Source: Arcticibacterium luteifluviistationis
GTDB taxonomy: Bacteria > Bacteroidota > Bacteroidia > Cytophagales > Spirosomataceae
NCBI RefSeq assembly: GCF_003258705.1
Contig: NZ_CP029480.1
Span: 1,736,001 to 1,800,000 of the forward strand
DNA length: 64,000 nucleotides
Direction: 5' to 3'
This document shows positions 1-64,000 of the stretch, one piece after another. Positions within the stretch are counted from its first letter, which is position 1; the number at the start of each line of letters is the position of its first letter. The notes below the pieces were generated by a model that saw nothing but the letters and a program-made list of their open reading frames with translations, ran no database searches and was not told the DNA's origin. The position numbers and the translations under genes were made by a program.

Positions 1-282
1 AAAGCCATATCCAGTGCTAATCGTGTTGCAGTTGCAGCAGTGATTTACGTATTTTCCAAAATCCCAGCTTATTATTTTGTCACCATGCTGGTCACGGTAA
101 GAGTATTTCTCAATAACCTCTTGAAGTTCTGGGCTATGTCTTTGAAAGTCGATGTCTGAAATGGAAATCTCCAGAGAATCTTTAACATAGGTAATAGTAC
201 CTTTTGGTATAAATCTGGTGGCAAAAACACCGTATCCCATCTGTTCATTTAGGAACACTAATTTTGTATGAGGATGAATCAT
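1..282 (-). CDS. SET-domain protein, N-terminal 94 residues (runs off left edge)
   Basis: An open frame begins at an ATG at 282 and is uninterrupted to base 1, so only the first 94 residues are visible. Residues 16-26 (GYGVFATRFIP) match the opening strand of SET domains, where a glycine-rich G-x-G-V-F-A precedes an 'I-x-x-G' turn. The end of the visible part reads WDFGKYVNHCCNCNT, which fits the SET cofactor motif N-H-S/C-C-x-P-N. SET enzymes transfer methyl from S-adenosylmethionine to protein lysines. Short bacterial SET proteins are known, but their substrates are mostly undefined. The C-terminal part, including the catalytic tyrosine, is outside the window. The domain call is fairly secure and the substrate is unknown. 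Confidence 0.75.
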   Translation of the reverse strand, partial: MIHPHTKLVFLNEQMGYGVFATRFIPKGTITYVKDSLEISISDIDFQRHSPELQEVIEKYSYRDQHGDKIISWDFGKYVNHCCNCNTISTGYGF

Positions 283-425
283 TTTAACCTGTATTTTTTA
301 ATCAATATTTTGATACAATTTTACAGATAAAATCAAATGAAAAGCTAAATATTTCCTTAAATATTTATTGATATAAACTACTGGTTTTTAGTTAAATAGT
401 TCCTTATTCTTTCGTTGTGGAAGCC

Positions 426-3359
426 TTATTCAAGAAGATTCAGAATATCATCCTGACTGAGTGATTTCATGAAAGTTTCTTCTGTAGTTATGAGTTCGTC
501 AAATAACCTCTTTTTCTTGTTCTGAAGAGCCAAAATCTTTTCTTCAATGGTATTACGGCTAATAAACTTATAGGTAAATACAGTGTTCTTTTGACCAATC
601 CTGTGGGCTCTATCTACAGCCTGAGCCTCTATGGCTGGGTTCCACCATGGGTCTAGCAGGAACACGTATTCTGCAGCAGTCAGGTTAAGACCTACGCCAC
701 CAGCTTTAAGTGAGATTAGGAAGACCTTGATGCTATCGTCATTTTGGAAATTATCAACTTCCTTTTCTCTGTTTTTAGTACTTCCGTCTAGGTAAGAGTG
801 GCTAATTTTATTATCTATTAGATACTTCCTGATTATAGTTAGGTGTTTAACAAATTGACTAAATATTAAAACTTTAGAACCACTTTCAATTATACTTTTT
901 AGCTTATGAATAACGTCGGAATCTTTACCTGACTCTCCCTCATAGTCAGGGTCTATCATCAACGGATTATTCGCCATTTGACGAAGTTTTGATAAGCCCT
1001 GAAGCACCACCAGTTGAGATTTATTTACACCTTTCTCCTGAATATGATCAATAATCATATTACGGTAATAGGCTTTAGTTTCTTCATAAACCTTTTCCTG
1101 CTCTTCAGACATGTCGCAGTATTGCACACTTTCTATTTTCTCGGGAAGCTCGGTGGCAACCTGAGACTTGTGCCTACGAAGCATGAAAGGCTTTATCTTG
1201 CTATAAAGTCTTTTAGAGGCTGCTTCGTCACGCTTTTTTTCTATAGGTAATTGGTACTTGTCTTTAAAATAAGCTTGCGAACCAAGTAGTCCTGGATTAA
1301 TAAAAGTCATTTGACTCCATAAATCCATGGTGCTGTTTTCTAAAGGAGTACCTGTAAGAATAAGTCTGTTTCTGCAGTTTAAAAGCCTAACAGACTTAGA
1401 AATATTAGAAGAAGGGTTTTTAATAGCCTGCGACTCATCTAAGATGACATATTCAAAGCGGAATTTTTCTATAAACTTTACGTCTAATCGGAGTACTCCA
1501 TATGAAGTCAATATAAGGTCGTAATCTTTAAAATGATCGGTCTTCTTTATTCTTTGCCCACCCGTATGTTTGAGTATTTTAAGTTCTGGAGTAAAACGTT
1601 CGGCTTCTTTCTCCCAGTTGTAAATTAAGGAGGTAGGCATGATTAAAAGTGTAGGATTTTTGACTCCATCATTTTTTAAGGTTTGCAAAAACGCCAAAGT
1701 CATGACTGTTTTCCCAAGACCCATATCATCTGCTAAACAACCACCCAGATTAAAGTCTCGCAAGAAGTTAATCCAGTCGTAGCCAGCTTTTTGATAAGGC
1801 CTAAGTTCACCTTGGAAATTAGAAGGAACCTCATAAGATTTAATCTCCTCAAAATTATTCAGTCCTTGAAGTTTTCTGCCAATGACCGTAGTCGCCAAGC
1901 CATTTTCTTCTAAGTTTTGAACCAAATTGAGATGGTGCTTTTTGAGAATAAGTTCGTCGTCTTCGCCAATGTCTGTTAGGGTAAATAGCTCGTGGTATCT
2001 AATAAACCACTCTTCTGGAATAACCGCAATATGCCCATTAGGGAGTTTAAATTCACGAATATTAGCCAAAACTAACTCACGAAGTTTTAAGAATGGTACT
2101 TCAAAAGAACCAAACTGAACTTTAGTTTTTATGTCAAACCAGTCGGAGTTTTCTTCTATGCTAACTTCTATAGAAGATGTGCCGAGGTGATATCTTTTTT
2201 CTGAGTCTGCAGATTGTTTGACAGCAATTCCCGCTTCTTCTAAAGCTTTGGCGTTAAGCTGTAACCAGCTAAAACCTTCATTTTTGTTTAGAGCTTTCCT
2301 GCCGTGAATTAGGTCTTGTCCTAGGGCCTTGATTTTAGTGATAATTTCCTTCTCAAAATCTAAGTCTCTCTTAATCTTATGGAAAACCCAACCATCTCCT
2401 TTTTCTTCCACTTTTACATTGGCATTTGCCGCTAGGCTGTCAAATCTAAAAGTAGAGTTTCCGTAAACAAAGCTCAGGTCAAAATTGATTTTATCGGGAC
2501 TGTCTGCTGCCTTTGCTGGCGTGTCAAAAAGGGTAGGAGACTGTTTTTTTGTGCTTAAGTCTGTAATAAGTAATTCTGGGGAAGCGGTAGCTCTTTCTTC
2601 TGTAATTTCAAAACCCTCTCCATGGCCAAAGACATTAAACTGAGCTATTAATGGCCCAACGAATTTCCTGAAATAAGTTTTTTCTATTCTTCGCTCTATG
2701 CGAATGTTGTTTTTATCAAAGAAGGGACGAAGTTTTTTCCCATCTATGTGCTTATCGAAATAGTGAAGTCTATTTTCACTTAAAAGAAAGGCAGGGGAGT
2801 CGCTCAGCATTTGAGCTCCTACGTGCTGTAACCTAACTTTTTCACCAAGGCATTTTAATACAGGGAAGTAAATAGTATGGTCTTCTTTACGTTGGAAATT
2901 CATGAAAACCTTAGTTTTCTCTCCCATTACTTTTACCTCTTGTCTAGTGGGGTCACCATCTTCACCCATTATGAAAAACCTTTTGCCAACTAGTTTGGGT
3001 AAAATCGCCGCTCTATAATTGTTTAAATATTCTTCTATGGCCGCTTGCATGCCCAGGTCGGGTCTTTCACCAGCATATACTTTAGTGAAATAGTCAAATG
3101 GCTTTAACTTTTTTGGGTTAAATTTTTGAAGGATGGTGTCTTGATGAATGGCGTCCATAAGGTTTACCAATTCAATATCTACATCATCTATGCCTTTAGA
3201 AAATTCTTCAATGTTTTTTGAAGATACATTTTGATGAGCAAAGGTGAGTTCACCACGGTGGTTTAGCTGCACCATAAACGACTCAAACAGATAGCCTAAA
3301 TACTGATGCTGATAGAGTGAATAGATAATGTTAAACGGTTCCGAAGTAGATACCTTCAT
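426..3359 (-). CDS. SNF2-family DEAD/DEAH helicase (Swi2/Snf2 ATPase)
   Basis: This 977-residue protein has a bacterial-type N-terminal region of about 500 residues without a recognised motif, followed by a complete SNF2 motor. Motif I is DDMGLGKT near residue 546-553. The Walker B variant DESQ is near 640 and LTGTPLENS (motif III) follows. The second RecA lobe contains FSQF, GGVGLNLTAA and the arginine-finger segment QAVDRAHRIGQ near 912-922. These motors translocate on double-stranded DNA and remodel protein-DNA complexes. The bacterial members (HepA/RapA-like and longer) act in transcription recycling or DNA repair. The full length and intact motifs argue for a functional gene. The specific partner cannot be told. 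It is monocistronic on the minus strand, with the SET gene downstream. Confidence 0.93.
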   Translation of the reverse strand: MKVSTSEPFNIIYSLYQHQYLGYLFESFMVQLNHRGELTFAHQNVSSKNIEEFSKGIDDVDIELVNLMDAIHQDTILQKFNPKKLKPFDYFTKVYAGERPDLGMQAAIEEYLNNYRAAILPKLVGKRFFIMGEDGDPTRQEVKVMGEKTKVFMNFQRKEDHTIYFPVLKCLGEKVRLQHVGAQMLSDSPAFLLSENRLHYFDKHIDGKKLRPFFDKNNIRIERRIEKTYFRKFVGPLIAQFNVFGHGEGFEITEERATASPELLITDLSTKKQSPTLFDTPAKAADSPDKINFDLSFVYGNSTFRFDSLAANANVKVEEKGDGWVFHKIKRDLDFEKEIITKIKALGQDLIHGRKALNKNEGFSWLQLNAKALEEAGIAVKQSADSEKRYHLGTSSIEVSIEENSDWFDIKTKVQFGSFEVPFLKLRELVLANIREFKLPNGHIAVIPEEWFIRYHELFTLTDIGEDDELILKKHHLNLVQNLEENGLATTVIGRKLQGLNNFEEIKSYEVPSNFQGELRPYQKAGYDWINFLRDFNLGGCLADDMGLGKTVMTLAFLQTLKNDGVKNPTLLIMPTSLIYNWEKEAERFTPELKILKHTGGQRIKKTDHFKDYDLILTSYGVLRLDVKFIEKFRFEYVILDESQAIKNPSSNISKSVRLLNCRNRLILTGTPLENSTMDLWSQMTFINPGLLGSQAYFKDKYQLPIEKKRDEAASKRLYSKIKPFMLRRHKSQVATELPEKIESVQYCDMSEEQEKVYEETKAYYRNMIIDHIQEKGVNKSQLVVLQGLSKLRQMANNPLMIDPDYEGESGKDSDVIHKLKSIIESGSKVLIFSQFVKHLTIIRKYLIDNKISHSYLDGSTKNREKEVDNFQNDDSIKVFLISLKAGGVGLNLTAAEYVFLLDPWWNPAIEAQAVDRAHRIGQKNTVFTYKFISRNTIEEKILALQNKKKRLFDELITTEETFMKSLSQDDILNLLE

Positions 3360-3577
3360 GTCTGCAAAAAAAGATAGGCTAAATGATATTTAAACCCTCC
3401 TTTAAGGGTTAGTAAACTCCGAAATTAATCAGCAAGACTTGGGTGGGCAAATAAACTTATCAACAGCTGAAGTTTGACACAAGATGTGAAAGCTTTTATA
3501 TCAACTGATATTGGACTCTAGGAAGAAATTAGACGAGTCTATTAATAGGATATGTTGTTGGAGAGAGGCTTATAATC

Positions 3578-3668
3578 TTCCCGTGAAGGACCTAACATAG
3601 GTAGCCGAAAGGCGGTGGTAAACCCATTATTGTCAATCCCTTAGGGACGATATGTAGGTTTGGCTCTT
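3578..3668. repeat. Structured REP/BIME-like palindromic element
   Basis: The 377 bases between the SNF2 and NTF2-like genes hold no gene but contain a compact set of inverted repeats. A GCC-GAAA-GGC hairpin sits at 3604-3613. TCCC-TTA-GGGA sits at 3637-3647. Two outer arms, ACCTAACATA (3590-3599) and its near complement around 3651-3660, could close the whole unit. A T-run follows at 3672-3680. Palindromic intergenic units of this style are common in Bacteroidota genomes. Whether this one is repeated elsewhere cannot be seen from one window. It could also be a structured non-coding RNA or terminator. Confidence 0.4.
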
Positions 3669-3736
3669 GTTGTTTTTTTTGTCTTATTTTTGATATAACT
3701 ATCTGTATGATAGTGTATTGATGAAAGTAAACTTAA

Positions 3737-4192
3737 TTACCTAGGAACAACGGTAGAATGCAATAATTCCAATTTCCAGCCTTCTTTGGTTTTGATGGCG
3801 GAGCCACTTTCTAACCAATGAAGTTTCACTACAGATTTACCGTCAATTCGTATGTCGGCATAGTTTTGATAGGCTACCCAGGCGGTTTTACCTTTTACTT
3901 TGATTTCTAAAAAGTCAAAGGTGTTGATTCTCTCGGGCTTTATTTTTCGGGCATTAGCCCTTTCAATATAGGAGTAAACGGAGTCCATATTCCATACCAC
4001 GCCAGCCTCTAAAAGGAGAAAGTCATCAGTATAATACTGCGTAACTTTCTCCTTTTTTTGTTCGCTAAAAATATCGTCAAAGGAATTTTGAATCAGACTT
4101 TTTAACTGTTCTTGATTGCTTTTCTTTTGAGCCTTTAACGTTAATGGAGCAATGAAAATTAAAAGAAGAAAAGCTATTTTATTTGCAGCCAT
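3737..4192 (-). CDS. Secreted NTF2-like (SnoaL/DUF4440-type) protein
   Basis: This 151-residue protein starts with a clear signal peptide (residues 1-21, ending L-K-A-Q). The rest has the pattern of small NTF2-fold 'nuclear transport factor/SnoaL' proteins. An early amphipathic helix (SLIQNSFDDIF) is followed by strand-rich segments such as VTQYYTDDFLLLEAG, TAWVAYQNYADI and WKLELLHSTVV. Bacteroidota have many such exported single-domain proteins, often binding small ligands or of unknown role. Its start codon overlaps the end of the Kelch gene by 14 bases, so the two are translationally linked. No catalytic residues can be assigned. Confidence 0.6.
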   Translation of the reverse strand: MAANKIAFLLLIFIAPLTLKAQKKSNQEQLKSLIQNSFDDIFSEQKKEKVTQYYTDDFLLLEAGVVWNMDSVYSYIERANARKIKPERINTFDFLEIKVKGKTAWVAYQNYADIRIDGKSVVKLHWLESGSAIKTKEGWKLELLHSTVVPR

Positions 4193-5138
4193 AACATTCT
4201 AAACTGTTTAATTCTGGGCTTCCGCCGCTATTACCTACACCAGAAGATATATAAATTTTCTTACCCACTTTGGCAGCTCCTATGGCGTGCCTTCCTCTAA
4301 TCATGTGAGGAAGTGTAGTCCATTTCATAGTTTTTAGGTCAAAGGCTTCTACTTCGTTGTGAGCAAGTTTTTGGTCTGCGGCTTCTCCGCCCATAAAAAG
4401 GACTTTTGAACCCAAAGTTGCCACGCCCGGCCCTGCTCTTAATGTTGGGATGTTAGAACCCTCTACCGTAGTCCAAGTATTGGTTTTGAAATCATAAATA
4501 TCTGTAAATGGCACTGTGAGTGTCATTACTTCACCTGTTCTATGTCTAGATTTTCTACCTGCGGCTATCACTACTTTGTTTTTGACTACACCTGCCGCTA
4601 CATGGTCTCTTGCATTTGGCGAGTCAGGTAATTCTCTCCAAGCACCTGTTTTTGGGTCATACTCGTCAAACCAAGCTACATGGCCATCCCAGTGTCCGTC
4701 TATAATTCCATTAACCACATAGATTTTGTCATTATACACAAAACAAGCGGCAGAACCTCTTTTTCTTGGTATCTCATCACCCTTTCTCCATTCATCTTTT
4801 TCAGGATTATAGATGTAAATATTCGGGATTGGAGTTTCATGTGGGAAAGGACCTGTCAGTGCACCTAAAACATATATTTCACCATCATAAGCTACGGCCT
4901 GAAAGTGATGTATCTCTAAAGGTATTTCTCCTTTTTTCTCCCAAGTGTTGGTTCTGGTATCGTAAACCTCCATCGGTTTCATTCCTCTACCACCAAATAG
5001 GTATAGTTTCTTACCAATAGCCACCATGGAGTTTTCGCCACGCGGGGTACTTTCACCTATAGTTTCTAGCGTGGCCCATTCCTGCGAAAACCCGCTTAAC
5101 GAAACACTAAGGGCTAGTAATATTAATATTTTTTTCAT
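4179..5138 (-). CDS. Secreted Kelch-repeat beta-propeller protein
   Basis: The 319-residue product begins with a signal peptide (MKKILILLALSVSLSGFSQ) and consists of about six Kelch blades. The recurring 'LYLFGG/IYVLGA/IYVVNG/KVVIAAG' strands, each followed about 20 residues later by a W in 'TNTWEKK', 'KDEWRKG' or 'TGAWRELP', are the Kelch signature. This predicts a six-bladed propeller in the periplasm or outside the cell that binds a ligand or protein. It lies between the NTF2-like gene (14-base overlap) and the sugar dehydrogenase upstream (25-base gap), which suggests an operon of three exported proteins. No enzyme active site is seen. Confidence 0.85.
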   Translation of the reverse strand: MKKILILLALSVSLSGFSQEWATLETIGESTPRGENSMVAIGKKLYLFGGRGMKPMEVYDTRTNTWEKKGEIPLEIHHFQAVAYDGEIYVLGALTGPFPHETPIPNIYIYNPEKDEWRKGDEIPRKRGSAACFVYNDKIYVVNGIIDGHWDGHVAWFDEYDPKTGAWRELPDSPNARDHVAAGVVKNKVVIAAGRKSRHRTGEVMTLTVPFTDIYDFKTNTWTTVEGSNIPTLRAGPGVATLGSKVLFMGGEAADQKLAHNEVEAFDLKTMKWTTLPHMIRGRHAIGAAKVGKKIYISSGVGNSGGSPELNSLECYGCK

Positions 5139-5163
5139 TTCAATAGGGTTGAATATATAAGGT

Positions 5164-6576
5164 TTATTGAGGCATCAATTTGTATACCACGCCTGGGTTT
5201 TCTACCCCAACGTAAATGAAACCATCAGCCCCCTGAGTAACACTTCTAAGTCTACCGATATTAGGAAGGAGTTTTTCTTCATTACCAACTACTCCATCTT
5301 TAAGAGCTACTTTGTTTAAGTATTTGAAACGAAGTGAACCCGCTAATATATCTCCTTGCCAAGCTCCATACTTGTCGGATGTGACATATGTCATTCCACA
5401 TGGGGCAATAGAAGGAATCCAGTATAATTCTGGCTGTAACATATCTTCTTTTTCGGTAATATCAGTAAAAGTGGTTGCATCATAATTGATACCATAAGAT
5501 ATCACTGGCCAGCCGTAGTTTTTACCTTTCTGAATAATGTTTAGTTCATCTCCACCTCTTGGGCCATGCTCATGCTCCCAAATAGTGTTAGTGGCTCTGT
5601 CAATATCAAGTCCCTGTGGGTTTCTGTGACCATAACTCCAAATAGATTTTATGGCGTCTGGAGTGTTATAAAAAGGATTGTCTTCCGGGATGCTTCCGTC
5701 GTCTTTAATTCTGTGAATTTTACCACAAGAGTTATCCAAAGATTGCGGGTTTTTATCTCTATTTCCTCTGTCTCCAACGGATACAAAGAGATAGCCGTCA
5801 TTATCAAAAATCATTCTGGCACCATAGTGATGACGTGTTGATGAGTAAGGCACAGCCTCAAAAATATCTTCTTTGCTTACCAGCGTATTTCCTTGCAGTT
5901 TTCCACGAGTCATGGCTGTAGTAGATACTACTCTTCCATTTTCGTTTTTATGTTTGGCATAGGTAAGGTAAATCCAACCATTCTCTTCATAATTGGGGTG
6001 AAGTTTAATGTCAAAAAGACCTCCTTGACCTGTAGCCAAAACTTCAGGAACTCCAGTAATCTTAGATTTGCTTTTGTCTGGAGCTATTTTCCAAAGGTCG
6101 CCAGCTCTATCGGTAACCAATAAGCTGCCATCAGGTAATGTTGTGATTCCCCACGGGCTGTCTAATCCATCAATAACTGTTTCTAGTTTGACAGTAATTC
6201 CTTTCGATTTGTAGGTGTCAGTTTTCTCTACGTCCTCAAAGTTATATTGGTCTACCGTACTAAGGCTAGTAACTATTAAGTCCGCTAATTTTGAAATATC
6301 TTCTGGTTGAATCGTGTTTTTCCATATTGGCATTCCTGCGTCAATGTAACCATTGCTGATACTGGCTATGATGGCATCTTTGGTTTTACCATGTTGCCAT
6401 TTTCTGTCTACAAAAGCTTCTACTTTTTCACCGTGACATGAAGAACAATATCTGTCATAGATGGCTCTAGTGTCGGTATATTGTTTTATGTTTTCTGAAC
6501 CGGTTTTTAAGCCAGATTTTTTTGAGCAACTAGCTAAGGCAGCTAGGCATAAAAGGAAAGAACAAATTCTTAACAT
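5164..6576 (-). CDS. Lipoprotein cytochrome c-PQQ-dependent aldose sugar dehydrogenase fusion
   Basis: The 470-residue protein has a lipobox (L14-A-S-C17). A cytochrome c domain follows, with heme motif C44-S-S-C47-H48 and a likely axial Met in AGMPIW near 82. Then comes a soluble glucose/aldose dehydrogenase propeller (about residues 130-470; landmarks LDSPWGITTLPDG, GLFDIKLHPNY, HHYGARMIFDNDG, GDRGNRDKNPQS and HEHGPRGGDELN). Members of this family oxidise sugars at the propeller with PQQ. The fused cytochrome would pass electrons on to the respiratory chain at the outer face of a membrane. It is the first gene of the three-gene operon with Kelch and NTF2-like proteins. No PQQ biosynthesis genes are in the window. 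Confidence 0.9.
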   Translation of the reverse strand: MLRICSFLLCLAALASCSKKSGLKTGSENIKQYTDTRAIYDRYCSSCHGEKVEAFVDRKWQHGKTKDAIIASISNGYIDAGMPIWKNTIQPEDISKLADLIVTSLSTVDQYNFEDVEKTDTYKSKGITVKLETVIDGLDSPWGITTLPDGSLLVTDRAGDLWKIAPDKSKSKITGVPEVLATGQGGLFDIKLHPNYEENGWIYLTYAKHKNENGRVVSTTAMTRGKLQGNTLVSKEDIFEAVPYSSTRHHYGARMIFDNDGYLFVSVGDRGNRDKNPQSLDNSCGKIHRIKDDGSIPEDNPFYNTPDAIKSIWSYGHRNPQGLDIDRATNTIWEHEHGPRGGDELNIIQKGKNYGWPVISYGINYDATTFTDITEKEDMLQPELYWIPSIAPCGMTYVTSDKYGAWQGDILAGSLRFKYLNKVALKDGVVGNEEKLLPNIGRLRSVTQGADGFIYVGVENPGVVYKLMPQ

Positions 6577-6788
6577 TAATAATAAGTTTTAATTTCGTGT
6601 GAATTTAGGTATTTGAACGGTAATGAGAAAATTTGTGTCCATTGCAAATAGATATATTCTAATTGAAGAGCGATCTTTGTTGGAAATTTAATCAAAGGGT
6701 TAAAGCCATATACTAGGGCTAACATCTTTAGCAAAAAAAATCTAAGAATATCAGAGTTGGTATTTTTGTTTAGAGCTAATAAATTTAA

Positions 6789-7634
6789 ATGGGTAAAAAT
6801 AAATTAATAGGGCCGTTTTTGAAGTGGGTAGGTGGTAAAAGACAACTGATGCCAGCAATTACCAAATTGATGCCAACTGAGTATTCGACTTATTATGAAC
6901 CCTTTATTGGAGGAGGAGCAGTCTTATTTCATCATCAACCTAGTTTGGCCGTAATTAATGATTTTAATAAAGAATTGATTAATGTTTATGAAGTTATAAA
7001 AAATAGGCCAGAAGAGTTAATTCAGGATCTTAAAACACATAAAAATGAATCAGCATATTTTTATCAGTTAAGGTTACTCGACAGACAGGAAGGTTTCGAA
7101 AAAATGTCTGAAATTAAAAAGGCTTCCAGAGTTATCTATCTTAATAAAACATGTTTTAATGGACTTTACAGAGTAAACAGTGCTGGCGAGTTTAACTCTC
7201 CTTTTGGACGATATAAAAACCCTAATATTGTTAATGAAATAACAATTAGAGCAGTCAGCAAGTATCTGAATGATAATAAGATTTCAATACTGAATAAAGA
7301 TTTTGAAGAGGCTGTTAAGGGTGCTAAAAAAGGAGACTTTGTATACTTTGATCCTCCTTATGACCCCGTTTCTAAAAGTTCTAGCTTTACTGGTTATGTA
7401 CAAGGAGGTTTTGGTGATGAAGAGCAAATACGGCTAAGAGATTTATGTGTTTCATTGGATAATAAAGGCGTTGATTTTCTGCTCTCAAATTCTGCAACTC
7501 CTTTTATTAAAGACCTTTATAAAGATTTTAACGTTAAGATTGTTAAGGCTACGCGTCAAATAAACTCAAATGCATCAAAAAGAGGGGAGGTGAACGAAGT
7601 CTTAATTCGAAATTATGGGTCAAACCAAAAATGA
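6789..7634 (+). CDS. DNA adenine N6-methyltransferase (D12/Dam class)
   Basis: At 281 residues this has the size and motif order of alpha-class D12 methyltransferases (Dam, M.DpnII, M.EcoRV). The motif I/X region is FLKWVGGKRQL (residues 10-20). YEPFIGGGAVLF follows, then NKTCFNGLYRVN, and motif IV D188-P-P-Y191. It methylates adenine N6 in a short palindrome. GATC is common for the class but cannot be proven here. Its last 20 bases overlap the start of the downstream nuclease gene, so the two form a restriction-modification operon. The gene stands between unrelated minus-strand genes, which fits an acquired cassette. A TATTTTTG -7 element lies at 6761-6768. Confidence 0.92.
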   Translation: MGKNKLIGPFLKWVGGKRQLMPAITKLMPTEYSTYYEPFIGGGAVLFHHQPSLAVINDFNKELINVYEVIKNRPEELIQDLKTHKNESAYFYQLRLLDRQEGFEKMSEIKKASRVIYLNKTCFNGLYRVNSAGEFNSPFGRYKNPNIVNEITIRAVSKYLNDNKISILNKDFEEAVKGAKKGDFVYFDPPYDPVSKSSSFTGYVQGGFGDEEQIRLRDLCVSLDNKGVDFLLSNSATPFIKDLYKDFNVKIVKATRQINSNASKRGEVNEVLIRNYGSNQK

Positions 7635-8913
7635 TTTAGCTTGGGAGAAACTATTTGAGAAGTATCAAATAGTTGAGACAATCAAAAGTGATGGAATATT
7701 TGAAATTTCTTCAAAACAAATAAATCAGTTTCGGGAAGCTCGTTTGATGACAAAGTTTGACCATAGGTCTCAATTACCTGAAATATTTTCCAATAATAAC
7801 TTATCAATACTACCAATTTCAAGGGGCAGTTACCTGATATCTGATTTTGAGATTTTCAATGACTTTAAAGAGCTTGAATCTCTCCCTACAATTACGTTTA
7901 ATGTTGTTAACAATTTAGAAAGTGTCAATTTTAACAACGTCACCAGCGAATCTTCTGCCATAAATTGTGCCTTTATCTCAGGTATTTTAGAAGATTTTAT
8001 TGACGACGGTAGACTGACGTCTACGGTTAATGGGCGTATGAGTTCAGACTCTTTCAGCTTTAAAATTAAGCAAGGAGATAACTTGAGAACGATTGACGTT
8101 GTGAATTCACAAATAGAAATTGACGCGGGTTATGAAGGTTTGACCAGCTTTTGTGTCATAGAAGCTAAAAATTCACTTTCAAAAGATTTTTTAGTTAGAC
8201 AATTATATTATCCCTTTAGGCTTTGGTTAGGGAAGGTCTCAAAAAAGGTGCGTCCCATTTTTATGACTTATACTAATGGTGTGTATCACTTTAGAGAATA
8301 TGCATTTGAATCGTTTGATTTATATAACTCACTTACTTTAGTAAAAGAAAAAAGGTACGTCTTAAATGATGATTCTTTAAGTGAGGAAGTTATTGACCTT
8401 GTGTTTATTAAATCAATAATAGACAATCAAATAGTAGTTGGCGAGCCTGAAGTGCCTTTCCCGCAGGCAGACTCGTTTGAAAGGGTAATTAACTTGTGCG
8501 AATTACTTTATGAAAATGAGATTCTTAGTCAGACTTTCATTACAAGCAATTATGACTTTGATTCAAGGCAAACTAAATATTATGCCAGTGCGGCAATTTA
8601 TTTGGGATTAATAAATCGAGTAATTGACGAGGGGCAAGTTGGTTATGCTTTGAGCCATATTGGTTTAGAGCTTTTTGAATTATCAATATCACAAAGGCAG
8701 AAACAATTTATAAGCTTAATTCTATCGCATTCAGTTTTTAAAAAGGTGCTTATGAATTATCTTGAAAGTGGTGTGCCACCCGGTAAAGAGAAAATAGTGG
8801 AACTTATGAAAAGTTCAAACCTGTACCATATCAATTCTGAAAGTACGTTCAAAAGACGTGCTTCCACAGTTTCTAGTTGGGTGAATTGGATTTTAGAACA
8901 AATAGAAGAATAA
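7615..8913 (+). CDS. Putative type II restriction endonuclease, PD-(D/E)XK type
   Basis: The 432-residue product is not a family I recognise by name, but it carries a plausible PD-(D/E)XK site. D170 sits in the strand IEIDAGYEG. E183-A-K185 follows in CVIEAKNSLS after the expected short spacing, and a Q and R-rich segment (RQLYYPFRLW) comes after, as in many nucleases. The C-terminal 150 residues are helical, possibly a winged-helix DNA-reading part. It overlaps the adenine methyltransferase gene by 20 bases, the strongest evidence that it is the cognate endonuclease. It is longer than DpnII/MboI-type enzymes (under 300 residues), so it is not a simple homologue. The recognition site is unknown. 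Confidence 0.7.
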   Translation: MGQTKNDLAWEKLFEKYQIVETIKSDGIFEISSKQINQFREARLMTKFDHRSQLPEIFSNNNLSILPISRGSYLISDFEIFNDFKELESLPTITFNVVNNLESVNFNNVTSESSAINCAFISGILEDFIDDGRLTSTVNGRMSSDSFSFKIKQGDNLRTIDVVNSQIEIDAGYEGLTSFCVIEAKNSLSKDFLVRQLYYPFRLWLGKVSKKVRPIFMTYTNGVYHFREYAFESFDLYNSLTLVKEKRYVLNDDSLSEEVIDLVFIKSIIDNQIVVGEPEVPFPQADSFERVINLCELLYENEILSQTFITSNYDFDSRQTKYYASAAIYLGLINRVIDEGQVGYALSHIGLELFELSISQRQKQFISLILSHSVFKKVLMNYLESGVPPGKEKIVELMKSSNLYHINSESTFKRRASTVSSWVNWILEQIEE

Positions 8914-8964
8914 ATGCAGACCCTATCAAAATTTGACAGAGCTGCTTATCTTCAATTTTTAGTA

Positions 8965-9741
8965 CTAGGTTTCAAAACGCATGTGCTTTACAGACTTACC
9001 TGATTCGGCTAGTTCGTTAAGAGCATCAACACCAATTCGAATGTGTTTTTCTACATAATTAGTGGTAACCTTTTTATCACTAGCTTCGGTTTTTACGCCG
9101 TCAGGAGTCATTGGGTTATCAGATACTAAAAGTAATGCACCATGTGGAATGGAGTTAACAAAACCAACAATGAATATAGTGGCCGTTTCCATGTCAATAC
9201 CTAAAGCTCTAATGTCTCTAAGGTAATCTTTGAATTTTTCGTCATGCTCCCACACACGTCTATTTGTGGTATAAATAGTGCCTGTCCAGTAGTCCATATT
9301 ATGCTTAATGATGGCTTCAGAAACAGAACGCTGTAACCTAAATGAAGGTAGAGCAGGGATTTCAGGAAGGGCATAGTCATTACTAGTTCCTTCACCACGG
9401 ATGGCTGCTATTGGTAATATGAAGTCACCTAAGTTTGTGATTTCTTTTAAGCCTCCGCATTTACCTAAAAATAATACTGCTTTAGGCATCACTGCAGAAA
9501 GTAAATCCATTACGGTAGCGGCCATGGCACTTCCCATACCAAAATTAATGATGGTAATGTTACCATAAGAGGCCGTTTGCATGGCTCTGTCTTTCCCTTT
9601 TACTTCTACGCCAAATTGCTCTGCAAAAAGCTCCACGTAATTACCAAAATTGGTTAATAATACGTAAGGTTTGAATTCGCTTAGCTCTGTACCAGTATAT
9701 CTTGGGAGCCAGTTTTTAACTATGTCTTCTTTGTTTTTCAA
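8965..9741 (-). CDS. amn: AMP nucleosidase
   Basis: This nucleoside phosphorylase-fold enzyme would split AMP into adenine and ribose 5-phosphate. Diagnostic stretches are KPYVLLTNFGNYVELFA, INFGMGSAMAATVMDLL, VLFLGKCGGL and GIDMETATIFIVGF; the last supplies the Met-Glu that binds the ribose. I place the start at a TTG (9739-9741), giving 258 residues beginning M-K-N-K-E-D-I-V, the usual beginning and length for the Bacteroidota enzyme. A longer frame from 9798 would add about 19 residues of unlikely sequence and run into the divergent neighbour. The distance to that neighbour's ATG is only 28 bases. Confidence 0.85.
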   Translation of the reverse strand: MKNKEDIVKNWLPRYTGTELSEFKPYVLLTNFGNYVELFAEQFGVEVKGKDRAMQTASYGNITIINFGMGSAMAATVMDLLSAVMPKAVLFLGKCGGLKEITNLGDFILPIAAIRGEGTSNDYALPEIPALPSFRLQRSVSEAIIKHNMDYWTGTIYTTNRRVWEHDEKFKDYLRDIRALGIDMETATIFIVGFVNSIPHGALLLVSDNPMTPDGVKTEASDKKVTTNYVEKHIRIGVDALNELAESGKSVKHMRFET

Positions 9742-9758
9742 TAAATATATTATGTTTG
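9731..9758 (+). promoter_or_regulatory. Bacteroidota-type promoter for the HsdR-N-like gene
   Basis: TTG at 9731-9733 and TATGTTTG at 9751-9758, 17 bases apart, fit the -33/-7 consensus TTG...TAnnTTTG. Transcription would begin at about 9764, only a few bases before the ATG at 9770, so the message would be nearly leaderless. The -33 box lies inside the first codons of the divergent AMP nucleosidase gene. Confidence 0.55.
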
Positions 9759-9769
9759 ATGAAATGAAT

Positions 9770-10228
9770 ATGACAAACCTTAATCTGCCACCTATCAACT
9801 GTAAAATTACTGAAATTGAAGGTAAAAATCAGATTTTTGATATTATCAGAAAGAAAAACATAGTACTTACTCCTGAGGAATGGGTAAGGCAGCATGTTGT
9901 TCACTTACTGATACATCAGTTGGGCTTTTCTAAAAGCTTAATAAAAGTAGAAGGTGGATTGTCATATCATGGCATGGCAAAAAGGAGTGATATTGTGGTT
10001 TTTGACCAACAGGCCAAGCCTTATTTATTGATAGAGTGTAAAGCTCCAGAAGTGAAACTAGATAGAAAAACGATTAGCCAGGCTTCTATCTATAATAAAA
10101 CACTTGACGCACCTTTTGTCGCTATTTCTAATGGTCTTAAAACTTACTGTTTTGAAATGGGCGTAAATGGGGCGTCTTCAGTTCAAATGAAGGGGTTTCC
10201 TGAACCTCCTACGGCAGTCAAGCAATAA
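9770..10228 (+). CDS. Type I restriction HsdR N-terminal-domain-like protein
   Basis: From the ATG at 9770 the product is 152 residues (MTNLNLPPINCK...). It matches the single-domain HSDR_N_2 proteins found widely in Bacteroidota. Landmarks are the IFDIIRKKNIVLTPEEWVRQH segment and the nuclease-fold core, D in KRSDIVVFD and E-C-K in LLIECKAPEV (a PD-(D/E)XK arrangement). No helicase or HsdM/HsdS follows, so this is not a type I system. A role in DNA metabolism is likely but not established. Upstream in-frame codons to 9671 overlap the divergent gene and do not resemble the family, so the 9770 start (or ATG at 9764) is preferred. Confidence 0.8.
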   Translation: MTNLNLPPINCKITEIEGKNQIFDIIRKKNIVLTPEEWVRQHVVHLLIHQLGFSKSLIKVEGGLSYHGMAKRSDIVVFDQQAKPYLLIECKAPEVKLDRKTISQASIYNKTLDAPFVAISNGLKTYCFEMGVNGASSVQMKGFPEPPTAVKQ

Positions 10229-10397
10229 ATATATTTTCTTTAAAATCAATGTTTACCCCGCTTTGGTATAGACATTCGTGGAGTTTAAAATTAGAATGAT
10301 GCTTTTTGCTATTAATAACTACTGTAATGCATAAATGGGTTAAGCTAATAGTTATATTTAGTTTTTAAAGTAGACCCTATTTAAATTTTTGAATAAA

Positions 10398-12335
10398 ATG
10401 CTTGAGAGAATTAGTTCAAGTTCATTTATCATCGTTAGAGCTATTGCTTTTTTGGTAATTGCTATAAGTGGCATTGCTATTTATGGCTGGGTAGTGGATT
10501 CTTTTGACCTAATTACACTGTTTTCAGATTCGGCCACTATGAAGTTCAATACTGCATTGTGTTTCTGTTTGACTGGGTTTAGCGTATTAGTTTTTTCAAG
10601 GAAAAGGCATGTTTTTCATAAAATCGCAATTTTTCTAACTTTTGCCATTGGTGTATATACGGTATTGGAGTATGCTTTTGCTTTTTCATTTAGTTTAGAC
10701 AATCTATTTGTGAAAGATAATCTTTCTTCCAAATATCCGGGGAGAATGTCGCTAGGTACTGCCATTTGCTTCATATTGATGGCTACAGCTAAATCATTTT
10801 CACGTTATAGGGCAGTTAAATTTAAAAGAAAGGCAATATACTTTTTAGGTGTTATCCTTTTGATTTGTATTCTATCCATTATCACTTTTGTACTTCAGAT
10901 ACCTATAGCGGGAAGTGTTTTTTTGATAGACACCATGTCCTTTAGTACGTCTGTCTTGTTTATCCTATTATGCTTTGCTATTTTCAAAAAGAACAACTCT
11001 TATGGATTAGCAAGAAGTTATCTAAAAGGCTTAGCAGGTAACAGGTTAATGAAGTTTCTGTTTCCTTTTGTATTAATACTACCCATTACGCTAAGTTATG
11101 TTTTGCTTCAGCTAATTAGTAATGGCAAAATAGACATAGAGTCTGGTATTGTTCTTTATACGCTTGTTTTTACATTAGGGGGCGTCTTGTACGTATCTTT
11201 TTTAGGTATTAAGCTGAATAAACTAGATTTCAAAAGGAAGAAATTGCAAGAGTTTTTTAGAACGTCTAATGAAGAGCTTAATCAGTTTAAGTATGCACTA
11301 GATCAGAGCTGCTTAACCACCATCACAAATGCGGAAGGTGTAATAACTTATGCGAATGATAGGTTCTGTGAAATTTCGAAATACTCTAGGGATGAAATCT
11401 TGGGTCAAACAAACGAAATTCTTACTTCTAATTTTCATTCAAAGAGCTTTTTTGACAACATGTGGACTACTATTAAGTCTGGTGAAGTTTGGACAGGAGG
11501 AATAAAAACTAAGGCAAAGGATGGTACTTTCTTTTGGGTTCATACGGCTATTGTACCCTTTAAGGATAAAGATGGGGAAGTTTATCAATACCTAGATATT
11601 CGTCAGGATATCACGAAGGAAAAAACACTTTCAGAGCAATATGAAAACTTGAAACTTAGAAATCAGGAAATTGAGCAGTTTACTTTTATAGCGTCTCATG
11701 ATTTACAAGAGCCGCTTAATACACTGAAGTCTATTGTTAATTTACTGGTAGAAGAATATGGCCCAAAGTTAGACGACGAGGCTAAAAAATATATGGGTTT
11801 CATGATGGAAACCACTTCTAGAATGGAACTGCTCATTAAGGGTTTGTTAGATTATTCTAGACTGGGGAGAGACAACAGCCTTGAGAGTATTAGTGCAGGA
11901 GAAGAAGTAAATAGAGTTTTGGATGATTTGTCATTTATTATTAAGGAGTCTGATGCTAAGATTTATGTAGAAAAACTTCCTAGCTTGAAAGTGTACCCAA
12001 TTGAGTTTAGGCTTTTAATTCAAAACCTCCTTGTCAATTCAGTAAAATTTAGTCGTAAAGGTGTGGTGCCAGAAATTAAAATATCAGCTTTAGATAAAGG
12101 AGATTTCTGGGAATTCACGTTGGCTGATAATGGAATAGGCATTGAAAAAGAATATAGTCAAAAAGTTTTTGCGATATTTACTCGACTTAACCATCGTGAC
12201 GATTTCGAAGGAACAGGGATAGGCCTCGCTCATTGTGAGAAAATTGTAAGGCTTCACGGTGGAACCATTTGGTTTGAGTCTAAAGTTGGCGTAGGTACTA
12301 CTTTCCACTTTACTATTAGTAAAAATCTAACTTAG
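10398..12335 (+). CDS. Membrane-bound PAS sensor histidine kinase
   Basis: This 645-residue kinase (ATG at 10398) has an N-terminal integral membrane region of about eight helices (residues 12-280). A PAS domain follows (about 300-410, including GVITYANDRFCEISKYSRDEILG). The dimerisation domain has the phospho-acceptor H434 in FIASHDLQEPL. The ATPase domain has an N box LLIQNLLVNSVKFS, G1 ADNGIGIEKEY and G2 GTGIGLAHCEKIVRLHGG. The HDLQEPL form is shared with phytochrome-like kinases. A single-domain receiver gene starts six bases downstream and is almost certainly its partner. The signal sensed by the membrane part cannot be told. A TTG nine bases upstream is an alternative start. Confidence 0.93.
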   Translation: MLERISSSSFIIVRAIAFLVIAISGIAIYGWVVDSFDLITLFSDSATMKFNTALCFCLTGFSVLVFSRKRHVFHKIAIFLTFAIGVYTVLEYAFAFSFSLDNLFVKDNLSSKYPGRMSLGTAICFILMATAKSFSRYRAVKFKRKAIYFLGVILLICILSIITFVLQIPIAGSVFLIDTMSFSTSVLFILLCFAIFKKNNSYGLARSYLKGLAGNRLMKFLFPFVLILPITLSYVLLQLISNGKIDIESGIVLYTLVFTLGGVLYVSFLGIKLNKLDFKRKKLQEFFRTSNEELNQFKYALDQSCLTTITNAEGVITYANDRFCEISKYSRDEILGQTNEILTSNFHSKSFFDNMWTTIKSGEVWTGGIKTKAKDGTFFWVHTAIVPFKDKDGEVYQYLDIRQDITKEKTLSEQYENLKLRNQEIEQFTFIASHDLQEPLNTLKSIVNLLVEEYGPKLDDEAKKYMGFMMETTSRMELLIKGLLDYSRLGRDNSLESISAGEEVNRVLDDLSFIIKESDAKIYVEKLPSLKVYPIEFRLLIQNLLVNSVKFSRKGVVPEIKISALDKGDFWEFTLADNGIGIEKEYSQKVFAIFTRLNHRDDFEGTGIGLAHCEKIVRLHGGTIWFESKVGVGTTFHFTISKNLT

Positions 12336-12341
12336 GTCGAA

Positions 12342-12743
12342 ATGGATGTTATGCTTGAGAGTATTTTGTTGGTAGACGATGACCATATTACTAATTTTAT
12401 TCACCAAAAAATTATTGACAATTTAAAGTGTGCTAAGCACGTGAAAGTTGCTAAAAATGGTTTGGAGGCGATTGATTACCTTAAGCAAGATTCTACAGTT
12501 CTTCCAGATTTGATATTTTTAGATATTAATATGCCCAAAATGAATGGGTGGGAGTTTTTAGAAGCGTATGGAAACCTGGATAATGAGGGGAAAGAGAATA
12601 CCGTTATTATAATATTAACGACTTCTCAAAATCCTGATGATTTTGAAAAGGCTAAAGCAAGTCCTTACGTGAAAGTTATTGAGAACAAGCCACTTACGAA
12701 AGATATGATAAGCAATATTGTGACTTATTATTTTCCCGATTGA
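12342..12743 (+). CDS. Single-domain response regulator (CheY/Rcp1-like)
   Basis: The 133-residue protein is only a receiver. It has the acidic triad D12-D-D14 (LLVDDDHITNFI), phospho-acceptor D61 in FLDINMPKMNGWEF, T in IIILTTS and the conserved K-P near 112 (ENKPLTKDM). There is no output domain, so it would act by protein-protein contact or as a phosphorelay shuttle. The insert around 'GKENTVIIILTTSQNPDDFEKAK' is typical of Rcp1-like receivers paired with HDLQEPL kinases. It follows its kinase by six bases. Confidence 0.92.
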   Translation: MDVMLESILLVDDDHITNFIHQKIIDNLKCAKHVKVAKNGLEAIDYLKQDSTVLPDLIFLDINMPKMNGWEFLEAYGNLDNEGKENTVIIILTTSQNPDDFEKAKASPYVKVIENKPLTKDMISNIVTYYFPD

Positions 12744-12801
12744 AACATTGGGTTTGACTTCTGCCTTTTAAAGCTTAAATTCATTCATCAATAGCTTATG
12801 A

Positions 12802-13209
12802 ATGAGGAGTATAATTTTAATCTATTTCGTTTTTGTTTCAGGAAGCTCCATAGCACAGGAGCCTAAAGAGATACTGCGAAGTATTTACTTTGGAGGTGGC
12901 AGCTATAGTATAGACAGCGACCAAAAGGAAAACTTAAAAGAACTCGTTTTAAGTATCCCCAATTTAGAATTTTACGATATAAAGATTACAAGCCATACTG
13001 ATAATATAGGTGGAAGAGCGTTTAACGAGTATTTGAGCAGAATGCGGAGTGCTTCGGTTATCCGACAACTTATTCTGTCTAATGTGCCTCAGGAGGCAAT
13101 TCGATACAAAGACTTCGCTTTTGATGCCCCTGTATTTGATAATAATACCAACGAAGGCAGAATGAGAAATAGGAGGGTGGATATTCTGTTTACTCCTATT
13201 CCTTTGTAA
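12802..13209 (+). CDS. Small OmpA-domain periplasmic protein
   Basis: A 135-residue exported protein: signal peptide 1-18 (ending SSIAQ), then one OmpA/MotB peptidoglycan-associating domain. Family marks are an opening YFGGGSYSID strand, ITSHTDNIGGRAFNEYLSRMRSASV (the T-D-x-x-G...N-x-x-L-S-x-x-R-A motif) and the closing NEGRMRNRRVDI. It lacks the beta-barrel of true OmpA and no lipobox is apparent, so it probably lies free in the periplasm bound to peptidoglycan. It follows the receiver gene by 58 bases and may be cotranscribed. Confidence 0.88.
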   Translation: MRSIILIYFVFVSGSSIAQEPKEILRSIYFGGGSYSIDSDQKENLKELVLSIPNLEFYDIKITSHTDNIGGRAFNEYLSRMRSASVIRQLILSNVPQEAIRYKDFAFDAPVFDNNTNEGRMRNRRVDILFTPIPL

Positions 13210-13301
13210 TTAGGTTGACCTCATACGATTATTTAATTGTAAGTCTTACTAAATGACTTTCAATATTTCTCCGCACTGATTATTGTTAAATAAGGTACTA
13301 A

Positions 13302-13799
13302 TTAACCTATCTCTATTCTTGTTTCTAAAGTCTCTTCTAAAAAGTGATGGATTCTGAAAGTTTGTTCTACACCTAGTTTTTGGCCAGTTTGGGAGGCAAT
13401 ATAAAGACCAAGAATAAGTAGAGACAGAATTGGCAAAACCCAGAGGATCTGACTCTCTTGATGCAAGCTTAATTTTACCAAACCGGCCATTGCCGTAAAT
13501 AAAAAAGCAATACCGAGGCTAGAGTAGCTGAAAGTGAAAATGGCCCATATAGTAGGATTTGGTCCATATTTGCCTCTTAAGATAGTTCCTTCGTCTGTTT
13601 TTTCTAAAGTTACGTTTAAGTGTGGCGACCAGAAATGCTGTTCCTTTTTGATGATTTCCAAATGAAAGTGTTCGCTAAAAACGCCGCCTTTTATTCCCTG
13701 AGTGTTATCTTTTAACTTAGACGAAATCTGATTTTTTATTTCTTCAACACTACCTGGATTTTTTTGTTTAAAACGAGGTCTACTTCTTATACTGGTCAT
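13302..13799 (-). CDS. Two-TM membrane protein of unknown function
   Basis: This 165-residue product is not recognised. Residues 1-85 are soluble and polar. Two hydrophobic helices follow (about 88-108, IWAIFTFSYSSLGIAFLFTAM, and about 117-138, ILWVLPILSLLILGLYIAS), then a short tail. The reading frame is clean, has its own start at 13799 and lies convergent with the OmpA-like gene. Similar-length two-helix proteins occur in other Bacteroidota, but I cannot name a family. Confidence 0.6.
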   Translation of the reverse strand: MTSIRSRPRFKQKNPGSVEEIKNQISSKLKDNTQGIKGGVFSEHFHLEIIKKEQHFWSPHLNVTLEKTDEGTILRGKYGPNPTIWAIFTFSYSSLGIAFLFTAMAGLVKLSLHQESQILWVLPILSLLILGLYIASQTGQKLGVEQTFRIHHFLEETLETRIEIG

Positions 13800-14050
13800 T
13801 TTTTATAGGGTTTAAGGGCTACAAGTTAGATTTTTGTCAAATTAAATACTATGATTTTTGACAGGTCTTAGTTTTATTTAATGATAGCAAGTCAAGCGTA
13901 GGAGTGGAATTTCTTAGATGTTCTGCTAAAGTGTTTAGTAATAATGCGTTGTTATAAGTGACTTGAAAACTAATTTATATTTTAGATGTTACTTATGCGA
14001 AAGTTCGTGTAAGAGGTTTTAAGAGATAATTAAAAGCATTTCAAATAATC

Positions 14051-14722
14051 ATGGCAGCAATAGCAAAAGATACTTTTCAGTTTTTAAAAGAGTTAAAGGC
14101 CAATAATAATAAAGATTGGTTTACTGAAAATAAGCCAAGGTATGTGGAGGCCAAAGAAAATTTTGAGGCTTTTATTGATGAATTAATCAAAGGGATTTCA
14201 AGATTTGATCCTAGTATAGCTCATCACACCGGTAAAGGTTGTGTTTTTAGAATTTATAGAGACGTACGCTTTTCCAAAGATAAATCGCCTTATAAAACGC
14301 ACATGGGAGCTCATATCACAGCGGCATTGAAGAAGTCTGATATACATTCTCGTTCGGGTTATTACATTCATATTGGGGCTGGCGAGTGCATGCTGGCAGG
14401 TGGAGCATATATGCCACAAGGCGATTGGATTAAAGCAATCAGACAAGAGATTGATTATAATGGAGATGATTTAGTCAAAATAATTGAGAACCCGAAGTTC
14501 AAAGAAACCTTTGGTGAATTAATGGGTGAAAGCCTTAAAAGACCACCAAAAGGTTTTGATGCAGAGCATAAACATATCGACTTATTAAAGAGGAAAAGCT
14601 TTTTGGTTCAGCATGATATGAAAGATAACGAGGTTACAAAATCTGACTTTTTACAAAAGGCCGTTGTCGTTTTTGAAACGTTAAAACCTCTGGGTGACTT
14701 TTTGAACGCTAGTTCAAAATAG
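14051..14722 (+). CDS. DUF2461 family protein
   Basis: The 223-residue protein matches the DUF2461/TIGR02453 family. The signature is an N-terminal F-x-F-L-x-x-L-x-x-N-N-x-K-x-W-F (FLKELKANNNKDWFTENK), then RIYRDVRFSKDKSPYKTHMGAHI and YYIHIGAGECMLAGGAYMPQ. The family is widespread in bacteria and fungi and has no settled biochemical role. It stands alone, with 250 bases upstream without a recognisable gene. Confidence 0.9.
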   Translation: MAAIAKDTFQFLKELKANNNKDWFTENKPRYVEAKENFEAFIDELIKGISRFDPSIAHHTGKGCVFRIYRDVRFSKDKSPYKTHMGAHITAALKKSDIHSRSGYYIHIGAGECMLAGGAYMPQGDWIKAIRQEIDYNGDDLVKIIENPKFKETFGELMGESLKRPPKGFDAEHKHIDLLKRKSFLVQHDMKDNEVTKSDFLQKAVVVFETLKPLGDFLNASSK

Positions 14723-14914
14723 GATTTTTTCTGGTTTCGTCATTTAGATAGTTGAATCATCGATGAAAGAGTGGCATTTATCTAAGTAATCAGGGGAAGA
14801 GTCCAAACATAGTTTGACTTTCAGAATATTTAAAGACCTTTGGGTGATTATTGCATTTTTTATTCTCTATTTCGGAGGAAATGCAGTTTTAAATTCTAAC
14901 TCACTCAAAATTAA

Positions 14915-16027
14915 ATGAGACTAGCAATTAGCATTGTTTTAGGCCTGGTTCTTCTAACAGGGTCATATGTATTATATCAAAACCTGGCAGATAGCAAGAA
15001 GCCTCCTAGAGGACAGGCAAATAAAACCACTAATACGGTTTTTGTGAAACCTGTAGAAAATGGAGATTCTCCTATTTTCATAGAAACCAACGGAACCATT
15101 AGGGCACAAGAGCGAATTGAGCTTTTCTCAGAGGTTCAGGGTGTTTTAAAACAAACCAAGAAGGCTTTCAAACCTGGTCAAAGATATGGCAAAGGAGAAA
15201 TGCTATTGGAAATGGATTCTCAGGAGTTTTACTCTAGCTTGGTAGCCCAGCGAAGTATTCTCTATAATAATATAGTCTCCATTATGCCTGATTTGAAATT
15301 TGACTTACCAGAGTCTTTTCAGCCTTGGCAAACATATTTAGACGAGTTTGATATCCAAGGAACTCTAAAAGAGTTGCCAAAGGCTCAAAATGAAAAGGAG
15401 AAATACTTTATCAACTCAAAACAGATAGTTTCTACCTACTATACCATTAAGAATTTAGAAGAAAGGTTAGTGAAGTATCAAATTAAGGCTCCTTTTTCAG
15501 GAATCTTAACGGAAGCTTTAGTAGACCCAGGTACGTTAGTTAGAACGGGTCAAAAACTTGGAGCATTAATAAATCCTTCAGTTTTTGAATTAGAAGCTAA
15601 TATCAATGCAGAATACTTAGAATACCTTAAGGTAGGAAAACGAGTAAGTGTTTCAGACTTAAAAGGTCAAAATACTTGGGTAGGTTTTGTGAAAAGAATT
15701 AATGGGGTGATAGATCCAACTACACAAACGGTGCAGGCTTTTATTCAGATAAGTGGAAAAAACCTTACCGAAGGAATGTTTTTGGAAGCTTCTGTAATGG
15801 CTAAAACTGAATCAAACGTTTTAGAAATTAGCCGTTCGCTTTTGTCAACTGACAATACGGTCTTTGTGGTAGAAAATGATTCTGTACTTACCATGCATGC
15901 CGTGGAGGTAATTCACTTTTCTGACAAAACTGCTTTAGTACGTGGTTTGAAAAATGGGGCTTACTTAATGAGCAAACCATTACCAGGAGCTTATGACGGT
16001 ATGATAGTTAAGGTTTCAAATCAATAA
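14915..16027 (+). CDS. RND efflux periplasmic adaptor (membrane fusion protein)
   Basis: A 370-residue HlyD/AcrA-type adaptor. It has an N-terminal membrane anchor (residues 1-20), an early barrel-sandwich half (FIETNGTIRAQERIELFSEVQG), and a short helical hairpin. The returning half is IKAPFSGILTEALVDPGTLVRTGQKLGAL near 190-220, followed by beta-barrel and membrane-proximal domains. It would bridge the inner-membrane pump and outer-membrane channel encoded immediately downstream (6-base gap, then an 11-base overlap). The substrate range is unknown; no repressor gene is adjacent. Confidence 0.92.
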   Translation: MRLAISIVLGLVLLTGSYVLYQNLADSKKPPRGQANKTTNTVFVKPVENGDSPIFIETNGTIRAQERIELFSEVQGVLKQTKKAFKPGQRYGKGEMLLEMDSQEFYSSLVAQRSILYNNIVSIMPDLKFDLPESFQPWQTYLDEFDIQGTLKELPKAQNEKEKYFINSKQIVSTYYTIKNLEERLVKYQIKAPFSGILTEALVDPGTLVRTGQKLGALINPSVFELEANINAEYLEYLKVGKRVSVSDLKGQNTWVGFVKRINGVIDPTTQTVQAFIQISGKNLTEGMFLEASVMAKTESNVLEISRSLLSTDNTVFVVENDSVLTMHAVEVIHFSDKTALVRGLKNGAYLMSKPLPGAYDGMIVKVSNQ

Positions 16028-16033
16028 TTTAAG

Positions 16034-19000
16034 ATGAGGAAAGTAATAGCGTATTTTATAAAATACCCAGTGGCTGTCAATGTAGTGATAGCGGCTTTTG
16101 TCATCTTTGGAATTATCGGAATAAGGAGCATGAAGTCTTCGTATTTCCCATTGACAGAATCTAGAATCATTACTATTTCGGCTATTTATCCTGGAGCTTC
16201 GCCTCAGGAGATAGAAGAGGGGGTTGTCTTAAAAATTGAAGATAATCTAAAAGGACTGGTAGGAATAGACAGAGTAACTTCGGTTTCTAAAGAAAGTTCT
16301 GGTTCTGTAGTTGTTGAAATTGAAAAAGGACGTGACATCAATATTCTTTTGGCGGAGGTTAAAAATGCCGTTGATAGGGTTCCTTCGTTCCCAACTGGCA
16401 TGGAGCCACTGGTGGTAGAGAAAACTGAAAATATTCGGGAGACCATAAATTTTGCAATAAGCGGAAAAAACTTACCATTAAAAACACTGAAGACTATAGC
16501 ACGTAGCGTTGAGAATGATCTCAGGGCTATGGACGGAGTCTCTCAGGTAGAAATAAGTGGTTACCCAGAGGAGGAAATCGAAATTGCACTTCGTGAAAAA
16601 GATTTGCTGGCCTATGGCATTACGTTTCAGGAAGTAGCTCAGGCTGTTTCTCGGGAGAATATTCTGGTTACTGGAGGTAACATTAAAACCTCACAAGAAG
16701 AATATTTAATTAGAGCAAACGGAAGAACTTATAAAGCCAGCGATTTGGATAATCTTATAGTTAGGAGTAATCCTAATGGTAAAATTATTCGCTTGAGAGA
16801 GGTGGCTGATGTTACCGATAGATTTTCAGAAACGCCAAACGCTTCTTATTATAATGGGGCTTTATCGGTGAATATGGCTATTAGTAATACCAATGACGAA
16901 GATTTATTATCTGCAGCCGATCAGATTAAAGAATACATAGAAAATTATAATGCGAACAATGAGAATGTGGAGTTGTCAGTTTTGTCTGATGCCTCTATTA
17001 GGTTAAACCAAAGAACAGACCTTTTAGTAGAAAACGCTGCTATTGGGATGCTCTTAGTTTTGGTTTTTCTTTCACTTTTTCTAAATACTAGGTTAGCATT
17101 TTGGGTAGCGGCAGGTTTGCCTATATCCTTCTTAGGGATGTTTATTTTTGCCTCCTTTTTTAATGTTACCATAAACGTATTGTCTCTTTTCGGGATGATT
17201 ATCGTAATCGGTATCTTGGTGGATGATGGAATTGTTATTGCAGAAAATATCTATGACCATTTTGAAAAAGGGAAAAGTAAGGTTAACGCTGCTATTGATG
17301 GTACCATGGAAGTAATTCCACCTATTGTATCTGCCATTATTACTACTTTATTGGCCTTTAGTACTTTCTTGTTTTTGGATAGTAGAATAGGAGAGTTCTT
17401 TGGTGAAGTTTCTATTATTGTGATTTTGACCTTAACGGTTTCTTTAGTAGAAGCTCTTATCATTTTACCTGCTCACTTGGCTCATTCAAAAGCTCTAGAA
17501 ATAAAAGATGAAGACAAAGAGAGAACTGGAATGTCATTGGTTTTTTCTAAACTGAGAGGTATTAATAAGGTTGGAGATTTAATAATCAATTTCTTAAAGA
17601 GTAAGATTTATTTACCAGTTCTTACTTTTGGTTTGAGGTATAAGTTTCTCACTGTTTCTGTTTTTATTGGTTTATTGATAATGACCCTAGGAGCGGTTCA
17701 GGGTGGAATAATAAGACAGACTTTCTTTCCAAACGTGGCATCTGACCGTGTTAGTATAAAGCTAAAAATGGAAGAGGGTACGAATGTTGCCATTACAGAT
17801 TCCATCATATCTTATATAGAAAAGAAGGCTTGGGAGGTAAATGAAGAATATACAGAAAGGCAAGGTACAGGTGACCAAGTGTTCCAAAATATAGTTAGAA
17901 CTATAGGGCCAGGTTCTGCTAATGCTGGATTGGCTATTAACCTACTTCCTGGGGAGTTAAGAGCAGCTTCTTCTATAGATATCACAAATGACATTAGAGA
18001 GCGTGTGGGGCCTGTTTATGGTACGGAGCTCTTAACATTTGGCTCGGGTGGTAACTTTGGCGGTAGCCCTGTATCTGTTTCTTTGTTAGGGAACAACATT
18101 ACTGAACTTAAGAATGCCAAAAATGAACTGAAAGCTGAGATGTCTAGAAATCCTATATTGAAGGATGTTTCTGATAATGACCCAAAGGGTATCAAAGAAA
18201 TTAAGATAAAGTTAAAGCAGACTGCATTTCCTTTGGGTTTAAATACGCAAGATGTGATGTCGCAAGTGCGTAGTGCATTTTTTGGTTTTCAAGCTCAACG
18301 TTTCCAAAGAGGACAAGACGAGATTAAAGTTTGGGTGAGGTATGATTTAGACAATAGATCGAGTATCAATAACCTTGACAAAATGAAAATTCTTACCCCT
18401 GGTGGTCAAAGAGTTCCTTTTAAAGAGATAGCTGACTATTCTATTGCAAGAGGAGAAATAGCCATTAACCACTTAGATGGAAGAAGAGAAATTCAGGTTT
18501 CAGCAGATTTAAAAGACGCTAAAGCCTCCGCCACAGATATACTGGCTGATATACAAGAAAATGTAGTTCCGGTAATTTTATCAAAATACCCAAGTGTTAC
18601 TGCACTCTATGAAGGACAGAATAGAGAGTCTGATAAATTGGCAAAGTCAGCAGCCTTAATAATTCCAATTATCTTGTTTTTAATGTATGCTACCATTGCA
18701 TTTACTTTTAGGTCTTACGGGCAGCCATTTTTATTATTGATAATGATTCCGTTAAGTCTTATCGGGATAGCCTGGGGTCACTGGCTGCATGATTTTTCTA
18801 TAAACATTCTTTCAGCTTTAGGTATTATTGCCCTAATAGGTATTATGGTGAATGATGGACTGGTGCTAATTGGTAAGTTTAATAGTTACTTAAAAGATGG
18901 GCTAAAGTTTGATGATGCTTTAATAAAAGCGGGTAGCTCTAGATTTAGAGCCATTTTCTTAACCTCGCTTACCACAATTGCGGGTTTAGCACCATTAATT

Positions 19001-19225
19001 TTCGAAACCAGTAGACAGGCCCAGTTTTTAATTCCTATGGCTATAAGTATAGCCTACGGAATAGCCATAGCCACCGTTTTAACACTCTTATTCTTACCTA
19101 TTTTACTTTCTGCTAGTAACAGCTTTAAAGTAGGTTTTAAATGGTTAAAAACAGGGAAAGAAATAAGCAAAGAAGAGGTAGAAAGAGCAGTAATAGAACT
19201 AAAAAGTGAGAGTCATGCGTATTAA
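16034..19225 (+). CDS. RND-family efflux permease
   Basis: The 1063-residue pump has the AcrB plan: a TM helix at the N-terminus, large periplasmic loops, and two six-helix halves. The first porter domain opens with YPGASPQEIEEGVVLKIE. TM4 carries the proton-relay pair D-D in GILVDDGIVIAENI, and the second half shows IGIMVNDGLVLIGKF at TM10. Length and motifs are complete. The lower similarity of the porter loops to AcrB/MexB suggests a Bacteroidota-specific branch, so the substrate cannot be given. It is the middle gene of an adaptor-pump-channel operon. Confidence 0.95.
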   Translation: MRKVIAYFIKYPVAVNVVIAAFVIFGIIGIRSMKSSYFPLTESRIITISAIYPGASPQEIEEGVVLKIEDNLKGLVGIDRVTSVSKESSGSVVVEIEKGRDINILLAEVKNAVDRVPSFPTGMEPLVVEKTENIRETINFAISGKNLPLKTLKTIARSVENDLRAMDGVSQVEISGYPEEEIEIALREKDLLAYGITFQEVAQAVSRENILVTGGNIKTSQEEYLIRANGRTYKASDLDNLIVRSNPNGKIIRLREVADVTDRFSETPNASYYNGALSVNMAISNTNDEDLLSAADQIKEYIENYNANNENVELSVLSDASIRLNQRTDLLVENAAIGMLLVLVFLSLFLNTRLAFWVAAGLPISFLGMFIFASFFNVTINVLSLFGMIIVIGILVDDGIVIAENIYDHFEKGKSKVNAAIDGTMEVIPPIVSAIITTLLAFSTFLFLDSRIGEFFGEVSIIVILTLTVSLVEALIILPAHLAHSKALEIKDEDKERTGMSLVFSKLRGINKVGDLIINFLKSKIYLPVLTFGLRYKFLTVSVFIGLLIMTLGAVQGGIIRQTFFPNVASDRVSIKLKMEEGTNVAITDSIISYIEKKAWEVNEEYTERQGTGDQVFQNIVRTIGPGSANAGLAINLLPGELRAASSIDITNDIRERVGPVYGTELLTFGSGGNFGGSPVSVSLLGNNITELKNAKNELKAEMSRNPILKDVSDNDPKGIKEIKIKLKQTAFPLGLNTQDVMSQVRSAFFGFQAQRFQRGQDEIKVWVRYDLDNRSSINNLDKMKILTPGGQRVPFKEIADYSIARGEIAINHLDGRREIQVSADLKDAKASATDILADIQENVVPVILSKYPSVTALYEGQNRESDKLAKSAALIIPIILFLMYATIAFTFRSYGQPFLLLIMIPLSLIGIAWGHWLHDFSINILSALGIIALIGIMVNDGLVLIGKFNSYLKDGLKFDDALIKAGSSRFRAIFLTSLTTIAGLAPLIFETSRQAQFLIPMAISIAYGIAIATVLTLLFLPILLSASNSFKVGFKWLKTGKEISKEEVERAVIELKSESHAY

Positions 19226-20531
19226 GGGATTTATAGTATTATTAGCTTCTTTATCATTTTTTGATGGGCAAAGTCAAGGTTTTTTGACAAAAGAAGAAGC
19301 CATTCAAATAGCATTGGAGAAAAATTTCAATATTAAGATTGCTAAAAACAATATTGATATTGCTGAAGCAAACACTTCAAAAGCAAATTTGGGTTTCAAT
19401 CCAACAGTAACAGCTACTGCTGGGGCAAATTATAACTTAGATAACTCTAAGGCTATTTTTCAAAGTGGTGCTGAGACAGACCTAGCTTTTGCTGCATCTA
19501 ACAGTGCTAGTACCAGCATTGGTATTAATTATGTGCTTTTTGATGGTTTTAACAGACAGTATAACCTAGAAAGAAACCTTCAGACTTGGTCTGCATCACA
19601 GCTTAATGCTCGTTTCGCTCTTGAAAGTGTGCTTTTGCAGCTATTCAATGCTTACTATGAAGTGGCTAGAATAGAGGTAGACTATGAGAATTTGGTAGAA
19701 ATTCTGGCTATTTCAAAGGAAAGGTTGGCAAGGGCCAAAGTCTCTTATGATTATGGTGTATCTACCTTACTGGATATTTCAAATGCCGAAGTTGATGTCA
19801 ATACAGATAGTATAGCCATTTTGGACCAGCAGCAGCTTTTAGCCAACGCAAGACATAACCTTAATTTTGTTTTGAATGGAAATATCGTTGATAATTTTGA
19901 AGTGGAGACAGATGTTATTTTTGCTCCTTTAATGAGCAAGGAGATTTTACTGGATGAGTTGAAATCGTCAAATGTCAATTTACTTTTAGCTGCTTCTGAT
20001 ATACGCTTAAGTGAAATTGACCAAAAACTGACTACCACTTCTAGGCTTCCTACGGTAAGTCTTAATGGAGATTATGGTTTTAATAGGTCGCAAAATAACT
20101 CTGCATCGTTTTTAGACAGAGCAAACTCTAATGGTTTTACAGGAGGCTTAAGTTTAAACTGGTCGGTTTTTGATGGCGGAATACGCAAGGTGCAAGAGCA
20201 GAATGCTAAGATTACCCAACTAAACCAGAAACTTAATTTCGATTTAACGCACCAACAAATCCTTAGAGACTTTGAAAATGCATGGAGCGATTATCAAAAC
20301 AGACTAGTAATTTGGAAAGCTTTGGAGCAAAACGTGATTACAAGTAAGTTAAACTTTGAGCGTTCAGAAGAACGATATAAACTTCGTCAAATTACCAATT
20401 TGGAGTTTCGTCAAGCTCAATCAAACATGATAAATGCCCTTACGGCTCAAAACAGAGCTAAGTTTACCGCAAAACTAAGTGAACTTCAAGTTTACAGTGT
20501 GGCTGGTAAGATTCAAGAGGCTATTTACTAG
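19215..20531 (+). CDS. TolC-family outer-membrane efflux channel
   Basis: From the ATG at 19215 the protein is 438 residues, with a signal peptide (to FDGQSQG). The two-fold repeated TolC architecture is visible: LTKEEAIQIALEKNFNIKIAKNNIDIAEANTSKA in the first half, and helical stretches ending in LRQITNLEFRQAQSNMINALTAQNRAKF in the second. It would form the trimeric outer-membrane duct for the pump. The start overlaps the pump's last codons by 11 bases. An in-frame GTG nine bases upstream is possible but less likely, because it would put residues before the signal peptide. Confidence 0.93.
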   Translation: MRIKGFIVLLASLSFFDGQSQGFLTKEEAIQIALEKNFNIKIAKNNIDIAEANTSKANLGFNPTVTATAGANYNLDNSKAIFQSGAETDLAFAASNSASTSIGINYVLFDGFNRQYNLERNLQTWSASQLNARFALESVLLQLFNAYYEVARIEVDYENLVEILAISKERLARAKVSYDYGVSTLLDISNAEVDVNTDSIAILDQQQLLANARHNLNFVLNGNIVDNFEVETDVIFAPLMSKEILLDELKSSNVNLLLAASDIRLSEIDQKLTTTSRLPTVSLNGDYGFNRSQNNSASFLDRANSNGFTGGLSLNWSVFDGGIRKVQEQNAKITQLNQKLNFDLTHQQILRDFENAWSDYQNRLVIWKALEQNVITSKLNFERSEERYKLRQITNLEFRQAQSNMINALTAQNRAKFTAKLSELQVYSVAGKIQEAIY

Positions 20532-20590
20532 AATCTTGAGGATTGGCTTTTGCTTTAAAAGCATACTAGTCTATACTTATATCCTAATTG

Positions 20591-20626
20591 AAAACCTATT
20601 TCCTAAAGGATTCAGGTTTTCTTTTT
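20591..20626 (+). terminator. Rho-independent terminator of the RND operon
   Basis: AAAACCT (20591-20597) pairs with AGGTTTT (20614-20620) around an inner CCT/AGG stem, followed by CTTTTTG. It lies 59 bases after the channel gene's stop. A second small palindrome (AAAGCTCT-A-AGAGCTTT) follows at about 20630-20646. Confidence 0.7.
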
Positions 20627-20646
20627 GTTAAAGCTCTAAGAGCTTT

Positions 20647-21091
20647 ATTTTTCCTTTATAAAGAGAATACGTTTCTGTGGCAAATAATAGGGCTCTGCTA
20701 TCCTAAAAGTTATGAAATTGCAACTAAGAATGATATGCTAAACTGTTAGTTTGGTAATAAAGTTGCCAAACTCAGATTAGGATAAAGATTGACCGATTGC
20801 AGTTAAATACCTTGAAAAATAGGTTTTAGTTTCAAGAAATTTGACTGAGATAAGGTTGCCAAATAGCGTCAAGGCTTGAAGAAACTTGAGGAGGCTTGAA
20901 GCAAGAAGAGGCTCAAGCAAAAGCTTTTGAATGATCTCAAACTAATTTTGAAGAAGGTTTGATAAGCTTTACGGAGTTTAATCAAACTAAACTAAACCTA
21001 TAAAATGCTAAGTCAAACATTCTTCAAAATAGATATACCCACCATTTCTATAATTTGATTTATGGGTATTACTCAGGGAAATAAAGCAGGC
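20647..21091. other. Gene-free stretch with short direct repeats
   Basis: About 445 bases without a convincing reading frame. The only pattern noticed is a purine-skewed patch at about 20865-20935 with two exact AGGCTTGAAG copies 20 bases apart (20872 and 20892) and related CTTGAGG and GCTCAAGC words. No promoter, tRNA or known RNA was recognised. It separates the plus-strand RND operon from the minus-strand tatC. Confidence 0.4.
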
Positions 21092-21958
21092 TTATTCAGC
21101 CGCCTCTTTCTCCATTCTCTTAAACTCTCTCTGAGATACTAGCACACTTACTTCATAAAGTATATAAAGCGGGATAGCCACTAATATCTGCGAAATCATA
21201 TCAGGAGAAGGCGTAATGATAGCCGCTACAATAAGTAAAACTACAATAGCGTGCTTTCTATACTCTCTTAAGAATTTTGGCGTAACCACACCCACTTTGG
21301 TTAATACAAAGATTGCCATTGGCAATTGGAATGTTATACCACAGGCAAGCGTAAGCGTAGCTAAAACTCCTATATAAGACTGAATGTCAAATTGATTCTC
21401 AATACTCGGGTCTATCTGAAAGTTGACTAAGAAGTTGATAGCAAAAGGAGCTACAATGTAATAGCCAAACATAATACCCATGAAGAATAAAAGAGTTACA
21501 AAGAATACAGCACCACGGCTGGCTTTTTTCTCTGTCATTTTTAAACCAGGCTTTATGAATCGCCATATTTCCCAGAAAATATAAGGGAATGCAAAAAGCA
21601 AACCGATTATAGCAGAGGCCGTAAGAGCCATCATGAACTGTCCAGACACCTCACGACTCATCAATGAGAAGTTTAGCTTATCCACACATAAACTTGGAAT
21701 ACCAACCATGTCTCCTATTTCACAGAGCTTTCTGTAAGTCCAGAATTCTGGTTTAGCAGGTCCTAATATTACTTTATTGAAAATAAAGCCCATAGAAAAC
21801 CAAGCCCCAATCATGAACACTAAAATGGCTACAATAGCCCTTATTAAATGCCATCTAAGAGCTTCTAGGTGCTCAATGAAGGTCATTTCTGTTCCCTCGT
21901 CACCTTCGTTTTCTTCTTCGTCGTCGTATTCTATTTCTGGAGATTGATCTAATGCCAT
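21092..21958 (-). CDS. tatC: Sec-independent protein translocase TatC
   Basis: The 288-residue protein has the six-helix TatC topology. Signature regions are TFIEHLEALRWHLIRA at the N-terminus (binding site for the twin-arginine signal) and the first periplasmic loop. FPYIFWEIWRFIKPGLKMTEKKASR and YRKHAIVVLLIVAAIITPSPDMISQ follow. The N-terminal acidic extension (EIEYDDEEENEGDEG) and the insertion in loop one are longer than in E. coli. TatC recognises folded substrates carrying RR signals. TatA/B genes are not adjacent. It follows glyA on the same strand but a strong terminator lies between them. Confidence 0.95.
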   Translation of the reverse strand: MALDQSPEIEYDDEEENEGDEGTEMTFIEHLEALRWHLIRAIVAILVFMIGAWFSMGFIFNKVILGPAKPEFWTYRKLCEIGDMVGIPSLCVDKLNFSLMSREVSGQFMMALTASAIIGLLFAFPYIFWEIWRFIKPGLKMTEKKASRGAVFFVTLLFFMGIMFGYYIVAPFAINFLVNFQIDPSIENQFDIQSYIGVLATLTLACGITFQLPMAIFVLTKVGVVTPKFLREYRKHAIVVLLIVAAIITPSPDMISQILVAIPLYILYEVSVLVSQREFKRMEKEAAE

Positions 21959-21991
21959 TTTTTATATTTTGAACGGGCCAAATTTAAACAA

Positions 21992-22025
21992 AAAACCTTG
22001 TTGATTTTAAGGTCAACAAGGTTTT
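21992..22025 (-). terminator. Rho-independent terminator after glyA
   Basis: A perfect 13-base-pair stem (AAAACCTTGTTGA / TCAACAAGGTTTT) with an 8-base loop, followed on the minus strand by a T-rich run. It ends glyA transcription before tatC. Confidence 0.88.
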
Positions 22026-22050
22026 AAATAGATTGATTCGATAAAACGTA

Positions 22051-23334
22051 TTATTGAAACAACGGATAGTTTTGCATCCACTCGTTTATCTCTCCTCTTA
22101 CCGAAGTTATTATAGCGTCATTGTCGTGGTTTGTAAGTACTCTATCTACTAGGCTTACTACTCTTACAAAGTCATCTTCTTTTAATCCTCTAGTGGTCAT
22201 GGCAGCGGTTCCTATTCTCATACCGCTAGTTACCATGGCTTTAGCATCGTCAAAAGGAACCATGTTTTTATTCACAGTAATGTCAGCCTTGATAAGTGTA
22301 TTTTCAGCTAGTTTACCAGTGATACCCTTAGGTCTAAGGTCAATAAGAGCCAAATGATTATCTGTACCGCCTGAAATTACTTTATATCCTTTTTTGACAA
22401 ACTCTTCAGCCATTACCTTGGCGTTTTTCTGAACTTGTACTACATAGTCTTTATATTGATCTGTAAGAGCTTCGCCAAAAGCAACAGCCTTACCTGCAAT
22501 AGCGTGCTCTAAAGGGCCACCTTGCGTACCAGGGAAAACGCCTGAGTCAAGTAAAGAAGACATTGTTCTGATTTTACCTTTCATGGTAGTTTTACCATAT
22601 GGGTTTTCGAAATCATTACGCATCATAATTACACCACCACGAGTACCTCTTAAAGTTTTGTGCGTAGTAGTGGTCACTATATGACAGTGATCAAATGGGT
22701 CAGCCAAAAGACCTTTAGCAATCAAACCAGCTGGGTGAGAGATGTCAGCTAATAGAATAGCACCTACCTTATCAGCAATGTTTCTTAATCTTGCATAATC
22801 CCAGTCTCTTGAATAAGCAGATGCTCCGCAAATAATCAATTTAGGATTTTCGGCAATAGCTTTTTGCTCTACTTTGTCCCAATCAATAAGACCAGTTTCT
22901 TTTTCAACACCGTAAAAGTGAGGCTCAAAATATTTACCAGAAATATTAACTTTAGAACCATGAGAAAGGTGTCCGCCATGAGAAAGGTCAAAACCTAATA
23001 TTTTATCACCTGGGTTTAAGCAAGCCAAAAATACTGCGGTGTTAGCCTGTGCTCCTGAGTGAGGTTGTACGTTTGCCCAAGTAAGACCAAAAAGCTCTTT
23101 AAGTCTGTCAATGGCCAATGTTTCTATTTCATCCACTACTTCACAGCCACCATAGTAACGTTTGCCAGGAAGTCCTTCGGCGTATTTGTTAGTTAAAACA
23201 CTGCCTGTAGCTTCCATTACCTGTTCAGAAACGAAGTTTTCAGAAGCAATAAGCTCAATGCCGTGAAGCTGTCTTTTATGCTCTTTAGTAATAAGGTCAA
23301 AAATGGTGTTATCTCTAGAAATTGAAGTAGCCAT
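22051..23334 (-). CDS. glyA: Serine hydroxymethyltransferase
   Basis: The 427-residue PLP enzyme interconverts serine and glycine with transfer of a one-carbon unit to tetrahydrofolate. Visible landmarks are [50 protein letters not shown], the PLP-lysine motif [15 protein letters not shown], and [12 protein letters not shown] near the C-terminus. It is complete and of typical length. It has its own promoter and terminator, so it is a single-gene unit. Confidence 0.97.
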
Positions 23335-23390
23335 TAAAACAAAAATTTGAGGTTGTAATAATATATATAATATTCACTGAAATTCAGATG

Positions 23391-23417
23391 CAAAAATACT
23401 TGATAGTTCCTTAACAA
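23391..23417 (-). promoter_or_regulatory. Promoter of glyA
   Basis: On the minus strand, TTG (23417-23415) is followed after 17 bases by TATTTTTG (23398-23391), matching the Bacteroidota -33/-7 consensus. It predicts a leader of roughly 50 bases before the ATG at 23334. Confidence 0.6.
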
Positions 23418-23443
23418 TATGAATGATACAGTTTCTTTTTAAT

Positions 23444-24016
23444 TTAAAAACCGCTATTTGAATCATCTTCCGCTTGCTCGCTTAGGCTTTCTTCCACTTC
23501 AGCTAATGCAGCATTAGAAGGCTCAGGCTCTGCGGCTACTACTTCATTCACTGGTTTGAAATTACCTTGAGAAAGAATTTGTTCTGGAGTTTGCTCGTAA
23601 GGAATCACTTCAAGAATCTTAGTGACATTAATGTCAGAAATGATGTAATCTTCTACACTACCCAGCCTTTCTTTAAGCGACTCATACGCATGTTTAATGT
23701 CTTTAGCATTCATTAACATTACCACGGCAGTTTTTTTCTCTGTTTTGGTTTTTTCATCAAAAATGATGTACTGAACACGGCACTTAAACCAAAGCTCTTC
23801 TTCCACTTCTTGCGTGAAAACCTCTACCAGCTTCATTTTAGTGATAGAAAACAATTGGAAATCCTGACGGCCATTGGCCAAATACTGATACCCTCTGGTT
23901 TCTGCATCTGTATAAGAAACTGCATCAAAAAGATAAGCCTCTGTTACGTTAATTACTTTGTCGCCTTCGGCAACTTGTTGAAATTTTATTTTGACTTGAA
24001 ACCAAGAAGTGTTCAT
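23444..24016 (-). CDS. DUF4494 domain protein
   Basis: This 190-residue protein matches the DUF4494 family, which is nearly confined to Bacteroidota. It opens with WFQVKIKFQQVAEGDKVINVTEAYLFDAVSYTDAE and continues with WFKCRVQYIIFDEKTKTEKK. The C-terminal 45 residues are acidic and low in complexity (AAEPEPSNAALAEVEESLSEQAEDD). Function is unknown; the conserved part looks like a compact alpha/beta fold without a visible active site. A -7-like TAATTTTG lies on its strand at 24058-24051. Confidence 0.85.
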   Translation of the reverse strand: MNTSWFQVKIKFQQVAEGDKVINVTEAYLFDAVSYTDAETRGYQYLANGRQDFQLFSITKMKLVEVFTQEVEEELWFKCRVQYIIFDEKTKTEKKTAVVMLMNAKDIKHAYESLKERLGSVEDYIISDINVTKILEVIPYEQTPEQILSQGNFKPVNEVVAAEPEPSNAALAEVEESLSEQAEDDSNSGF

Positions 24017-24215
24017 AAGAATAGATTCAATGTGTTAAAAAATGAAGCTGCAAAATTAAGGTTTCAAAGCCAATTTAGTATCCTAAAATTTGAATAAAAC
24101 CGAAGGTTTTTGCTCACTAGCTTTCGGTCACGGCTTGAATCATATTTGCATTTCACTTTTAAGATAAGTTTGATTTTAAAACTTTATTTTTGCGACTCAT
24201 TTCCAGTTTAAAAGA

Positions 24216-25298
24216 ATGTCTAGAGAAAAAATATTTTTCACGCCTGGTCCATCAGAGTTGTACCCAAAATTCGAAGAGTTTTTAAAAGACTTTGTCGATA
24301 ACCAGTTTGGCTCCATTTCGCACCGAAGTGCAGCTTTTAAAAAGATTTGTCAACATACTGACGAGCAGCTTAGAGAACTTCTGGCTATTCCGGCAGAAAA
24401 TGCAGTGATGTTTACAGGTTCAGCCTCCGAGATTTGGGAAAGAATACTGATGAACTGTACAGAATTAGAGACATTCCATTTAGTGAATGGTTCTTTCTCA
24501 AAGAAATTTTATAGCTATGCTCAATCAATAGGAAGGCACGCTCATAAATTTGAAAAACCTATGGGTGAGGGTTTTTCTTATTCAGAAATCAAGGTTCCTG
24601 AGTATGCAGAGCTAATTTCTACTACACAAAATGAAACCAGTACAGGTGTTCAGATGCCTGAGGCTGATATTCATAAATTGAAGAAGAACAATCCGAAAAA
24701 AATAGTTTCGGTAGACATGGTTTCTTCTGCACCAATTCCAGACATAGATTTAAGTTTGGTGGATACTGCTTATTTTTCAATTCAAAAATCTTTTGGCTTA
24801 CCTGCTGGTTTAGGTGTTTGGATAGCTAATGAGTATTGTTTGGAAAGGGCAGAAGCTATAAATAAAAAAGGAAGTATAGGTTCGCACCATACTTTGCCAG
24901 AGCTTTGGGCACAAAGTAGGGCTTTCCAAACGCCATCTACGCCAAATGTCATGGCTATTTATCTTTTAGGTAGAGTAGCAGAAGATATGAACAGGAGAGG
25001 TAGAGCTACGCTTCAAAAGGAAGTTGACCAAAAAGCGAAAAAACTATATTCTTATTTTGAAAAGAAGGATGGTTTCTCGCTTGGAGTGGCCAAACCAGAG
25101 CATAGGTCTAGAACTGTGGCTGTAATTAATACGGAGAGAGCATCGTCAGAAGTTATTGCAGCTTTAAAAGAGAAGAATTTGATTATTGGAGCTGGTTATG
25201 GTCCCAATAAGGAGTCTCAAATCAGAATTGCGAATTTTATAGCAAATACGCCAGAGCAGATTGATACGCTTTTAAACGCTTTTGAAGAGTTATTTTGA
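24216..25298 (+). CDS. serC: Phosphoserine aminotransferase (class V, SerC-like)
   Basis: A 360-residue class V PLP aminotransferase. It begins with the family's FTPGPSELYPKFEEFL and has the substrate loop SISHRSAAFKKI and the PLP-lysine stretch YFSIQKSFGLPAGLG. TPSTPNVMAIYLLGRV is in the second half. It would convert 3-phosphohydroxypyruvate and glutamate into phosphoserine in serine synthesis. Sequence details are closer to the Bacteroidota SerC-like branch than to E. coli SerC, so a related transamination is possible. It stands alone between DUF4494 (divergent) and rpmE2. Confidence 0.82.
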   Translation: MSREKIFFTPGPSELYPKFEEFLKDFVDNQFGSISHRSAAFKKICQHTDEQLRELLAIPAENAVMFTGSASEIWERILMNCTELETFHLVNGSFSKKFYSYAQSIGRHAHKFEKPMGEGFSYSEIKVPEYAELISTTQNETSTGVQMPEADIHKLKKNNPKKIVSVDMVSSAPIPDIDLSLVDTAYFSIQKSFGLPAGLGVWIANEYCLERAEAINKKGSIGSHHTLPELWAQSRAFQTPSTPNVMAIYLLGRVAEDMNRRGRATLQKEVDQKAKKLYSYFEKKDGFSLGVAKPEHRSRTVAVINTERASSEVIAALKEKNLIIGAGYGPNKESQIRIANFIANTPEQIDTLLNAFEELF

Positions 25299-25360
25299 TA
25301 AAGGTTTAGGCTGTCACTATAAGTCCTTTAGCTATTTTAATAAAATTTCAATTCATTGTT

Positions 25361-25389
25361 TTTGTAAAAGAAAAGATTTCTTATCTTTG
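25361..25389 (+). promoter_or_regulatory. Promoter of rpmE2
   Basis: TTTG (25361-25364) and TATCTTTG (25382-25389), 17 bases apart, give a near-perfect Bacteroidota promoter. The start would be near 25396 with a 38-base leader to the ATG at 25434. Confidence 0.75.
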
Positions 25390-25433
25390 CAGCCCGTTAT
25401 AAGAAAAATATTTGTTTTTAAAGATATATAGTA

Positions 25434-25679
25434 ATGCAAAAAGACATTCATCCAAATTATAGAGAAGTGGTTTTCTGGGATCTTTCTTCTGATCACAAAT
25501 TCATCACTCGTTCTTGTGTAGAATCAGCTGAAACCATCACTTGGGAAGATGGCAAAGAATATCCTGTATGTAAAGTAGAGGTTAGCTCTAAGTCTCACCC
25601 TTTTTACACAGGTAAAAACGTATTATTAGATACTGCAGGACGTGTTGACAAGTTCAAGAAACGTTACGGTATGAAGTAA
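25434..25679 (+). CDS. rpmE2: Ribosomal protein bL31, type B
   Basis: The 81-residue product begins [16 protein letters not shown], contains [21 protein letters not shown] and ends KKRYGMK, the pattern of type B L31. It lacks the CxxC zinc pair of the type A form (its two cysteines, in RSCVES and YPVCKV, are not in that motif), so it is the zinc-independent paralogue. It joins the 30S and 50S subunits. In many bacteria this form replaces the zinc-binding one during zinc limitation; whether it is the only copy here is unknown. It has a strong promoter and a hairpin at its stop codon. Confidence 0.96.
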
Positions 25680-25744
25680 TTCTTCTTTTACGAAGAATTA
25701 AAGGCCTTCTCTACTGATGTTAATCAGCTAGAGAAGGCTTTTTT
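25677..25744. terminator. Double hairpin shared by rpmE2 and the EamA gene
   Basis: Two stems in series. TAATTCTTC/GAAGAATTA (25677-25700) starts at the rpmE2 stop codon. GCCTTCTCTA (25704-25713) pairs with TAGAGAAGGC (25729-25738) and is followed by six Ts for the plus strand. The second hairpin's right arm is part of the last codons of the convergent EamA gene, so one structure ends both transcripts. Confidence 0.8.
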
Positions 25745-26610
25745 ACTTTCCAGTAATGGTTCAACACCAAGGAAAGGATAATTAGGCCGGCTCCTACATA
25801 AAAGCCAGAGGTCATCTTCTCTTCTGTTCCAAAAACTAGCCAGGCTAGTACTATTCCGTAAATAGGCTCCATGTTTATCACAAGGTTTACAGAGAAAGCA
25901 GATAATGTTTTAAGTAACCTTACCAATTCTAGGTAAGGCAAAACTGTACACAAAAGACTGAGTATAATTAGATACATAGCATCAATCTTTGTAATGTTCA
26001 TTGATTCCATTTCAATGGCTCCCGAGTTTAGTCTAAACACTATGACCAAAAGTGAGATCAAGAATGCTCCACTCAGCTGAAAGAAGTTAATGGTAATGGA
26101 ACTATGACTTTTAGTAAAGTGCACATTAGCCACAGAATAAATAGAAGCGAGGATAGCTCCAATTAGGCCAACCAAAATAGCAAGACTATGTTCTTGCTCA
26201 AACTGGAAGATAATTCCCATTCCAAAAACTACCATCAGCCCTAGAACCAGCTCTTTCATCTGAATGGATTTCTTCTGACTAATGGGTTCTATAATGGAGG
26301 TGAAGAATGCCGTGGTAGACATGGTGACTAAGCTTAAAGACACCGTGGACAAACGAGCAGAACCGAAAAAGCAAAACCAATGCACGCCAAGGATAGCTCC
26401 TACGGATAGGAGTTTTAGAATGTCTTTCTTATTAACTTGAGTATGACCCTTGTAAAGAAAGATACCACCAAATATAAGCGATGCCAAAAGAGTTCGGTAA
26501 AGCACCATACTTACGGTAGAGGTAGAAATCAACTTACCCAAAATAGCCGTAATACTAAATAGGAGTACTACACCGTGTAGTTTGAGGTAGTCTGATTTTG
26601 GATTAATCAT
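25720..26610 (-). CDS. EamA/DMT-family transporter
   Basis: A 296-residue inner-membrane protein with ten predicted helices in two five-helix EamA repeats (first from about 10, second from about 145). Typical features are MVLYRTLLASLIFGGIFL in TM2, GVHWFCFFGSARLSTVSLSLV, and EPIYGIVLAWLVFGTEE at the end of the second repeat. Members export or import metabolites such as amino acids or purines; the substrate cannot be predicted. It follows the GNAT gene by 21 bases on the same strand and is probably cotranscribed with it. Confidence 0.9.
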   Translation of the reverse strand: MINPKSDYLKLHGVVLLFSITAILGKLISTSTVSMVLYRTLLASLIFGGIFLYKGHTQVNKKDILKLLSVGAILGVHWFCFFGSARLSTVSLSLVTMSTTAFFTSIIEPISQKKSIQMKELVLGLMVVFGMGIIFQFEQEHSLAILVGLIGAILASIYSVANVHFTKSHSSITINFFQLSGAFLISLLVIVFRLNSGAIEMESMNITKIDAMYLIILSLLCTVLPYLELVRLLKTLSAFSVNLVINMEPIYGIVLAWLVFGTEEKMTSGFYVGAGLIILSLVLNHYWKVKKPSLAD

Positions 26611-26631
26611 GACCTTTGATGTAAATAATAA

Positions 26632-27300
26632 TTAAACCTTCTTTTTAATCAAAATACGCTGCTTCATAGCAAGCCATTTTTCATATAGAGAAGATTCCTT
26701 CACAAACTCCCAAGTTTCTCTTTTCTCGTTTTTAGGCTGTTTAACGTTGTATTTCATTCCAGTACACAAACAGTGCGACCTGTTGGTACGGGTTAAAATA
26801 TCATAGTTTTTGCAGGTTTGGCAGCCTTTCCAGAAGGCATCATCTTGGGGCAACTCGCTAAAAGATACAGGTTCATAACCCAGCTCAGAGTTGATTTTCA
26901 TGACCGCCATGCTGGTAGTAAGGCCTATCAGGTTGGCATCAGGATATTTTTGCCTTGAAAGTCTGAAAGCCTTGGCTTTGATAGCCGTGGCTACACCACT
27001 TTTCCTATAATCTGGATGTACTATGAGTCCTGAATTAGCCACAAACCTACCATGCTCCCATGTCTCTATGTAGCAGAAGCCTGCCCACACATTGTCCTTA
27101 GTAAGAGCAATGATGGCCTTTCCTTCTTGCATCTTAGAAATGATGTATTCTGGTGTTCTTTTGGCAATTCCCGTCCCTCTGGCTGCAGCACTGCTGGCCA
27201 TTTCATCGGTGATAGTTACTGCCCATTTTTCATGTTCGCTAGTAGCTACCTGAACTATAAATTCTTTGTAAAACGTTTTTTCTAAAACTTTCATCGTCAT
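26632..27300 (-). CDS. GNAT N-acetyltransferase with C-terminal Cys cluster
   Basis: The 222-residue protein has a GNAT core (about residues 10-150). The acetyl-CoA motif A is VANSGLIVHPDYRKSGVATAIK, where the usual R/Q-x-x-G-x-G/A is R-K-S-G-V-A. A segment GCQTCKNYDILTRTNRSHCLC follows, with four cysteines that could hold a metal. The same architecture occurs in acetyltransferases at the head of arginine-biosynthesis operons in Bacteroidota, where they may make N-acylglutamate. Here no arg genes follow, only an EamA transporter, so that role is inference. The ATG at 27294 is an alternative start. Confidence 0.8.
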   Translation of the reverse strand: MTMKVLEKTFYKEFIVQVATSEHEKWAVTITDEMASSAAARGTGIAKRTPEYIISKMQEGKAIIALTKDNVWAGFCYIETWEHGRFVANSGLIVHPDYRKSGVATAIKAKAFRLSRQKYPDANLIGLTTSMAVMKINSELGYEPVSFSELPQDDAFWKGCQTCKNYDILTRTNRSHCLCTGMKYNVKQPKNEKRETWEFVKESSLYEKWLAMKQRILIKKKV

Positions 27301-27521
27301 TTGTGAGGGTCTTATCCTCTGGGCGGGAGACGCTGTATCCTTAAGTGTAAAATAATTAATTTCGCAGGTGTAGAAGGTTCACCTCGACAAGGTGTTAATA
27401 CTTCCTAGTGGGTCCTTGCGGACCTCATTCGTCGGTTACGGGTAGGTGATATGGGAAGTTTTATTTGAGTCATTTATCTTATTAACGCCGCAAATATATA
27501 GCTATTGGAAAAATACAGCAA
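27301..27521 (-). promoter_or_regulatory. Promoter and long structured leader of the GNAT gene
   Basis: On the minus strand TTG (27521-27519) and TATATTTG (27498-27491) form a promoter, which leaves a leader of about 185 bases. In it ACTTCC and GGAAGT (27400-27405 and 27454-27459) can close a 60-base domain. That domain contains the hairpin GGTCC-TTGC-GGACC (27411-27424). A second hairpin CACCT/AGGTG (27380-27394) lies beside it. The amount of pairing and the length suggest a cis-acting RNA or a palindromic repeat unit. I do not recognise it as a named riboswitch. Confidence 0.45.
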
Positions 27522-27554
27522 TAAATCAGCTTTATTTAAAATAAACTTTCGCTA

Positions 27555-28487
27555 TTACCTTCTGTTATCATCGTTTTCAAGCATACTTAAATAGCTGATG
27601 TATCTACTTTCTGCTATTTCTTCATTACCAACGGCATCTTTGATACGACAATGCGGCTCATTGGTATGTTCACAGTTGTTGAATTTGCATTGCCCTAAAA
27701 ACGCCCTCATTTCAGGAAAATAGTGGCTAATCTCTTGGTTTTTCATTTCCATGAGTCCCAATTCTTTAATTCCTGGGCTGTCAATGATGTATGTATTAGG
27801 ACTAGATTCGAACATCTCTGCAAAGGTTGTGGTATGCACTCCTTTATTAGCGAAGGTAGAAACCTCAGAGGTGGCTTGGTCTAGCTCAGGAATCAATCTA
27901 TTTATAAGATGAGACTTGCCTACACCCGAATGTCCAGAGAATAAAGAGGTTTTATTTTCTATCAGTTTTTCTACTAAATCTATATTGTCGCCATTTAACG
28001 CTGAAATGCTATAGCATGGATAACCAATGGCCTCATACATTTCCATCACAGCCGCTTGATAAGCTTCTGTTTCTTCATCAAGTAGGTCTTTTTTGTTGAA
28101 AAGCAATACGGCTGGAATTCTAAAGGCTTCAGCAGAAACTAAAAACCGGTCAATAAAGCCCAATGATGTTTTTGGGAAATGTAACGTTACCACACAAATA
28201 GCTTGGTCAATATTACAGGCAATCAGGTGTCCGTGGGCAGTTTTATGAACTGATTTACGGATAAGATAATTTTTTCTAGGAAGTATTTCATGAATTATAC
28301 CAAGCTCTTCATCTTTTTCCTCGTGGTCAAAAATGACATCATCGCCTACGGCCAAAGGGTTGGTTACCTTAAGCCCTTTTATCTTGAATTTTCCTTTTAG
28401 GCGGCATCTGGTTAGGCCATGTTCTTCTGACCTGACTTCATACCAAGAGCCAGTTGACCTCCAGACTTTACCTTTTATATTTTTCAA
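27555..28487 (-). CDS. rsgA: Ribosome biogenesis GTPase RsgA
   Basis: A 310-residue circularly permuted GTPase: an N-terminal OB fold (residues 1-70), then G4 (FNKKDLL), G5 (SALNG), G1 (GHSGVGKSHLIN), G3 (DSPGIKELG). The C-terminal zinc knuckle is C-x4-C-x-H-x5-C (QCKFNNCEHTNEPHC). RsgA checks late 30S maturation and releases when GTP is hydrolysed on the subunit. All motifs are intact and in the permuted order expected. Confidence 0.97.
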   Translation of the reverse strand: MKNIKGKVWRSTGSWYEVRSEEHGLTRCRLKGKFKIKGLKVTNPLAVGDDVIFDHEEKDEELGIIHEILPRKNYLIRKSVHKTAHGHLIACNIDQAICVVTLHFPKTSLGFIDRFLVSAEAFRIPAVLLFNKKDLLDEETEAYQAAVMEMYEAIGYPCYSISALNGDNIDLVEKLIENKTSLFSGHSGVGKSHLINRLIPELDQATSEVSTFANKGVHTTTFAEMFESSPNTYIIDSPGIKELGLMEMKNQEISHYFPEMRAFLGQCKFNNCEHTNEPHCRIKDAVGNEEIAESRYISYLSMLENDDNRR

Positions 28488-28728
28488 ACTTAAAATTTAC
28501 TTAATAAATAGTGTATGGCTTTAAAATTAGACACTAATGTGGTCATAAAGTTCTTATAAATTGATACGATTAACTAGTATTAAGCTATAAATGCGTTCCA
28601 TAAAATAAATAATTGACCGTTAAATCACATTTTAAGATAATTTTAAGAAACGTTGCAACAAAAGAACACTTTCTATAGTTATTTTAGTAGTACAGAAAAA
28701 GTGAAACAACAGCTAAATCTAAAAAAAA
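28488..28728. other. Intergenic region before the small ORF
   Basis: AT-rich DNA between divergent rsgA and the 40-codon ORF, with no hairpin or repeat of note. A possible -33 TTG lies in the GTTGCAACA stretch near 28652, but no convincing -7 box follows. Confidence 0.3.
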
Positions 28729-28851
28729 ATGAAAAAGAGCGTATTATTCGGAATTGCTGCTTTAGCCATGGGCGTAGTAGTAGCAAGTTTAGGAGGAAAA
28801 AAAGTAAAACCATCTAACACACAAGGAACAAATAAACCATACTGGCAATAA
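28729..28851 (+). CDS. 40-residue small membrane/secreted protein
   Basis: An ATG preceded by nine As starts a 40-codon frame: MKKSVLFGIAALAMGVVVAS (residues 1-20) is a classic short signal or TM helix with K-K at the N-terminus. It is followed by a basic tail (GGKKVKPS) and a polar end finishing P-Y-W-Q. A 240-base upstream gap and a hairpin 27 bases after its stop (28878-28893) frame it as an independent gene. No family is recognised. It could be a small anchored peptide or a toxin-like peptide. Confidence 0.55.
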   Translation: MKKSVLFGIAALAMGVVVASLGGKKVKPSNTQGTNKPYWQ

Positions 28852-28877
28852 GTTTGATTTATTCGCCCTACGTATTT

Positions 28878-28893
28878 ATTGCCGTAAGGCAAT
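28878..28893 (+). terminator. Hairpin after the 40-codon ORF
   Basis: ATTGCC-GTAA-GGCAAT followed by TTGAATT. The stem is short and the T-run weak, but its place just after the small gene fits a terminator. Confidence 0.45.
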
Positions 28894-28924
28894 TTGAATT
28901 GCCCAGGAATACCTGTGCTCCACT

Positions 28925-29989
28925 CTAACTTAAGATTGGTCGCAGGTCATCCTCGTTTGCGGCTATCCATTCTGTAATTTCTTCCACTATCTGCTTTATT
29001 CCTATTTCTGGTTTCCAGCCAGTTTTTGCCGTAACCTTTGAATTATCTGTTACGTAAAGTTTTATATCAGCAGGTCTGTTTTCTAAAACCTTGTCAATCG
29101 GAATAGTTTTTCCTGTAACTTCTTGACAAATTTTAGTAAGCTCTTGTAAAGAAGTGCTCACTTCTACACCACCACCTACGTTATAAGTTTCACCGTTGAC
29201 TTCGTCAAGATGATGCATTTGCCAATCTATCAATCTGTAAAGGTCTTTTACGTGCAGCATGTCGCGGGTTTGCTTTCCACTACCTTCATAACCAATGAAA
29301 GACAATTTCTTATCAAAGTAATGCTTCGCAATCCAAAGTACCATGACCCCTTGGTCTACTTTCCCCATTTGCCATGGACCTGTCAAAACGCCACATCTAT
29401 TTGTGATAGTTTTTAGCCCGTAAAATTCATTGTATTCTTGAATGATGAGCTCAGATGAAAGTTTGGTAGTACCGTATAAAGAACGAGCTCCTTCTAATGG
29501 GAAGTTTTCAGCAATTCCTTTTTCGGAGACACCTGTTACATTTTGAGAGTTTGACAAAGCAAAACGAGTAGCTTCTTCTTCAAAATTTAACGTTTCAATA
29601 GTCTTTATAGGGTAAACTCGGCTAGTTGATAGAAAAATGAAAGCAGCCTTTGATTTAACTGCATAGTTAAGGCAATTAACCGTTCCAAAAAGATTGGTGT
29701 TCATCAAGTAATCTGGCGTGCCACCATTTAAGCCAGCCAAAACTGATGGTTCTGCAGACGCTTCCAAAACGAAATCTACGTCAGGTAGTGCATCGAAGTC
29801 TTCTTTGTTTCTGATGTCTCCATGAACAAACTCAATACCTGCCTTACTTAGTCTAGAAACATTAAGCTCAGAACCTTTTCTTCTTAAATTATCTAAGCAA
29901 ATTATATGATAAGTAGGGTAGTTGCTCTTTAATTCTAAGGCTAAAGAAGAGCCTACAAATCCGGCTCCGCCGGTAATAAGGATTTTCAT
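28925..29989 (-). CDS. NAD-dependent sugar epimerase, CDP-paratose 2-epimerase-like
   Basis: Starting at ATG 29989 the 354-residue short-chain dehydrogenase begins MKILITGGAGFVGSS, the NAD-binding G-x-x-G-x-x-G. It continues with VFLEASAEPSV-like substrate contacts and the catalytic Y-x-x-x-K in SLYGTTKLSSE. GPWQMGKVDQGVMVLWIAKHYF and GSGKQTRDMLHVKDL are typical of the tyvelose (CDP-paratose 2-) epimerase branch. It would alter a nucleotide sugar for surface polysaccharide. No paratose synthesis genes are adjacent, so the exact substrate is inferred. Confidence 0.82.
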   Translation of the reverse strand: MKILITGGAGFVGSSLALELKSNYPTYHIICLDNLRRKGSELNVSRLSKAGIEFVHGDIRNKEDFDALPDVDFVLEASAEPSVLAGLNGGTPDYLMNTNLFGTVNCLNYAVKSKAAFIFLSTSRVYPIKTIETLNFEEEATRFALSNSQNVTGVSEKGIAENFPLEGARSLYGTTKLSSELIIQEYNEFYGLKTITNRCGVLTGPWQMGKVDQGVMVLWIAKHYFDKKLSFIGYEGSGKQTRDMLHVKDLYRLIDWQMHHLDEVNGETYNVGGGVEVSTSLQELTKICQEVTGKTIPIDKVLENRPADIKLYVTDNSKVTAKTGWKPEIGIKQIVEEITEWIAANEDDLRPILS

Positions 29990-30055
29990 AGAGTTTGTTT
30001 GATTTGAAAACAAAAATACAAGATTGTTTTAAATGATTTTAATGGGATTGGTTTC

Positions 30056-32002
30056 TTAGTCTTCCCAAGGTATTTCTGTCAATGGAATATTTTCAACCGG
30101 CTTAATTACCATAGGTACATGTTCTATCTTAACAGCAGAAGAATCTAAACCAAACCACTTTTCCTCAGACGTTGTATATTGTTTGATGAAGAAATAGGCT
30201 TTCATTACTAAGTTTTCCCAAAATGGTAAATCATTATTATAGGATAAGAATTTCTTCAAAACCACAAAACGGAAATCACCGATTACATTATGCTTGTTTA
30301 ACGATTCATATCTACTTCTAATGTCTACTTGGGCATTTTTTACCATTTCTTCTAGCACATGCCTAAAGTACAAATTGATTTTGTGAGGTACTCTAAAGCC
30401 AAGGCGGAAGGTCACTTTATATACATCATCCTGAGCACATTGTTTCACTTTATACTCTAGGGTGTTTGGCTCATCGGTGGTATCTACGTGCACAAACCAA
30501 TAGACATCAGCTCTTTTTGGTCGTTTTTGGAAAATAGAATAAACAATTTTTGACTCAATCTCACTCTCACGTGAAGCATTGGTCATGAAAACTAGGTGCG
30601 TGGTGTATTTAGGGACAGTTATATCTTTTGATAACTCTTTTAATGAGTCCAAGTATTTATCAAGCTTATAATACTCTGTCAGGCGAAGTTTAATTTCATT
30701 GGCTTTAAGCCAGATATACATAACAGCACCCAGTACTCCACTTATTAAAATTGACACCCATCCACCATGAGGAAATTTCTCCAGATTGGCATATAAGAAG
30801 GCGGATTCAAGTGATAAGAATACGAAGAGAAATATGAATACAAAATATTTTTTGGAACGGTGCGTGTACAAGAAATAGCTCATCATGATGGTGTCCATGA
30901 GCATGGTAATGGTAATGGAAAGTCCGTATGCGGCTTCCATATTCTCTGAACGCTTGAAGTATAATACTACCGCTATGCAGCCTAGGTATAATAAGATGTT
31001 AGTACTAGGGATGTACAGTTGACCTCTTTCGTTAGAAGGGTAATGTATTTTTACTTTTGGCCAGAAATTTAAACGAATGGCTGCTGAAATTAAACTGAAA
31101 GAACCACTTATCATGGCTTGACTCGCAATGATAGTAGCTAAAGTAGCTATACAAATGCCGGGTAATAGAAACCACTCAGGCATCAATTGGAAAAATGGCT
31201 TACGGTCTCCAAGTTTTTCGCCAACATGAAGTAATAACCAGGCAGACTGCCCAAAGTAATTAAGCAACAGGCATATTTTTACATAAACCCAGCTTATTCT
31301 GATGTTTCCTCTTCCACAGTGACCAAGGTCAGAATAAAGGGCTTCTGCCCCTGTAGTACATAAAAATACAGCTCCTAATAACCAGAAACCGCCAGGATAC
31401 CTTACTAAGAGATTAAATGCATAGTATGGGTTAATGGCTTTTAATACTTCCGGAAATTGTACAATGGCTATTCCTCCAAGTATTGCTAAAGTAGTAAACC
31501 ATACAGCCATTACTGGACCGAATGCGTAGCCAACCACCTTGGTGCCAAATATTTGAATTAAGAAAAGAAGGGTTAAAATAGCTATTACAATAGGGATTGT
31601 TTGAATGTCTGGATATAAAATCTCTAGACCTTCTACGGCAGATGATACCGAAATAGGGGGAGCAATAATACCATCGGCGAGTAAGGCCGCACCACCAATC
31701 ATGGTAGGAACAGTCAGCCATTTGGCATGTCGTCTTACTAGTGCATAAAGTGCTAGTGTACCTCCTTCGCCATTATTGTCCGCTTTGAGAATTAGGATGA
31801 CATATTTGACAGTTGTAATTAATGTCAAAGTCCAGAAGACACAAGAAACACCACCAAGAACGAGCTCCTCCGAGATAGGGCTGTCTCCTACAATGGCCTT
31901 CATTACGTATAATGGAGAGGTTCCGATATCCCCATAAATGATTCCCATTGCTACCAAAAGTCCAGCAGCGGAGATTTTATCTAGATTACTTTTGTTCTCC
32001 AT
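30056..32002 (-). CDS. kup: Kup-type potassium uptake transporter
   Basis: A 648-residue K+/H+ symporter with 12 helices and a soluble C-terminal domain of about 200 residues. It begins with the conserved GIIYGDIGTSPLYVMKAIVG and has GEGGTLALYALVRRHAKW. It keeps GDRKPFFQLMPEWFLLPGICIATLATIIASQAMISG. Length and motifs are complete. It lies upstream of the sugar epimerase on the same strand (66-base gap). Confidence 0.96.
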   Translation of the reverse strand: MENKSNLDKISAAGLLVAMGIIYGDIGTSPLYVMKAIVGDSPISEELVLGGVSCVFWTLTLITTVKYVILILKADNNGEGGTLALYALVRRHAKWLTVPTMIGGAALLADGIIAPPISVSSAVEGLEILYPDIQTIPIVIAILTLLFLIQIFGTKVVGYAFGPVMAVWFTTLAILGGIAIVQFPEVLKAINPYYAFNLLVRYPGGFWLLGAVFLCTTGAEALYSDLGHCGRGNIRISWVYVKICLLLNYFGQSAWLLLHVGEKLGDRKPFFQLMPEWFLLPGICIATLATIIASQAMISGSFSLISAAIRLNFWPKVKIHYPSNERGQLYIPSTNILLYLGCIAVVLYFKRSENMEAAYGLSITITMLMDTIMMSYFLYTHRSKKYFVFIFLFVFLSLESAFLYANLEKFPHGGWVSILISGVLGAVMYIWLKANEIKLRLTEYYKLDKYLDSLKELSKDITVPKYTTHLVFMTNASRESEIESKIVYSIFQKRPKRADVYWFVHVDTTDEPNTLEYKVKQCAQDDVYKVTFRLGFRVPHKINLYFRHVLEEMVKNAQVDIRSRYESLNKHNVIGDFRFVVLKKFLSYNNDLPFWENLVMKAYFFIKQYTTSEEKWFGLDSSAVKIEHVPMVIKPVENIPLTEIPWED

Positions 32003-32160
32003 TAAATTCGTAGGATGTCCATATTATGCATTAAGCCGCATAAATGTCTAAAAAATTGTTCGGAATGATAAATTTTTGTTAAAATTCTACAATTAAAACA
32101 TGGATAAATTCCTAGCTTATTTTCAGTAATTTGCATGAAACGAACGCATCAACAAATAAA

Positions 32161-32946
32161 ATGAATTACGAAAACTTACTTGTAGAAACAAAGGAGGGGG
32201 TTTGCACCATAATCCTTAATAGACCACCAGTCTTCAATGCTTTAAATGGAGGTATTTTAAAAGAGCTGGCTACTGTGGTTAATCTTGCTAAAGTGGATAA
32301 GGATATTAGGGTTTTACTTTTGACAGGTTCTGGAGATAAGGCTTTTTGCTCTGGAGCTGATTTAAAAGAAGGAGCTATGAAAGCAGGTAAACCTCTTGGC
32401 GAGACACTCAAAGAGAATTACGAGCCGGCTATTTTTGCTATTAGGAATTGTCCTAAACCCGTGATTTGTAAACTTAATGGTGTGGCTGCTGGGGCAGGAA
32501 TGTCTTTGGCTATTGCCTGTGATTTGATAATTGCAGACGAGAACACTTATATGTCTGAATTGTTTGTGGGCATTGGTCTTATGCCAGATGCCGGCTCTAT
32601 GTTCTTTTTGCCACGAATAGTGGGCATGCAAAGAGCTTTTGAACTGTTTAGCACTGGTCGGAAAATCTTTATGAAAGAGGCTTTAGAGCTAGGCTTGGTA
32701 AGTAAGGCGGTGCCAACCGAGGCATTAGATAATGAAGTGAATAAACTTTTAGCCTACTATAAGAATGCACCAACTTTTGCCATTGGTCAAATGAAGAAGG
32801 TATTGAACGTAAGTTATGGCTTAAAACTTTCTGAAGTAATGGACTTAGAAGCCCATGGACAAACGAAATGCGGAGTCAGTGCAGACTTTGCCGAAGGTGT
32901 AACTTCATTTTTAGGGAAAAGGAAACCGAATTTTAAGGGAGAATAG
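32161..32946 (+). CDS. Enoyl-CoA hydratase/isomerase, PaaG-like
   Basis: A 261-residue crotonase-fold enzyme (ATG at 32161; in-frame upstream codons lack a family match). The oxyanion-hole strands are FCSGADLKEG and NGVAAGAGMSLAIACDL. In helix-3 the segment LFVGIGLMPDAGSMFFLPR has Asp-Ala-Gly where hydratases usually have a second catalytic Glu. That and the overall pattern resemble PaaG, the isomerase of phenylacetate breakdown. No other paa genes are near, so a fatty-acid or amino-acid degradation role is equally possible. Confidence 0.82.
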   Translation: MNYENLLVETKEGVCTIILNRPPVFNALNGGILKELATVVNLAKVDKDIRVLLLTGSGDKAFCSGADLKEGAMKAGKPLGETLKENYEPAIFAIRNCPKPVICKLNGVAAGAGMSLAIACDLIIADENTYMSELFVGIGLMPDAGSMFFLPRIVGMQRAFELFSTGRKIFMKEALELGLVSKAVPTEALDNEVNKLLAYYKNAPTFAIGQMKKVLNVSYGLKLSEVMDLEAHGQTKCGVSADFAEGVTSFLGKRKPNFKGE

Positions 32947-32972
32947 CTTATGCTGACTATCTAAATTACTTG

Positions 32973-33013
32973 AGAAGAGCTAATGTAGTTAAGAAATAAT
33001 ACTTAGCTCTTCT
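32973..33013. terminator. Bidirectional hairpin between convergent genes
   Basis: AGAAGAGCTAA (32973-32983) and TTAGCTCTTCT (33003-33013) form a perfect 11-base stem with a 19-base loop. The right arm is the last codons and stop of the LuxR-type gene. No long T-run is present. Confidence 0.55.
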
Positions 33014-34202
33014 TGTTATTCATGATGCTTATGGCTTCTACTTTTGAGTTTATTTCCAATTTTCGGTAACAACTTTTTAAATGACTTTTTACGGTGTTTG
33101 GGCTAATAAGAAAGGAGCTACTTATCTCACTGTACGAAAACCCATTACAGTATGCCGCAAAAATATCATATTCCCTTGGACTAAGATTGTCTAATGAGCT
33201 ATTGTGCTTATCCACTATAATTCGTTTGGCTGGCGGCAAGACTAATTCACTGTCGTCGTTCTCGTCGCTATTTTGGTTTTCAAAAACCTCCGTTAGTAAT
33301 AGCCAAAACATGTAAATTAATTGAATCGTGATGCCGAATAATAAGTGTTTTGGTTTCAGAAATGCAGAAGGGAAATCAGAAGGGCTTAGTAGGAATTTGC
33401 CTATCAATGAAATGAGGAAAAGAAGTCCGAACGAAGTCTGAAATTTAAAAAAGTTTAGGTTTTTACGAGAGCTTAAAATAAGCCATGCAAGTGATGGTAT
33501 TCCTAATAGACCCAGGAATACCCAAAAAATCCCTTGAACTACTTTAAAGTGCTTAACTATTAAGTCAACTTGCCATAGGCTAGCAATAGTTACCAATGCC
33601 AAATAGCCGATAGACAGCCTGAGAAAGATTGTGAAAATTTTCTGAAATATTTGATAATCTCTGGTCTGTAAGACCGTCACTGCTTTTGTTATAATCAAAT
33701 AGACCACTAATGGGATGCTTTGCAATATGAAAAAGTAGATGCTATGGTAAGGGCTGCCGTCTAAACTTGGGATAAGCACAAAAGCATACCCCGATCGCCA
33801 GATATAGAGCATAAGTATACTCATAAACCAAAAACTGCAGAGTATGTAGGGTTTTATTTTTGACAATACTGAGAGAACGAGATAGATTAAAAGAAGTCCG
33901 GTAAGTAAGCCAATTAATAAAATCTCTTCATGATCAATAGGTAAATGGCTTATTTGGTCATATCCGCTTCCTTGCGGTTGTAAACTTAAACCCGAACTCA
34001 AATCATTGGCTAAAAAGGCTGTTATGGCAGTAACACCATTAAATGCAGAATTGCTATTTACTGACTCACAAAAGTGTTTTATAACGTCAATATGAACTAC
34101 CTCCGTAAGATGAAAAATACCACTCTTTTCTACTTTTAGACCTCCAGCAATTGCCTTAAAACTCAATAGAACAAGGCAAACAAAGATGTACTGTTTTCGC
34201 AT
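33003..34202 (-). CDS. Membrane-embedded LuxR-type transcriptional regulator
   Basis: This 399-residue protein has a signal peptide (1-19), an exported segment of about 70 residues, then about seven hydrophobic helices (roughly 92-310). Its cytoplasmic C-terminus carries a LuxR/GerE helix-turn-helix (about 338-399: LSPREYDIFAAYCNGFSYSEISSSF, then SPNTVKSHLKSCYRKL). It therefore joins sensing and DNA binding in one membrane protein without a kinase. It is transcribed away from the six secreted-protein genes at 34458-45005. A strong double palindrome lies between, so control of that array and of itself is a reasonable inference. Confidence 0.85.
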   Translation of the reverse strand: MRKQYIFVCLVLLSFKAIAGGLKVEKSGIFHLTEVVHIDVIKHFCESVNSNSAFNGVTAITAFLANDLSSGLSLQPQGSGYDQISHLPIDHEEILLIGLLTGLLLIYLVLSVLSKIKPYILCSFWFMSILMLYIWRSGYAFVLIPSLDGSPYHSIYFFILQSIPLVVYLIITKAVTVLQTRDYQIFQKIFTIFLRLSIGYLALVTIASLWQVDLIVKHFKVVQGIFWVFLGLLGIPSLAWLILSSRKNLNFFKFQTSFGLLFLISLIGKFLLSPSDFPSAFLKPKHLLFGITIQLIYMFWLLLTEVFENQNSDENDDSELVLPPAKRIIVDKHNSSLDNLSPREYDIFAAYCNGFSYSEISSSFLISPNTVKSHLKSCYRKLEINSKVEAISIMNNKKS

Positions 34203-34301
34203 AAATGATTTTGTACTTCAAAAAGACGACAATGGTCTTTCTAGCCTTTTATTGATTTTGACCGACTTAATTCTCCTGACAATAGAACAAATATACCAAA
34301 A

Positions 34302-34339
34302 TCACCCAAATGGGTGATACGTTTCACCCATTTGGGTGA
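34302..34339. promoter_or_regulatory. 38-bp double palindrome, likely operator
   Basis: TCACCCAAATGGGTGA (34302-34317) and TCACCCATTTGGGTGA (34324-34339) are separated by six bases. Each 16-mer is itself a dyad with arms TCACCCA/TGGGTGA. The two are exact reverse complements, so the whole is also a perfect inverted repeat. It sits about 100 bases before the LuxR-type start and 120 bases before the first secreted-protein start. Two adjacent dyads fit binding of two regulator dimers. No T-run follows, which makes a terminator less likely. Confidence 0.7.
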
Positions 34340-34457
34340 GGTGCTCATCGGTCTTTAAAAGCTTTATTTGCAAGTACTGCTTGGCTAAATCCACACGTGT
34401 TAAATTTTCTCTCTTTAGTATAGCTCAAAGACATTACAAAAACTTAACAATATTGTC

Positions 34458-35405
34458 ATGAAAAGAATCTTACTATGTTTTACACTTTTAACTTTTGGGT
34501 TCACTGGAACTAATGCCCAGTCTTTTGAAATAAATCCTCATACAGGAACTTTGAATTCATCTTCGCCCAATTTATATTTAAGGGGTAATTCAACGCCTTT
34601 GATTAGAGGCCTACGTTCTAATGGTATCTTATCTTCTCCAACCGCAGTCCAAGTTGGACAGAGTCTTATAGAGATTTCTGGTTCTGGATATGTATCATCA
34701 GCTACATACATCGGAAGTGTTGCAATAAGAATGTCTGCTACCGAAAATTGGGCTGCTTCTAAATATGGTTCAAAAATCGGATTTTTTACATCTGAAAATG
34801 GGATGGGTGGTATTTATGAACGACTGTCCATATCAGACAAAGGCTATCTTGGATTAAATAATACAGACCCTGGCGTTCCTTTTCATATCAACCACTCCAA
34901 TATCACATCCAATTCAAGCACCGGAGATGCAATAATTGGTTCATTAGGGGGGCAACATTTAAGTTTTGATGGAGACGAGATAAATGCCTGGAATGGTACT
35001 AGTGGCAGTGCGTTTTATTTAAATCGTAGCTCACCTGGGGCCGTTGTTGTTGGGAACTTTACAGCATTAAACGAATCAGACTTGTTCGTAAGTGGTTTTA
35101 CAAGGCTAGGGACTGGAGCAGCTGCACCTAAAATCAAAATAAAGAAATTAACTGGAACTACTTCTGCTACAGCTGGAACAGCGAATATAGCTCATGGAAT
35201 TGGTGATTCAGATAAAATACTCTCCGTTGATATTTCAATTAACAATGCAGGGAAGACTTATATATCCGAAAACTATACACAGTCCGCTGGTTTAGAGTTT
35301 AACTACTATTATAATGATACCAATATCGGCGTGGTTACTAAAAGTGGAAACAGTGCTTCCCTCAATAGTAGACCCATTAAAATACTTATTACTTACGAGG
35401 AGTAG
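34458..35405 (+). CDS. Secreted tail-fibre-like protein without S74 domain
   Basis: The 315-residue product has a signal peptide (1-20, ending TNAQ) and a beta-rich body. Features are AIRMSATENWAASKYGSKIGFF, a segment 'GGIYERLSISDKGYLGLNNTDP' and a Thr/Ser/Asn-rich middle. 'ISDKGYLGLNNTDP' type segments recur in Bacteroidota secreted proteins that resemble phage tail-fibre shafts. It ends RPIKILITYEE, without the S74 chaperone found in its five downstream neighbours. It is first in the plus-strand series after the palindromic operator. Function is unknown; a surface or extracellular structural part is likely. Confidence 0.65.
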   Translation: MKRILLCFTLLTFGFTGTNAQSFEINPHTGTLNSSSPNLYLRGNSTPLIRGLRSNGILSSPTAVQVGQSLIEISGSGYVSSATYIGSVAIRMSATENWAASKYGSKIGFFTSENGMGGIYERLSISDKGYLGLNNTDPGVPFHINHSNITSNSSTGDAIIGSLGGQHLSFDGDEINAWNGTSGSAFYLNRSSPGAVVVGNFTALNESDLFVSGFTRLGTGAAAPKIKIKKLTGTTSATAGTANIAHGIGDSDKILSVDISINNAGKTYISENYTQSAGLEFNYYYNDTNIGVVTKSGNSASLNSRPIKILITYEE

Positions 35406-35598
35406 AAGATGATGTACAGCTATATCAAACAAATATTCGACCTATTTCATAGAACGATAAGAGCATTTAATACCTCCCAAAAGTAGACTTTTTCCGTACT
35501 AAATTCACACCACCATTTACCGTAAAATAGAACTCTCTGTTTAGAAGGTGTAACCAGCAGGCTAACGAATTATCTTTAAGTAAAAGAAAAACCAAATC

Positions 35599-37842
35599 AT
35601 GAGAAAAGTAAAAACACTTTTAGCCTTTATTTTAGTACCCTTTTTACTCACAGCTCAGTCTGTGTTAATTACCCCAGGAGCTCAAAGTATAAATGGAGAC
35701 AGCACCACTCAAAAACAATTAAACGCTTTTGGGAATGGCTTGTTAGTAGGACCAAAAGTTAAGTTTACAGATGAGGACCCTGCCAGTAATGTGCATATTA
35801 TGGATTGTGGAACAACCAATTTTAGTAATTCATTAGCAGGAACTTTAAAAGACCCAAATGGAGATTCAGATTATTTAAGCGGTTTTGCACATGATTGTGA
35901 CTTTTATTTTAGTACTGTTGACCCCCTTTTTCTTGCCTATCAAATTGATTTTGAGGTTTTGGATACGGAGGCAGCTGAAGATACAGTTTTTATCATGAAT
36001 TCGTTCGGGACTACAGTACTGGCGTCTTATTCTGGCAACTCCTTACCTCCTAGTCTAAGAGTCTTAAACAACTCCGTATTGATTAGGTTTAAAACAAATA
36101 GTACTGTAGTAGGAGCCGGTTTTGTTTTGACTTGGAAAGCTATATTAAGAGATGAAATGCCTGTTCCTATTCAAAATTATTCTGGAGAAGGTATAGTGTA
36201 TGACGTATCATCCAATTCCTTATGGGCTGGAAGGCATAATCCTTTAGATTTTGAAAATAAAGGAGGGTATTCTACGGCTTTGGGTTATAATTCAAAAGCG
36301 ATTGGTTCAGTTTCCACCGCCTTGGGTAGTAATTCAACAGCAAGTGGTTTTGCCTCTACTGCTATGGGTGAGTATACAGAAGCCAGTGGTAATTACTCTA
36401 CCGCCATGGGAGAATGGGCAAAGGCAAGTGGTAATTATTCGACTGCTATGGGGCTTGAAGCGATAGCAAGTGGTAATTCTTCCACCGCTATGGGGTTGGG
36501 AACCATCGCAAGTGGTACTTATTCCACAGCGATGGGTAGGTCAACCATTGCCAGTGGTAATTCTTCTACTGCGATGGGAAGAGGTACAGAAGCAAACACA
36601 TCTTATTCCACAGCAATGGGGTACAATACAAAGGCCCGTGGCTATGCATCAACAGCAATGGGTGAATTAACAGAAGCAGATACGTCTTATGCCACTGCTA
36701 TGGGTTATTTTTCAAAAGCAAGTGGCTATTCTTCAACTGCTATGGGTGAGTATACAGAAGCCAGTGGAAATTCTTCAACTGCAATGGGTTATAATACAGA
36801 AGCCAGTGGGAAATCTTCAACTGCAATGGGTTATAATACAAAAGCCAGTGGTAATTATTCCACCACTATGGGAAGAAGTACAAGAGCTGATACCATTTAT
36901 GCAACGGCTATGGGGTTTGAGTCTGTAGCAAGTGGTTATTCATCTACAGCAATGGGTCAAAATACAGCAGCAAGCGGCTATTCTTCAACTGCAATGGGTT
37001 TAAGTACAGTAGCTAGTGGAGATTATTCAACAGCAATTGGTTCAAATACAACCGCAAGTAGCTCTTTCTCTACCTCCATGGGTGCATCGACAACAGCTAG
37101 TGGACTCTATTCGACCTCAATGGGTCAGAATACTTTCGCCAGTGGAATTGTATCTACTGCCATGGGCGATAACACAACAGCAAGTGGCGATTTTTCCACT
37201 GCCATAGGGAGAGATGTTACATCAAATGGTGTAGGAACTTTTACCATTGGTGACTCAAATCCTGGTTCTGGTGTTTTGACTATAGCTACGGATAATCAGT
37301 TTGTAGGTAGATTCTACAATGGTTATTATTTACTTACCAGTCAAATGGGAGATCCTTCACGAGGTGTTAGAATAAATCATGACCAAACAGCCTGGTCTTC
37401 CATTTCAGATTCTACAAAAAAGGAAAACTTTATTCCCGCCAATGGTGATGCTTTCTTAGGAAAGCTAAAAGACTTAAAATTAGGCTCTTGGAATTATAAA
37501 ATTAACAAAGCAAATCCAGAACGCTTTTATGGCCCTATGGCACAAGAGATTTATGCCGCTTATGGTAAAGACGCCAAAGGCACTATAGGTTCAGACACCC
37601 TAGTGAGCACCTTAAATATGGATGGCTTGCTCTTTATTTTTGCTCAAGAATTGGAGAAAAGGACGACCAATTTAAAGGAAGAAAACAATGCTCTTAAAAG
37701 TGAAATTGATGCTTTGAAAGAAAAGTATGATCAAAATGTGGTTGCCAATAAACACTTGAAAAATGACTTTGAACAGCGTATTAGCCAATTAGAAAAACTC
37801 CTAACGGTCAAAAGTGAAGGTGATTTGGCAAAGCTACCTTAA
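35599..37842 (+). CDS. Secreted 14-residue-repeat (YadA-head-like) protein with S74 chaperone
   Basis: A 747-residue exported protein (signal peptide ending LLTAQ). Residues 30-220 are a beta-rich N-terminal domain. Residues 224-545 are 23 tandem repeats of the form [YS]-S-T-A-M-G-x-x-T-x-A-S-G-x, which match the head repeat of YadA/Hep_Hag trimeric adhesins. The C-terminus has the intramolecular chaperone of the S74 family: S603-D604 at the start (ISDSTKKENF), WNYK, YGPMAQEIYAAYG, then a coiled coil (about 690-740). S74 domains trimerise the shaft and then cut themselves off before the Ser. The usual Arg in S-D-x-R-x-K is replaced here by Thr. Confidence 0.85.
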   Translation: MRKVKTLLAFILVPFLLTAQSVLITPGAQSINGDSTTQKQLNAFGNGLLVGPKVKFTDEDPASNVHIMDCGTTNFSNSLAGTLKDPNGDSDYLSGFAHDCDFYFSTVDPLFLAYQIDFEVLDTEAAEDTVFIMNSFGTTVLASYSGNSLPPSLRVLNNSVLIRFKTNSTVVGAGFVLTWKAILRDEMPVPIQNYSGEGIVYDVSSNSLWAGRHNPLDFENKGGYSTALGYNSKAIGSVSTALGSNSTASGFASTAMGEYTEASGNYSTAMGEWAKASGNYSTAMGLEAIASGNSSTAMGLGTIASGTYSTAMGRSTIASGNSSTAMGRGTEANTSYSTAMGYNTKARGYASTAMGELTEADTSYATAMGYFSKASGYSSTAMGEYTEASGNSSTAMGYNTEASGKSSTAMGYNTKASGNYSTTMGRSTRADTIYATAMGFESVASGYSSTAMGQNTAASGYSSTAMGLSTVASGDYSTAIGSNTTASSSFSTSMGASTTASGLYSTSMGQNTFASGIVSTAMGDNTTASGDFSTAIGRDVTSNGVGTFTIGDSNPGSGVLTIATDNQFVGRFYNGYYLLTSQMGDPSRGVRINHDQTAWSSISDSTKKENFIPANGDAFLGKLKDLKLGSWNYKINKANPERFYGPMAQEIYAAYGKDAKGTIGSDTLVSTLNMDGLLFIFAQELEKRTTNLKEENNALKSEIDALKEKYDQNVVANKHLKNDFEQRISQLEKLLTVKSEGDLAKLP
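36268..37233 (+). repeat. 23 coding tandem repeats of 42 bp
   Basis: The repeats encode the 14-residue YadA-head-like units. They have the same length throughout but have diverged in sequence, especially in the last third; codons 8-13 vary most. The +1 shifted frames also stay open for long stretches because of the period, and they are not genes. Confidence 0.9.
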
Positions 37843-37901
37843 TCTAATAAAACCCCTTTTTTGAATTCTTATTTGTCAGAAATACATAAATAGAATACTC
37901 C

Positions 37902-39425
37902 ATGAAAAGTTTACAAATTATTCTTTCTCTGCTCTTAATCCACACTTCTTTATTTTCTCAGATACAAAGTTTATCAAGCGACCCAGACGGCTCGGTGACT
38001 ATAATGCCTCAGGGTATTACTTCTAAAAAGACAGACCCTACAAAAACATCTTCCAACATAGGATTAGGCTATCATACGTTGTTTTTTAACACCACGGGAA
38101 CTTCCAATGTCGCTGTAGGAACTTCTGCACTTTATAATAATACCACTGGTCTTGAAAACACAGCAAGCGGAGCGGGTTCACTTGGTAGCAATACGGAGGG
38201 ATATGGAAATGCCGCTACTGGAAGCTACGCACTTCATAGTAACACAACGGCTTCTAACAATACAGCAACTGGAAGCTATTCACTTTATCAAAACACCACA
38301 GCAACTGGAAATACGGCAGATGGAGCTTACTCACTTTATAATAATACGACAGGGTCTATCAATGTCGCTATGGGAAGGTCTGCTCTGTACAATACAACGG
38401 AAGGTTTTGGGAATTCGGCAATTGGAGCATATTCATTATACAGTAACACAGAAGGTGATAACAATACGGCTACTGGGCGATATTCACTATATTATAATGT
38501 AACAGGACAGATCAACATGGCCAACGGAAGTGAGGCACTTTACTATAACACAACCGGCTCAAGAAATACTGCGAACGGCAAGTCTGCACTTTTTAGAAAT
38601 ACTACTGCCGAACAAAATACAGCAACGGGAAGTGAGGCTCTTTACAATACTACCTCAGGGTCAAATAATACAGCTATTGGACGCCAAGCTCTTTTTTCGA
38701 ACACTACTGGTGCAAATAACGTGGCCAATGGAGCTAGTGCATTACACCTAAATACAACTGGCAGTAATAATACTGCCGATGGAGCCGTAGCACTTTACGT
38801 TAATACAACAGGTAGTTTTAATACAGCTATTGGATTTGCCGCATTGTTGGGTAATGCCACTGGAGATAGGAATACGGCCATTGGTTATGCTGCAGGTGTT
38901 ACCTCTGCTAACCTCTCCAACACCATTGCCATTGGTTCATCTGCTAGCGTTAATGCCAGTAATAAAATTAGAATTGGTGACGCTGGAATAACCTCTGCCA
39001 CTATACAGGTAGCCTGGGACGTAACATCTGATCAGAGGTGGAAAGAAGAAGTGGTACCGCTGCCATTGGGTTTAAAATTTATCAATGATTTAAAACCAGT
39101 TAGCTACCACCGGAAGAACAATGAAAAACAAGATTTAGAGTTTGGGGTAATTGCTCAAGATTTAGAAGAAACGCTTAAAAAATATGGGCTTTCAAATGAG
39201 CAGCTTGGGCTTCTAAACAAAGATCAGGGCGGTTATTATTCTGTAAGATACAATGACCTGATTGCAACACTTATTAAAGCGGAGCAAGAACAACAGCAGT
39301 TTATTGAAGCACAAGAGAAGATCATTGGAGGTCATGAAAAGCGGTTTCAGCAACAAGAAAAACAAATGGCACAATTAGCCTCCGCACTTGCAAATATTGT
39401 TACTAGGTTATCGGAAACTCAATGA
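37902..39425 (+). CDS. Secreted 17-residue-repeat protein with S74 chaperone (copy 1)
   Basis: A 507-residue exported protein (signal peptide ending TSLFSQ). A conserved cap (SDPDGSVTIMPQGIT) is followed by about 16 repeats of N-[TV]-A-x-G-x-x-[AS]-L-x-x-N-T-T-G-x-x (about residues 50-335). A neck (SNKIRIGDAGI, IQVAW) follows. The S74 domain starts at S376-D-Q-R-W-K381 and ends in a coiled coil. The motif S-D-x-R-x-K fits the autoprotease. I infer a beta-roll shaft that trimerises and is released from its chaperone. It is nearly collinear, repeat by repeat, with the protein at 41112-42644. Confidence 0.83.
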   Translation: MKSLQIILSLLLIHTSLFSQIQSLSSDPDGSVTIMPQGITSKKTDPTKTSSNIGLGYHTLFFNTTGTSNVAVGTSALYNNTTGLENTASGAGSLGSNTEGYGNAATGSYALHSNTTASNNTATGSYSLYQNTTATGNTADGAYSLYNNTTGSINVAMGRSALYNTTEGFGNSAIGAYSLYSNTEGDNNTATGRYSLYYNVTGQINMANGSEALYYNTTGSRNTANGKSALFRNTTAEQNTATGSEALYNTTSGSNNTAIGRQALFSNTTGANNVANGASALHLNTTGSNNTADGAVALYVNTTGSFNTAIGFAALLGNATGDRNTAIGYAAGVTSANLSNTIAIGSSASVNASNKIRIGDAGITSATIQVAWDVTSDQRWKEEVVPLPLGLKFINDLKPVSYHRKNNEKQDLEFGVIAQDLEETLKKYGLSNEQLGLLNKDQGGYYSVRYNDLIATLIKAEQEQQQFIEAQEKIIGGHEKRFQQQEKQMAQLASALANIVTRLSETQ

Positions 39426-39522
39426 GTGAACTCATAATCAACAAACGTAAACGATTTATAATTTTCGTCGATGCTATATCAGCGAATTGATAGTTGATTT
39501 CAACGCTCTAAATAATAAAAAC

Positions 39523-41076
39523 ATGAAAACCATTGCTTCATTTTTATTCCTTTTTATCATAAGTCTAAATGCTTATAACCAAATTCAAACAATCTCAAAC
39601 CAATCCAATGGTTCTGTGACAATCCTTCCACAGGGTATTTCCTCCTCACACTCGGATCTTTCAAAGAATACTTCCAATGTAGCATTAGGAACGTTTACTT
39701 TATGGTCTAACACCACTGGGAATTTCAATACTGCAATTGGAATATCTGCTCTTATAGATAACACCTCTGGATACGAAAATACCGCCACCGGTATTGGGAC
39801 TCTTGGAAATAATATAGGCGGGGATAATAATACCGCCAACGGTGCTTTTTCTCTTTATCATAATATTACAGGAAATTATAATACCGCTACTGGCCATTAT
39901 ACTCTAAATAGTAATTTATCAGGGAGTTATAATACGGCTAATGGAGAAAGGGCACTTTCAGTAAATCAAACAGGAAATTATAATACGGCAAGTGGAGAAT
40001 CTGCCCTATTACTTAATACCTCAGGAGATAAAAACACCGGAACGGGACATAGAGTGATGTGGTACAATGAGACAGGCGAGCACAATACAGCTACTGGAAG
40101 AAATGCACTTAGTGCTAATACCACAGGTAATTACAATACTGCTTCGGGCCTTTTTGCACTGAATGATGACACTTCAGGCTTTCACAATACTGCCAGCGGA
40201 AGCTATGCCCTTTTTCAAATGGATGCAGGGGACAACAATACGGCCAATGGATATAATGCACTTCGAGCCTACAGAGCTGGAAGTAACAATACAGTCATCG
40301 GTAGTAATTCACTCGAATTTAAAAAGAGTGGCGATAACAATACAGGCGTAGGTTTTGTAGCACTATATTTTGACACAACAGGAAACTGCAATACCGCTTT
40401 AGGAAGTGGTGCTCTTTATTACAACGCTAACGGTAATTACAATACTGCTACCGCTAATTCACTGGTTACTAACGAAACAGGTGATGAAAATACTGGCATA
40501 GGTTATAATGCTAATGTGGACTCGGTAAACCTCACTAATGCCACAGCTATTGGGTATAATGCAATAGCCCCCTTTAGTAATAGTATTAGATTAGGGAATG
40601 CGAGTATTACTGCTGCAGATATTCAGGTGGCTTGGACCGTATCATCAGATAAACGCTGGAAGGAAAAAATAAGGCCAGTACCTCTGGGGATTGATTTTAT
40701 AAAAGACCTAAACCCCGTGAGCTATCAACGAAAAAACAACGATAAGAAAGAAATAGAATTTGGCATAATAGCTCAAGACTTGGAAGTGGTTTTAAAGAAG
40801 AATGGTTTCTCAGAAAGTCAATTGGGATTACTTAATAAAGGGCCTAATGGTTTTTTCTCCGTACGGTATAATGACTTTATTCCTATTATAATTAAAGCTG
40901 TTCAAGAACAACAAGTACTACTGAGCGGCCATCATAAATTAATTAACAAACATGCTTTACAGTTTCAAAATCAAGAAACTCAGCTAAGCGAAATATCAGC
41001 AGAGATTAAAAATATAGAAGCCATACTTTCCTTAAAATCAACGCTCGGAGAGGGCTTAACAATCTCTGATAAATAG
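39523..41076 (+). CDS. Secreted 17-residue-repeat protein with S74 chaperone (copy 2)
   Basis: From ATG 39523 the product has 517 residues; the signal peptide ends LNAYNQ. The cap reads SNGSVTILPQGIS and is followed by about 16 repeats. Several are degenerate in the middle (for example NTASGSYALFQMDAGDN, NTVIGSNSLEFKKSGDN). The S74 domain begins S-D-K-R-W-K-E and retains LGIDFIKDLNPVSYQRKN and EFGIIAQDLE. It is the most diverged member of the four 17-residue paralogues. An in-frame TTG at 39487 would add residues before the signal peptide and is less likely. Confidence 0.82.
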   Translation: MKTIASFLFLFIISLNAYNQIQTISNQSNGSVTILPQGISSSHSDLSKNTSNVALGTFTLWSNTTGNFNTAIGISALIDNTSGYENTATGIGTLGNNIGGDNNTANGAFSLYHNITGNYNTATGHYTLNSNLSGSYNTANGERALSVNQTGNYNTASGESALLLNTSGDKNTGTGHRVMWYNETGEHNTATGRNALSANTTGNYNTASGLFALNDDTSGFHNTASGSYALFQMDAGDNNTANGYNALRAYRAGSNNTVIGSNSLEFKKSGDNNTGVGFVALYFDTTGNCNTALGSGALYYNANGNYNTATANSLVTNETGDENTGIGYNANVDSVNLTNATAIGYNAIAPFSNSIRLGNASITAADIQVAWTVSSDKRWKEKIRPVPLGIDFIKDLNPVSYQRKNNDKKEIEFGIIAQDLEVVLKKNGFSESQLGLLNKGPNGFFSVRYNDFIPIIIKAVQEQQVLLSGHHKLINKHALQFQNQETQLSEISAEIKNIEAILSLKSTLGEGLTISDK

Positions 41077-41111
41077 CCTTAAAATTATTTGCATGCTTTA
41101 AATCGAAACCT

Positions 41112-42644
41112 ATGAATAATCTACAAATCATTCTTTTCTTATTTTTAATCCAAGGCGTTTCTTTAGCCCAAGTTCAAAGTATTTCAAGTGACCCAGATGG
41201 CTCAGTAACTATTATGCCCCAGGGTTTTACTTCGGCAAAGACAGATTTAACTAATACAACATCTAACATAGGTTTGGGCAATCAAACCCTATTTAATAAC
41301 ACTACGGGAGGTGAGAATACGGCTATAGGAAATGCCGCACTTCATTTGAACACCACAGGAGATGAAAATACGGCAATGGGGGCAGGTGCTCTTGGGAGCA
41401 ATACACAAGGAAATTTAAACACAGCCAATGGTAGTTACGCACTTTTTCACAATACTACGGCCTCTTATAATACCGCTACTGGAAGCTATGCACTATACCG
41501 CAACACTACAGGATCAAGTAATACCGCGAATGGATATTATGCTCTTTATAATAATACTACAGGAGGAAGGAACGTCGCGATAGGTCGGTCTGCACTTTCC
41601 AGCAATACTACAGGAAACCAAAATACGGCAATGGGGGCTTCGGCATTATACAGAAATACCTCAGGTTCATATAATACGGCCACGGGGTACAATGCCCTTT
41701 ATTACAATTTAACAGCGGATAATAATACTGCGAACGGAAGTCAAGCACTTTATTATAATACTACTGGCTCAGATAACACTGCAGTAGGCAGATCAGCACT
41801 TTACAGAAACACCACAGCCTCAAATAATACCGCAATGGGTAGTGAGGCTCTTTACAATAACACCACCGGCTCTAGTAATACTGCCAGTGGAAAACAAGCA
41901 CTTTATTCAAACACTACTGGTACGAGTAACGTGGCCAGTGGTGCAAGTGCATTTTATTTAAATACAATTGGCCGTTATAACACGGCTGAGGGAGCTTCTG
42001 CACTTTTCTCCAACACTACAGGTGATTACAACACTGCCATTGGATACGAGGCACTTTTGGATAATGCAACTGGGGATTACAATACTGCTATTGGTTCTGG
42101 AGCAGGTGTTACGTCGTCAAATTTTTCCAACACCATCGCTGTTGGTTTTGGTGCGAGTGTAAATGACAGTAATAAGGTCAGAATGGGAAATGCAAATATA
42201 TCCTATGCCGCTGTACAGGTAGCCTGGAACATAACATCAGACCGGAGGTGGAAAGAAACTATTGAGCCTATCCCCTTGGGCTTAAATTTTATCAATGACT
42301 TAAGACCAGTTAGCTATCACCGAAAAAATAACCAAAAGCAAGATTTAGAATTTGGGCTAATTGCTCAAGAATTGGAAGAAACCTTAAATAAGCATGGGTT
42401 TGTAGAAAATCAACTAGGGCTAATTGACAAAGATGCCGACGGATATTATGCCGTAAGGTATAATGACCTGATAGCGATTTTGATTAAAGCTGTGCAGGAG
42501 CAGCAAGAGGTTATTGGTGAACGAGAGAAGATTATTGATGGGCATGAACGTCTGTTTCAACAAAGAGAAACACAAATGGAACATCTAGCCTCAAAGTTGG
42601 CAAATATAACTAGCAAATTATCCGAAAATTCTATTAGTGAATAG
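41112..42644 (+). CDS. Secreted 17-residue-repeat protein with S74 chaperone (copy 3)
   Basis: A 510-residue exported protein with the same order as copy 1: signal peptide (to GVSLAQ), cap SSDPDGSVTIMPQGFT, about 16 repeats, neck, S74 domain (S-D-R-R-W-K-E) and coiled coil. Idiosyncratic features of copy 1 repeats are kept at the same positions (AGxLGSNT in the third, NTTAS in the fourth, NVAxGRSAL in the seventh). The pair thus arose by whole-gene duplication rather than independent repeat growth. It follows copy 2 by 35 bases. Confidence 0.83.
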   Translation: MNNLQIILFLFLIQGVSLAQVQSISSDPDGSVTIMPQGFTSAKTDLTNTTSNIGLGNQTLFNNTTGGENTAIGNAALHLNTTGDENTAMGAGALGSNTQGNLNTANGSYALFHNTTASYNTATGSYALYRNTTGSSNTANGYYALYNNTTGGRNVAIGRSALSSNTTGNQNTAMGASALYRNTSGSYNTATGYNALYYNLTADNNTANGSQALYYNTTGSDNTAVGRSALYRNTTASNNTAMGSEALYNNTTGSSNTASGKQALYSNTTGTSNVASGASAFYLNTIGRYNTAEGASALFSNTTGDYNTAIGYEALLDNATGDYNTAIGSGAGVTSSNFSNTIAVGFGASVNDSNKVRMGNANISYAAVQVAWNITSDRRWKETIEPIPLGLNFINDLRPVSYHRKNNQKQDLEFGLIAQELEETLNKHGFVENQLGLIDKDADGYYAVRYNDLIAILIKAVQEQQEVIGEREKIIDGHERLFQQRETQMEHLASKLANITSKLSENSISE

Positions 42645-42758
42645 GGGAGTAGTAAACGGTAAATGTCTATAATTTTCGCTTTACCCTTATATACGAGTTA
42701 ATTGTTACTATCGAATCACTAAAAGAGCATTCTAATTGTAAATAATATATCCATTCCT

Positions 42759-45005
42759 ATGAAAAAGTTACAAATTATCCTTTCTCTGTTATTAGTCCAC
42801 TCTTTTTCGTTTGCTCAAATTCAAAGTTATACGCCATCTGGCAGAGAAGGTTCTATAACCATTACCCCAGATGGCCTAAACTCCAAATACACGGGAACCA
42901 AGTTTGACTATACAAACGTGGCTTTGGGAACAGATGCATTGAGATATATTTCTTCAGGAACCGAGCTTTTTGAGTCAAAGAATAATACTGCCATTGGTTC
43001 TGGAGCATTACGTGATAACATTACGGGATATCGTAATACTGCAACTGGTTCTGCCGCTTTAAACAATAACACGATAGGATACCACAATACTGCTAGTGGT
43101 TTTTTTGCTTTATTTAGTAATACGGAAGGATATGGCAACACCGCTACTGGTGCTTCTGCTTTAAGTAATAACAATACGGGAAATCAAAATACGGCAAACG
43201 GTTGCCTTACCTTAGTTAATAACACCACCGGAAGTCATAATACGGCGATTGGCTACTATGCTTTATGGGGTAACGTAGAAGGGCATGACAATACTGCAAA
43301 TGGTAATGAGGCATTATATAGAAATGATTCAGGAAATTATAATACCGCAAGCGGTCGAAGTGCGTTAAGGAATAATATTTCAGGACATAATAATACTGCA
43401 AATGGCTACTATGCTTTATTAAGTAACTCCACTGGAAGTAACAATACTGCCAATGGTAGGGCGGCACTGTACAGTAACACAACGGGGTATTCAAATACAG
43501 CAATTGGTCTAAGTTCGCTGTTTAGTAATACCGCAGGACATAACAATACTGCCAGTGGAGACTCTTCCCTTTACTTAAATACTACTGGAAATTTTAATAC
43601 AGCCAATGGCAATAATGCTTTAATGAGTAACTCCACAGGAAGTTATAATACAGCAACTGGTGCCAATGCTTTGACTGACAATACCACAGGAACTAACAAT
43701 ACGGCAAATGGATCTTATGCTTTAAATCATAATACTACGGGATATAGCAATACTGCAAATGGTTTAGGTGCTTTGGGTTATAACACTACTGGTTATTATA
43801 ATGCAGCAAATGGTACTTATGCTCTTAGAAATAATTCTACGGGTCATAATAATGCCGCAACTGGAAACGAAGCTTTGCATAATAATACAACAGGAAATTT
43901 TAATACCGCGAATGGTGCTACAGCTTTGTTCTCGAATAGCATAGGAAACAGCAACACCGCAAATGGAGAAAGTGCTTTGTCTTTTAATATCTCTGGAAAC
44001 TTCAATACGGCAAATGGGACTCTAGCTTTAGGCTCTAATAGGTCGGGGAGCCATAATACTGCAAATGGAAGTTCTGCTTTATACCATAACACTACAGGTA
44101 ATTCAAATACCGCTACTGGTCGTAGTGCCTTATACAGTAATACTACAGGACATCACAATACCGCATCAGGAGATAGTGCTTTGTACCAAAACACAACTGG
44201 AAGGTATAATACAGCAAATGGTGCTTTTTCATTATCAAAGAACACTGAAGGCAAGGAAAATACTGGGAATGGCTTTTATTCACTACTAAATAATTCTTCT
44301 GGTGATGGTAATACGGCAAATGGATCTTATGCTTTGCTTTTAAACACAACAGGCGACAAAAATACAGCATCAGGTACTAGTGCGTTAATTATTAATTCAA
44401 CAGGAATCCAAAACACCGCATTTGGACATTCAACGTTAAAGTCCAACACTACAGGATATAATAACACCGCAATAGGTTACGATTCAGATGTCAGCTCATC
44501 TAACTTATATAATGCTACCGCGATTGGTTATCAAGCCGTAGTAAACGGTAGTAATAGAATAAGAATGGGTAATACCAGTATCACACGGGCTGATATCCAA
44601 GTGGCTTGGAATGTGACTTCAGATAGACGCTGGAAAGAAAATATAGTTACTGTACCACTAGGTTTAGATTTCATCAAAGAGCTCAAGCCAGTGGCGTATC
44701 ATCGTAAAAATAATGAGAAGGATGATGTAGAGTTTGGGCTTATAGCTCAGGAGATAGTCGAAACATTAGCAAAATATGGTTTTACAGAAAAAGATTTGGG
44801 TCTATTGGACAAAGATCAAGATGGCTATTTTTCGGTGCGGTACAATGATTTACTAGCTCCGATGATTAAGGCCATGCAAGAGCAGCAGCTTATGATTGAA
44901 AAACAACAAGAAATTAATAATGAGCAAGCAAGTGTTTTGAATACAGTTTTGAAACGCCTTGGAAATTTAGAATCAGAGAAAACCGCGTTTACTGCTAATA
45001 ATTAA
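42759..45005 (+). CDS. Secreted 17-residue-repeat protein with S74 chaperone (expanded copy)
   Basis: A 748-residue member with about 30 repeats (roughly residues 80-590), nearly twice as many as its neighbours. Signal peptide ends SFSFAQ. The cap is altered (TPSGREGSITITPDGLN) and an extra linker with KYTGTKFDYTN precedes the repeats. The S74 domain is conserved (TSDRRWKENI, LGLDFIKELKPVAYHRKN, EFGLIAQEIVE). A predicted longer shaft is the clear consequence. Its 3' end faces the acyltransferase gene with nine bases between. Confidence 0.83.
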   Translation: MKKLQIILSLLLVHSFSFAQIQSYTPSGREGSITITPDGLNSKYTGTKFDYTNVALGTDALRYISSGTELFESKNNTAIGSGALRDNITGYRNTATGSAALNNNTIGYHNTASGFFALFSNTEGYGNTATGASALSNNNTGNQNTANGCLTLVNNTTGSHNTAIGYYALWGNVEGHDNTANGNEALYRNDSGNYNTASGRSALRNNISGHNNTANGYYALLSNSTGSNNTANGRAALYSNTTGYSNTAIGLSSLFSNTAGHNNTASGDSSLYLNTTGNFNTANGNNALMSNSTGSYNTATGANALTDNTTGTNNTANGSYALNHNTTGYSNTANGLGALGYNTTGYYNAANGTYALRNNSTGHNNAATGNEALHNNTTGNFNTANGATALFSNSIGNSNTANGESALSFNISGNFNTANGTLALGSNRSGSHNTANGSSALYHNTTGNSNTATGRSALYSNTTGHHNTASGDSALYQNTTGRYNTANGAFSLSKNTEGKENTGNGFYSLLNNSSGDGNTANGSYALLLNTTGDKNTASGTSALIINSTGIQNTAFGHSTLKSNTTGYNNTAIGYDSDVSSSNLYNATAIGYQAVVNGSNRIRMGNTSITRADIQVAWNVTSDRRWKENIVTVPLGLDFIKELKPVAYHRKNNEKDDVEFGLIAQEIVETLAKYGFTEKDLGLLDKDQDGYFSVRYNDLLAPMIKAMQEQQLMIEKQQEINNEQASVLNTVLKRLGNLESEKTAFTANN

Positions 45006-45014
45006 AATTCACTT

Positions 45015-45809
45015 CTAAGGTTTTTCCTCCAAAAGCTCCGGCGTTTTTACAATACTCTTATAGTATTTAAAAAGTATGCCAGCATGAGACGCATCTACCA
45101 CTCGGTGGTCAAGAGCGGCTGAGAGGGTGATTACTGTTCTGATTTTGACTTCGTTATCAATTACCAAGGGCGTTTTCTTTACACCACCCATAATGAGTAC
45201 AAAAGATACATTAGTGGCAGGGAAAAGGGCCGGATATCCATTGTCAAGACCTAAGCTTCCAATATTTGACACGATGTAAGAACCCATATCATTGGCAGAT
45301 ATACCACCAATTGACAAACCCCAGTCTACTAGCATTTTTCTAATAAACCAATAGAACATACCTCTAAAAGGCCATGGAATAGACGCCATGGTTTCTTTTA
45401 ATTTCATGGTGCCGTTTTCTGTTCCTTTTCTGGCTTCCTTGATTTTGGCTGTAAGTGTAGGTACTAAATCTGAGTAGGTCAATGTGTTTACCATATTGAT
45501 TTTTACAGAACCCATCTCGTTTTCTCGCAAAAGCACACTTACAGAAGCATTGATGTTTTCGTAAGACTTTACATTTCCTCTTTTTATATAAGTGTTTAAT
45601 TCAGGGAGTTTATCTTTTATGGCTCTAGCCGTTGCCAAGGTAAAGAAATGTGTTAGCGTGATTTTGAGGCCCTCCTTTCTTTTTTTGCTGATGTATTCTT
45701 GTAAATCGGTTATGTCGAGCTCCACTGAACCAAGGATTTTTGAGTCTTCTGGTTTTTTATAGAGGGTGCTGGCCGTTTTACGCCAGCTATTGTTGAGCTC
45801 TTTTATCAT
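45015..45809 (-). CDS. Stand-alone 2-oxoacid dehydrogenase E2-type acyltransferase domain
   Basis: The 264-residue protein consists only of the catalytic domain of E2 acyltransferases (CAT-like fold). It ends with the active-site region AALDHRVVDASHAG, where H-R and D match the E2 H-x-x-x-D-G motif but the final Gly is Ala. SNIGSLGLDNGYPALFPATNVSFVLIMGG corresponds to the E2 core. There is no lipoyl or peripheral-subunit-binding domain and no E1/E3 gene nearby. It therefore may use a soluble acyl-CoA, like related catalytic-only proteins in Bacteroidota. The substrate is unknown. Confidence 0.75.
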   Translation of the reverse strand: MIKELNNSWRKTASTLYKKPEDSKILGSVELDITDLQEYISKKRKEGLKITLTHFFTLATARAIKDKLPELNTYIKRGNVKSYENINASVSVLLRENEMGSVKINMVNTLTYSDLVPTLTAKIKEARKGTENGTMKLKETMASIPWPFRGMFYWFIRKMLVDWGLSIGGISANDMGSYIVSNIGSLGLDNGYPALFPATNVSFVLIMGGVKKTPLVIDNEVKIRTVITLSAALDHRVVDASHAGILFKYYKSIVKTPELLEEKP

Positions 45810-46260
45810 TTTACGAAATAACGTTTTTCTTGGGTATTAGAGAAGTTTCCTTGATGATAAGATATTAGTTTGAAGAAATCGACTAAAACTCATAATTGAA
45901 TTAAATATTTAACATCTTAGGTACGAGTCCAGCGAATAATTATAAAAGTTAGCGAAAGCCGTTTGAAAAGGAGTTTTGGAACAGATAAAGAGATTTTTAC
46001 AACTAAAAAAAATAGAGAAAGAACTCCGGAAACAAAAATACTATGGCTCTTCCTTGGCATTAATACTTCCTTTACTCTGAAATAGGCATGAGGATGAGCC
46101 TTTCTGTAGCAAAAGCAGCATGGAAACGACTCTCAATTTTTTGAATTTATAACTGGTAAGGAATTCCATGTCCTTATCTTTCAAAATAGCCCCATCCATA
46201 ATTAAAGAACATCAATGAGGGTTTGCAGGTCTAAAGGCAATAGAATAACTTATTTTCTGA
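45810..46260. other. Gene-poor region with half of a diverged repeat pair
   Basis: About 450 bases between the acyltransferase and the GT32-type gene. Apart from a 42-codon minus-strand frame without any match, the only structure is a 55-base stretch at 46138-46192. That stretch matches 48686-48740 at 42 of 55 positions. Confidence 0.4.
46138..46192. repeat. Diverged direct repeat, copy 1
   Basis: Begins TTTTTGAATTTATAACT and ends AATAGCCC. It is identical to 48686-48740 at 42 of 55 bases, in the same orientation. The two copies flank the GT32-type gene. Confidence 0.55.
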
Positions 46261-48561
46261 TTAGGAAAATTTTTCAAGGTGCTTTTTTGGTATTTTCCAA
46301 ATGAAGTTTTGATTATCCTCTACACCTCCACTCAATATAAGTTCATCACCACTCTCTATCATGCTCATTATAAAAAATAAAGCAAATCCTATATTTTTGG
46401 AAACAAATGGTATTTCGCTTATTGATACAAATTCTAGATCTTGAGTTAGTTTTACTAACCAATGATTATATGCTCTTTCTGCGTAAATTTTAGTATGTAT
46501 TAAGTAATAATAGTATCCATCAATAAGAATAGGATTGGTACTACCTCCAGTACTAACTTTTTTAGTATGGTACATTTCGTTTCTGGGTATAGAATGTTTA
46601 TTATCTATATTTTGAGTAGTGTGTTTTTTGAAAATTAAATTATCAAAATCTTGACATTTATATATAACTAGATGAGGAGTAGTACTGTATATGAAATATA
46701 ATTCATTATCTCGTTCGAAAAATAACCAATTCTTTTCAAAAAAAACTTCTTTGCCTGCTACAAACGCTGTCTTGTTATATTGGTCAATAATTACATCCCC
46801 TAAAAAATTATAATGCTCATCTAGCACAGACATATATGTATTCCAATCTTTATCTACATAAGCAACACTATAGTACAATTTACTTTTATAATTAAAAGCT
46901 CTATAATCTTCAAATTTAGCCAAATCAAGATACCCAGAAATTGGAAATATCTCACTATCTATTAATTTGAAATCATCAGTTAAAGAATACGCTTTTACTG
47001 TTTTAACTTCACCAATTTTTTCCATAAAAATGGTTCGTTCTTGATTTATATCGTATCTGCTAATGCCTTTATAACCTTCTGTAACTTTATATAATGTTAG
47101 ATTGTGACTGACGGAAGGATGAGGTTCCTTAGGGAGTAATATGATATCATGTTTTGTTTTGGTACCTCTCCAGGTACCTTCAAACATATGAGTGATATAA
47201 ATGTCTTTATCAGTTATTGAGAAAGGATTATCATATTTTTTAGCATCAGAGTGCCCTTGATTACTACCAAAACCATTGATAGAAAGACAAGTTGAGTTAT
47301 CTTTAGTAACGTCTTTTGTATAGTCTTTATCTTTTCCGAAATAATCAATAACGTGTGCAGTAATTCTACCTGGCCCAGTATTAACTAACACCCCTTTATT
47401 GCTAGGATTTTCCATAATATCCTCAATAATTTGCTTCATAAGAGGATGGTGTTTTTTACACGCTATGGCCCAATTGCAAACAGATAATAGCTTATTGTCT
47501 ATTTGGTACCCTATGCCAAAAAAATCATCTTTAAAGAATCCTTCTTTAACTACATTACCTTCTAGTCCAAAAATTATATCTTGATAAGTTATCCAATTGT
47601 CTAGGGGCTGATTGCAGAAAGTATCTGTATCTACATAAACTCCTCCATTTTCGTATAGGTAACAATATCTGAAAAAATCACTTATTTCACCTCTATTGGT
47701 TAATGTTTTATAAAATTGATTATACCCAGTATTTATAAACCATTTATCTACACTGTATTGATTGAAAAACTTAATTTCATATTCAGGATTATGCTGTTTA
47801 AAGCTTTCAGTCATATAATCATTAACATCAAATACATCTAAAGCTGTATAAAAAACCTGTCTTGGGATTTGTCTGTATATTCTATTTTTTTCAACATTAT
47901 CCCAAAAGTATGAAGGTAAATTATCTGTGTTTTTAGTAGGGTATTCACATTTAATAATTTGCTTACCTTGATGAGAAATATGGCCATTATTATGTTCTAA
48001 AACTAGAATATTAGTTTTACCTTCAAAACCTAATTCAAAATCTTTTTCTATGTCCTGACCTAAGTATTGATTAACTGTTTTACCGAGTAGTGCTGGGCCA
48101 GTATAGTCTAAGTAAAACTTATTGTCTTTAGTTTTAACATTCGATAGTATTTTAGAAATAGCTAGTTTTAGAATAGGGTGCTGAGGAGTTGATGCTATAA
48201 ATCCATTCCATAGCCATTTTTTAGCCATTGGATCATCTCTACAAACTATAAAGTTTACATTATCAGATAATAAAGATTGAATTTTAGATAAACAAATAGT
48301 ATCCACATCAGCGTAGACTCCTCCGTGAATATATAATACACATAACCTAAATAAATCAGCTTTAAAAGCACCTGGGATAAGGTCCATAAATGCTATTGCT
48401 TCTTCTTTAGAAAAATTACTTCTAATAAATTCTAAACATTCAGTATCATTAAAGAATTGATAACTAAAATCATGATTTATTAACCAGCTATCTTTAGCTT
48501 GTTTCATTCCATCCGTGAAGTGATTATCTTTCCATGTTTGGAATATTTTTTTCGGTATCAT
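46261..48561 (-). CDS. Tandem GT32-type glycosyltransferase with C-terminal propeller-like domain
   Basis: From ATG 48561 the protein has 766 residues (the in-frame TTG at 48585 would add eight). Two 'DXD sugar-binding' (Gly_transf_sug, GT32-like) domains stand in a row. The first starts IPKKIFQTWKDN and has D85-V-D87 in GGVYADVDT. The second starts IPRQVFYTALD and has D311-T-D313 in GGVYVDTDT. After about residue 490 comes a strand-rich region with VSTGGSTNPILIDGYYYYLIHTK. That region resembles the propeller of GH43/GH130-type sugar enzymes. Both transferase sites look intact, so it may add two sugars in sequence. It lies on the same strand as the GT60-like and Pro-Thr genes. Confidence 0.75.
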   Translation of the reverse strand: MIPKKIFQTWKDNHFTDGMKQAKDSWLINHDFSYQFFNDTECLEFIRSNFSKEEAIAFMDLIPGAFKADLFRLCVLYIHGGVYADVDTICLSKIQSLLSDNVNFIVCRDDPMAKKWLWNGFIASTPQHPILKLAISKILSNVKTKDNKFYLDYTGPALLGKTVNQYLGQDIEKDFELGFEGKTNILVLEHNNGHISHQGKQIIKCEYPTKNTDNLPSYFWDNVEKNRIYRQIPRQVFYTALDVFDVNDYMTESFKQHNPEYEIKFFNQYSVDKWFINTGYNQFYKTLTNRGEISDFFRYCYLYENGGVYVDTDTFCNQPLDNWITYQDIIFGLEGNVVKEGFFKDDFFGIGYQIDNKLLSVCNWAIACKKHHPLMKQIIEDIMENPSNKGVLVNTGPGRITAHVIDYFGKDKDYTKDVTKDNSTCLSINGFGSNQGHSDAKKYDNPFSITDKDIYITHMFEGTWRGTKTKHDIILLPKEPHPSVSHNLTLYKVTEGYKGISRYDINQERTIFMEKIGEVKTVKAYSLTDDFKLIDSEIFPISGYLDLAKFEDYRAFNYKSKLYYSVAYVDKDWNTYMSVLDEHYNFLGDVIIDQYNKTAFVAGKEVFFEKNWLFFERDNELYFIYSTTPHLVIYKCQDFDNLIFKKHTTQNIDNKHSIPRNEMYHTKKVSTGGSTNPILIDGYYYYLIHTKIYAERAYNHWLVKLTQDLEFVSISEIPFVSKNIGFALFFIMSMIESGDELILSGGVEDNQNFIWKIPKKHLEKFS

Positions 48562-48685
48562 AGAGGTAAAAATACCCAATCGCAATGACTAGTTCTGTTT
48601 AGTTTATAAGCTAAGCCTAATAAAAACTGAAATGTAGAATGTTCTCCTGATGCATTTCCTTTCTAATCTTCGTAGCATTCTAAAG

Positions 48686-48740
48686 TTTTTGAATTTAAAA
48701 CTAGATATAAATCCTATGTCTTTTTATTTCTGAATAGCCC
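48686..48740. repeat. Diverged direct repeat, copy 2
   Basis: Partner of 46138-46192 (42 of 55 identical). It lies 125 bases upstream of the GT32-type start, in a 320-base gene-free gap that otherwise shows nothing. Confidence 0.55.
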
Positions 48741-48882
48741 TTAAAAACATTTGTATAATGGTTTGGAGAATACTTATTATTGGTTTAAAACCAATTGAAT
48801 GCATTGTGTTTGTTAGGGAGAATGTGATTGCTTTATAAGCAAAGATATTATCAATGTAACTATGCATTACCTCAATTTGATT

Positions 48883-49866
48883 TTACTTTAAATCACTTGA
48901 ACGAAAATTGAATTTTACATCCGCATAAGTTTCATAATCCTTCAGGTTTCTTAATTCTGGTTTGGATAAATCATTCCGTTTTTCTTGAAGTAACTCGTTA
49001 AGACTGTTTAAAGATAATTTGAGCTTTTCTTTTGGATTGAAATCAGGATGGGTGTTGTAGTGTTTGATTCTTGATGGATAATAAGCTCTATGCCAGGCTA
49101 CATTTTGTTTTGGCAGGAAGAAATCATACCCACTTGTATATGCTCTCACACTTTGGTAGACATCTTCAGCAATGAAATAAATGTCTTTATTGAATAAGAC
49201 ATCTTCCAACCATTTTCCTTCAGTAAAAATGAAGCTAGGTTCTAAAATTGGACTACGAACATTTTTGAATTGAGAATGTTGCTCGTTGTTTTCTTGATAT
49301 TCGAATAAATTATCTTCTGTTACGGATATTACTTTTGGGAAATTAATAAAATCGGGCTGATTTTGATGTTCGAAAACTTCATTAACAAAAGTTGGGGGTA
49401 AAAAAGAGATTATTGGATTTATACTTTCATTTTTCAATTCAAAATAGTCTGCGATTAACATGCTATCCCAATCTTGTGCAAATCGCATATGAGCATCTAT
49501 TTGAAGACAGAATTTTTCCTTTTTATAAAATTGCTTGGCTTTATCTTTTGCCCACGACGGACCTTCAGATTCTAAGTAATGAAATTTTACTATTCGGATA
49601 TCATACTCTCCTTTTAAATCATCCAAAAAATCTGCTTTGATTCCTATGTTTTCTTCAAATTGCCAGCATATTCCAAATACAAGTCTATTCGGGTATTTTG
49701 ACTTATTAATACAATCTAAAATTGTGTTTTTAGCATCTAAATCAAGGTATGCTGAAATCGAGACATAAATCTTTTCGTAGCCTTCCACATATTTGATTTT
49801 TTTGCCTAAGATACCTTCAAGTGTCTCGAGCGTTCTTCTTTTTAGCAAATTGAAATTTTTAATCAT
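48883..49866 (-). CDS. GT60-like glycosyltransferase (GlcNAc-transferase family) A
   Basis: The 327-residue protein fits the PF11397 'Glycosyltransferase (GlcNAc)' family, CAZy GT60. YVSISAYLDLDAKNTILDCINKS and LVFGICWQFEE belong to the nucleotide-binding part. FHYLESEGPSWAKDKAKQFY follows, and CLQIDAHMRFAQDWD is the D-x-H metal site. AEDVYQSVRAYTSGYDFFLP and VAWHRAYYP complete the pattern. Characterised relatives in Dictyostelium and Trypanosoma attach GlcNAc to hydroxyproline or threonine of proteins. No signal peptide is present, so it would act in the cytoplasm. It starts 20 bases after the stop of the Pro-Thr-repeat gene on the same strand. Confidence 0.78.
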   Translation of the reverse strand: MIKNFNLLKRRTLETLEGILGKKIKYVEGYEKIYVSISAYLDLDAKNTILDCINKSKYPNRLVFGICWQFEENIGIKADFLDDLKGEYDIRIVKFHYLESEGPSWAKDKAKQFYKKEKFCLQIDAHMRFAQDWDSMLIADYFELKNESINPIISFLPPTFVNEVFEHQNQPDFINFPKVISVTEDNLFEYQENNEQHSQFKNVRSPILEPSFIFTEGKWLEDVLFNKDIYFIAEDVYQSVRAYTSGYDFFLPKQNVAWHRAYYPSRIKHYNTHPDFNPKEKLKLSLNSLNELLQEKRNDLSKPELRNLKDYETYADVKFNFRSSDLK

Positions 49867-49886
49867 ATAATAAAAATTAATAAGGC

Positions 49887-50915
49887 TTAAGGTGTTTTAA
49901 TGCTCAGAATGGCCCCTGCTTGTACATCAAAGACAGCTCCATATTGCACATCGATGTTCTTACACACTGCCGTGGTTCCTGTTAAAATTGTCAAATTAGA
50001 ATTACTTGGAATTATTACCTCGTCATTGTAAACGGGAATTGAACTTTTACTCCAATAACTATTACTTCCATTCCAATCACCGTGCATTGGTCCAATCCAG
50101 ATATTTTTAATGGGCGTCGGCGTCGGTGAAGGCGTTGGAGAGGGTGTAGGCGTTGGCGTCGGTGAAGGCGTCGGAGAGGGTGTAGGAGTAGGTGAAGGCG
50201 TCGGAGAGGGTGTAGGAGTAGGTGTCGGTGAAGGCGTTGGAGAGGGTGTAGGAGTAGGTGTCGGTGAAGGCGTTGGAGAGGGTGTAGGAGTAGGTGTCGG
50301 TGAAGGCGTTGGAGAGGGTGTAGGAGTAGGCGTCGGAGAGGGTGTAGGAGTAGGTGTTGGTGAAGGCGTTGGAGAGGGTGTAGGAGTAGGTGTCGGAGAG
50401 GGTGTAGGAGTAGGTGTCGGTGAAGGCGTTGGAGAGGGTGTAGGAGTAGGTGTCGGTGAAGGCGTTGGAGAGGGCGTAGGAGTAGGTGTCGGTGAAGGCG
50501 TTGGAGAGGGTGTAGGTGTAGGTGTTGGTGAAGGTGTTGGCGATGGAGTAAGTGTCGGCGTCGGTGTTGGCGAAGGTGTAGGAGACGGTGTAGGTGTCGG
50601 CGTCGGTGGTAGCGGTGTTGGCGAAGGTGTCGGTGTAGGCGTTGGAGTAGGTGATGGAGTAAGTGTAGGCGTAGGCGTTGGAGTCGCGACTAAAGTGGTA
50701 TTTATTTTCTCTCTTTCAATATTTGATATTTTGTCTTTTAATCCACTACTTTCAGGGTTTAAGTCATTATTTAATAAACTTGCTTCTTGAGGTTGTCTCC
50801 AAGCCTTGAAATGCGAAGGCTTATCAACCAGCATAATGGAAGAGCCAAGAAAAAGCTCTTTTAATGCTAGCCTTCTGTTTAAGCCTTTTTTACTTTTCTC
50901 ATCGTCTTTTTTCAT
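49887..50915 (-). CDS. Exported protein with ~190-residue Pro-Thr/Pro-Ser stalk
   Basis: A 342-residue protein in three parts. Residues 1-77 begin with a basic segment and N-R-R-L-A-L-K followed by a hydrophobic stretch ([11 protein letters not shown]), a possible twin-arginine signal or anchor. Residues 78-268 are almost purely P alternating with T or S. Residues 269-342 ([23 protein letters not shown] through the end) are a small strand-rich domain of a type common in Bacteroidota secreted proteins. Such mucin-like stalks are natural acceptors for O-linked sugars. The gene is flanked by two GT60-like transferases, whose known relatives modify Thr or hydroxyproline. It is the likely first gene of a minus-strand operon with transferase A. 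Confidence 0.75.
50112..50684 (-). repeat. Pro-Thr coding tandem repeat, 36-bp main unit
   Basis: A 573-base array with main unit [12 protein letters not shown] (36 bp) mixed with shorter 24- and 30-bp units, all multiples of six. Gains or losses therefore always keep frame. The opposite strand is GG-rich and also lacks stops, producing a Gly-Val-Glu frame that is only a shadow. Confidence 0.92.
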
Positions 50916-51207
50916 AAACTAAATAATGGTTTTTAAAATCAAAGTTAATCTTTCCTACAAAAGGCAACGTATATATTTATACGATTAACAAATATATATC
51001 TTTTAAAAGATTGTTTGAGAAGGGTTTTGAAGTTGAAGTTTTGATAAGATTGAAAATCTTACTTTCAATTTTTTTCTCAAAAAAAAGTTTAATGGTCAGG
51101 AATTCTAAATGAATGATTAGCTAAAATTATTCAGACTAAAACTATAGTTTTTTGTATAAATCAGGCACTCTTTTTTTAAGTAAGCAATAGGAACGGTGGC
51201 TTAATTA
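50916..51207. other. AT-rich upstream region of the Pro-Thr gene
   Basis: About 290 bases with no recognisable gene, repeat or clear promoter; runs of T and A predominate. Confidence 0.3.
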
Positions 51208-51985
51208 TTATTTTTCGAGATAACCAAGGGCATAAAACTCTTCATGATTATCACAAACTCCTTCATTCCTTAATACCCAACAACCGCCTCGTTCATTAGG
51301 TGAAATTCTGACACATGGAAACGATTCAACACGAGGGCTGAAATTGTCATATCATCACTCCAGATCCTACGAGTGAATTCATTAAAAGCAATACCAAAAA
51401 AATTGCGTTTATATGAAACAGCTTTGGAACCTTCGATAAGCTTCACTCTAACGTCATTCTTAACAGTAGTACAAAAATGGCAAGAACCATTCGTATTCAT
51501 TTTTTTGCAATCGTTTTTAAAAGTTCGTAGTTATTTATAACCCTATCATATTCTTCTAAAATGACATCCATTTGTTGTTTCGCATCTTTAACATAAGGGT
51601 AACCTAAATAATGGATACCAGAGATAAGCGGATTATGGAATTTTTGTTTCAATACAGATCTAAATACAACTGATCTAGGAGATAGTATTTCCAAATCTCG
51701 ATTACATATTTGACTTGCACCATTAAGCGATTAACAAATTTGACTATTTGTCAAATACGCATAATGTTTTTTTATCAGTTTGGGATTGCCATCAAAAAGA
51801 GTATCATAGTCGAAATATTCGAATTCAATCCCTTCAACATTTTTAAACAATAATCATGGATTTTTTTGAAAACGTGGGATATTGAACACAATGATGAGTG
51901 AAGATTTCTATAGCCAATCTTCACTTTCAATATTTATTTGTTCATCAAATTTATTTTGAATATCCTCAATATGCCATCATGGTTA
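51208..51985 (-). pseudogene. Decayed gene of unknown family
   Basis: On the minus strand one frame reads as protein from about 51985 (EDIQNKFDEQINIESEDW...) and carries VEGIEFEYFDYDTLFDGNP. It then gives ILSPRSVVFRSVLKQKF and NPLISGIHYLGYPYVKDA, but is broken by in-frame stops near 51914, 51856 and 51731. A further piece (51270-51500, YKRNFFGIAFNEFTRRIW) is shifted. The last 40 residues (SPRVESFPCVRIS... to FYALGYLEK, stop at 51208) lie in another frame. The continuity of sensible protein across stops marks a former gene. I cannot name it; its position among transferases suggests it belonged to the same locus. Confidence 0.55.
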
Positions 51986-52149
51986 AATTAATTTAGCAAA
52001 AAAATAAGACCACGACAGATTTTGGGTAAAACGAACTAACAGGTAAAAGGATTGAAGAATTTGATAGATGCGAAAATAAAACCTCAATATTAAGAGTAAT
52101 CAGATGCTGCGTATTGGGATGTGCACTTTTAAGTATAATATTTAAGAGC

Positions 52150-53451
52150 ATGTCTGGAAGGAAAAATCTTAAAATTGAGAAAGAAGTAATGTTTATAGAA
52201 AGGCCAAATACAGAAGAGGATACGATTTTTGTACAAATTGCAAGTTATAGAGACCCGCAATTAGTGCCTACCTTGGATGATTTATTTGAAAAAGCAGATT
52301 ACCCAGATAGTTTGAGAGTTACAATAGCTTGGCAAACTTCTGAAGAAGATACATGGGATAATCTTGATAAATACCTTACAGATAAAAGAGTAAATATAAT
52401 TAAGATATCTTATCAAGAAGCTGAGGGGGTTTGTTGGGCTAGAAACTTGGTACAGCAGCACTATAATGGAGAAAGATTTACTTTGCAGTTAGATTCCCAC
52501 CATAGGTTTGTAGAAGGGTGGGATGTCATATTAATTACCATGTTGGAGTCTCTTCAAGAACAAGGTGTAAAAAAGCCTTTATTAACCTCGTATATTCCTT
52601 CTTTTGATCCAGATAATGACCCAGAAAGTAGAGTTCAGGAACCATGGAAAATGGATTTTGATAGATTTACTCCAGAAGGAGTAGTCTTTTTTTTACCATC
52701 CACAATAGAACAGTCAAAATCTCTTACATTACCAGTACTGGCTAGGTTTTATTCGGCACATTTTGCATTTACTATTGGAGAGTTTTCTAAGGAAGTTCAA
52801 CATGATCCTTCATTCTATTTTCACGGAGAAGAAATAAGTATAGCCGTGAGAGCCTACACACATGGATATGATTTATACCATCCGCATAAGATTGTAGCCT
52901 GGCATGAATATACTAGAAAAGGAAGAACTAAACATTGGGATGACAGAGAGGCATGGTCTACAGCAAATCAACACACACATAAGAGGGTTAAGCAGCTATT
53001 GGGCGTAGACGGTGAAGGGTTTACAAATGATTTTGGAATCTACGGATTAGGGACAGACCGAACTCTATCAGATTATGAAAAATTTGCAGGCATTAGATTT
53101 AAGGATAGGGGTGTACAACAACATACGCTTGACCATAAATTAGCACCAAATCCAGAAGTAAAAGATTATGAAAATTCATTTTATAGTGTTTTCGAACATT
53201 GTATAGACATTCATAAAACATCCTTACCAGAGAAAGATTATGAATTTCTGGTAGTTGCTTTCCTTGACGAAAACGGTGCTGATTTATATAGGAAAGATGC
53301 TGATAGAGAGGAGCTTAAAGGTGTTTTGAGTTCGAAAGGAGAGTGGGTAAATATATGGAGAAAATATAACGGACCACTTCCCTCTAAATGGTTAGTATGG
53401 CCATATTCAACTTCCAAAGGTTGGTGTGATAGAATTGAAGGCAAATTGTAA
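52150..53451 (+). CDS. GT60-like glycosyltransferase (GlcNAc-transferase family) B
   Basis: From ATG 52150 the protein is 433 residues. It is a second, more canonical GT60-like enzyme: IFVQIASYRDPQLVPTLDDL, VTIAWQTSEED, YQEAEGVCWARNLVQQHY, LQLDSHHRFVEGWD (metal site D-x-H) and FHGEEISIAVRAYTHGYDLYHP. After about residue 330 a tail of some 100 residues (EVKDYENSFYSVFEH... ending WCDRIEGKL) is absent from transferase A. It could bind acceptor. It is transcribed away from the Pro-Thr gene and lacks a signal peptide. An upstream TTG (52114) is an alternative start. Confidence 0.82.
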   Translation: MSGRKNLKIEKEVMFIERPNTEEDTIFVQIASYRDPQLVPTLDDLFEKADYPDSLRVTIAWQTSEEDTWDNLDKYLTDKRVNIIKISYQEAEGVCWARNLVQQHYNGERFTLQLDSHHRFVEGWDVILITMLESLQEQGVKKPLLTSYIPSFDPDNDPESRVQEPWKMDFDRFTPEGVVFFLPSTIEQSKSLTLPVLARFYSAHFAFTIGEFSKEVQHDPSFYFHGEEISIAVRAYTHGYDLYHPHKIVAWHEYTRKGRTKHWDDREAWSTANQHTHKRVKQLLGVDGEGFTNDFGIYGLGTDRTLSDYEKFAGIRFKDRGVQQHTLDHKLAPNPEVKDYENSFYSVFEHCIDIHKTSLPEKDYEFLVVAFLDENGADLYRKDADREELKGVLSSKGEWVNIWRKYNGPLPSKWLVWPYSTSKGWCDRIEGKL

Positions 53452-53459
53452 TAGGGAAT

Positions 53460-53606
53460 ATGGCAAATATCTCATTCTACGACTCACAGAATGCTGCCAT
53501 AGCAGTTGAAAAGAGAAGAAATATTAACCTAGGGCTTCTTTTAGTCACACCTACAGAACATAATAGATTTGATTTTTATCCCAGAGAAGAAAGAAAAGAG
53601 AACTGA
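53460..53606 (+). pseudogene. 48-codon fragment, possibly carbamoyltransferase N-terminus
   Basis: The frame starts nine bases after transferase B and reads MANISFYDSQNAAIAVEKRR, then ends after 48 residues. The opening recalls the N-terminal strand-turn of NodU/CmcH-type carbamoyltransferases (S-F-Y-D-S-x-N-A-A-I-A). Nothing downstream continues it in any frame. It is probably the remnant of a deleted gene; the assignment is weak. Confidence 0.3.
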
Positions 53607-53994
53607 AATTATGTAAATGAGTTTTATTCTAATCTTTGGGAGTAACCGTTCCATTTGTAAGGAATACTAACAAATGTTTTGTCAACTTGAATTGGTTGAC
53701 TTGAGTCTTTCTCTCCTAGTAATAGTAACTTAAAAAGTTCCGCTCTATCCTTAGAAAACATAATGAGGAATAGTAAAGCCGGCTGGCCCCTTACCTGATA
53801 TGACAATATTTCATTGTTTTTGTAGCTAAATTATTTATGCTGAGACTTTTTGTCATGTTAAGTGTTGAGGATAAGTGATTTATCTGTCAATTTTTCCGAA
53901 AAAAATGAGTCGCATACTTTTTGTTCTAACTATACCGAGAAAGCACTTTACAAGATAAATTGTAGAGGTTTATTATAAAGAAAACCAACCAACC
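53607..53994. other. Gene-free region upstream of clpB
   Basis: About 390 bases. A 60-codon minus-strand frame (53624-53806) matches nothing known. The 110 bases before clpB hold AT-rich DNA with no clear heat-shock operator (no CIRCE-type inverted repeat seen). Confidence 0.35.
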
Positions 53995-56622
53995 ATGAAT
54001 TTAAATCAATATACCATTAAAGCACAGGAGGCCATTCAGTTGGCAGTGCAAATAGCCCAAGGAAACCAGCAACAGGTGGTAGAACCAGGGCATCTATTAA
54101 AAGCATTGATAGAGCAAGACCCGAACACATCTTCTTACTTGTTTGGTAAGATGGGGGTTTCGGAAGCTGTAATAAATAAAGACTTAGAAGATTTAGTAAA
54201 TACTTATCCAAAAGTAAGCGGAACAAGTGGTCAGCCTTATCTAGGAAACGACTTGTCGGTAACTTTGGCGGCAGCAACCAACAAAATCAAGGACTTTGGA
54301 GACGAATATATTAGTGTAGAGATTCTTTACTGGGCATTAGCGGCAGGTAAAGAGAAAGTGGCTCAACTCTTGAAAAAGGTGGGCTTTGTGCAGAAGGAAA
54401 TAGAGAAGGCAATAATTGAACTAAGAGGAAAAGACAATCCAGTGAAAGACCAAAACGCAGAAAATAAATATCAAGCCCTGTCCAGGTACAGTATAAACCT
54501 TAATGAGCAGGCAAAGAAAGGAAAAATTGACCCGGTGATAGGAAGAGATGAGGAGGTACGACGAGTGCTTCAGATTTTGGCTAGAAGAACCAAAAACAAT
54601 CCAATATTATTAGGAGAACCAGGTGTGGGTAAAACTGCCATTGTAGAAGGTTTGGCCCAAAGGATAGTGCAAGGCGATGTGCCTGAAAATTTGAAATCAA
54701 AAACACTTGTGTCCTTAGATATGGGGCTTTTAGTGGCAGGAGCCAAATACAAAGGAGAATTTGAAGAGCGTCTGAAATCTGTTATCAAAGAAGTAAGCGA
54801 TTCGGAAGGGGAGATTATATTGTTCATTGACGAGATTCACACACTGGTAGGAGCAGGTGGAGGAGAAGGTGCCATGGATGCCGCCAATCTATTAAAACCA
54901 GCATTGGCAAGAGGCGAACTGCATGCCATAGGAGCTACCACTTTGAAAGAGTATCAAAAATACATTGAAAAAGATAAGGCTCTTGAGAGACGTTTTCAAG
55001 CGGTTATAGTAGATGAACCAAGTGTTACAGATGCTATTTCTATTTTGAGAGGTATTAAAGAAAAATACGAAGTTCACCACGGAGTGAGAATTCAAGATGA
55101 TGCTGTTATTTCGGCGGTGGAGTTGTCAAATAGGTATATTTCTGATAGGTTTTTGCCCGATAAGGCCATTGACTTAATGGATGAAGCTGCTTCTAAATTG
55201 AGGCTAGAAATGGACTCGATGCCAGAAGAAATGGATGAACTTAGAAGGCGTATCATGCAGCTAGAAATAGAGCGTGAGGCCATTAGAAGAGAAAAAGACA
55301 AAGAAAAAGAGGCAGTGCTGTCAAAAGAACTAGCCGAATTGAATCAAGATTTTGATGCCTACAAAGCTCAGTGGGAGAATGAAAAAGGTAAAGTAGATGA
55401 AATCAGAGCTTTGAAAGAAAAGATTGACCATTTCAAATTTGAGGCAGAGCAGGCTGAGCGTTCTGGTGATTTTGGCCTAGTAGCCGAGATTCGTTACGGG
55501 AAAATTCCAGCATCGGAAGAGAAACTAAAAGAGCTAGCTGCTTCTCATAAAGAAGGGAGTGTAGAAAGTTTGATAAATGAGGAAGTGACTTCAGAGGATA
55601 TTGCGGAGGTAGTAGGAAAATGGACCGGAATTCCAGTTTCAAAAATGCTACAAAGTGAGCGTGAGAAATTATTGTATTTAGAAGATGAACTGAAGAAAAG
55701 AGTAGCAGGTCAAGAGGAGGCAATAGGCTTAGTAGCTGATGCCGTGAGAAGGTCAAGAGCAGGTATGCAAGACCCTAAAAAGCCCATAGGTAGTTTCTTG
55801 TTTTTAGGAACCACAGGTGTAGGTAAAACGGAATTGGCAAGAACCTTAGCTCAATATCTCTTTAATGACGATACCGCCATGGTTAGAATAGATATGAGTG
55901 AGTATCAGGAAAGGCATGCGGTAAGTAGATTGGTGGGAGCCCCTCCAGGATATGTAGGTTATGACGAAGGTGGTCAGTTGACAGAAGCTGTAAGAAGGAA
56001 ACCTTATTCTGTGGTTTTGCTGGACGAAATTGAAAAAGCACACCCTGATGTATGGAACGTGCTCTTGCAAGTGCTAGACGATGGAAGGCTGACCGACAAT
56101 AAGGGTAGGGTGGCCAATTTTAAGAATACCATTATCATAATGACTTCGAATATTGGTTCTCAGGTAATTCAGGAGAAATATTTAGAGGCAAAAGGTGACG
56201 AATCGGCTTGGCATACGTACTATAAAGAGGAAGCCAAAGAAGGTGTTATGGATGTTTTGAAATTATCTGTAAGGCCAGAGTTTTTAAACAGGATAGATGA
56301 GATAGTACTCTTTGACCCATTAAGCAAAGTAAATATCCGTCAGATTGTTGAAATTCAGTTCCAAGGAATTAAAGACAGACTAGCCGAGCAAGGAATAACC
56401 TTAGAAGCTTCTGTGGAGGTTTTAGATAAGCTAGGGGAAGAAGGTTTTGACCCGGTATATGGAGCGAGACCGCTCAAAAGAGTTATTCAGCGAATGATTC
56501 TTAACGAACTGTCAAAGAAAATTTTGGCAAACGAAATAGATAAAGACGCGGTAATTATCATGGAACTTTCTCCAAAAGGAGATATAGTTTTTGAAAATGT
56601 GACAGCCGCCGAAGTAGTATAA
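53995..56622 (+). CDS. clpB: Protein disaggregase ClpB
   Basis: An 875-residue class I Clp/Hsp100 ATPase. It has the N-domain (about 1-150), first AAA+ module with Walker [14 protein letters not shown] and Walker [14 protein letters not shown], and the coiled-coil middle domain (about 405-530) that defines ClpB. The second AAA+ module has Walker [25 protein letters not shown] and a C-terminal sensor-2 GARPLKR. It extracts polypeptides from aggregates with DnaK. It lacks the ClpP-binding I-G-F/L loop. It is monocistronic, with its own terminator. Confidence 0.97.
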
Positions 56623-56650
56623 AAACATGGTTAGGATTGAATAGATTTGA

Positions 56651-56682
56651 AAGCCGTCTCAGTTTCTGAGGCGGTTTTTTTT
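56651..56682 (+). terminator. Terminator of clpB (one of two identical copies)
   Basis: CCGTCTCAG-TTT-CTGAGGCGG followed by eight Ts. Together with the ten bases before it, this is a 40-base exact match to 60518-60557. Confidence 0.9.
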
Positions 56683-56907
56683 GATAGAATGCTGGAATAA
56701 TTTAAAGCCAAATTTTAATAATAATTATTAAAGGGATATTGTATTGTAGTTTTTGCGACATTTTATTGCATAATTAAGGAGTTATTTTTTTGTTAATCGT
56801 TTCACACTATTTTAAAGTGTAACTTTTGATTTATCTCAAATTAATGGTGTGTCTAAGTAAGAAAATTAGACTTACTTAGAATTCGCACTTTGTAATATAA
56901 ATTTAGA

Positions 56908-59640
56908 ATGCTTAATAGAATCCTGTGTCCAGTACATCGATTAAGCTTCGGTGTTATATTTACTATTTGTTTTATTTCCAGTTCATTGGTCTTAAGTGCC
57001 CAAAAGCTTGATATTTCCTTGAAGGATATTTCAGCTCAATTAGAGCTTTCCGAAAAGTATCTTAATGCTAACAAGAACGATAGCGTTCTTATAATTTCCA
57101 AAAATGTACTTATCAAACTAAAAGCAAATTCACAATTGAATACTGATATAGGTATTCGGTTTCAATTGGTAGAGGCTCTTGCTTTGGAGCAAAAAGAATA
57201 TGATGGTTTAGCACTTGAAAAGTTAAGCATGATAGTGGGTCAAAGCTTAGATAATGAGTTATGGGATGTATATAGTAGAGCATGTCTGGCTGAAGCTCTT
57301 ATTCATGAAAAATCTGAGCAAAAAGATATGTGTTTTGAATGGCTTGCATTAGCAGAGGAAACCATAAAGAAAAACCATTTAGAAAAGATTTATCCTTACT
57401 ATGCTATACGAATGGCTTCTGCCACACGGATTTTTTATTCGAATGATAAAGCCAAGTATTATCTTAACGAAGCTATAAGATCTGGTAGAGAGCAGAAATT
57501 GCTGAAGGAAGAAGCCCTTGGTCACCATCTCATGTATTTTATTCTTCCTGAAGATTCTGCTTCTCAAAGTCGGGAGCATTGGCGTCAGGCCTTAGAGCTT
57601 TATAAAGAGTTAAAAGATGATACAGGTGTTAGTTTTTGTTATGGTAGTATTAGTAAGACAGCGTATGATGCTGCAGCGTATAATCGGGCTCTTGCTTACA
57701 ATGACTCCTCGCTGTACTATACGGAGCTAGCTATTAAGAATGGATTTGTGAAGCATCCAGGGATAGGATTGTTTAATGTTAGAAGAGGCGAGATTTTTGA
57801 AAAATTAGGGCAGAAGGATTCTGCAATTATTTATCTTGAAAAAGGGTACGAACTTGAGGTGAGCCGACTAAAAGAAAAGTTATCTACGGATATTTTTGAA
57901 ATAGTATCAAGACATAAGCTAGACAAGGCAGAAAAAGCTATTGATTTTCAGGAGTCTAAGTTGCAACTTCTTAATATTCTTCTTTTTATCTCTATTCTTG
58001 CCATAGCTTTTATTGTTTCACTGCTTTATTTCCTCAGGAAAAATAATCGAAATCTAATTTTATCGGAGAAGAAATTACAAGACCAAAATAAGCTGATTCT
58101 TGAGCAGTCATCACAGCTTAAAACGCTGGATATTGCAAAATCTCGTTTTTTTGCTAATGTCAGCCATGAGCTAAGAACTCCTTTGACATTAATATTAGGG
58201 CCTATAAACACACTTTTGAAAGATGGGCAGATGGACAAGCGACAAACCAGTTTGCTGAAAATGGCAAGTAGAAGTGGTAAGGAACTGATTCATTTAGTTA
58301 ATGAGATTTTAGATCTGGGGAAACTTGATTCCCGTAAAATGAAATTAAAACTCAAAAGCACCCATCTTAAAAGTTTTTTCCAAACTTTCTTTGTGCAGTT
58401 TGAGTCATTGACTAGTCAAAAAAGCATAAGCTATGTTATTTTAAACAGTATTGATGAATCTGCTTTTGGGGAAATTGACGAGACAAAATGCCGTCAAATT
58501 GTCAATAATTTAGTATCCAATGCAATTAAATATACGCCTGAAAATGGGAAAGTTATCATTGAACTGAAACTAGAAAATTCAGAATTACATTTACTTGTTA
58601 GTAATTCAGGGAAGGAAATTAGTCAAAAAGACTTGCCTCATATTTTTGAAAGATATTACCAAGGTGAAGATGCTAAACTAGGTGGAACAGGAATTGGATT
58701 AGCTCTATGTCATGAATATGTTCATTTACTGAAAGGCCAAATTTCGGCTTATCATTCTGAGGAGGGGCAAACAGTTTTTGACGTTAAATTTCCATTAGAT
58801 ACCACTCAAGCTGTAGAGCCTGTGGAGGAGCTACTGCAAACTGATTTGATTGAAGAAAATTTTGTGCTATTACCTGTAGAAGCCTCACCAGGAATAGAAA
58901 AGCCAACAATTTTATTAGTTGAAGATAATCTTTCTCTGCAAGAATACATTTCCATGACACTGGAGCAAGACTATAAAATAGTTAAAGCATCTAATGGGCA
59001 AGATGCTTTATTGAAATTGACTTCAATAGATAAGTGTAGTCTTATTTTAAGTGATTTGATGATGCCTATTATGGATGGCTATGAACTAATTGAAAACATA
59101 AAGTCAAATGAGCTTACCCATAATATACCTATGATAATGCTAACTGCCAGAGTGGATCTGGAAGATAAGCTAAAAGCCCTTAGAATAGGTGTAGATGATT
59201 ATATTACCAAACCTTTTGATCAAGAAGAATTATTGGTTAGGATAGGTAATTTGCTTAAAAACAAAACTGTACGTGACCAAGCCATTTTGGAGGAAGTGTC
59301 AACTGGCTCTAATGATATAAATTCAGAAAATGATTGGTTTAACAGTTTTGAAGATTACGTTAGAGGAAATTGCGGAAACGCGAATTTGAATATTCCTGAA
59401 ATTGCTGAAGAATTTGCCATGAGTGAATCTACATTACTCAGACAGTTAAAAAAACGAACAGGGTTAACAACCATACAGTTTATCCAAGAAGTACGACTTC
59501 GTAAAGCGTTATTATTGCTCGAGAATGGAGAGTTTTACTCCATCAAAAATCTGGCGGCAGAAGTCGGCTATAAAGACGCCAGAACATTTTCCAGAAGCTT
59601 CAAAAGTAAGTTTGGAAAACTACCTACAGAAATGGCCTAG
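56908..59640 (+). CDS. Hybrid two-component system (TPR-type HTCS)
   Basis: A 910-residue one-protein signalling chain. It has an N-terminal hydrophobic segment, a helical TPR-like exported region (about 30-345), and a TM helix (about 352-374). A kinase core follows with H420 in FFANVSHELRTPL, N box IVNNLVSNAIKYTPENG and GTGIGLALCHEYVHL. The receiver has D716 in LILSDLMMPIMDGYE and K in YITKPFDQEE. An AraC helix-turn-helix (about 810-910: FAMSESTLLRQLKKRTG, ending RTFSRSFKSKFGKLPTEMA) completes it. Most HTCS control polysaccharide-use loci and sense with a propeller; this one has helical repeats, and no SusC/D genes are near. The signal and targets are unknown. Confidence 0.93.
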   Translation: MLNRILCPVHRLSFGVIFTICFISSSLVLSAQKLDISLKDISAQLELSEKYLNANKNDSVLIISKNVLIKLKANSQLNTDIGIRFQLVEALALEQKEYDGLALEKLSMIVGQSLDNELWDVYSRACLAEALIHEKSEQKDMCFEWLALAEETIKKNHLEKIYPYYAIRMASATRIFYSNDKAKYYLNEAIRSGREQKLLKEEALGHHLMYFILPEDSASQSREHWRQALELYKELKDDTGVSFCYGSISKTAYDAAAYNRALAYNDSSLYYTELAIKNGFVKHPGIGLFNVRRGEIFEKLGQKDSAIIYLEKGYELEVSRLKEKLSTDIFEIVSRHKLDKAEKAIDFQESKLQLLNILLFISILAIAFIVSLLYFLRKNNRNLILSEKKLQDQNKLILEQSSQLKTLDIAKSRFFANVSHELRTPLTLILGPINTLLKDGQMDKRQTSLLKMASRSGKELIHLVNEILDLGKLDSRKMKLKLKSTHLKSFFQTFFVQFESLTSQKSISYVILNSIDESAFGEIDETKCRQIVNNLVSNAIKYTPENGKVIIELKLENSELHLLVSNSGKEISQKDLPHIFERYYQGEDAKLGGTGIGLALCHEYVHLLKGQISAYHSEEGQTVFDVKFPLDTTQAVEPVEELLQTDLIEENFVLLPVEASPGIEKPTILLVEDNLSLQEYISMTLEQDYKIVKASNGQDALLKLTSIDKCSLILSDLMMPIMDGYELIENIKSNELTHNIPMIMLTARVDLEDKLKALRIGVDDYITKPFDQEELLVRIGNLLKNKTVRDQAILEEVSTGSNDINSENDWFNSFEDYVRGNCGNANLNIPEIAEEFAMSESTLLRQLKKRTGLTTIQFIQEVRLRKALLLLENGEFYSIKNLAAEVGYKDARTFSRSFKSKFGKLPTEMA

Positions 59641-59690
59641 GTTTTATGGGTTCTACTTTCTAAAAGTAGGAAAAGGCCTTTAGGCGACTA

Positions 59691-59726
59691 ATTTGACGGA
59701 AAATGGCACACATTTGACGGAAAATG
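59691..59726. promoter_or_regulatory. Two direct repeats with 21-bp period, possible LytTR site
   Basis: ATTTGACGGAAAATG occurs exactly twice, at 59691-59705 and 59712-59726. LytTR regulators bind pairs of direct repeats about two helical turns apart. This pair lies 180 bases upstream of a LytTR gene, so it may be its operator. A related word (GGTTCTAC) also occurs on each side. Confidence 0.55.
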
Positions 59727-59902
59727 TCCTTCATGATGGACTAATTTTGGTTCTACAAGGGTGTCGTTTATCTATACATCTCCATTGATCTATTTATTAA
59801 GATGTATGGCTATATACGCTTCTGGATCCTGCGAGTTTTTTTGGCTATCATGCCTTATCAAAACTGGTTGTTTAAAATTATTTTTAAACCAATTAGACCA
59901 TT

Positions 59903-60247
59903 ATGAAATACTTTATTAAGAAGAATAACTACGTAAATATTAGGCATGTAATTTTACTGCAAGGTATTGAGAATTACACTCTTTTTCATCTTGAAGATGG
60001 CTCCAAAATTATGTCTTCACATACCCTTAAAAGACACCAAGAAAAATTAGCAAACGAAGCGTTTCTAAGAGTAAATAGATCGACACTTGTGAATACAAGT
60101 TTTGTACAGAAAGTACAAACTAAAAATGCTGTTAGATTTATTCATCTCACAGATGGCAAGGAGATTAAAGTCTCACGCAGAAGACAAGGTACGTTAAGAC
60201 AGTTGGCAATTAATAATTACTTTCAAGGCTTGTCTACTGCTCATTAG
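59903..60247 (+). CDS. Stand-alone LytTR DNA-binding protein
   Basis: The 114-residue protein is only a LytTR domain: VILLQGIENYTLFHLEDGSKIM, HTLKRHQEKLANEAFLRVNRSTLVNTSFV (the F-x-R-V-x-R-S-x-x-V-N signature) and a final strand pair IHLTDGKEIKVSRRR. No receiver is attached, so it would bind DNA without direct phosphorylation or be part of a small switch. It follows the HTCS gene with 262 bases between, which contain the 21-bp-period repeat. Confidence 0.9.
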   Translation: MKYFIKKNNYVNIRHVILLQGIENYTLFHLEDGSKIMSSHTLKRHQEKLANEAFLRVNRSTLVNTSFVQKVQTKNAVRFIHLTDGKEIKVSRRRQGTLRQLAINNYFQGLSTAH

Positions 60248-60335
60248 TAAAACAGTTTGATCCGCTTTTAAAGTAAAAAAGTATGAAGTTGGATATAGGT
60301 CGTAAGTTCTTTTCTAAGCCCGCTTAAACCACATT

Positions 60336-60517
60336 ATGAAATACAGAAGGTTCATTTTAGTGATGCTTTTAGCCTTTATTTCGAATCTTACTTTTGCCAA
60401 ATTGAATAGTAGATGGCTCTTTTGCTTTGGACAGCAGGGCATGAGGCCGGTAACTTGACACTTTACGTACCTACTAGTAGCACGGCATTAAATGATATAA
60501 AGAAATTGATTGATTAA
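60336..60517 (+). pseudogene. Broken gene for a small secreted protein
   Basis: A 40-codon frame opens with a good signal peptide (MKYRRFILVMLLAFISNLTFA) and stops at 60456-60458. A second frame, shifted by one, carries GHEAGNLTLYVPTSSTAL and ends NDIKKLID followed by a stop at 60515-60517, directly before the duplicated terminator. A frameshift or deletion within one former short gene explains this. The original function is unknown. Confidence 0.45.
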
Positions 60518-60557
60518 ATAGATTTGAAAGCCGTCTCAGTTTCTGAGGCGGTTTTTT
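60518..60557 (+). terminator. Second identical copy of the clpB terminator
   Basis: Exactly the same 40 bases as 56641-56680, again placed just after a coding end. Its T-run overlaps the stop codon of the convergent NarL-type gene. Confidence 0.85.
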
Positions 60558-61191
60558 AGTTTTCAAACTCTGATATCAACTTGATGAGTTCTGTTACCTT
60601 TTTTACTTTAAGTTTTTTGTAAATGTTTTTTCGGTGAGCCTCTATGGTATGAAAACTTAAATCTAATTCTTTTGCGATGTCTCTAGTGGTGTTAGCATTT
60701 TTTATGAGGACAATCACTTCCATTTCGCGTTTGCTAAGTTTATAGACTTCTCCAAAACTCACTTTCGTTTGTTGTTCTGGTTGGTTATAATCTCCATAGT
60801 CAAAGAACTGGCCGCCATTTTTAATGATTTTTATGGAAGCCATCAAGATTTCTAGAGGAGATGACTTTAAAATGTAGCCTGAAGTGCCATGCCTTTTAGC
60901 TAGATCTATATATATAGGTTCATTACTATTGGCAAGGATAATTGTTTTAATCTCTGGGTTGTTAGTATGAGTGTCTTGAACAAAGTCCCAAAATCGTTGT
61001 TCTAGACTATTGGCATCTATTAGAAGTAGTTTAGGGCTTTCCTTTTTTAGAATACTCTTTATGTTGGGGTTAGTAGTTAGTAATCCTTTGCAGGTAAGAA
61101 TGCTTTTCGAATTGAGGAGGTTCTGCAACGCTTCTAGGTATAGCAATTGACTACTGATTACCATCACATTAAGTGGATTGAATTTGGTCAT
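60556..61191 (-). CDS. NarL/LuxR-type regulator with degenerate receiver
   Basis: A 211-residue protein: receiver-like domain (1-125) and a GerE helix-turn-helix (about 148-211: LSKREMEVIVLIKNANTTRDIAKEL, then SFHTIEAHRKNIYKKL). In the receiver the phospho-acceptor Asp (LLLIDANS) and the Lys (YILKSS) are present. The acidic pair after the first strand is replaced by Ser-Ser (NVMVISSQ), so it cannot bind magnesium in the normal way. It may act without phosphorylation. It lies between the LytTR/terminator region and the CpsB gene (divergent), so it may control the polysaccharide genes. Confidence 0.85.
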   Translation of the reverse strand: MTKFNPLNVMVISSQLLYLEALQNLLNSKSILTCKGLLTTNPNIKSILKKESPKLLLIDANSLEQRFWDFVQDTHTNNPEIKTIILANSNEPIYIDLAKRHGTSGYILKSSPLEILMASIKIIKNGGQFFDYGDYNQPEQQTKVSFGEVYKLSKREMEVIVLIKNANTTRDIAKELDLSFHTIEAHRKNIYKKLKVKKVTELIKLISEFEN

Positions 61192-61385
61192 TATCAGATG
61201 GAGTTTATATGGCTATTGAAATTTAAAGCTGTTTTAAAATCGATTTGATTCATTTGACGAATTTTAACTGGATGTTTTTCGCTGTTAGAATCTCTTAGTT
61301 TTTAGAAAAGTATGTTGTTCTTTATTGAGTGAGGTATAGCTTTTAGTGCTTAATTGCGAGATATTTTATTCTAGCCATTAGATTT

Positions 61386-62120
61386 ATGTTTAGCTTTTTT
61401 AGCAAAAAAAACACTTACGAAAACGCCTTCAATTTCTTAAAAACCGATATGCACTCCCATTTAGTCCCTGGTGTGGATGATGGATGTGCTTCGCTATCAG
61501 ATTCTATACTTTTAATAAAAGGATTGGTGGAGTTAGGTTTTGAGAAAATCATAACAACACCGCATATTTATCAAGGCTTTTATGAAAATGATAAAAGCAC
61601 TTTAGAAAAACCATTTCAAGAAGTTCTGGGTGAAATAGGAATGAGCATACCGATGATTGAATTTTCTTATGCATCAGAATATTTTGCGGACGAGTTTTTT
61701 GAAAAGAAAATAGAGCATGAAGAGTTGCTTTCATTTTCTGACAATTATGTCCTACTTGAAATCTCATTTGTAGCTTATTCCCAACGTATTGAGCATATTA
61801 TTTTCGATTTGATGACGAAAGGTTACAAGCCCATATTGGCTCATCCAGAAAGGTATCTTTATCTGAAAAACTCCATGGAGATATTCAGAAAGTTGAGACA
61901 GCTGGGCTGTGAACTTCAGATAAATACAAATTCTTTTGCAGGATATTACGGTTCGGCTAGTCAAGAGTTGGCTAACAAACTAATGGACGAAAAATTAGTA
62001 TCTTACTTAGGTACAGACATGCATCATGAAAGGCACCTGAACTGCATGAGAGAAATTGGTAATAACAAAAAACTAATGAAGAAGCTTAGAGCATATGAAT
62101 GGAAAAATTCATTGCTTTAA
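61386..62120 (+). CDS. CpsB/CapC-type tyrosine-protein phosphatase (PHP fold)
   Basis: A 244-residue PHP-family enzyme. TDMHSHLVPGVDDGC carries the first metal ligands (H-x-H). TTPHIYQGFYEN and PILAHPERYLYL supply further ligands, and GTDMHHERH near 215 gives the last D-x-H. Relatives dephosphorylate the tyrosine kinase that controls capsule/exopolysaccharide export. The partner kinase is not in the window. It is convergent with the glycosylphosphotransferase gene (6-base gap). Confidence 0.88.
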   Translation: MFSFFSKKNTYENAFNFLKTDMHSHLVPGVDDGCASLSDSILLIKGLVELGFEKIITTPHIYQGFYENDKSTLEKPFQEVLGEIGMSIPMIEFSYASEYFADEFFEKKIEHEELLSFSDNYVLLEISFVAYSQRIEHIIFDLMTKGYKPILAHPERYLYLKNSMEIFRKLRQLGCELQINTNSFAGYYGSASQELANKLMDEKLVSYLGTDMHHERHLNCMREIGNNKKLMKKLRAYEWKNSLL

Positions 62121-62126
62121 ATAGTA

Positions 62127-63509
62127 TTAATAAGCGTTTTCTTCTCCTTTGGCCATGTTGTAGACCGTCATTAGTATTATTTTCAAATCCGACCAAAAGG
62201 TCCAAGTTTCTATATAGTGAATGTCAAAATCTATACGTTTTTGCATGGCTTCATTAGTTTTAGTTTCTCCTCTGTAACCATTTACCTGAGCCCAGCCGGT
62301 AATTCCTGGCTTTACCCAGTGCCTTATCATGTATTTATCTATTAAGTCTTTAGTTCTCAGATTGTGCTCATGAGCGTGAGGTCTAGGACCCACTACAGAC
62401 ATTTCTCCTTTAAGTACATTAATGAATTGTGGAAACTCGTCTAGACTTGTTTTTCTTAAGAAAGCACCAATTTTAGTAATTCTTGGGTCATTTTGTGTAG
62501 CCTGATTAAAAGCTCCGGATTTTTTGACATCCTGACTGTCTACTACCATAGACCTAAATTTATAACATTTGAATTTTTTGCCATTTTCACCCCAACGATC
62601 TTGTTTGAAAAATACAGGCCCTTTTGAGTTAAGCTTTATCAGAATGGCGATGATAGGGAAGAGCCATGAAAATATAAGGAGGAACACCAAGCTAGAAAAT
62701 GCAATGTCAAAAGCTCTTTTCAGAAATAACCAGTGAGCTTGCTGTAAGGGTTCGCTTCGCAGTGTTATTAAAGGGTAGTTGCCAAATAGTTGGAATTGAA
62801 CCCTGTTTAAGTAATAGTTGCTATAGTTTGGGACAAACTTTAATCGTACCCCCTTGCTTTCGCAGCATTTATAGAGACCTTGGAGCATATCTTTGTTCAG
62901 GAGGTCAGAAGTAACGATGATGTCGTCAATAGTTACATTGTCATTATTGTTATGAAATTTTTCTAGTTCTTTTAAGTAAGAAAAATCACTACTATTTTCT
63001 TCGTTAGAAATAACCCCCAATACTTTCATGCCATAGTGTGGGTTGTTTTCTATTCGGCTAATAAGGTCGTCGGTAATCTTATTGTAGCCTACAAACATAA
63101 CATAGCGTGTGTTACCACCACCTTGTCTGTAATGGAGTAGTGCCTTTTTTGTGACGTAATTTTTAACAATTAATGCAATTAGTATAGAGCTAGCGTAGTA
63201 AAGCACAAAGGTCCGGGCAAAATTACTTTGGTTTAGAAGGAAGAAAAGTTGCCCTGCTATAAAGACTTGTATGACTACATTTTGGAGAATTAAGAGTAAC
63301 TCTCCCACAAAGGTCTCGGTCCTAAACTCATCATATAGGTTTGAGATCTTTGTTGAAAAATACCAGCCAGATAGCAGTACTATCAAGATGATGATGTCAG
63401 ACTCTAAAATTCCTCTTCCGCTTAATTGCATAGAGAGGAAGAAGCAGCCGGTTAAGAAAAGGCCGTCTGTAACTAGTTTTACGTATCCTACTTTTGTTAT
63501 GGTTCTCAT
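62127..63509 (-). CDS. Polyprenyl glycosylphosphotransferase (WcaJ-like)
   Basis: A 460-residue initiating enzyme of exopolysaccharide synthesis. It has four N-terminal helices (about 1-120) and a CoA-binding-like middle domain with VMFVGYNKITDDLISRI. After a fifth helix (about 275) comes the bacterial sugar transferase domain: KLNSKGPVFFKQDRWGENGKKFKCYKFRSMV, TSLDEFPQFINVLKGEMSVVGPRP and WVKPGITGWAQVNGYRG. It would put the first hexose-1-phosphate on undecaprenyl phosphate. The next gene upstream on the strand starts beyond the window edge and ends four bases before its ATG. Confidence 0.94.
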   Translation of the reverse strand: MRTITKVGYVKLVTDGLFLTGCFFLSMQLSGRGILESDIIILIVLLSGWYFSTKISNLYDEFRTETFVGELLLILQNVVIQVFIAGQLFFLLNQSNFARTFVLYYASSILIALIVKNYVTKKALLHYRQGGGNTRYVMFVGYNKITDDLISRIENNPHYGMKVLGVISNEENSSDFSYLKELEKFHNNNDNVTIDDIIVTSDLLNKDMLQGLYKCCESKGVRLKFVPNYSNYYLNRVQFQLFGNYPLITLRSEPLQQAHWLFLKRAFDIAFSSLVFLLIFSWLFPIIAILIKLNSKGPVFFKQDRWGENGKKFKCYKFRSMVVDSQDVKKSGAFNQATQNDPRITKIGAFLRKTSLDEFPQFINVLKGEMSVVGPRPHAHEHNLRTKDLIDKYMIRHWVKPGITGWAQVNGYRGETKTNEAMQKRIDFDIHYIETWTFWSDLKIILMTVYNMAKGEENAY

Positions 63510-63513
63510 AGTT

Positions 63514-64000
63514 TTATATGCAGTAATTATCGGCTGAAATCAGAAACTGCCAACGCTGATTTTCTATTATATAATCGTTTTGCTTATAGGGCCAGGTTAC
63601 GCCGCCGTCTGTACTTACTCGAAAATCGTATGTCTCACCGATTTTGAGTTTATAGGTTTTTACTTGGCGGGTTTCTGGTGTGAATGTGGTAAGTGTACGC
63701 CAGCTGTTTTCTCCTGCTGGACTGTATTGAGCACGCATCTCTTTTGGCAGGCTCTCTGGGTTAAATTCGGTTCCATTGGGGCATTGCACCACAAATTTGA
63801 CGTCTACAAAAGCAGGAGCATCAAGTTTAAAGAGGTCCATGATGGCTTCACTTTCTTCACAGTTTTTAATGATTTGAGAAGTCCAAAAGGGTTCAGTGGC
63901 GTTACCACCATGATAGTTGGAGTAATCGTATAGCTCTACGGTGAAAGTCTCGGTCTCTTTAGGAATGTAGTTTACTTTTATTTCGTTTTTCCAGTTAATG
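63514..64000 (-). CDS. C-terminal part of a larger beta-rich protein (runs off right edge)
   Basis: The frame has no stop from 64000 down to the TAA at 63514-63516, so the visible 160 or so residues are the end of a longer protein. It is rich in strands (KVNYIPKETETFTVELYDYSNYHGG, TYKLKIGETYDFRVSTDGGVTWPY), suggesting immunoglobulin or fibronectin-like modules of an exported protein. The internal ATG at 63840 is not the true start. It ends four bases before the glycosylphosphotransferase ATG, so the two are in one operon. The family is not recognised. Confidence 0.6.
   Translation of the reverse strand, partial: INWKNEIKVNYIPKETETFTVELYDYSNYHGGNATEPFWTSQIIKNCEESEAIMDLFKLDAPAFVDVKFVVQCPNGTEFNPESLPKEMRAQYSPAGENSWRTLTTFTPETRQVKTYKLKIGETYDFRVSTDGGVTWPYKQNDYIIENQRWQFLISADNYCI

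What the first reader, a model, noticed from the sequence alone, without database searches (positions are those of the whole stretch)
34458..45005. Array of six secreted repeat proteins, five with self-cleaving S74 chaperone domains
Five consecutive genes each combine a signal peptide, a long repeat shaft and an S74-type chaperone (S-D-x-R-W-K in four). S74 domains are best known from phage tail spikes, yet no phage gene is near. Inference: a cell-encoded set of trimeric fibres of different lengths, matured outside the cytoplasm. None shows an obvious type IX secretion C-terminal domain, so their export beyond the periplasm is unexplained.
Basis: partly seen in the sequence, partly recalled or inferred. 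Interest (0 to 1): 0.72.

Follow-up and report, generated by a model that had tools for sequence, protein, structure and literature searches.

The report
Bacterial self-cleaving surface-fibre gene array
A Bacteroidota bacterium carries a row of six genes for exported rod-like proteins, five of them ending in the self-cutting folding helper best known from virus tail spikes; they resemble the adhesive fibres recently described in predatory Bdellovibrio, but with a different shaft and no recognised route across the outer membrane.

Summary
Six tandem genes (34458-45005, + strand) encode proteins with Sec-type signal peptides ending in front of Gln. Five end in a Peptidase_S74 domain with the intact S-D-x-x-x-K motif plus a coiled coil. 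Gene 2 has a CUB domain and a 14-residue YadA-head shaft. Genes 3-6 have 17-residue-repeat shafts (g3-g5 about 17 coils, g6 about 30). Gene 1 has no short-period repeat and no S74; it matches the Bdellovibrio MAT fibre tip Bd1334 and ends in a different cap. In relatives, S74 and this cap replace each other in an orthologous fibre locus. The complete genome has 16 S74 genes at 8 loci, all with S-D-x-x-x-K. The flanks are ordinary chromosomal genes; no phage structural gene, contractile sheath or YadA anchor was found. Best reading: cell-encoded, Sec-exported trimeric fibres that work like Bdellovibrio MAT adhesins, matured by S74 self-cleavage. Trimer formation, cleavage, surface display and adhesion are inferred. 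They are not MATs proper: the MAT N-terminal domain is absent. The outer-membrane step is open; the genome has type IX secretion, and one Bacteroidales S74 protein carries a type IX sorting domain after S74. New variant of a known kind.

The parts
34458..35405 (+). g1 (315 aa): signal peptide (cut before Q21), stalk module (res 49-147) related to the Bdellovibrio MAT tip Bd1334, and a C-terminal non-S74 cap (res about 190-315)
   Evidence: PDB 8OML E 2.5e-8 and 8ON4 E 9.9e-6 (identity of the entries); cap conserved in relatives; phrog_3018 E 3.3e-8
35599..37842 (+). g2 (747 aa): signal peptide, CUB-like domain (res 70-178), 14-residue YadA-head shaft (res about 223-520), S74 (Ser603/Lys608, SDSTKK), coiled coil
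   Evidence: Pfam CUB 1.6e-5, YadA_head 7.1e-58, S74 1.4e-7; PDB BpaC head 3.1e-25, cubilin 3.9e-7; residues
37902..39425 (+). g3 (507 aa): signal peptide, 17-residue repeat shaft (res 51-345), S74 (Ser376/Lys381, SDQRWK; Ser codon at 39027), C-terminal helix
   Evidence: Pfam S74 2.8e-12; period 17; AlphaFold2 model, shaft pLDDT about 66-93 as a beta-solenoid; residues
39523..41076 (+). g4 (517 aa, ATG start): same architecture, SDKRWK, Ser375/Lys380
   Evidence: Pfam S74 1.6e-12
41112..42644 (+). g5 (510 aa): same architecture, SDRRWK, Ser376/Lys381; closest paralogue of g3 (68% identity)
   Evidence: Pfam S74 3e-13; dN about 0.21-0.23, dS about 1.1-1.3 against g3
42759..45005 (+). g6 (748 aa): same architecture with about 30 coils, SDRRWK, Ser621/Lys626
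   Evidence: Pfam S74 1.1e-11
33003..34202 (-). Membrane-anchored LuxR/GerE-type regulator, divergent from g1; candidate regulator of the array
   Evidence: GerE 1.3e-13; its weaker full-length relatives in G024, G014, G026 and G021 are all divergent from a fibre gene
34302..34339 (.). Two perfect 16-bp palindromes TCACCCAAATGGGTGA and TCACCCATTTGGGTGA, 22 bp apart, in the divergent promoter region; candidate operator
   Evidence: only occurrences in the 5.38-Mb genome with up to 1 mismatch

Best explanation
The array encodes cell-owned fibre proteins that work like the MAT adhesins of Bdellovibrio. Each chain is exported by Sec and signal peptidase I, which exposes an N-terminal Gln (sequence evidence). 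The repeats form a beta-solenoid shaft (predicted). In g2-g6 the C-terminal S74 domain and its coiled coil bring three chains together, template the shaft and cut the chain in front of the Ser of S-D-x-x-x-K, releasing a 128-145 residue chaperone fragment and exposing the shaft tip (inferred from conserved catalytic residues and from studied S74 proteins). g1 is a related fibre with a non-cleaving cap. The mature fibres are held at the cell surface by their N-termini and bind surfaces or other cells (inferred). How they cross the outer membrane is not shown; type IX secretion is the leading candidate because the genome has it, but no type IX signal is present on these proteins.
For: S74 and repeat domains; S-D-x-x-x-K at the first HMM position in all 16 S74 genes of the genome and in all 30 checked loci of ten relatives; signal peptides before Gln in all six (PMC5837995); S74 end of the g3 model resembles solved intramolecular chaperones 3GUD, MyRF 7DC3 and 3GW6 (Foldseek probability 0.95-1.00); paralogues under purifying selection; cell-encoded S74 fibres shown to self-cleave at Ser782 and to be surface displayed in Bdellovibrio (PMC10769870); g1 related to a MAT tip; S74 and g1-type caps replace each other in an orthologous locus.
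Against: No trimer was modelled, only a monomer (mean pLDDT 73, pTM 0.57). Foldseek E-values for that model are weak (none below 0.001). No anchor, no sorting signal and no MAT N-terminal domain was found, so surface retention and export are unsupported by sequence. No ligand or phenotype is known.
Confidence: 0.66

Rival explanations
1. The fibres are exported by type IX secretion through a signal that current profiles miss or through a partner protein, and S74 cleavage also frees them from the exported C-terminus.
For: Genome has 44 type IX C-terminal domain matches and SprA. A Bacteroidales S74 protein (L035) carries a type IX sorting domain after S74, PF18962 E 1.2e-7. In 198 Bacteroidota genomes S74 occurs in 56 of 154 with SprA and in 1 of 44 without.
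Against: No sorting domain on any array protein. The SprA-negative genomes come from only 3 genera, so the association is confounded by kinship. The small secreted proteins next to two other S74 genes have no Pfam match. Bdellovibrio displays S74 fibres, and no type IX system is known there (own knowledge).
Confidence: 0.4
2. The proteins fold and stay in the periplasm, as a periplasmic or envelope scaffold, and never reach the surface.
For: Only a Sec signal peptide is evident; no sorting domain or YadA anchor.
Against: Repeat shafts, CUB domain and YadA-head repeats are features of extracellular proteins; Bdellovibrio relatives are detected on the surface.
Confidence: 0.15
3. They are trimeric autotransporters of the YadA type.
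For: g2 has 13 matched stretches of YadA head repeats and matches BpaC, YadA and other heads in the PDB.
Against: No YadA_anchor on any of the proteins or anywhere in the genome; the C-terminus is S74 plus coiled coil instead.
Confidence: 0.03
4. They are remnants of a prophage, or fibres of a tailocin or extracellular contractile injection system.
For: Strong PHROG matches to tail spikes; phages carry the same 17-residue repeats and S74, best records 31-47% identity; S74 genes are known in such injection systems (PMC8213781).
Against: Neighbours are a KUP transporter, an enoyl-CoA hydratase, a LuxR regulator and an acyltransferase. No sheath gene in the genome. Signal peptides would be useless for cytoplasmic virion assembly, and the sampled viral proteins with visible starts lack them. 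The viral S74 domains form one separate clade.
Confidence: 0.04

Closest known systems
Mosaic adhesive trimer (MAT) superfamily of Bdellovibrio bacteriovorus (PMC10769870)
   Same: Chromosomal multigene set with signal peptides, trimer-forming shafts, S74 members with SDxxxK and non-S74 members; 13 S74 members there, 16 here; g1 matches the solved tip of Bd1334
   Different: The conserved N-terminal domain of about 130 aa is missing; shafts here are 17- or 14-residue repeats; other phylum; function untested
Phage tail spikes and fibres with S74 intramolecular chaperone (endosialidase, GA-1 neck appendage 3GUD, T5 L-shaped fibre)
   Same: Same C-terminal chaperone with catalytic Ser and Lys; some phages share the 17-residue repeat
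   Different: Signal peptides and chromosomal multigene setting here; viral S74 relatives form a separate clade with SDxRDK
Trimeric autotransporter adhesins (YadA, BpaC)
   Same: g2 shaft is made of YadA-head repeats
   Different: No C-terminal membrane anchor; S74 in its place
MyRF, the eukaryotic membrane-bound transcription factor with the same auto-cleaving domain
   Same: Chaperone-protease domain in a cellular protein
   Different: Different role and topology

Membership tests
Peptidase_S74 / intramolecular chaperone domain proteins | PF13884 above curated cut-off near the C-terminus | tested here: met
   g2-g6, 32.1-50.3 bits against 22; g1 has none
Peptidase_S74 / intramolecular chaperone domain proteins | Catalytic S-D-x-x-x-K | tested here: met
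   All five array members and all 16 in the genome, at HMM position 1
Peptidase_S74 / intramolecular chaperone domain proteins | Fold of the chaperone domain | tested here: inconclusive
   Foldseek probability 0.95-1.00 to 3GUD, 7DC3, 3GW6, but E-values 0.03-0.3 and domain pLDDT mostly 60-80
Peptidase_S74 / intramolecular chaperone domain proteins | Self-cleavage and trimer formation | not testable with these tools
   Needs expression of wild type and S-to-A protein
Bdellovibrio MAT superfamily | Conserved N-terminal beta-rich domain of about 130 aa after the signal peptide | tested here: not met
   HMM from a Bdellovibrio species' S74 proteins finds only Bdellovibrio proteins among 1140 sequences, own fibres included; hhalign of g1, g2, g3 and g6 N-termini gives probability below 1%
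Bdellovibrio MAT superfamily | Chromosomal set with S74 and non-S74 members, signal peptides | tested here: met
   cap exchange in relatives
Bdellovibrio MAT superfamily | Surface display and adhesive tips | not testable with these tools
   -
Trimeric autotransporter adhesins | C-terminal YadA_anchor barrel | tested here: not met
   Absent from the proteins and from the genome
Type IX secretion cargo | C-terminal sorting domain | tested here: not met
   No match in g1-g6, although the genome has the system
Prophage / contractile injection system fibres | Adjacent phage or injection-system structural genes | tested here: not met
   no sheath in the genome

The most novel reading that the evidence does not exclude
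Many Bacteroidota with type IX secretion own a modular surface-fibre system parallel to the Bdellovibrio MATs: one shaft family takes either a self-cleaving S74 cap or a non-cleaving cap, is controlled by a dedicated membrane LuxR-type regulator, and crosses the outer membrane by an unrecognised route in which S74 cleavage removes the exported C-terminal part.
Probability: 0.3. Interest if true: 0.7.

Novelty: new variant of a known kind. Interest (0 to 1): 0.5.

Why it matters
Self-cleaving S74 chaperones are mostly studied in phages, in MyRF and, since 2024, in predatory Bdellovibrio. This genome has 16, and half of the sampled relatives have some, so the fibre kind may be a common but unstudied part of the Bacteroidota surface. 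It makes two questions testable: how a C-terminally cleaved trimer crosses the outer membrane, and what the exchangeable caps recognise.

Tried and rejected
Prophage or injection-system origin: no structural genes nearby, no sheath in the genome; PHROG hits of the downstream glycosyltransferases are to auxiliary or unknown genes, and one of them has no relative in the phage collection. YadA-type autotransporter: no anchor. MAT membership by N-terminal domain: not met; a faint resemblance between the MAT N-terminal domain and the N-termini of two relatives' S74 proteins (L091, L110) gave hhalign probability 8.6% and was left as a lead. Stand-alone type IX domain in the small proteins beside S74 genes at L019: suspected by eye, no Pfam match. 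Phage relatives of g1: tblastn found none; its cap has only two weak viral relatives and no PDB match by sequence. Fold search with the g3 model: the best Z values (18.2 and below) are to beta-helices such as phage tailspikes, but repeats inflate Z and handedness was not checked, so the solenoid class stays open. Single-sequence model of g2 was too poor to use (mean pLDDT 45). Literature searches found no experimental paper on Bacteroidota S74 fibres in the held open-access library; papers outside it were not searched.

Full report
What is there. The window lies at 1,736,001-1,800,000 of a complete 5.38-Mb genome. Six + strand genes fill 34458-45005. All six proteins start with a signal peptide whose predicted cut is followed by Gln, the pattern described for Bacteroidetes signal peptidase I substrates (PMC5837995). 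Pfam finds Peptidase_S74 above its cut-off in g2-g6 and nothing in g1. g2 also has a CUB domain and YadA head repeats, and matches solved YadA-type heads and cubilin in the PDB. g3-g6 have a 17-residue repeat with consensus N-T-A-x-G-x-x-A-L-x-x-N-T-T-G-x-x; positions 1, 3, 5, 8, 9, 12 and 15 are nearly fixed and positions 4, 6, 7, 10, 11, 16 and 17 vary. The periodicity is two to four times the best value in shuffled sequences. g3, g4 and g5 have the same number of coils, g6 nearly twice as many.

Active site. All 16 S74 genes of the genome begin the domain with S-D-x-x-x-K: SDxRWK in the 17-mer fibres of this array and two single loci, SDxRLK in six others, SDSTKK in the four YadA-head fibres. 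The 30 S74 loci checked in ten relatives all have S-D-x-x-x-K too. If the cut falls before the Ser, as in studied S74 proteins, it would release 128-145 residues.

g1. It shows no short repeat. Residues 49-147 match the crystal structures 8OML and 8ON4 (E 2.5e-8 and 9.9e-6), which are the tip of the Bdellovibrio MAT protein Bd1334. Its N-terminal part occurs in a relative fused to an S74 domain (L124). Its C-terminal part is a cap conserved in other fibre proteins. A conserved locus in four genera of the same family shows the relation: regulator, small ORF, fibre, secreted protein, small membrane protein. The fibre ends in the g1-type cap in L139, L140 and L142 but in S74 in L141, while the fibre N-terminal parts (33-41% identity, L141 against L142 and L139) and the neighbouring genes align. 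So S74 and this cap appear to be alternative ends of one fibre type.

Not phage. The array is flanked by a KUP transporter, an enoyl-CoA hydratase and a LuxR-type regulator on one side and a 2-oxoacid dehydrogenase acyltransferase on the other. There is no phage sheath gene in the genome and no tRNA in the window. S74 genes lie at eight separate loci. Phages do carry the same repeat and S74 (31-47% identity in the best records), and marine viral contigs share the IQVAW motif before the cut. In an S74 tree the viral sequences form one clade (support 100/100) beside, not among, the 17-mer cellular fibres (fork 82/80, weak); the array mixes two S74 lineages, g3-g6 and g2. The tree has few columns, so deep forks are unsure. 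g3 against g5 gives dN about 0.21-0.23 and dS about 1.1-1.3, which indicates purifying selection on shaft and chaperone alike.

Structure. The AlphaFold2 monomer of g3 (10 sequences) gives a regular beta-solenoid for residues 50-330 (pLDDT mostly 66-93), a lower-confidence S74 domain and a long C-terminal helix. The S74 part resembles 3GUD, MyRF 7DC3 and 3GW6 with Foldseek probability 0.95-1.00 but weak E-values. The shaft's best structural matches are beta-helices, including trimeric phage tailspikes (Z 18.2 and below); this shows a solenoid, not which kind, and no trimer was modelled.

Mechanism. Shown by sequence: signal peptides, repeats, intact catalytic residues, multigene family. Inferred: trimer nucleation by S74 and coiled coil, cutting before the Ser, release of the chaperone, N-terminal attachment, surface adhesion. 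The inference rests on Bdellovibrio, where S74 MAT protein Bd3182 is cut at Ser782, S782A blocks it, and tagged MATs are surface exposed (PMC10769870). The array proteins lack the MAT N-terminal domain, so they work like MATs but are not members by that feature.

Export. The genome encodes type IX secretion (SprA; 44 sorting-domain matches), but no array protein has the sorting domain. One Bacteroidales S74 protein, L035, has it after S74 (PF18962 E 1.2e-7), so the combination exists. Over 198 Bacteroidota genomes S74 is found in 56 of 154 with SprA and 1 of 44 without; the negatives are only three genera, so this is weak. The route stays open.

Regulation. Between the divergent membrane LuxR-type regulator and g1 lie two perfect 16-bp palindromes 22 bp apart. 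They are the only matches with up to one mismatch in the whole genome. Four weaker full-length relatives of the regulator, in other genera, are also divergent from a fibre gene; those four loci look orthologous to one another, so they count as about one independent case. The best relative, in G033 (55% identity), has no fibre gene in the fetched stretch.

Distribution. S74 occurs in 30 of 59 genomes of the same family and order, with 0 to 26 copies, and in 57 of 198 across the phylum. Some of these may be prophage genes, which was not checked genome by genome.

Verdict. A real, cell-encoded, under-studied fibre family; a new variant of a known kind.

Noticed in passing
window 34302-34339: Two perfect 16-bp palindromes (TCACCCAWWTGGGTGA), 22 bp apart, unique in the genome, in the divergent region between the LuxR-type regulator and g1.
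   Followed up: partly
L017 1040-1426, L018 1426-1761 and 13090-13416, L023 6212-6541, L089, L101: Small LytTR-type DNA-binding proteins sit next to S74 or g1-type fibre genes repeatedly, in this genome and in relatives (one confirmed by Pfam, the rest by eye).
   Followed up: partly
L019 7909-11467; L104; L112: Two-gene cassette of a short S74 protein followed by a 123-131 aa secreted protein of unknown family, conserved in two relatives.
   Followed up: partly
L035 5695-6615: Bacteroidales S74 protein with a type IX sorting domain after the S74 domain.
   Followed up: yes
L139-L142: Conserved fibre locus: 7TMR-DISM LuxR regulator, small ORF of 83-95 aa, fibre with either S74 or g1-type cap, secreted protein, small DUF3592-type membrane protein. 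In L140 the small ORF appears fused to the fibre.
   Followed up: partly
window 46261-50915: Low-GC stretch (about 0.29-0.32 outside the repeat) with two glycosyltransferases beside a protein made largely of Pro-Thr/Ser repeats; possibly a glycosylated Pro/Thr-rich surface protein with its own enzymes. The first matches phrog_28262 over its full length (E 1.7e-246).
   Followed up: partly
window 52114-53451: Glycosyltransferase 43-49% identical to proteins of jumbo phages of Xanthomonas and Stenotrophomonas.
   Followed up: partly
L091, L110: N-terminal domains of two relatives' S74 proteins faintly resemble the Bdellovibrio MAT N-terminal domain (hhalign probability only 8.6%).
   Followed up: partly
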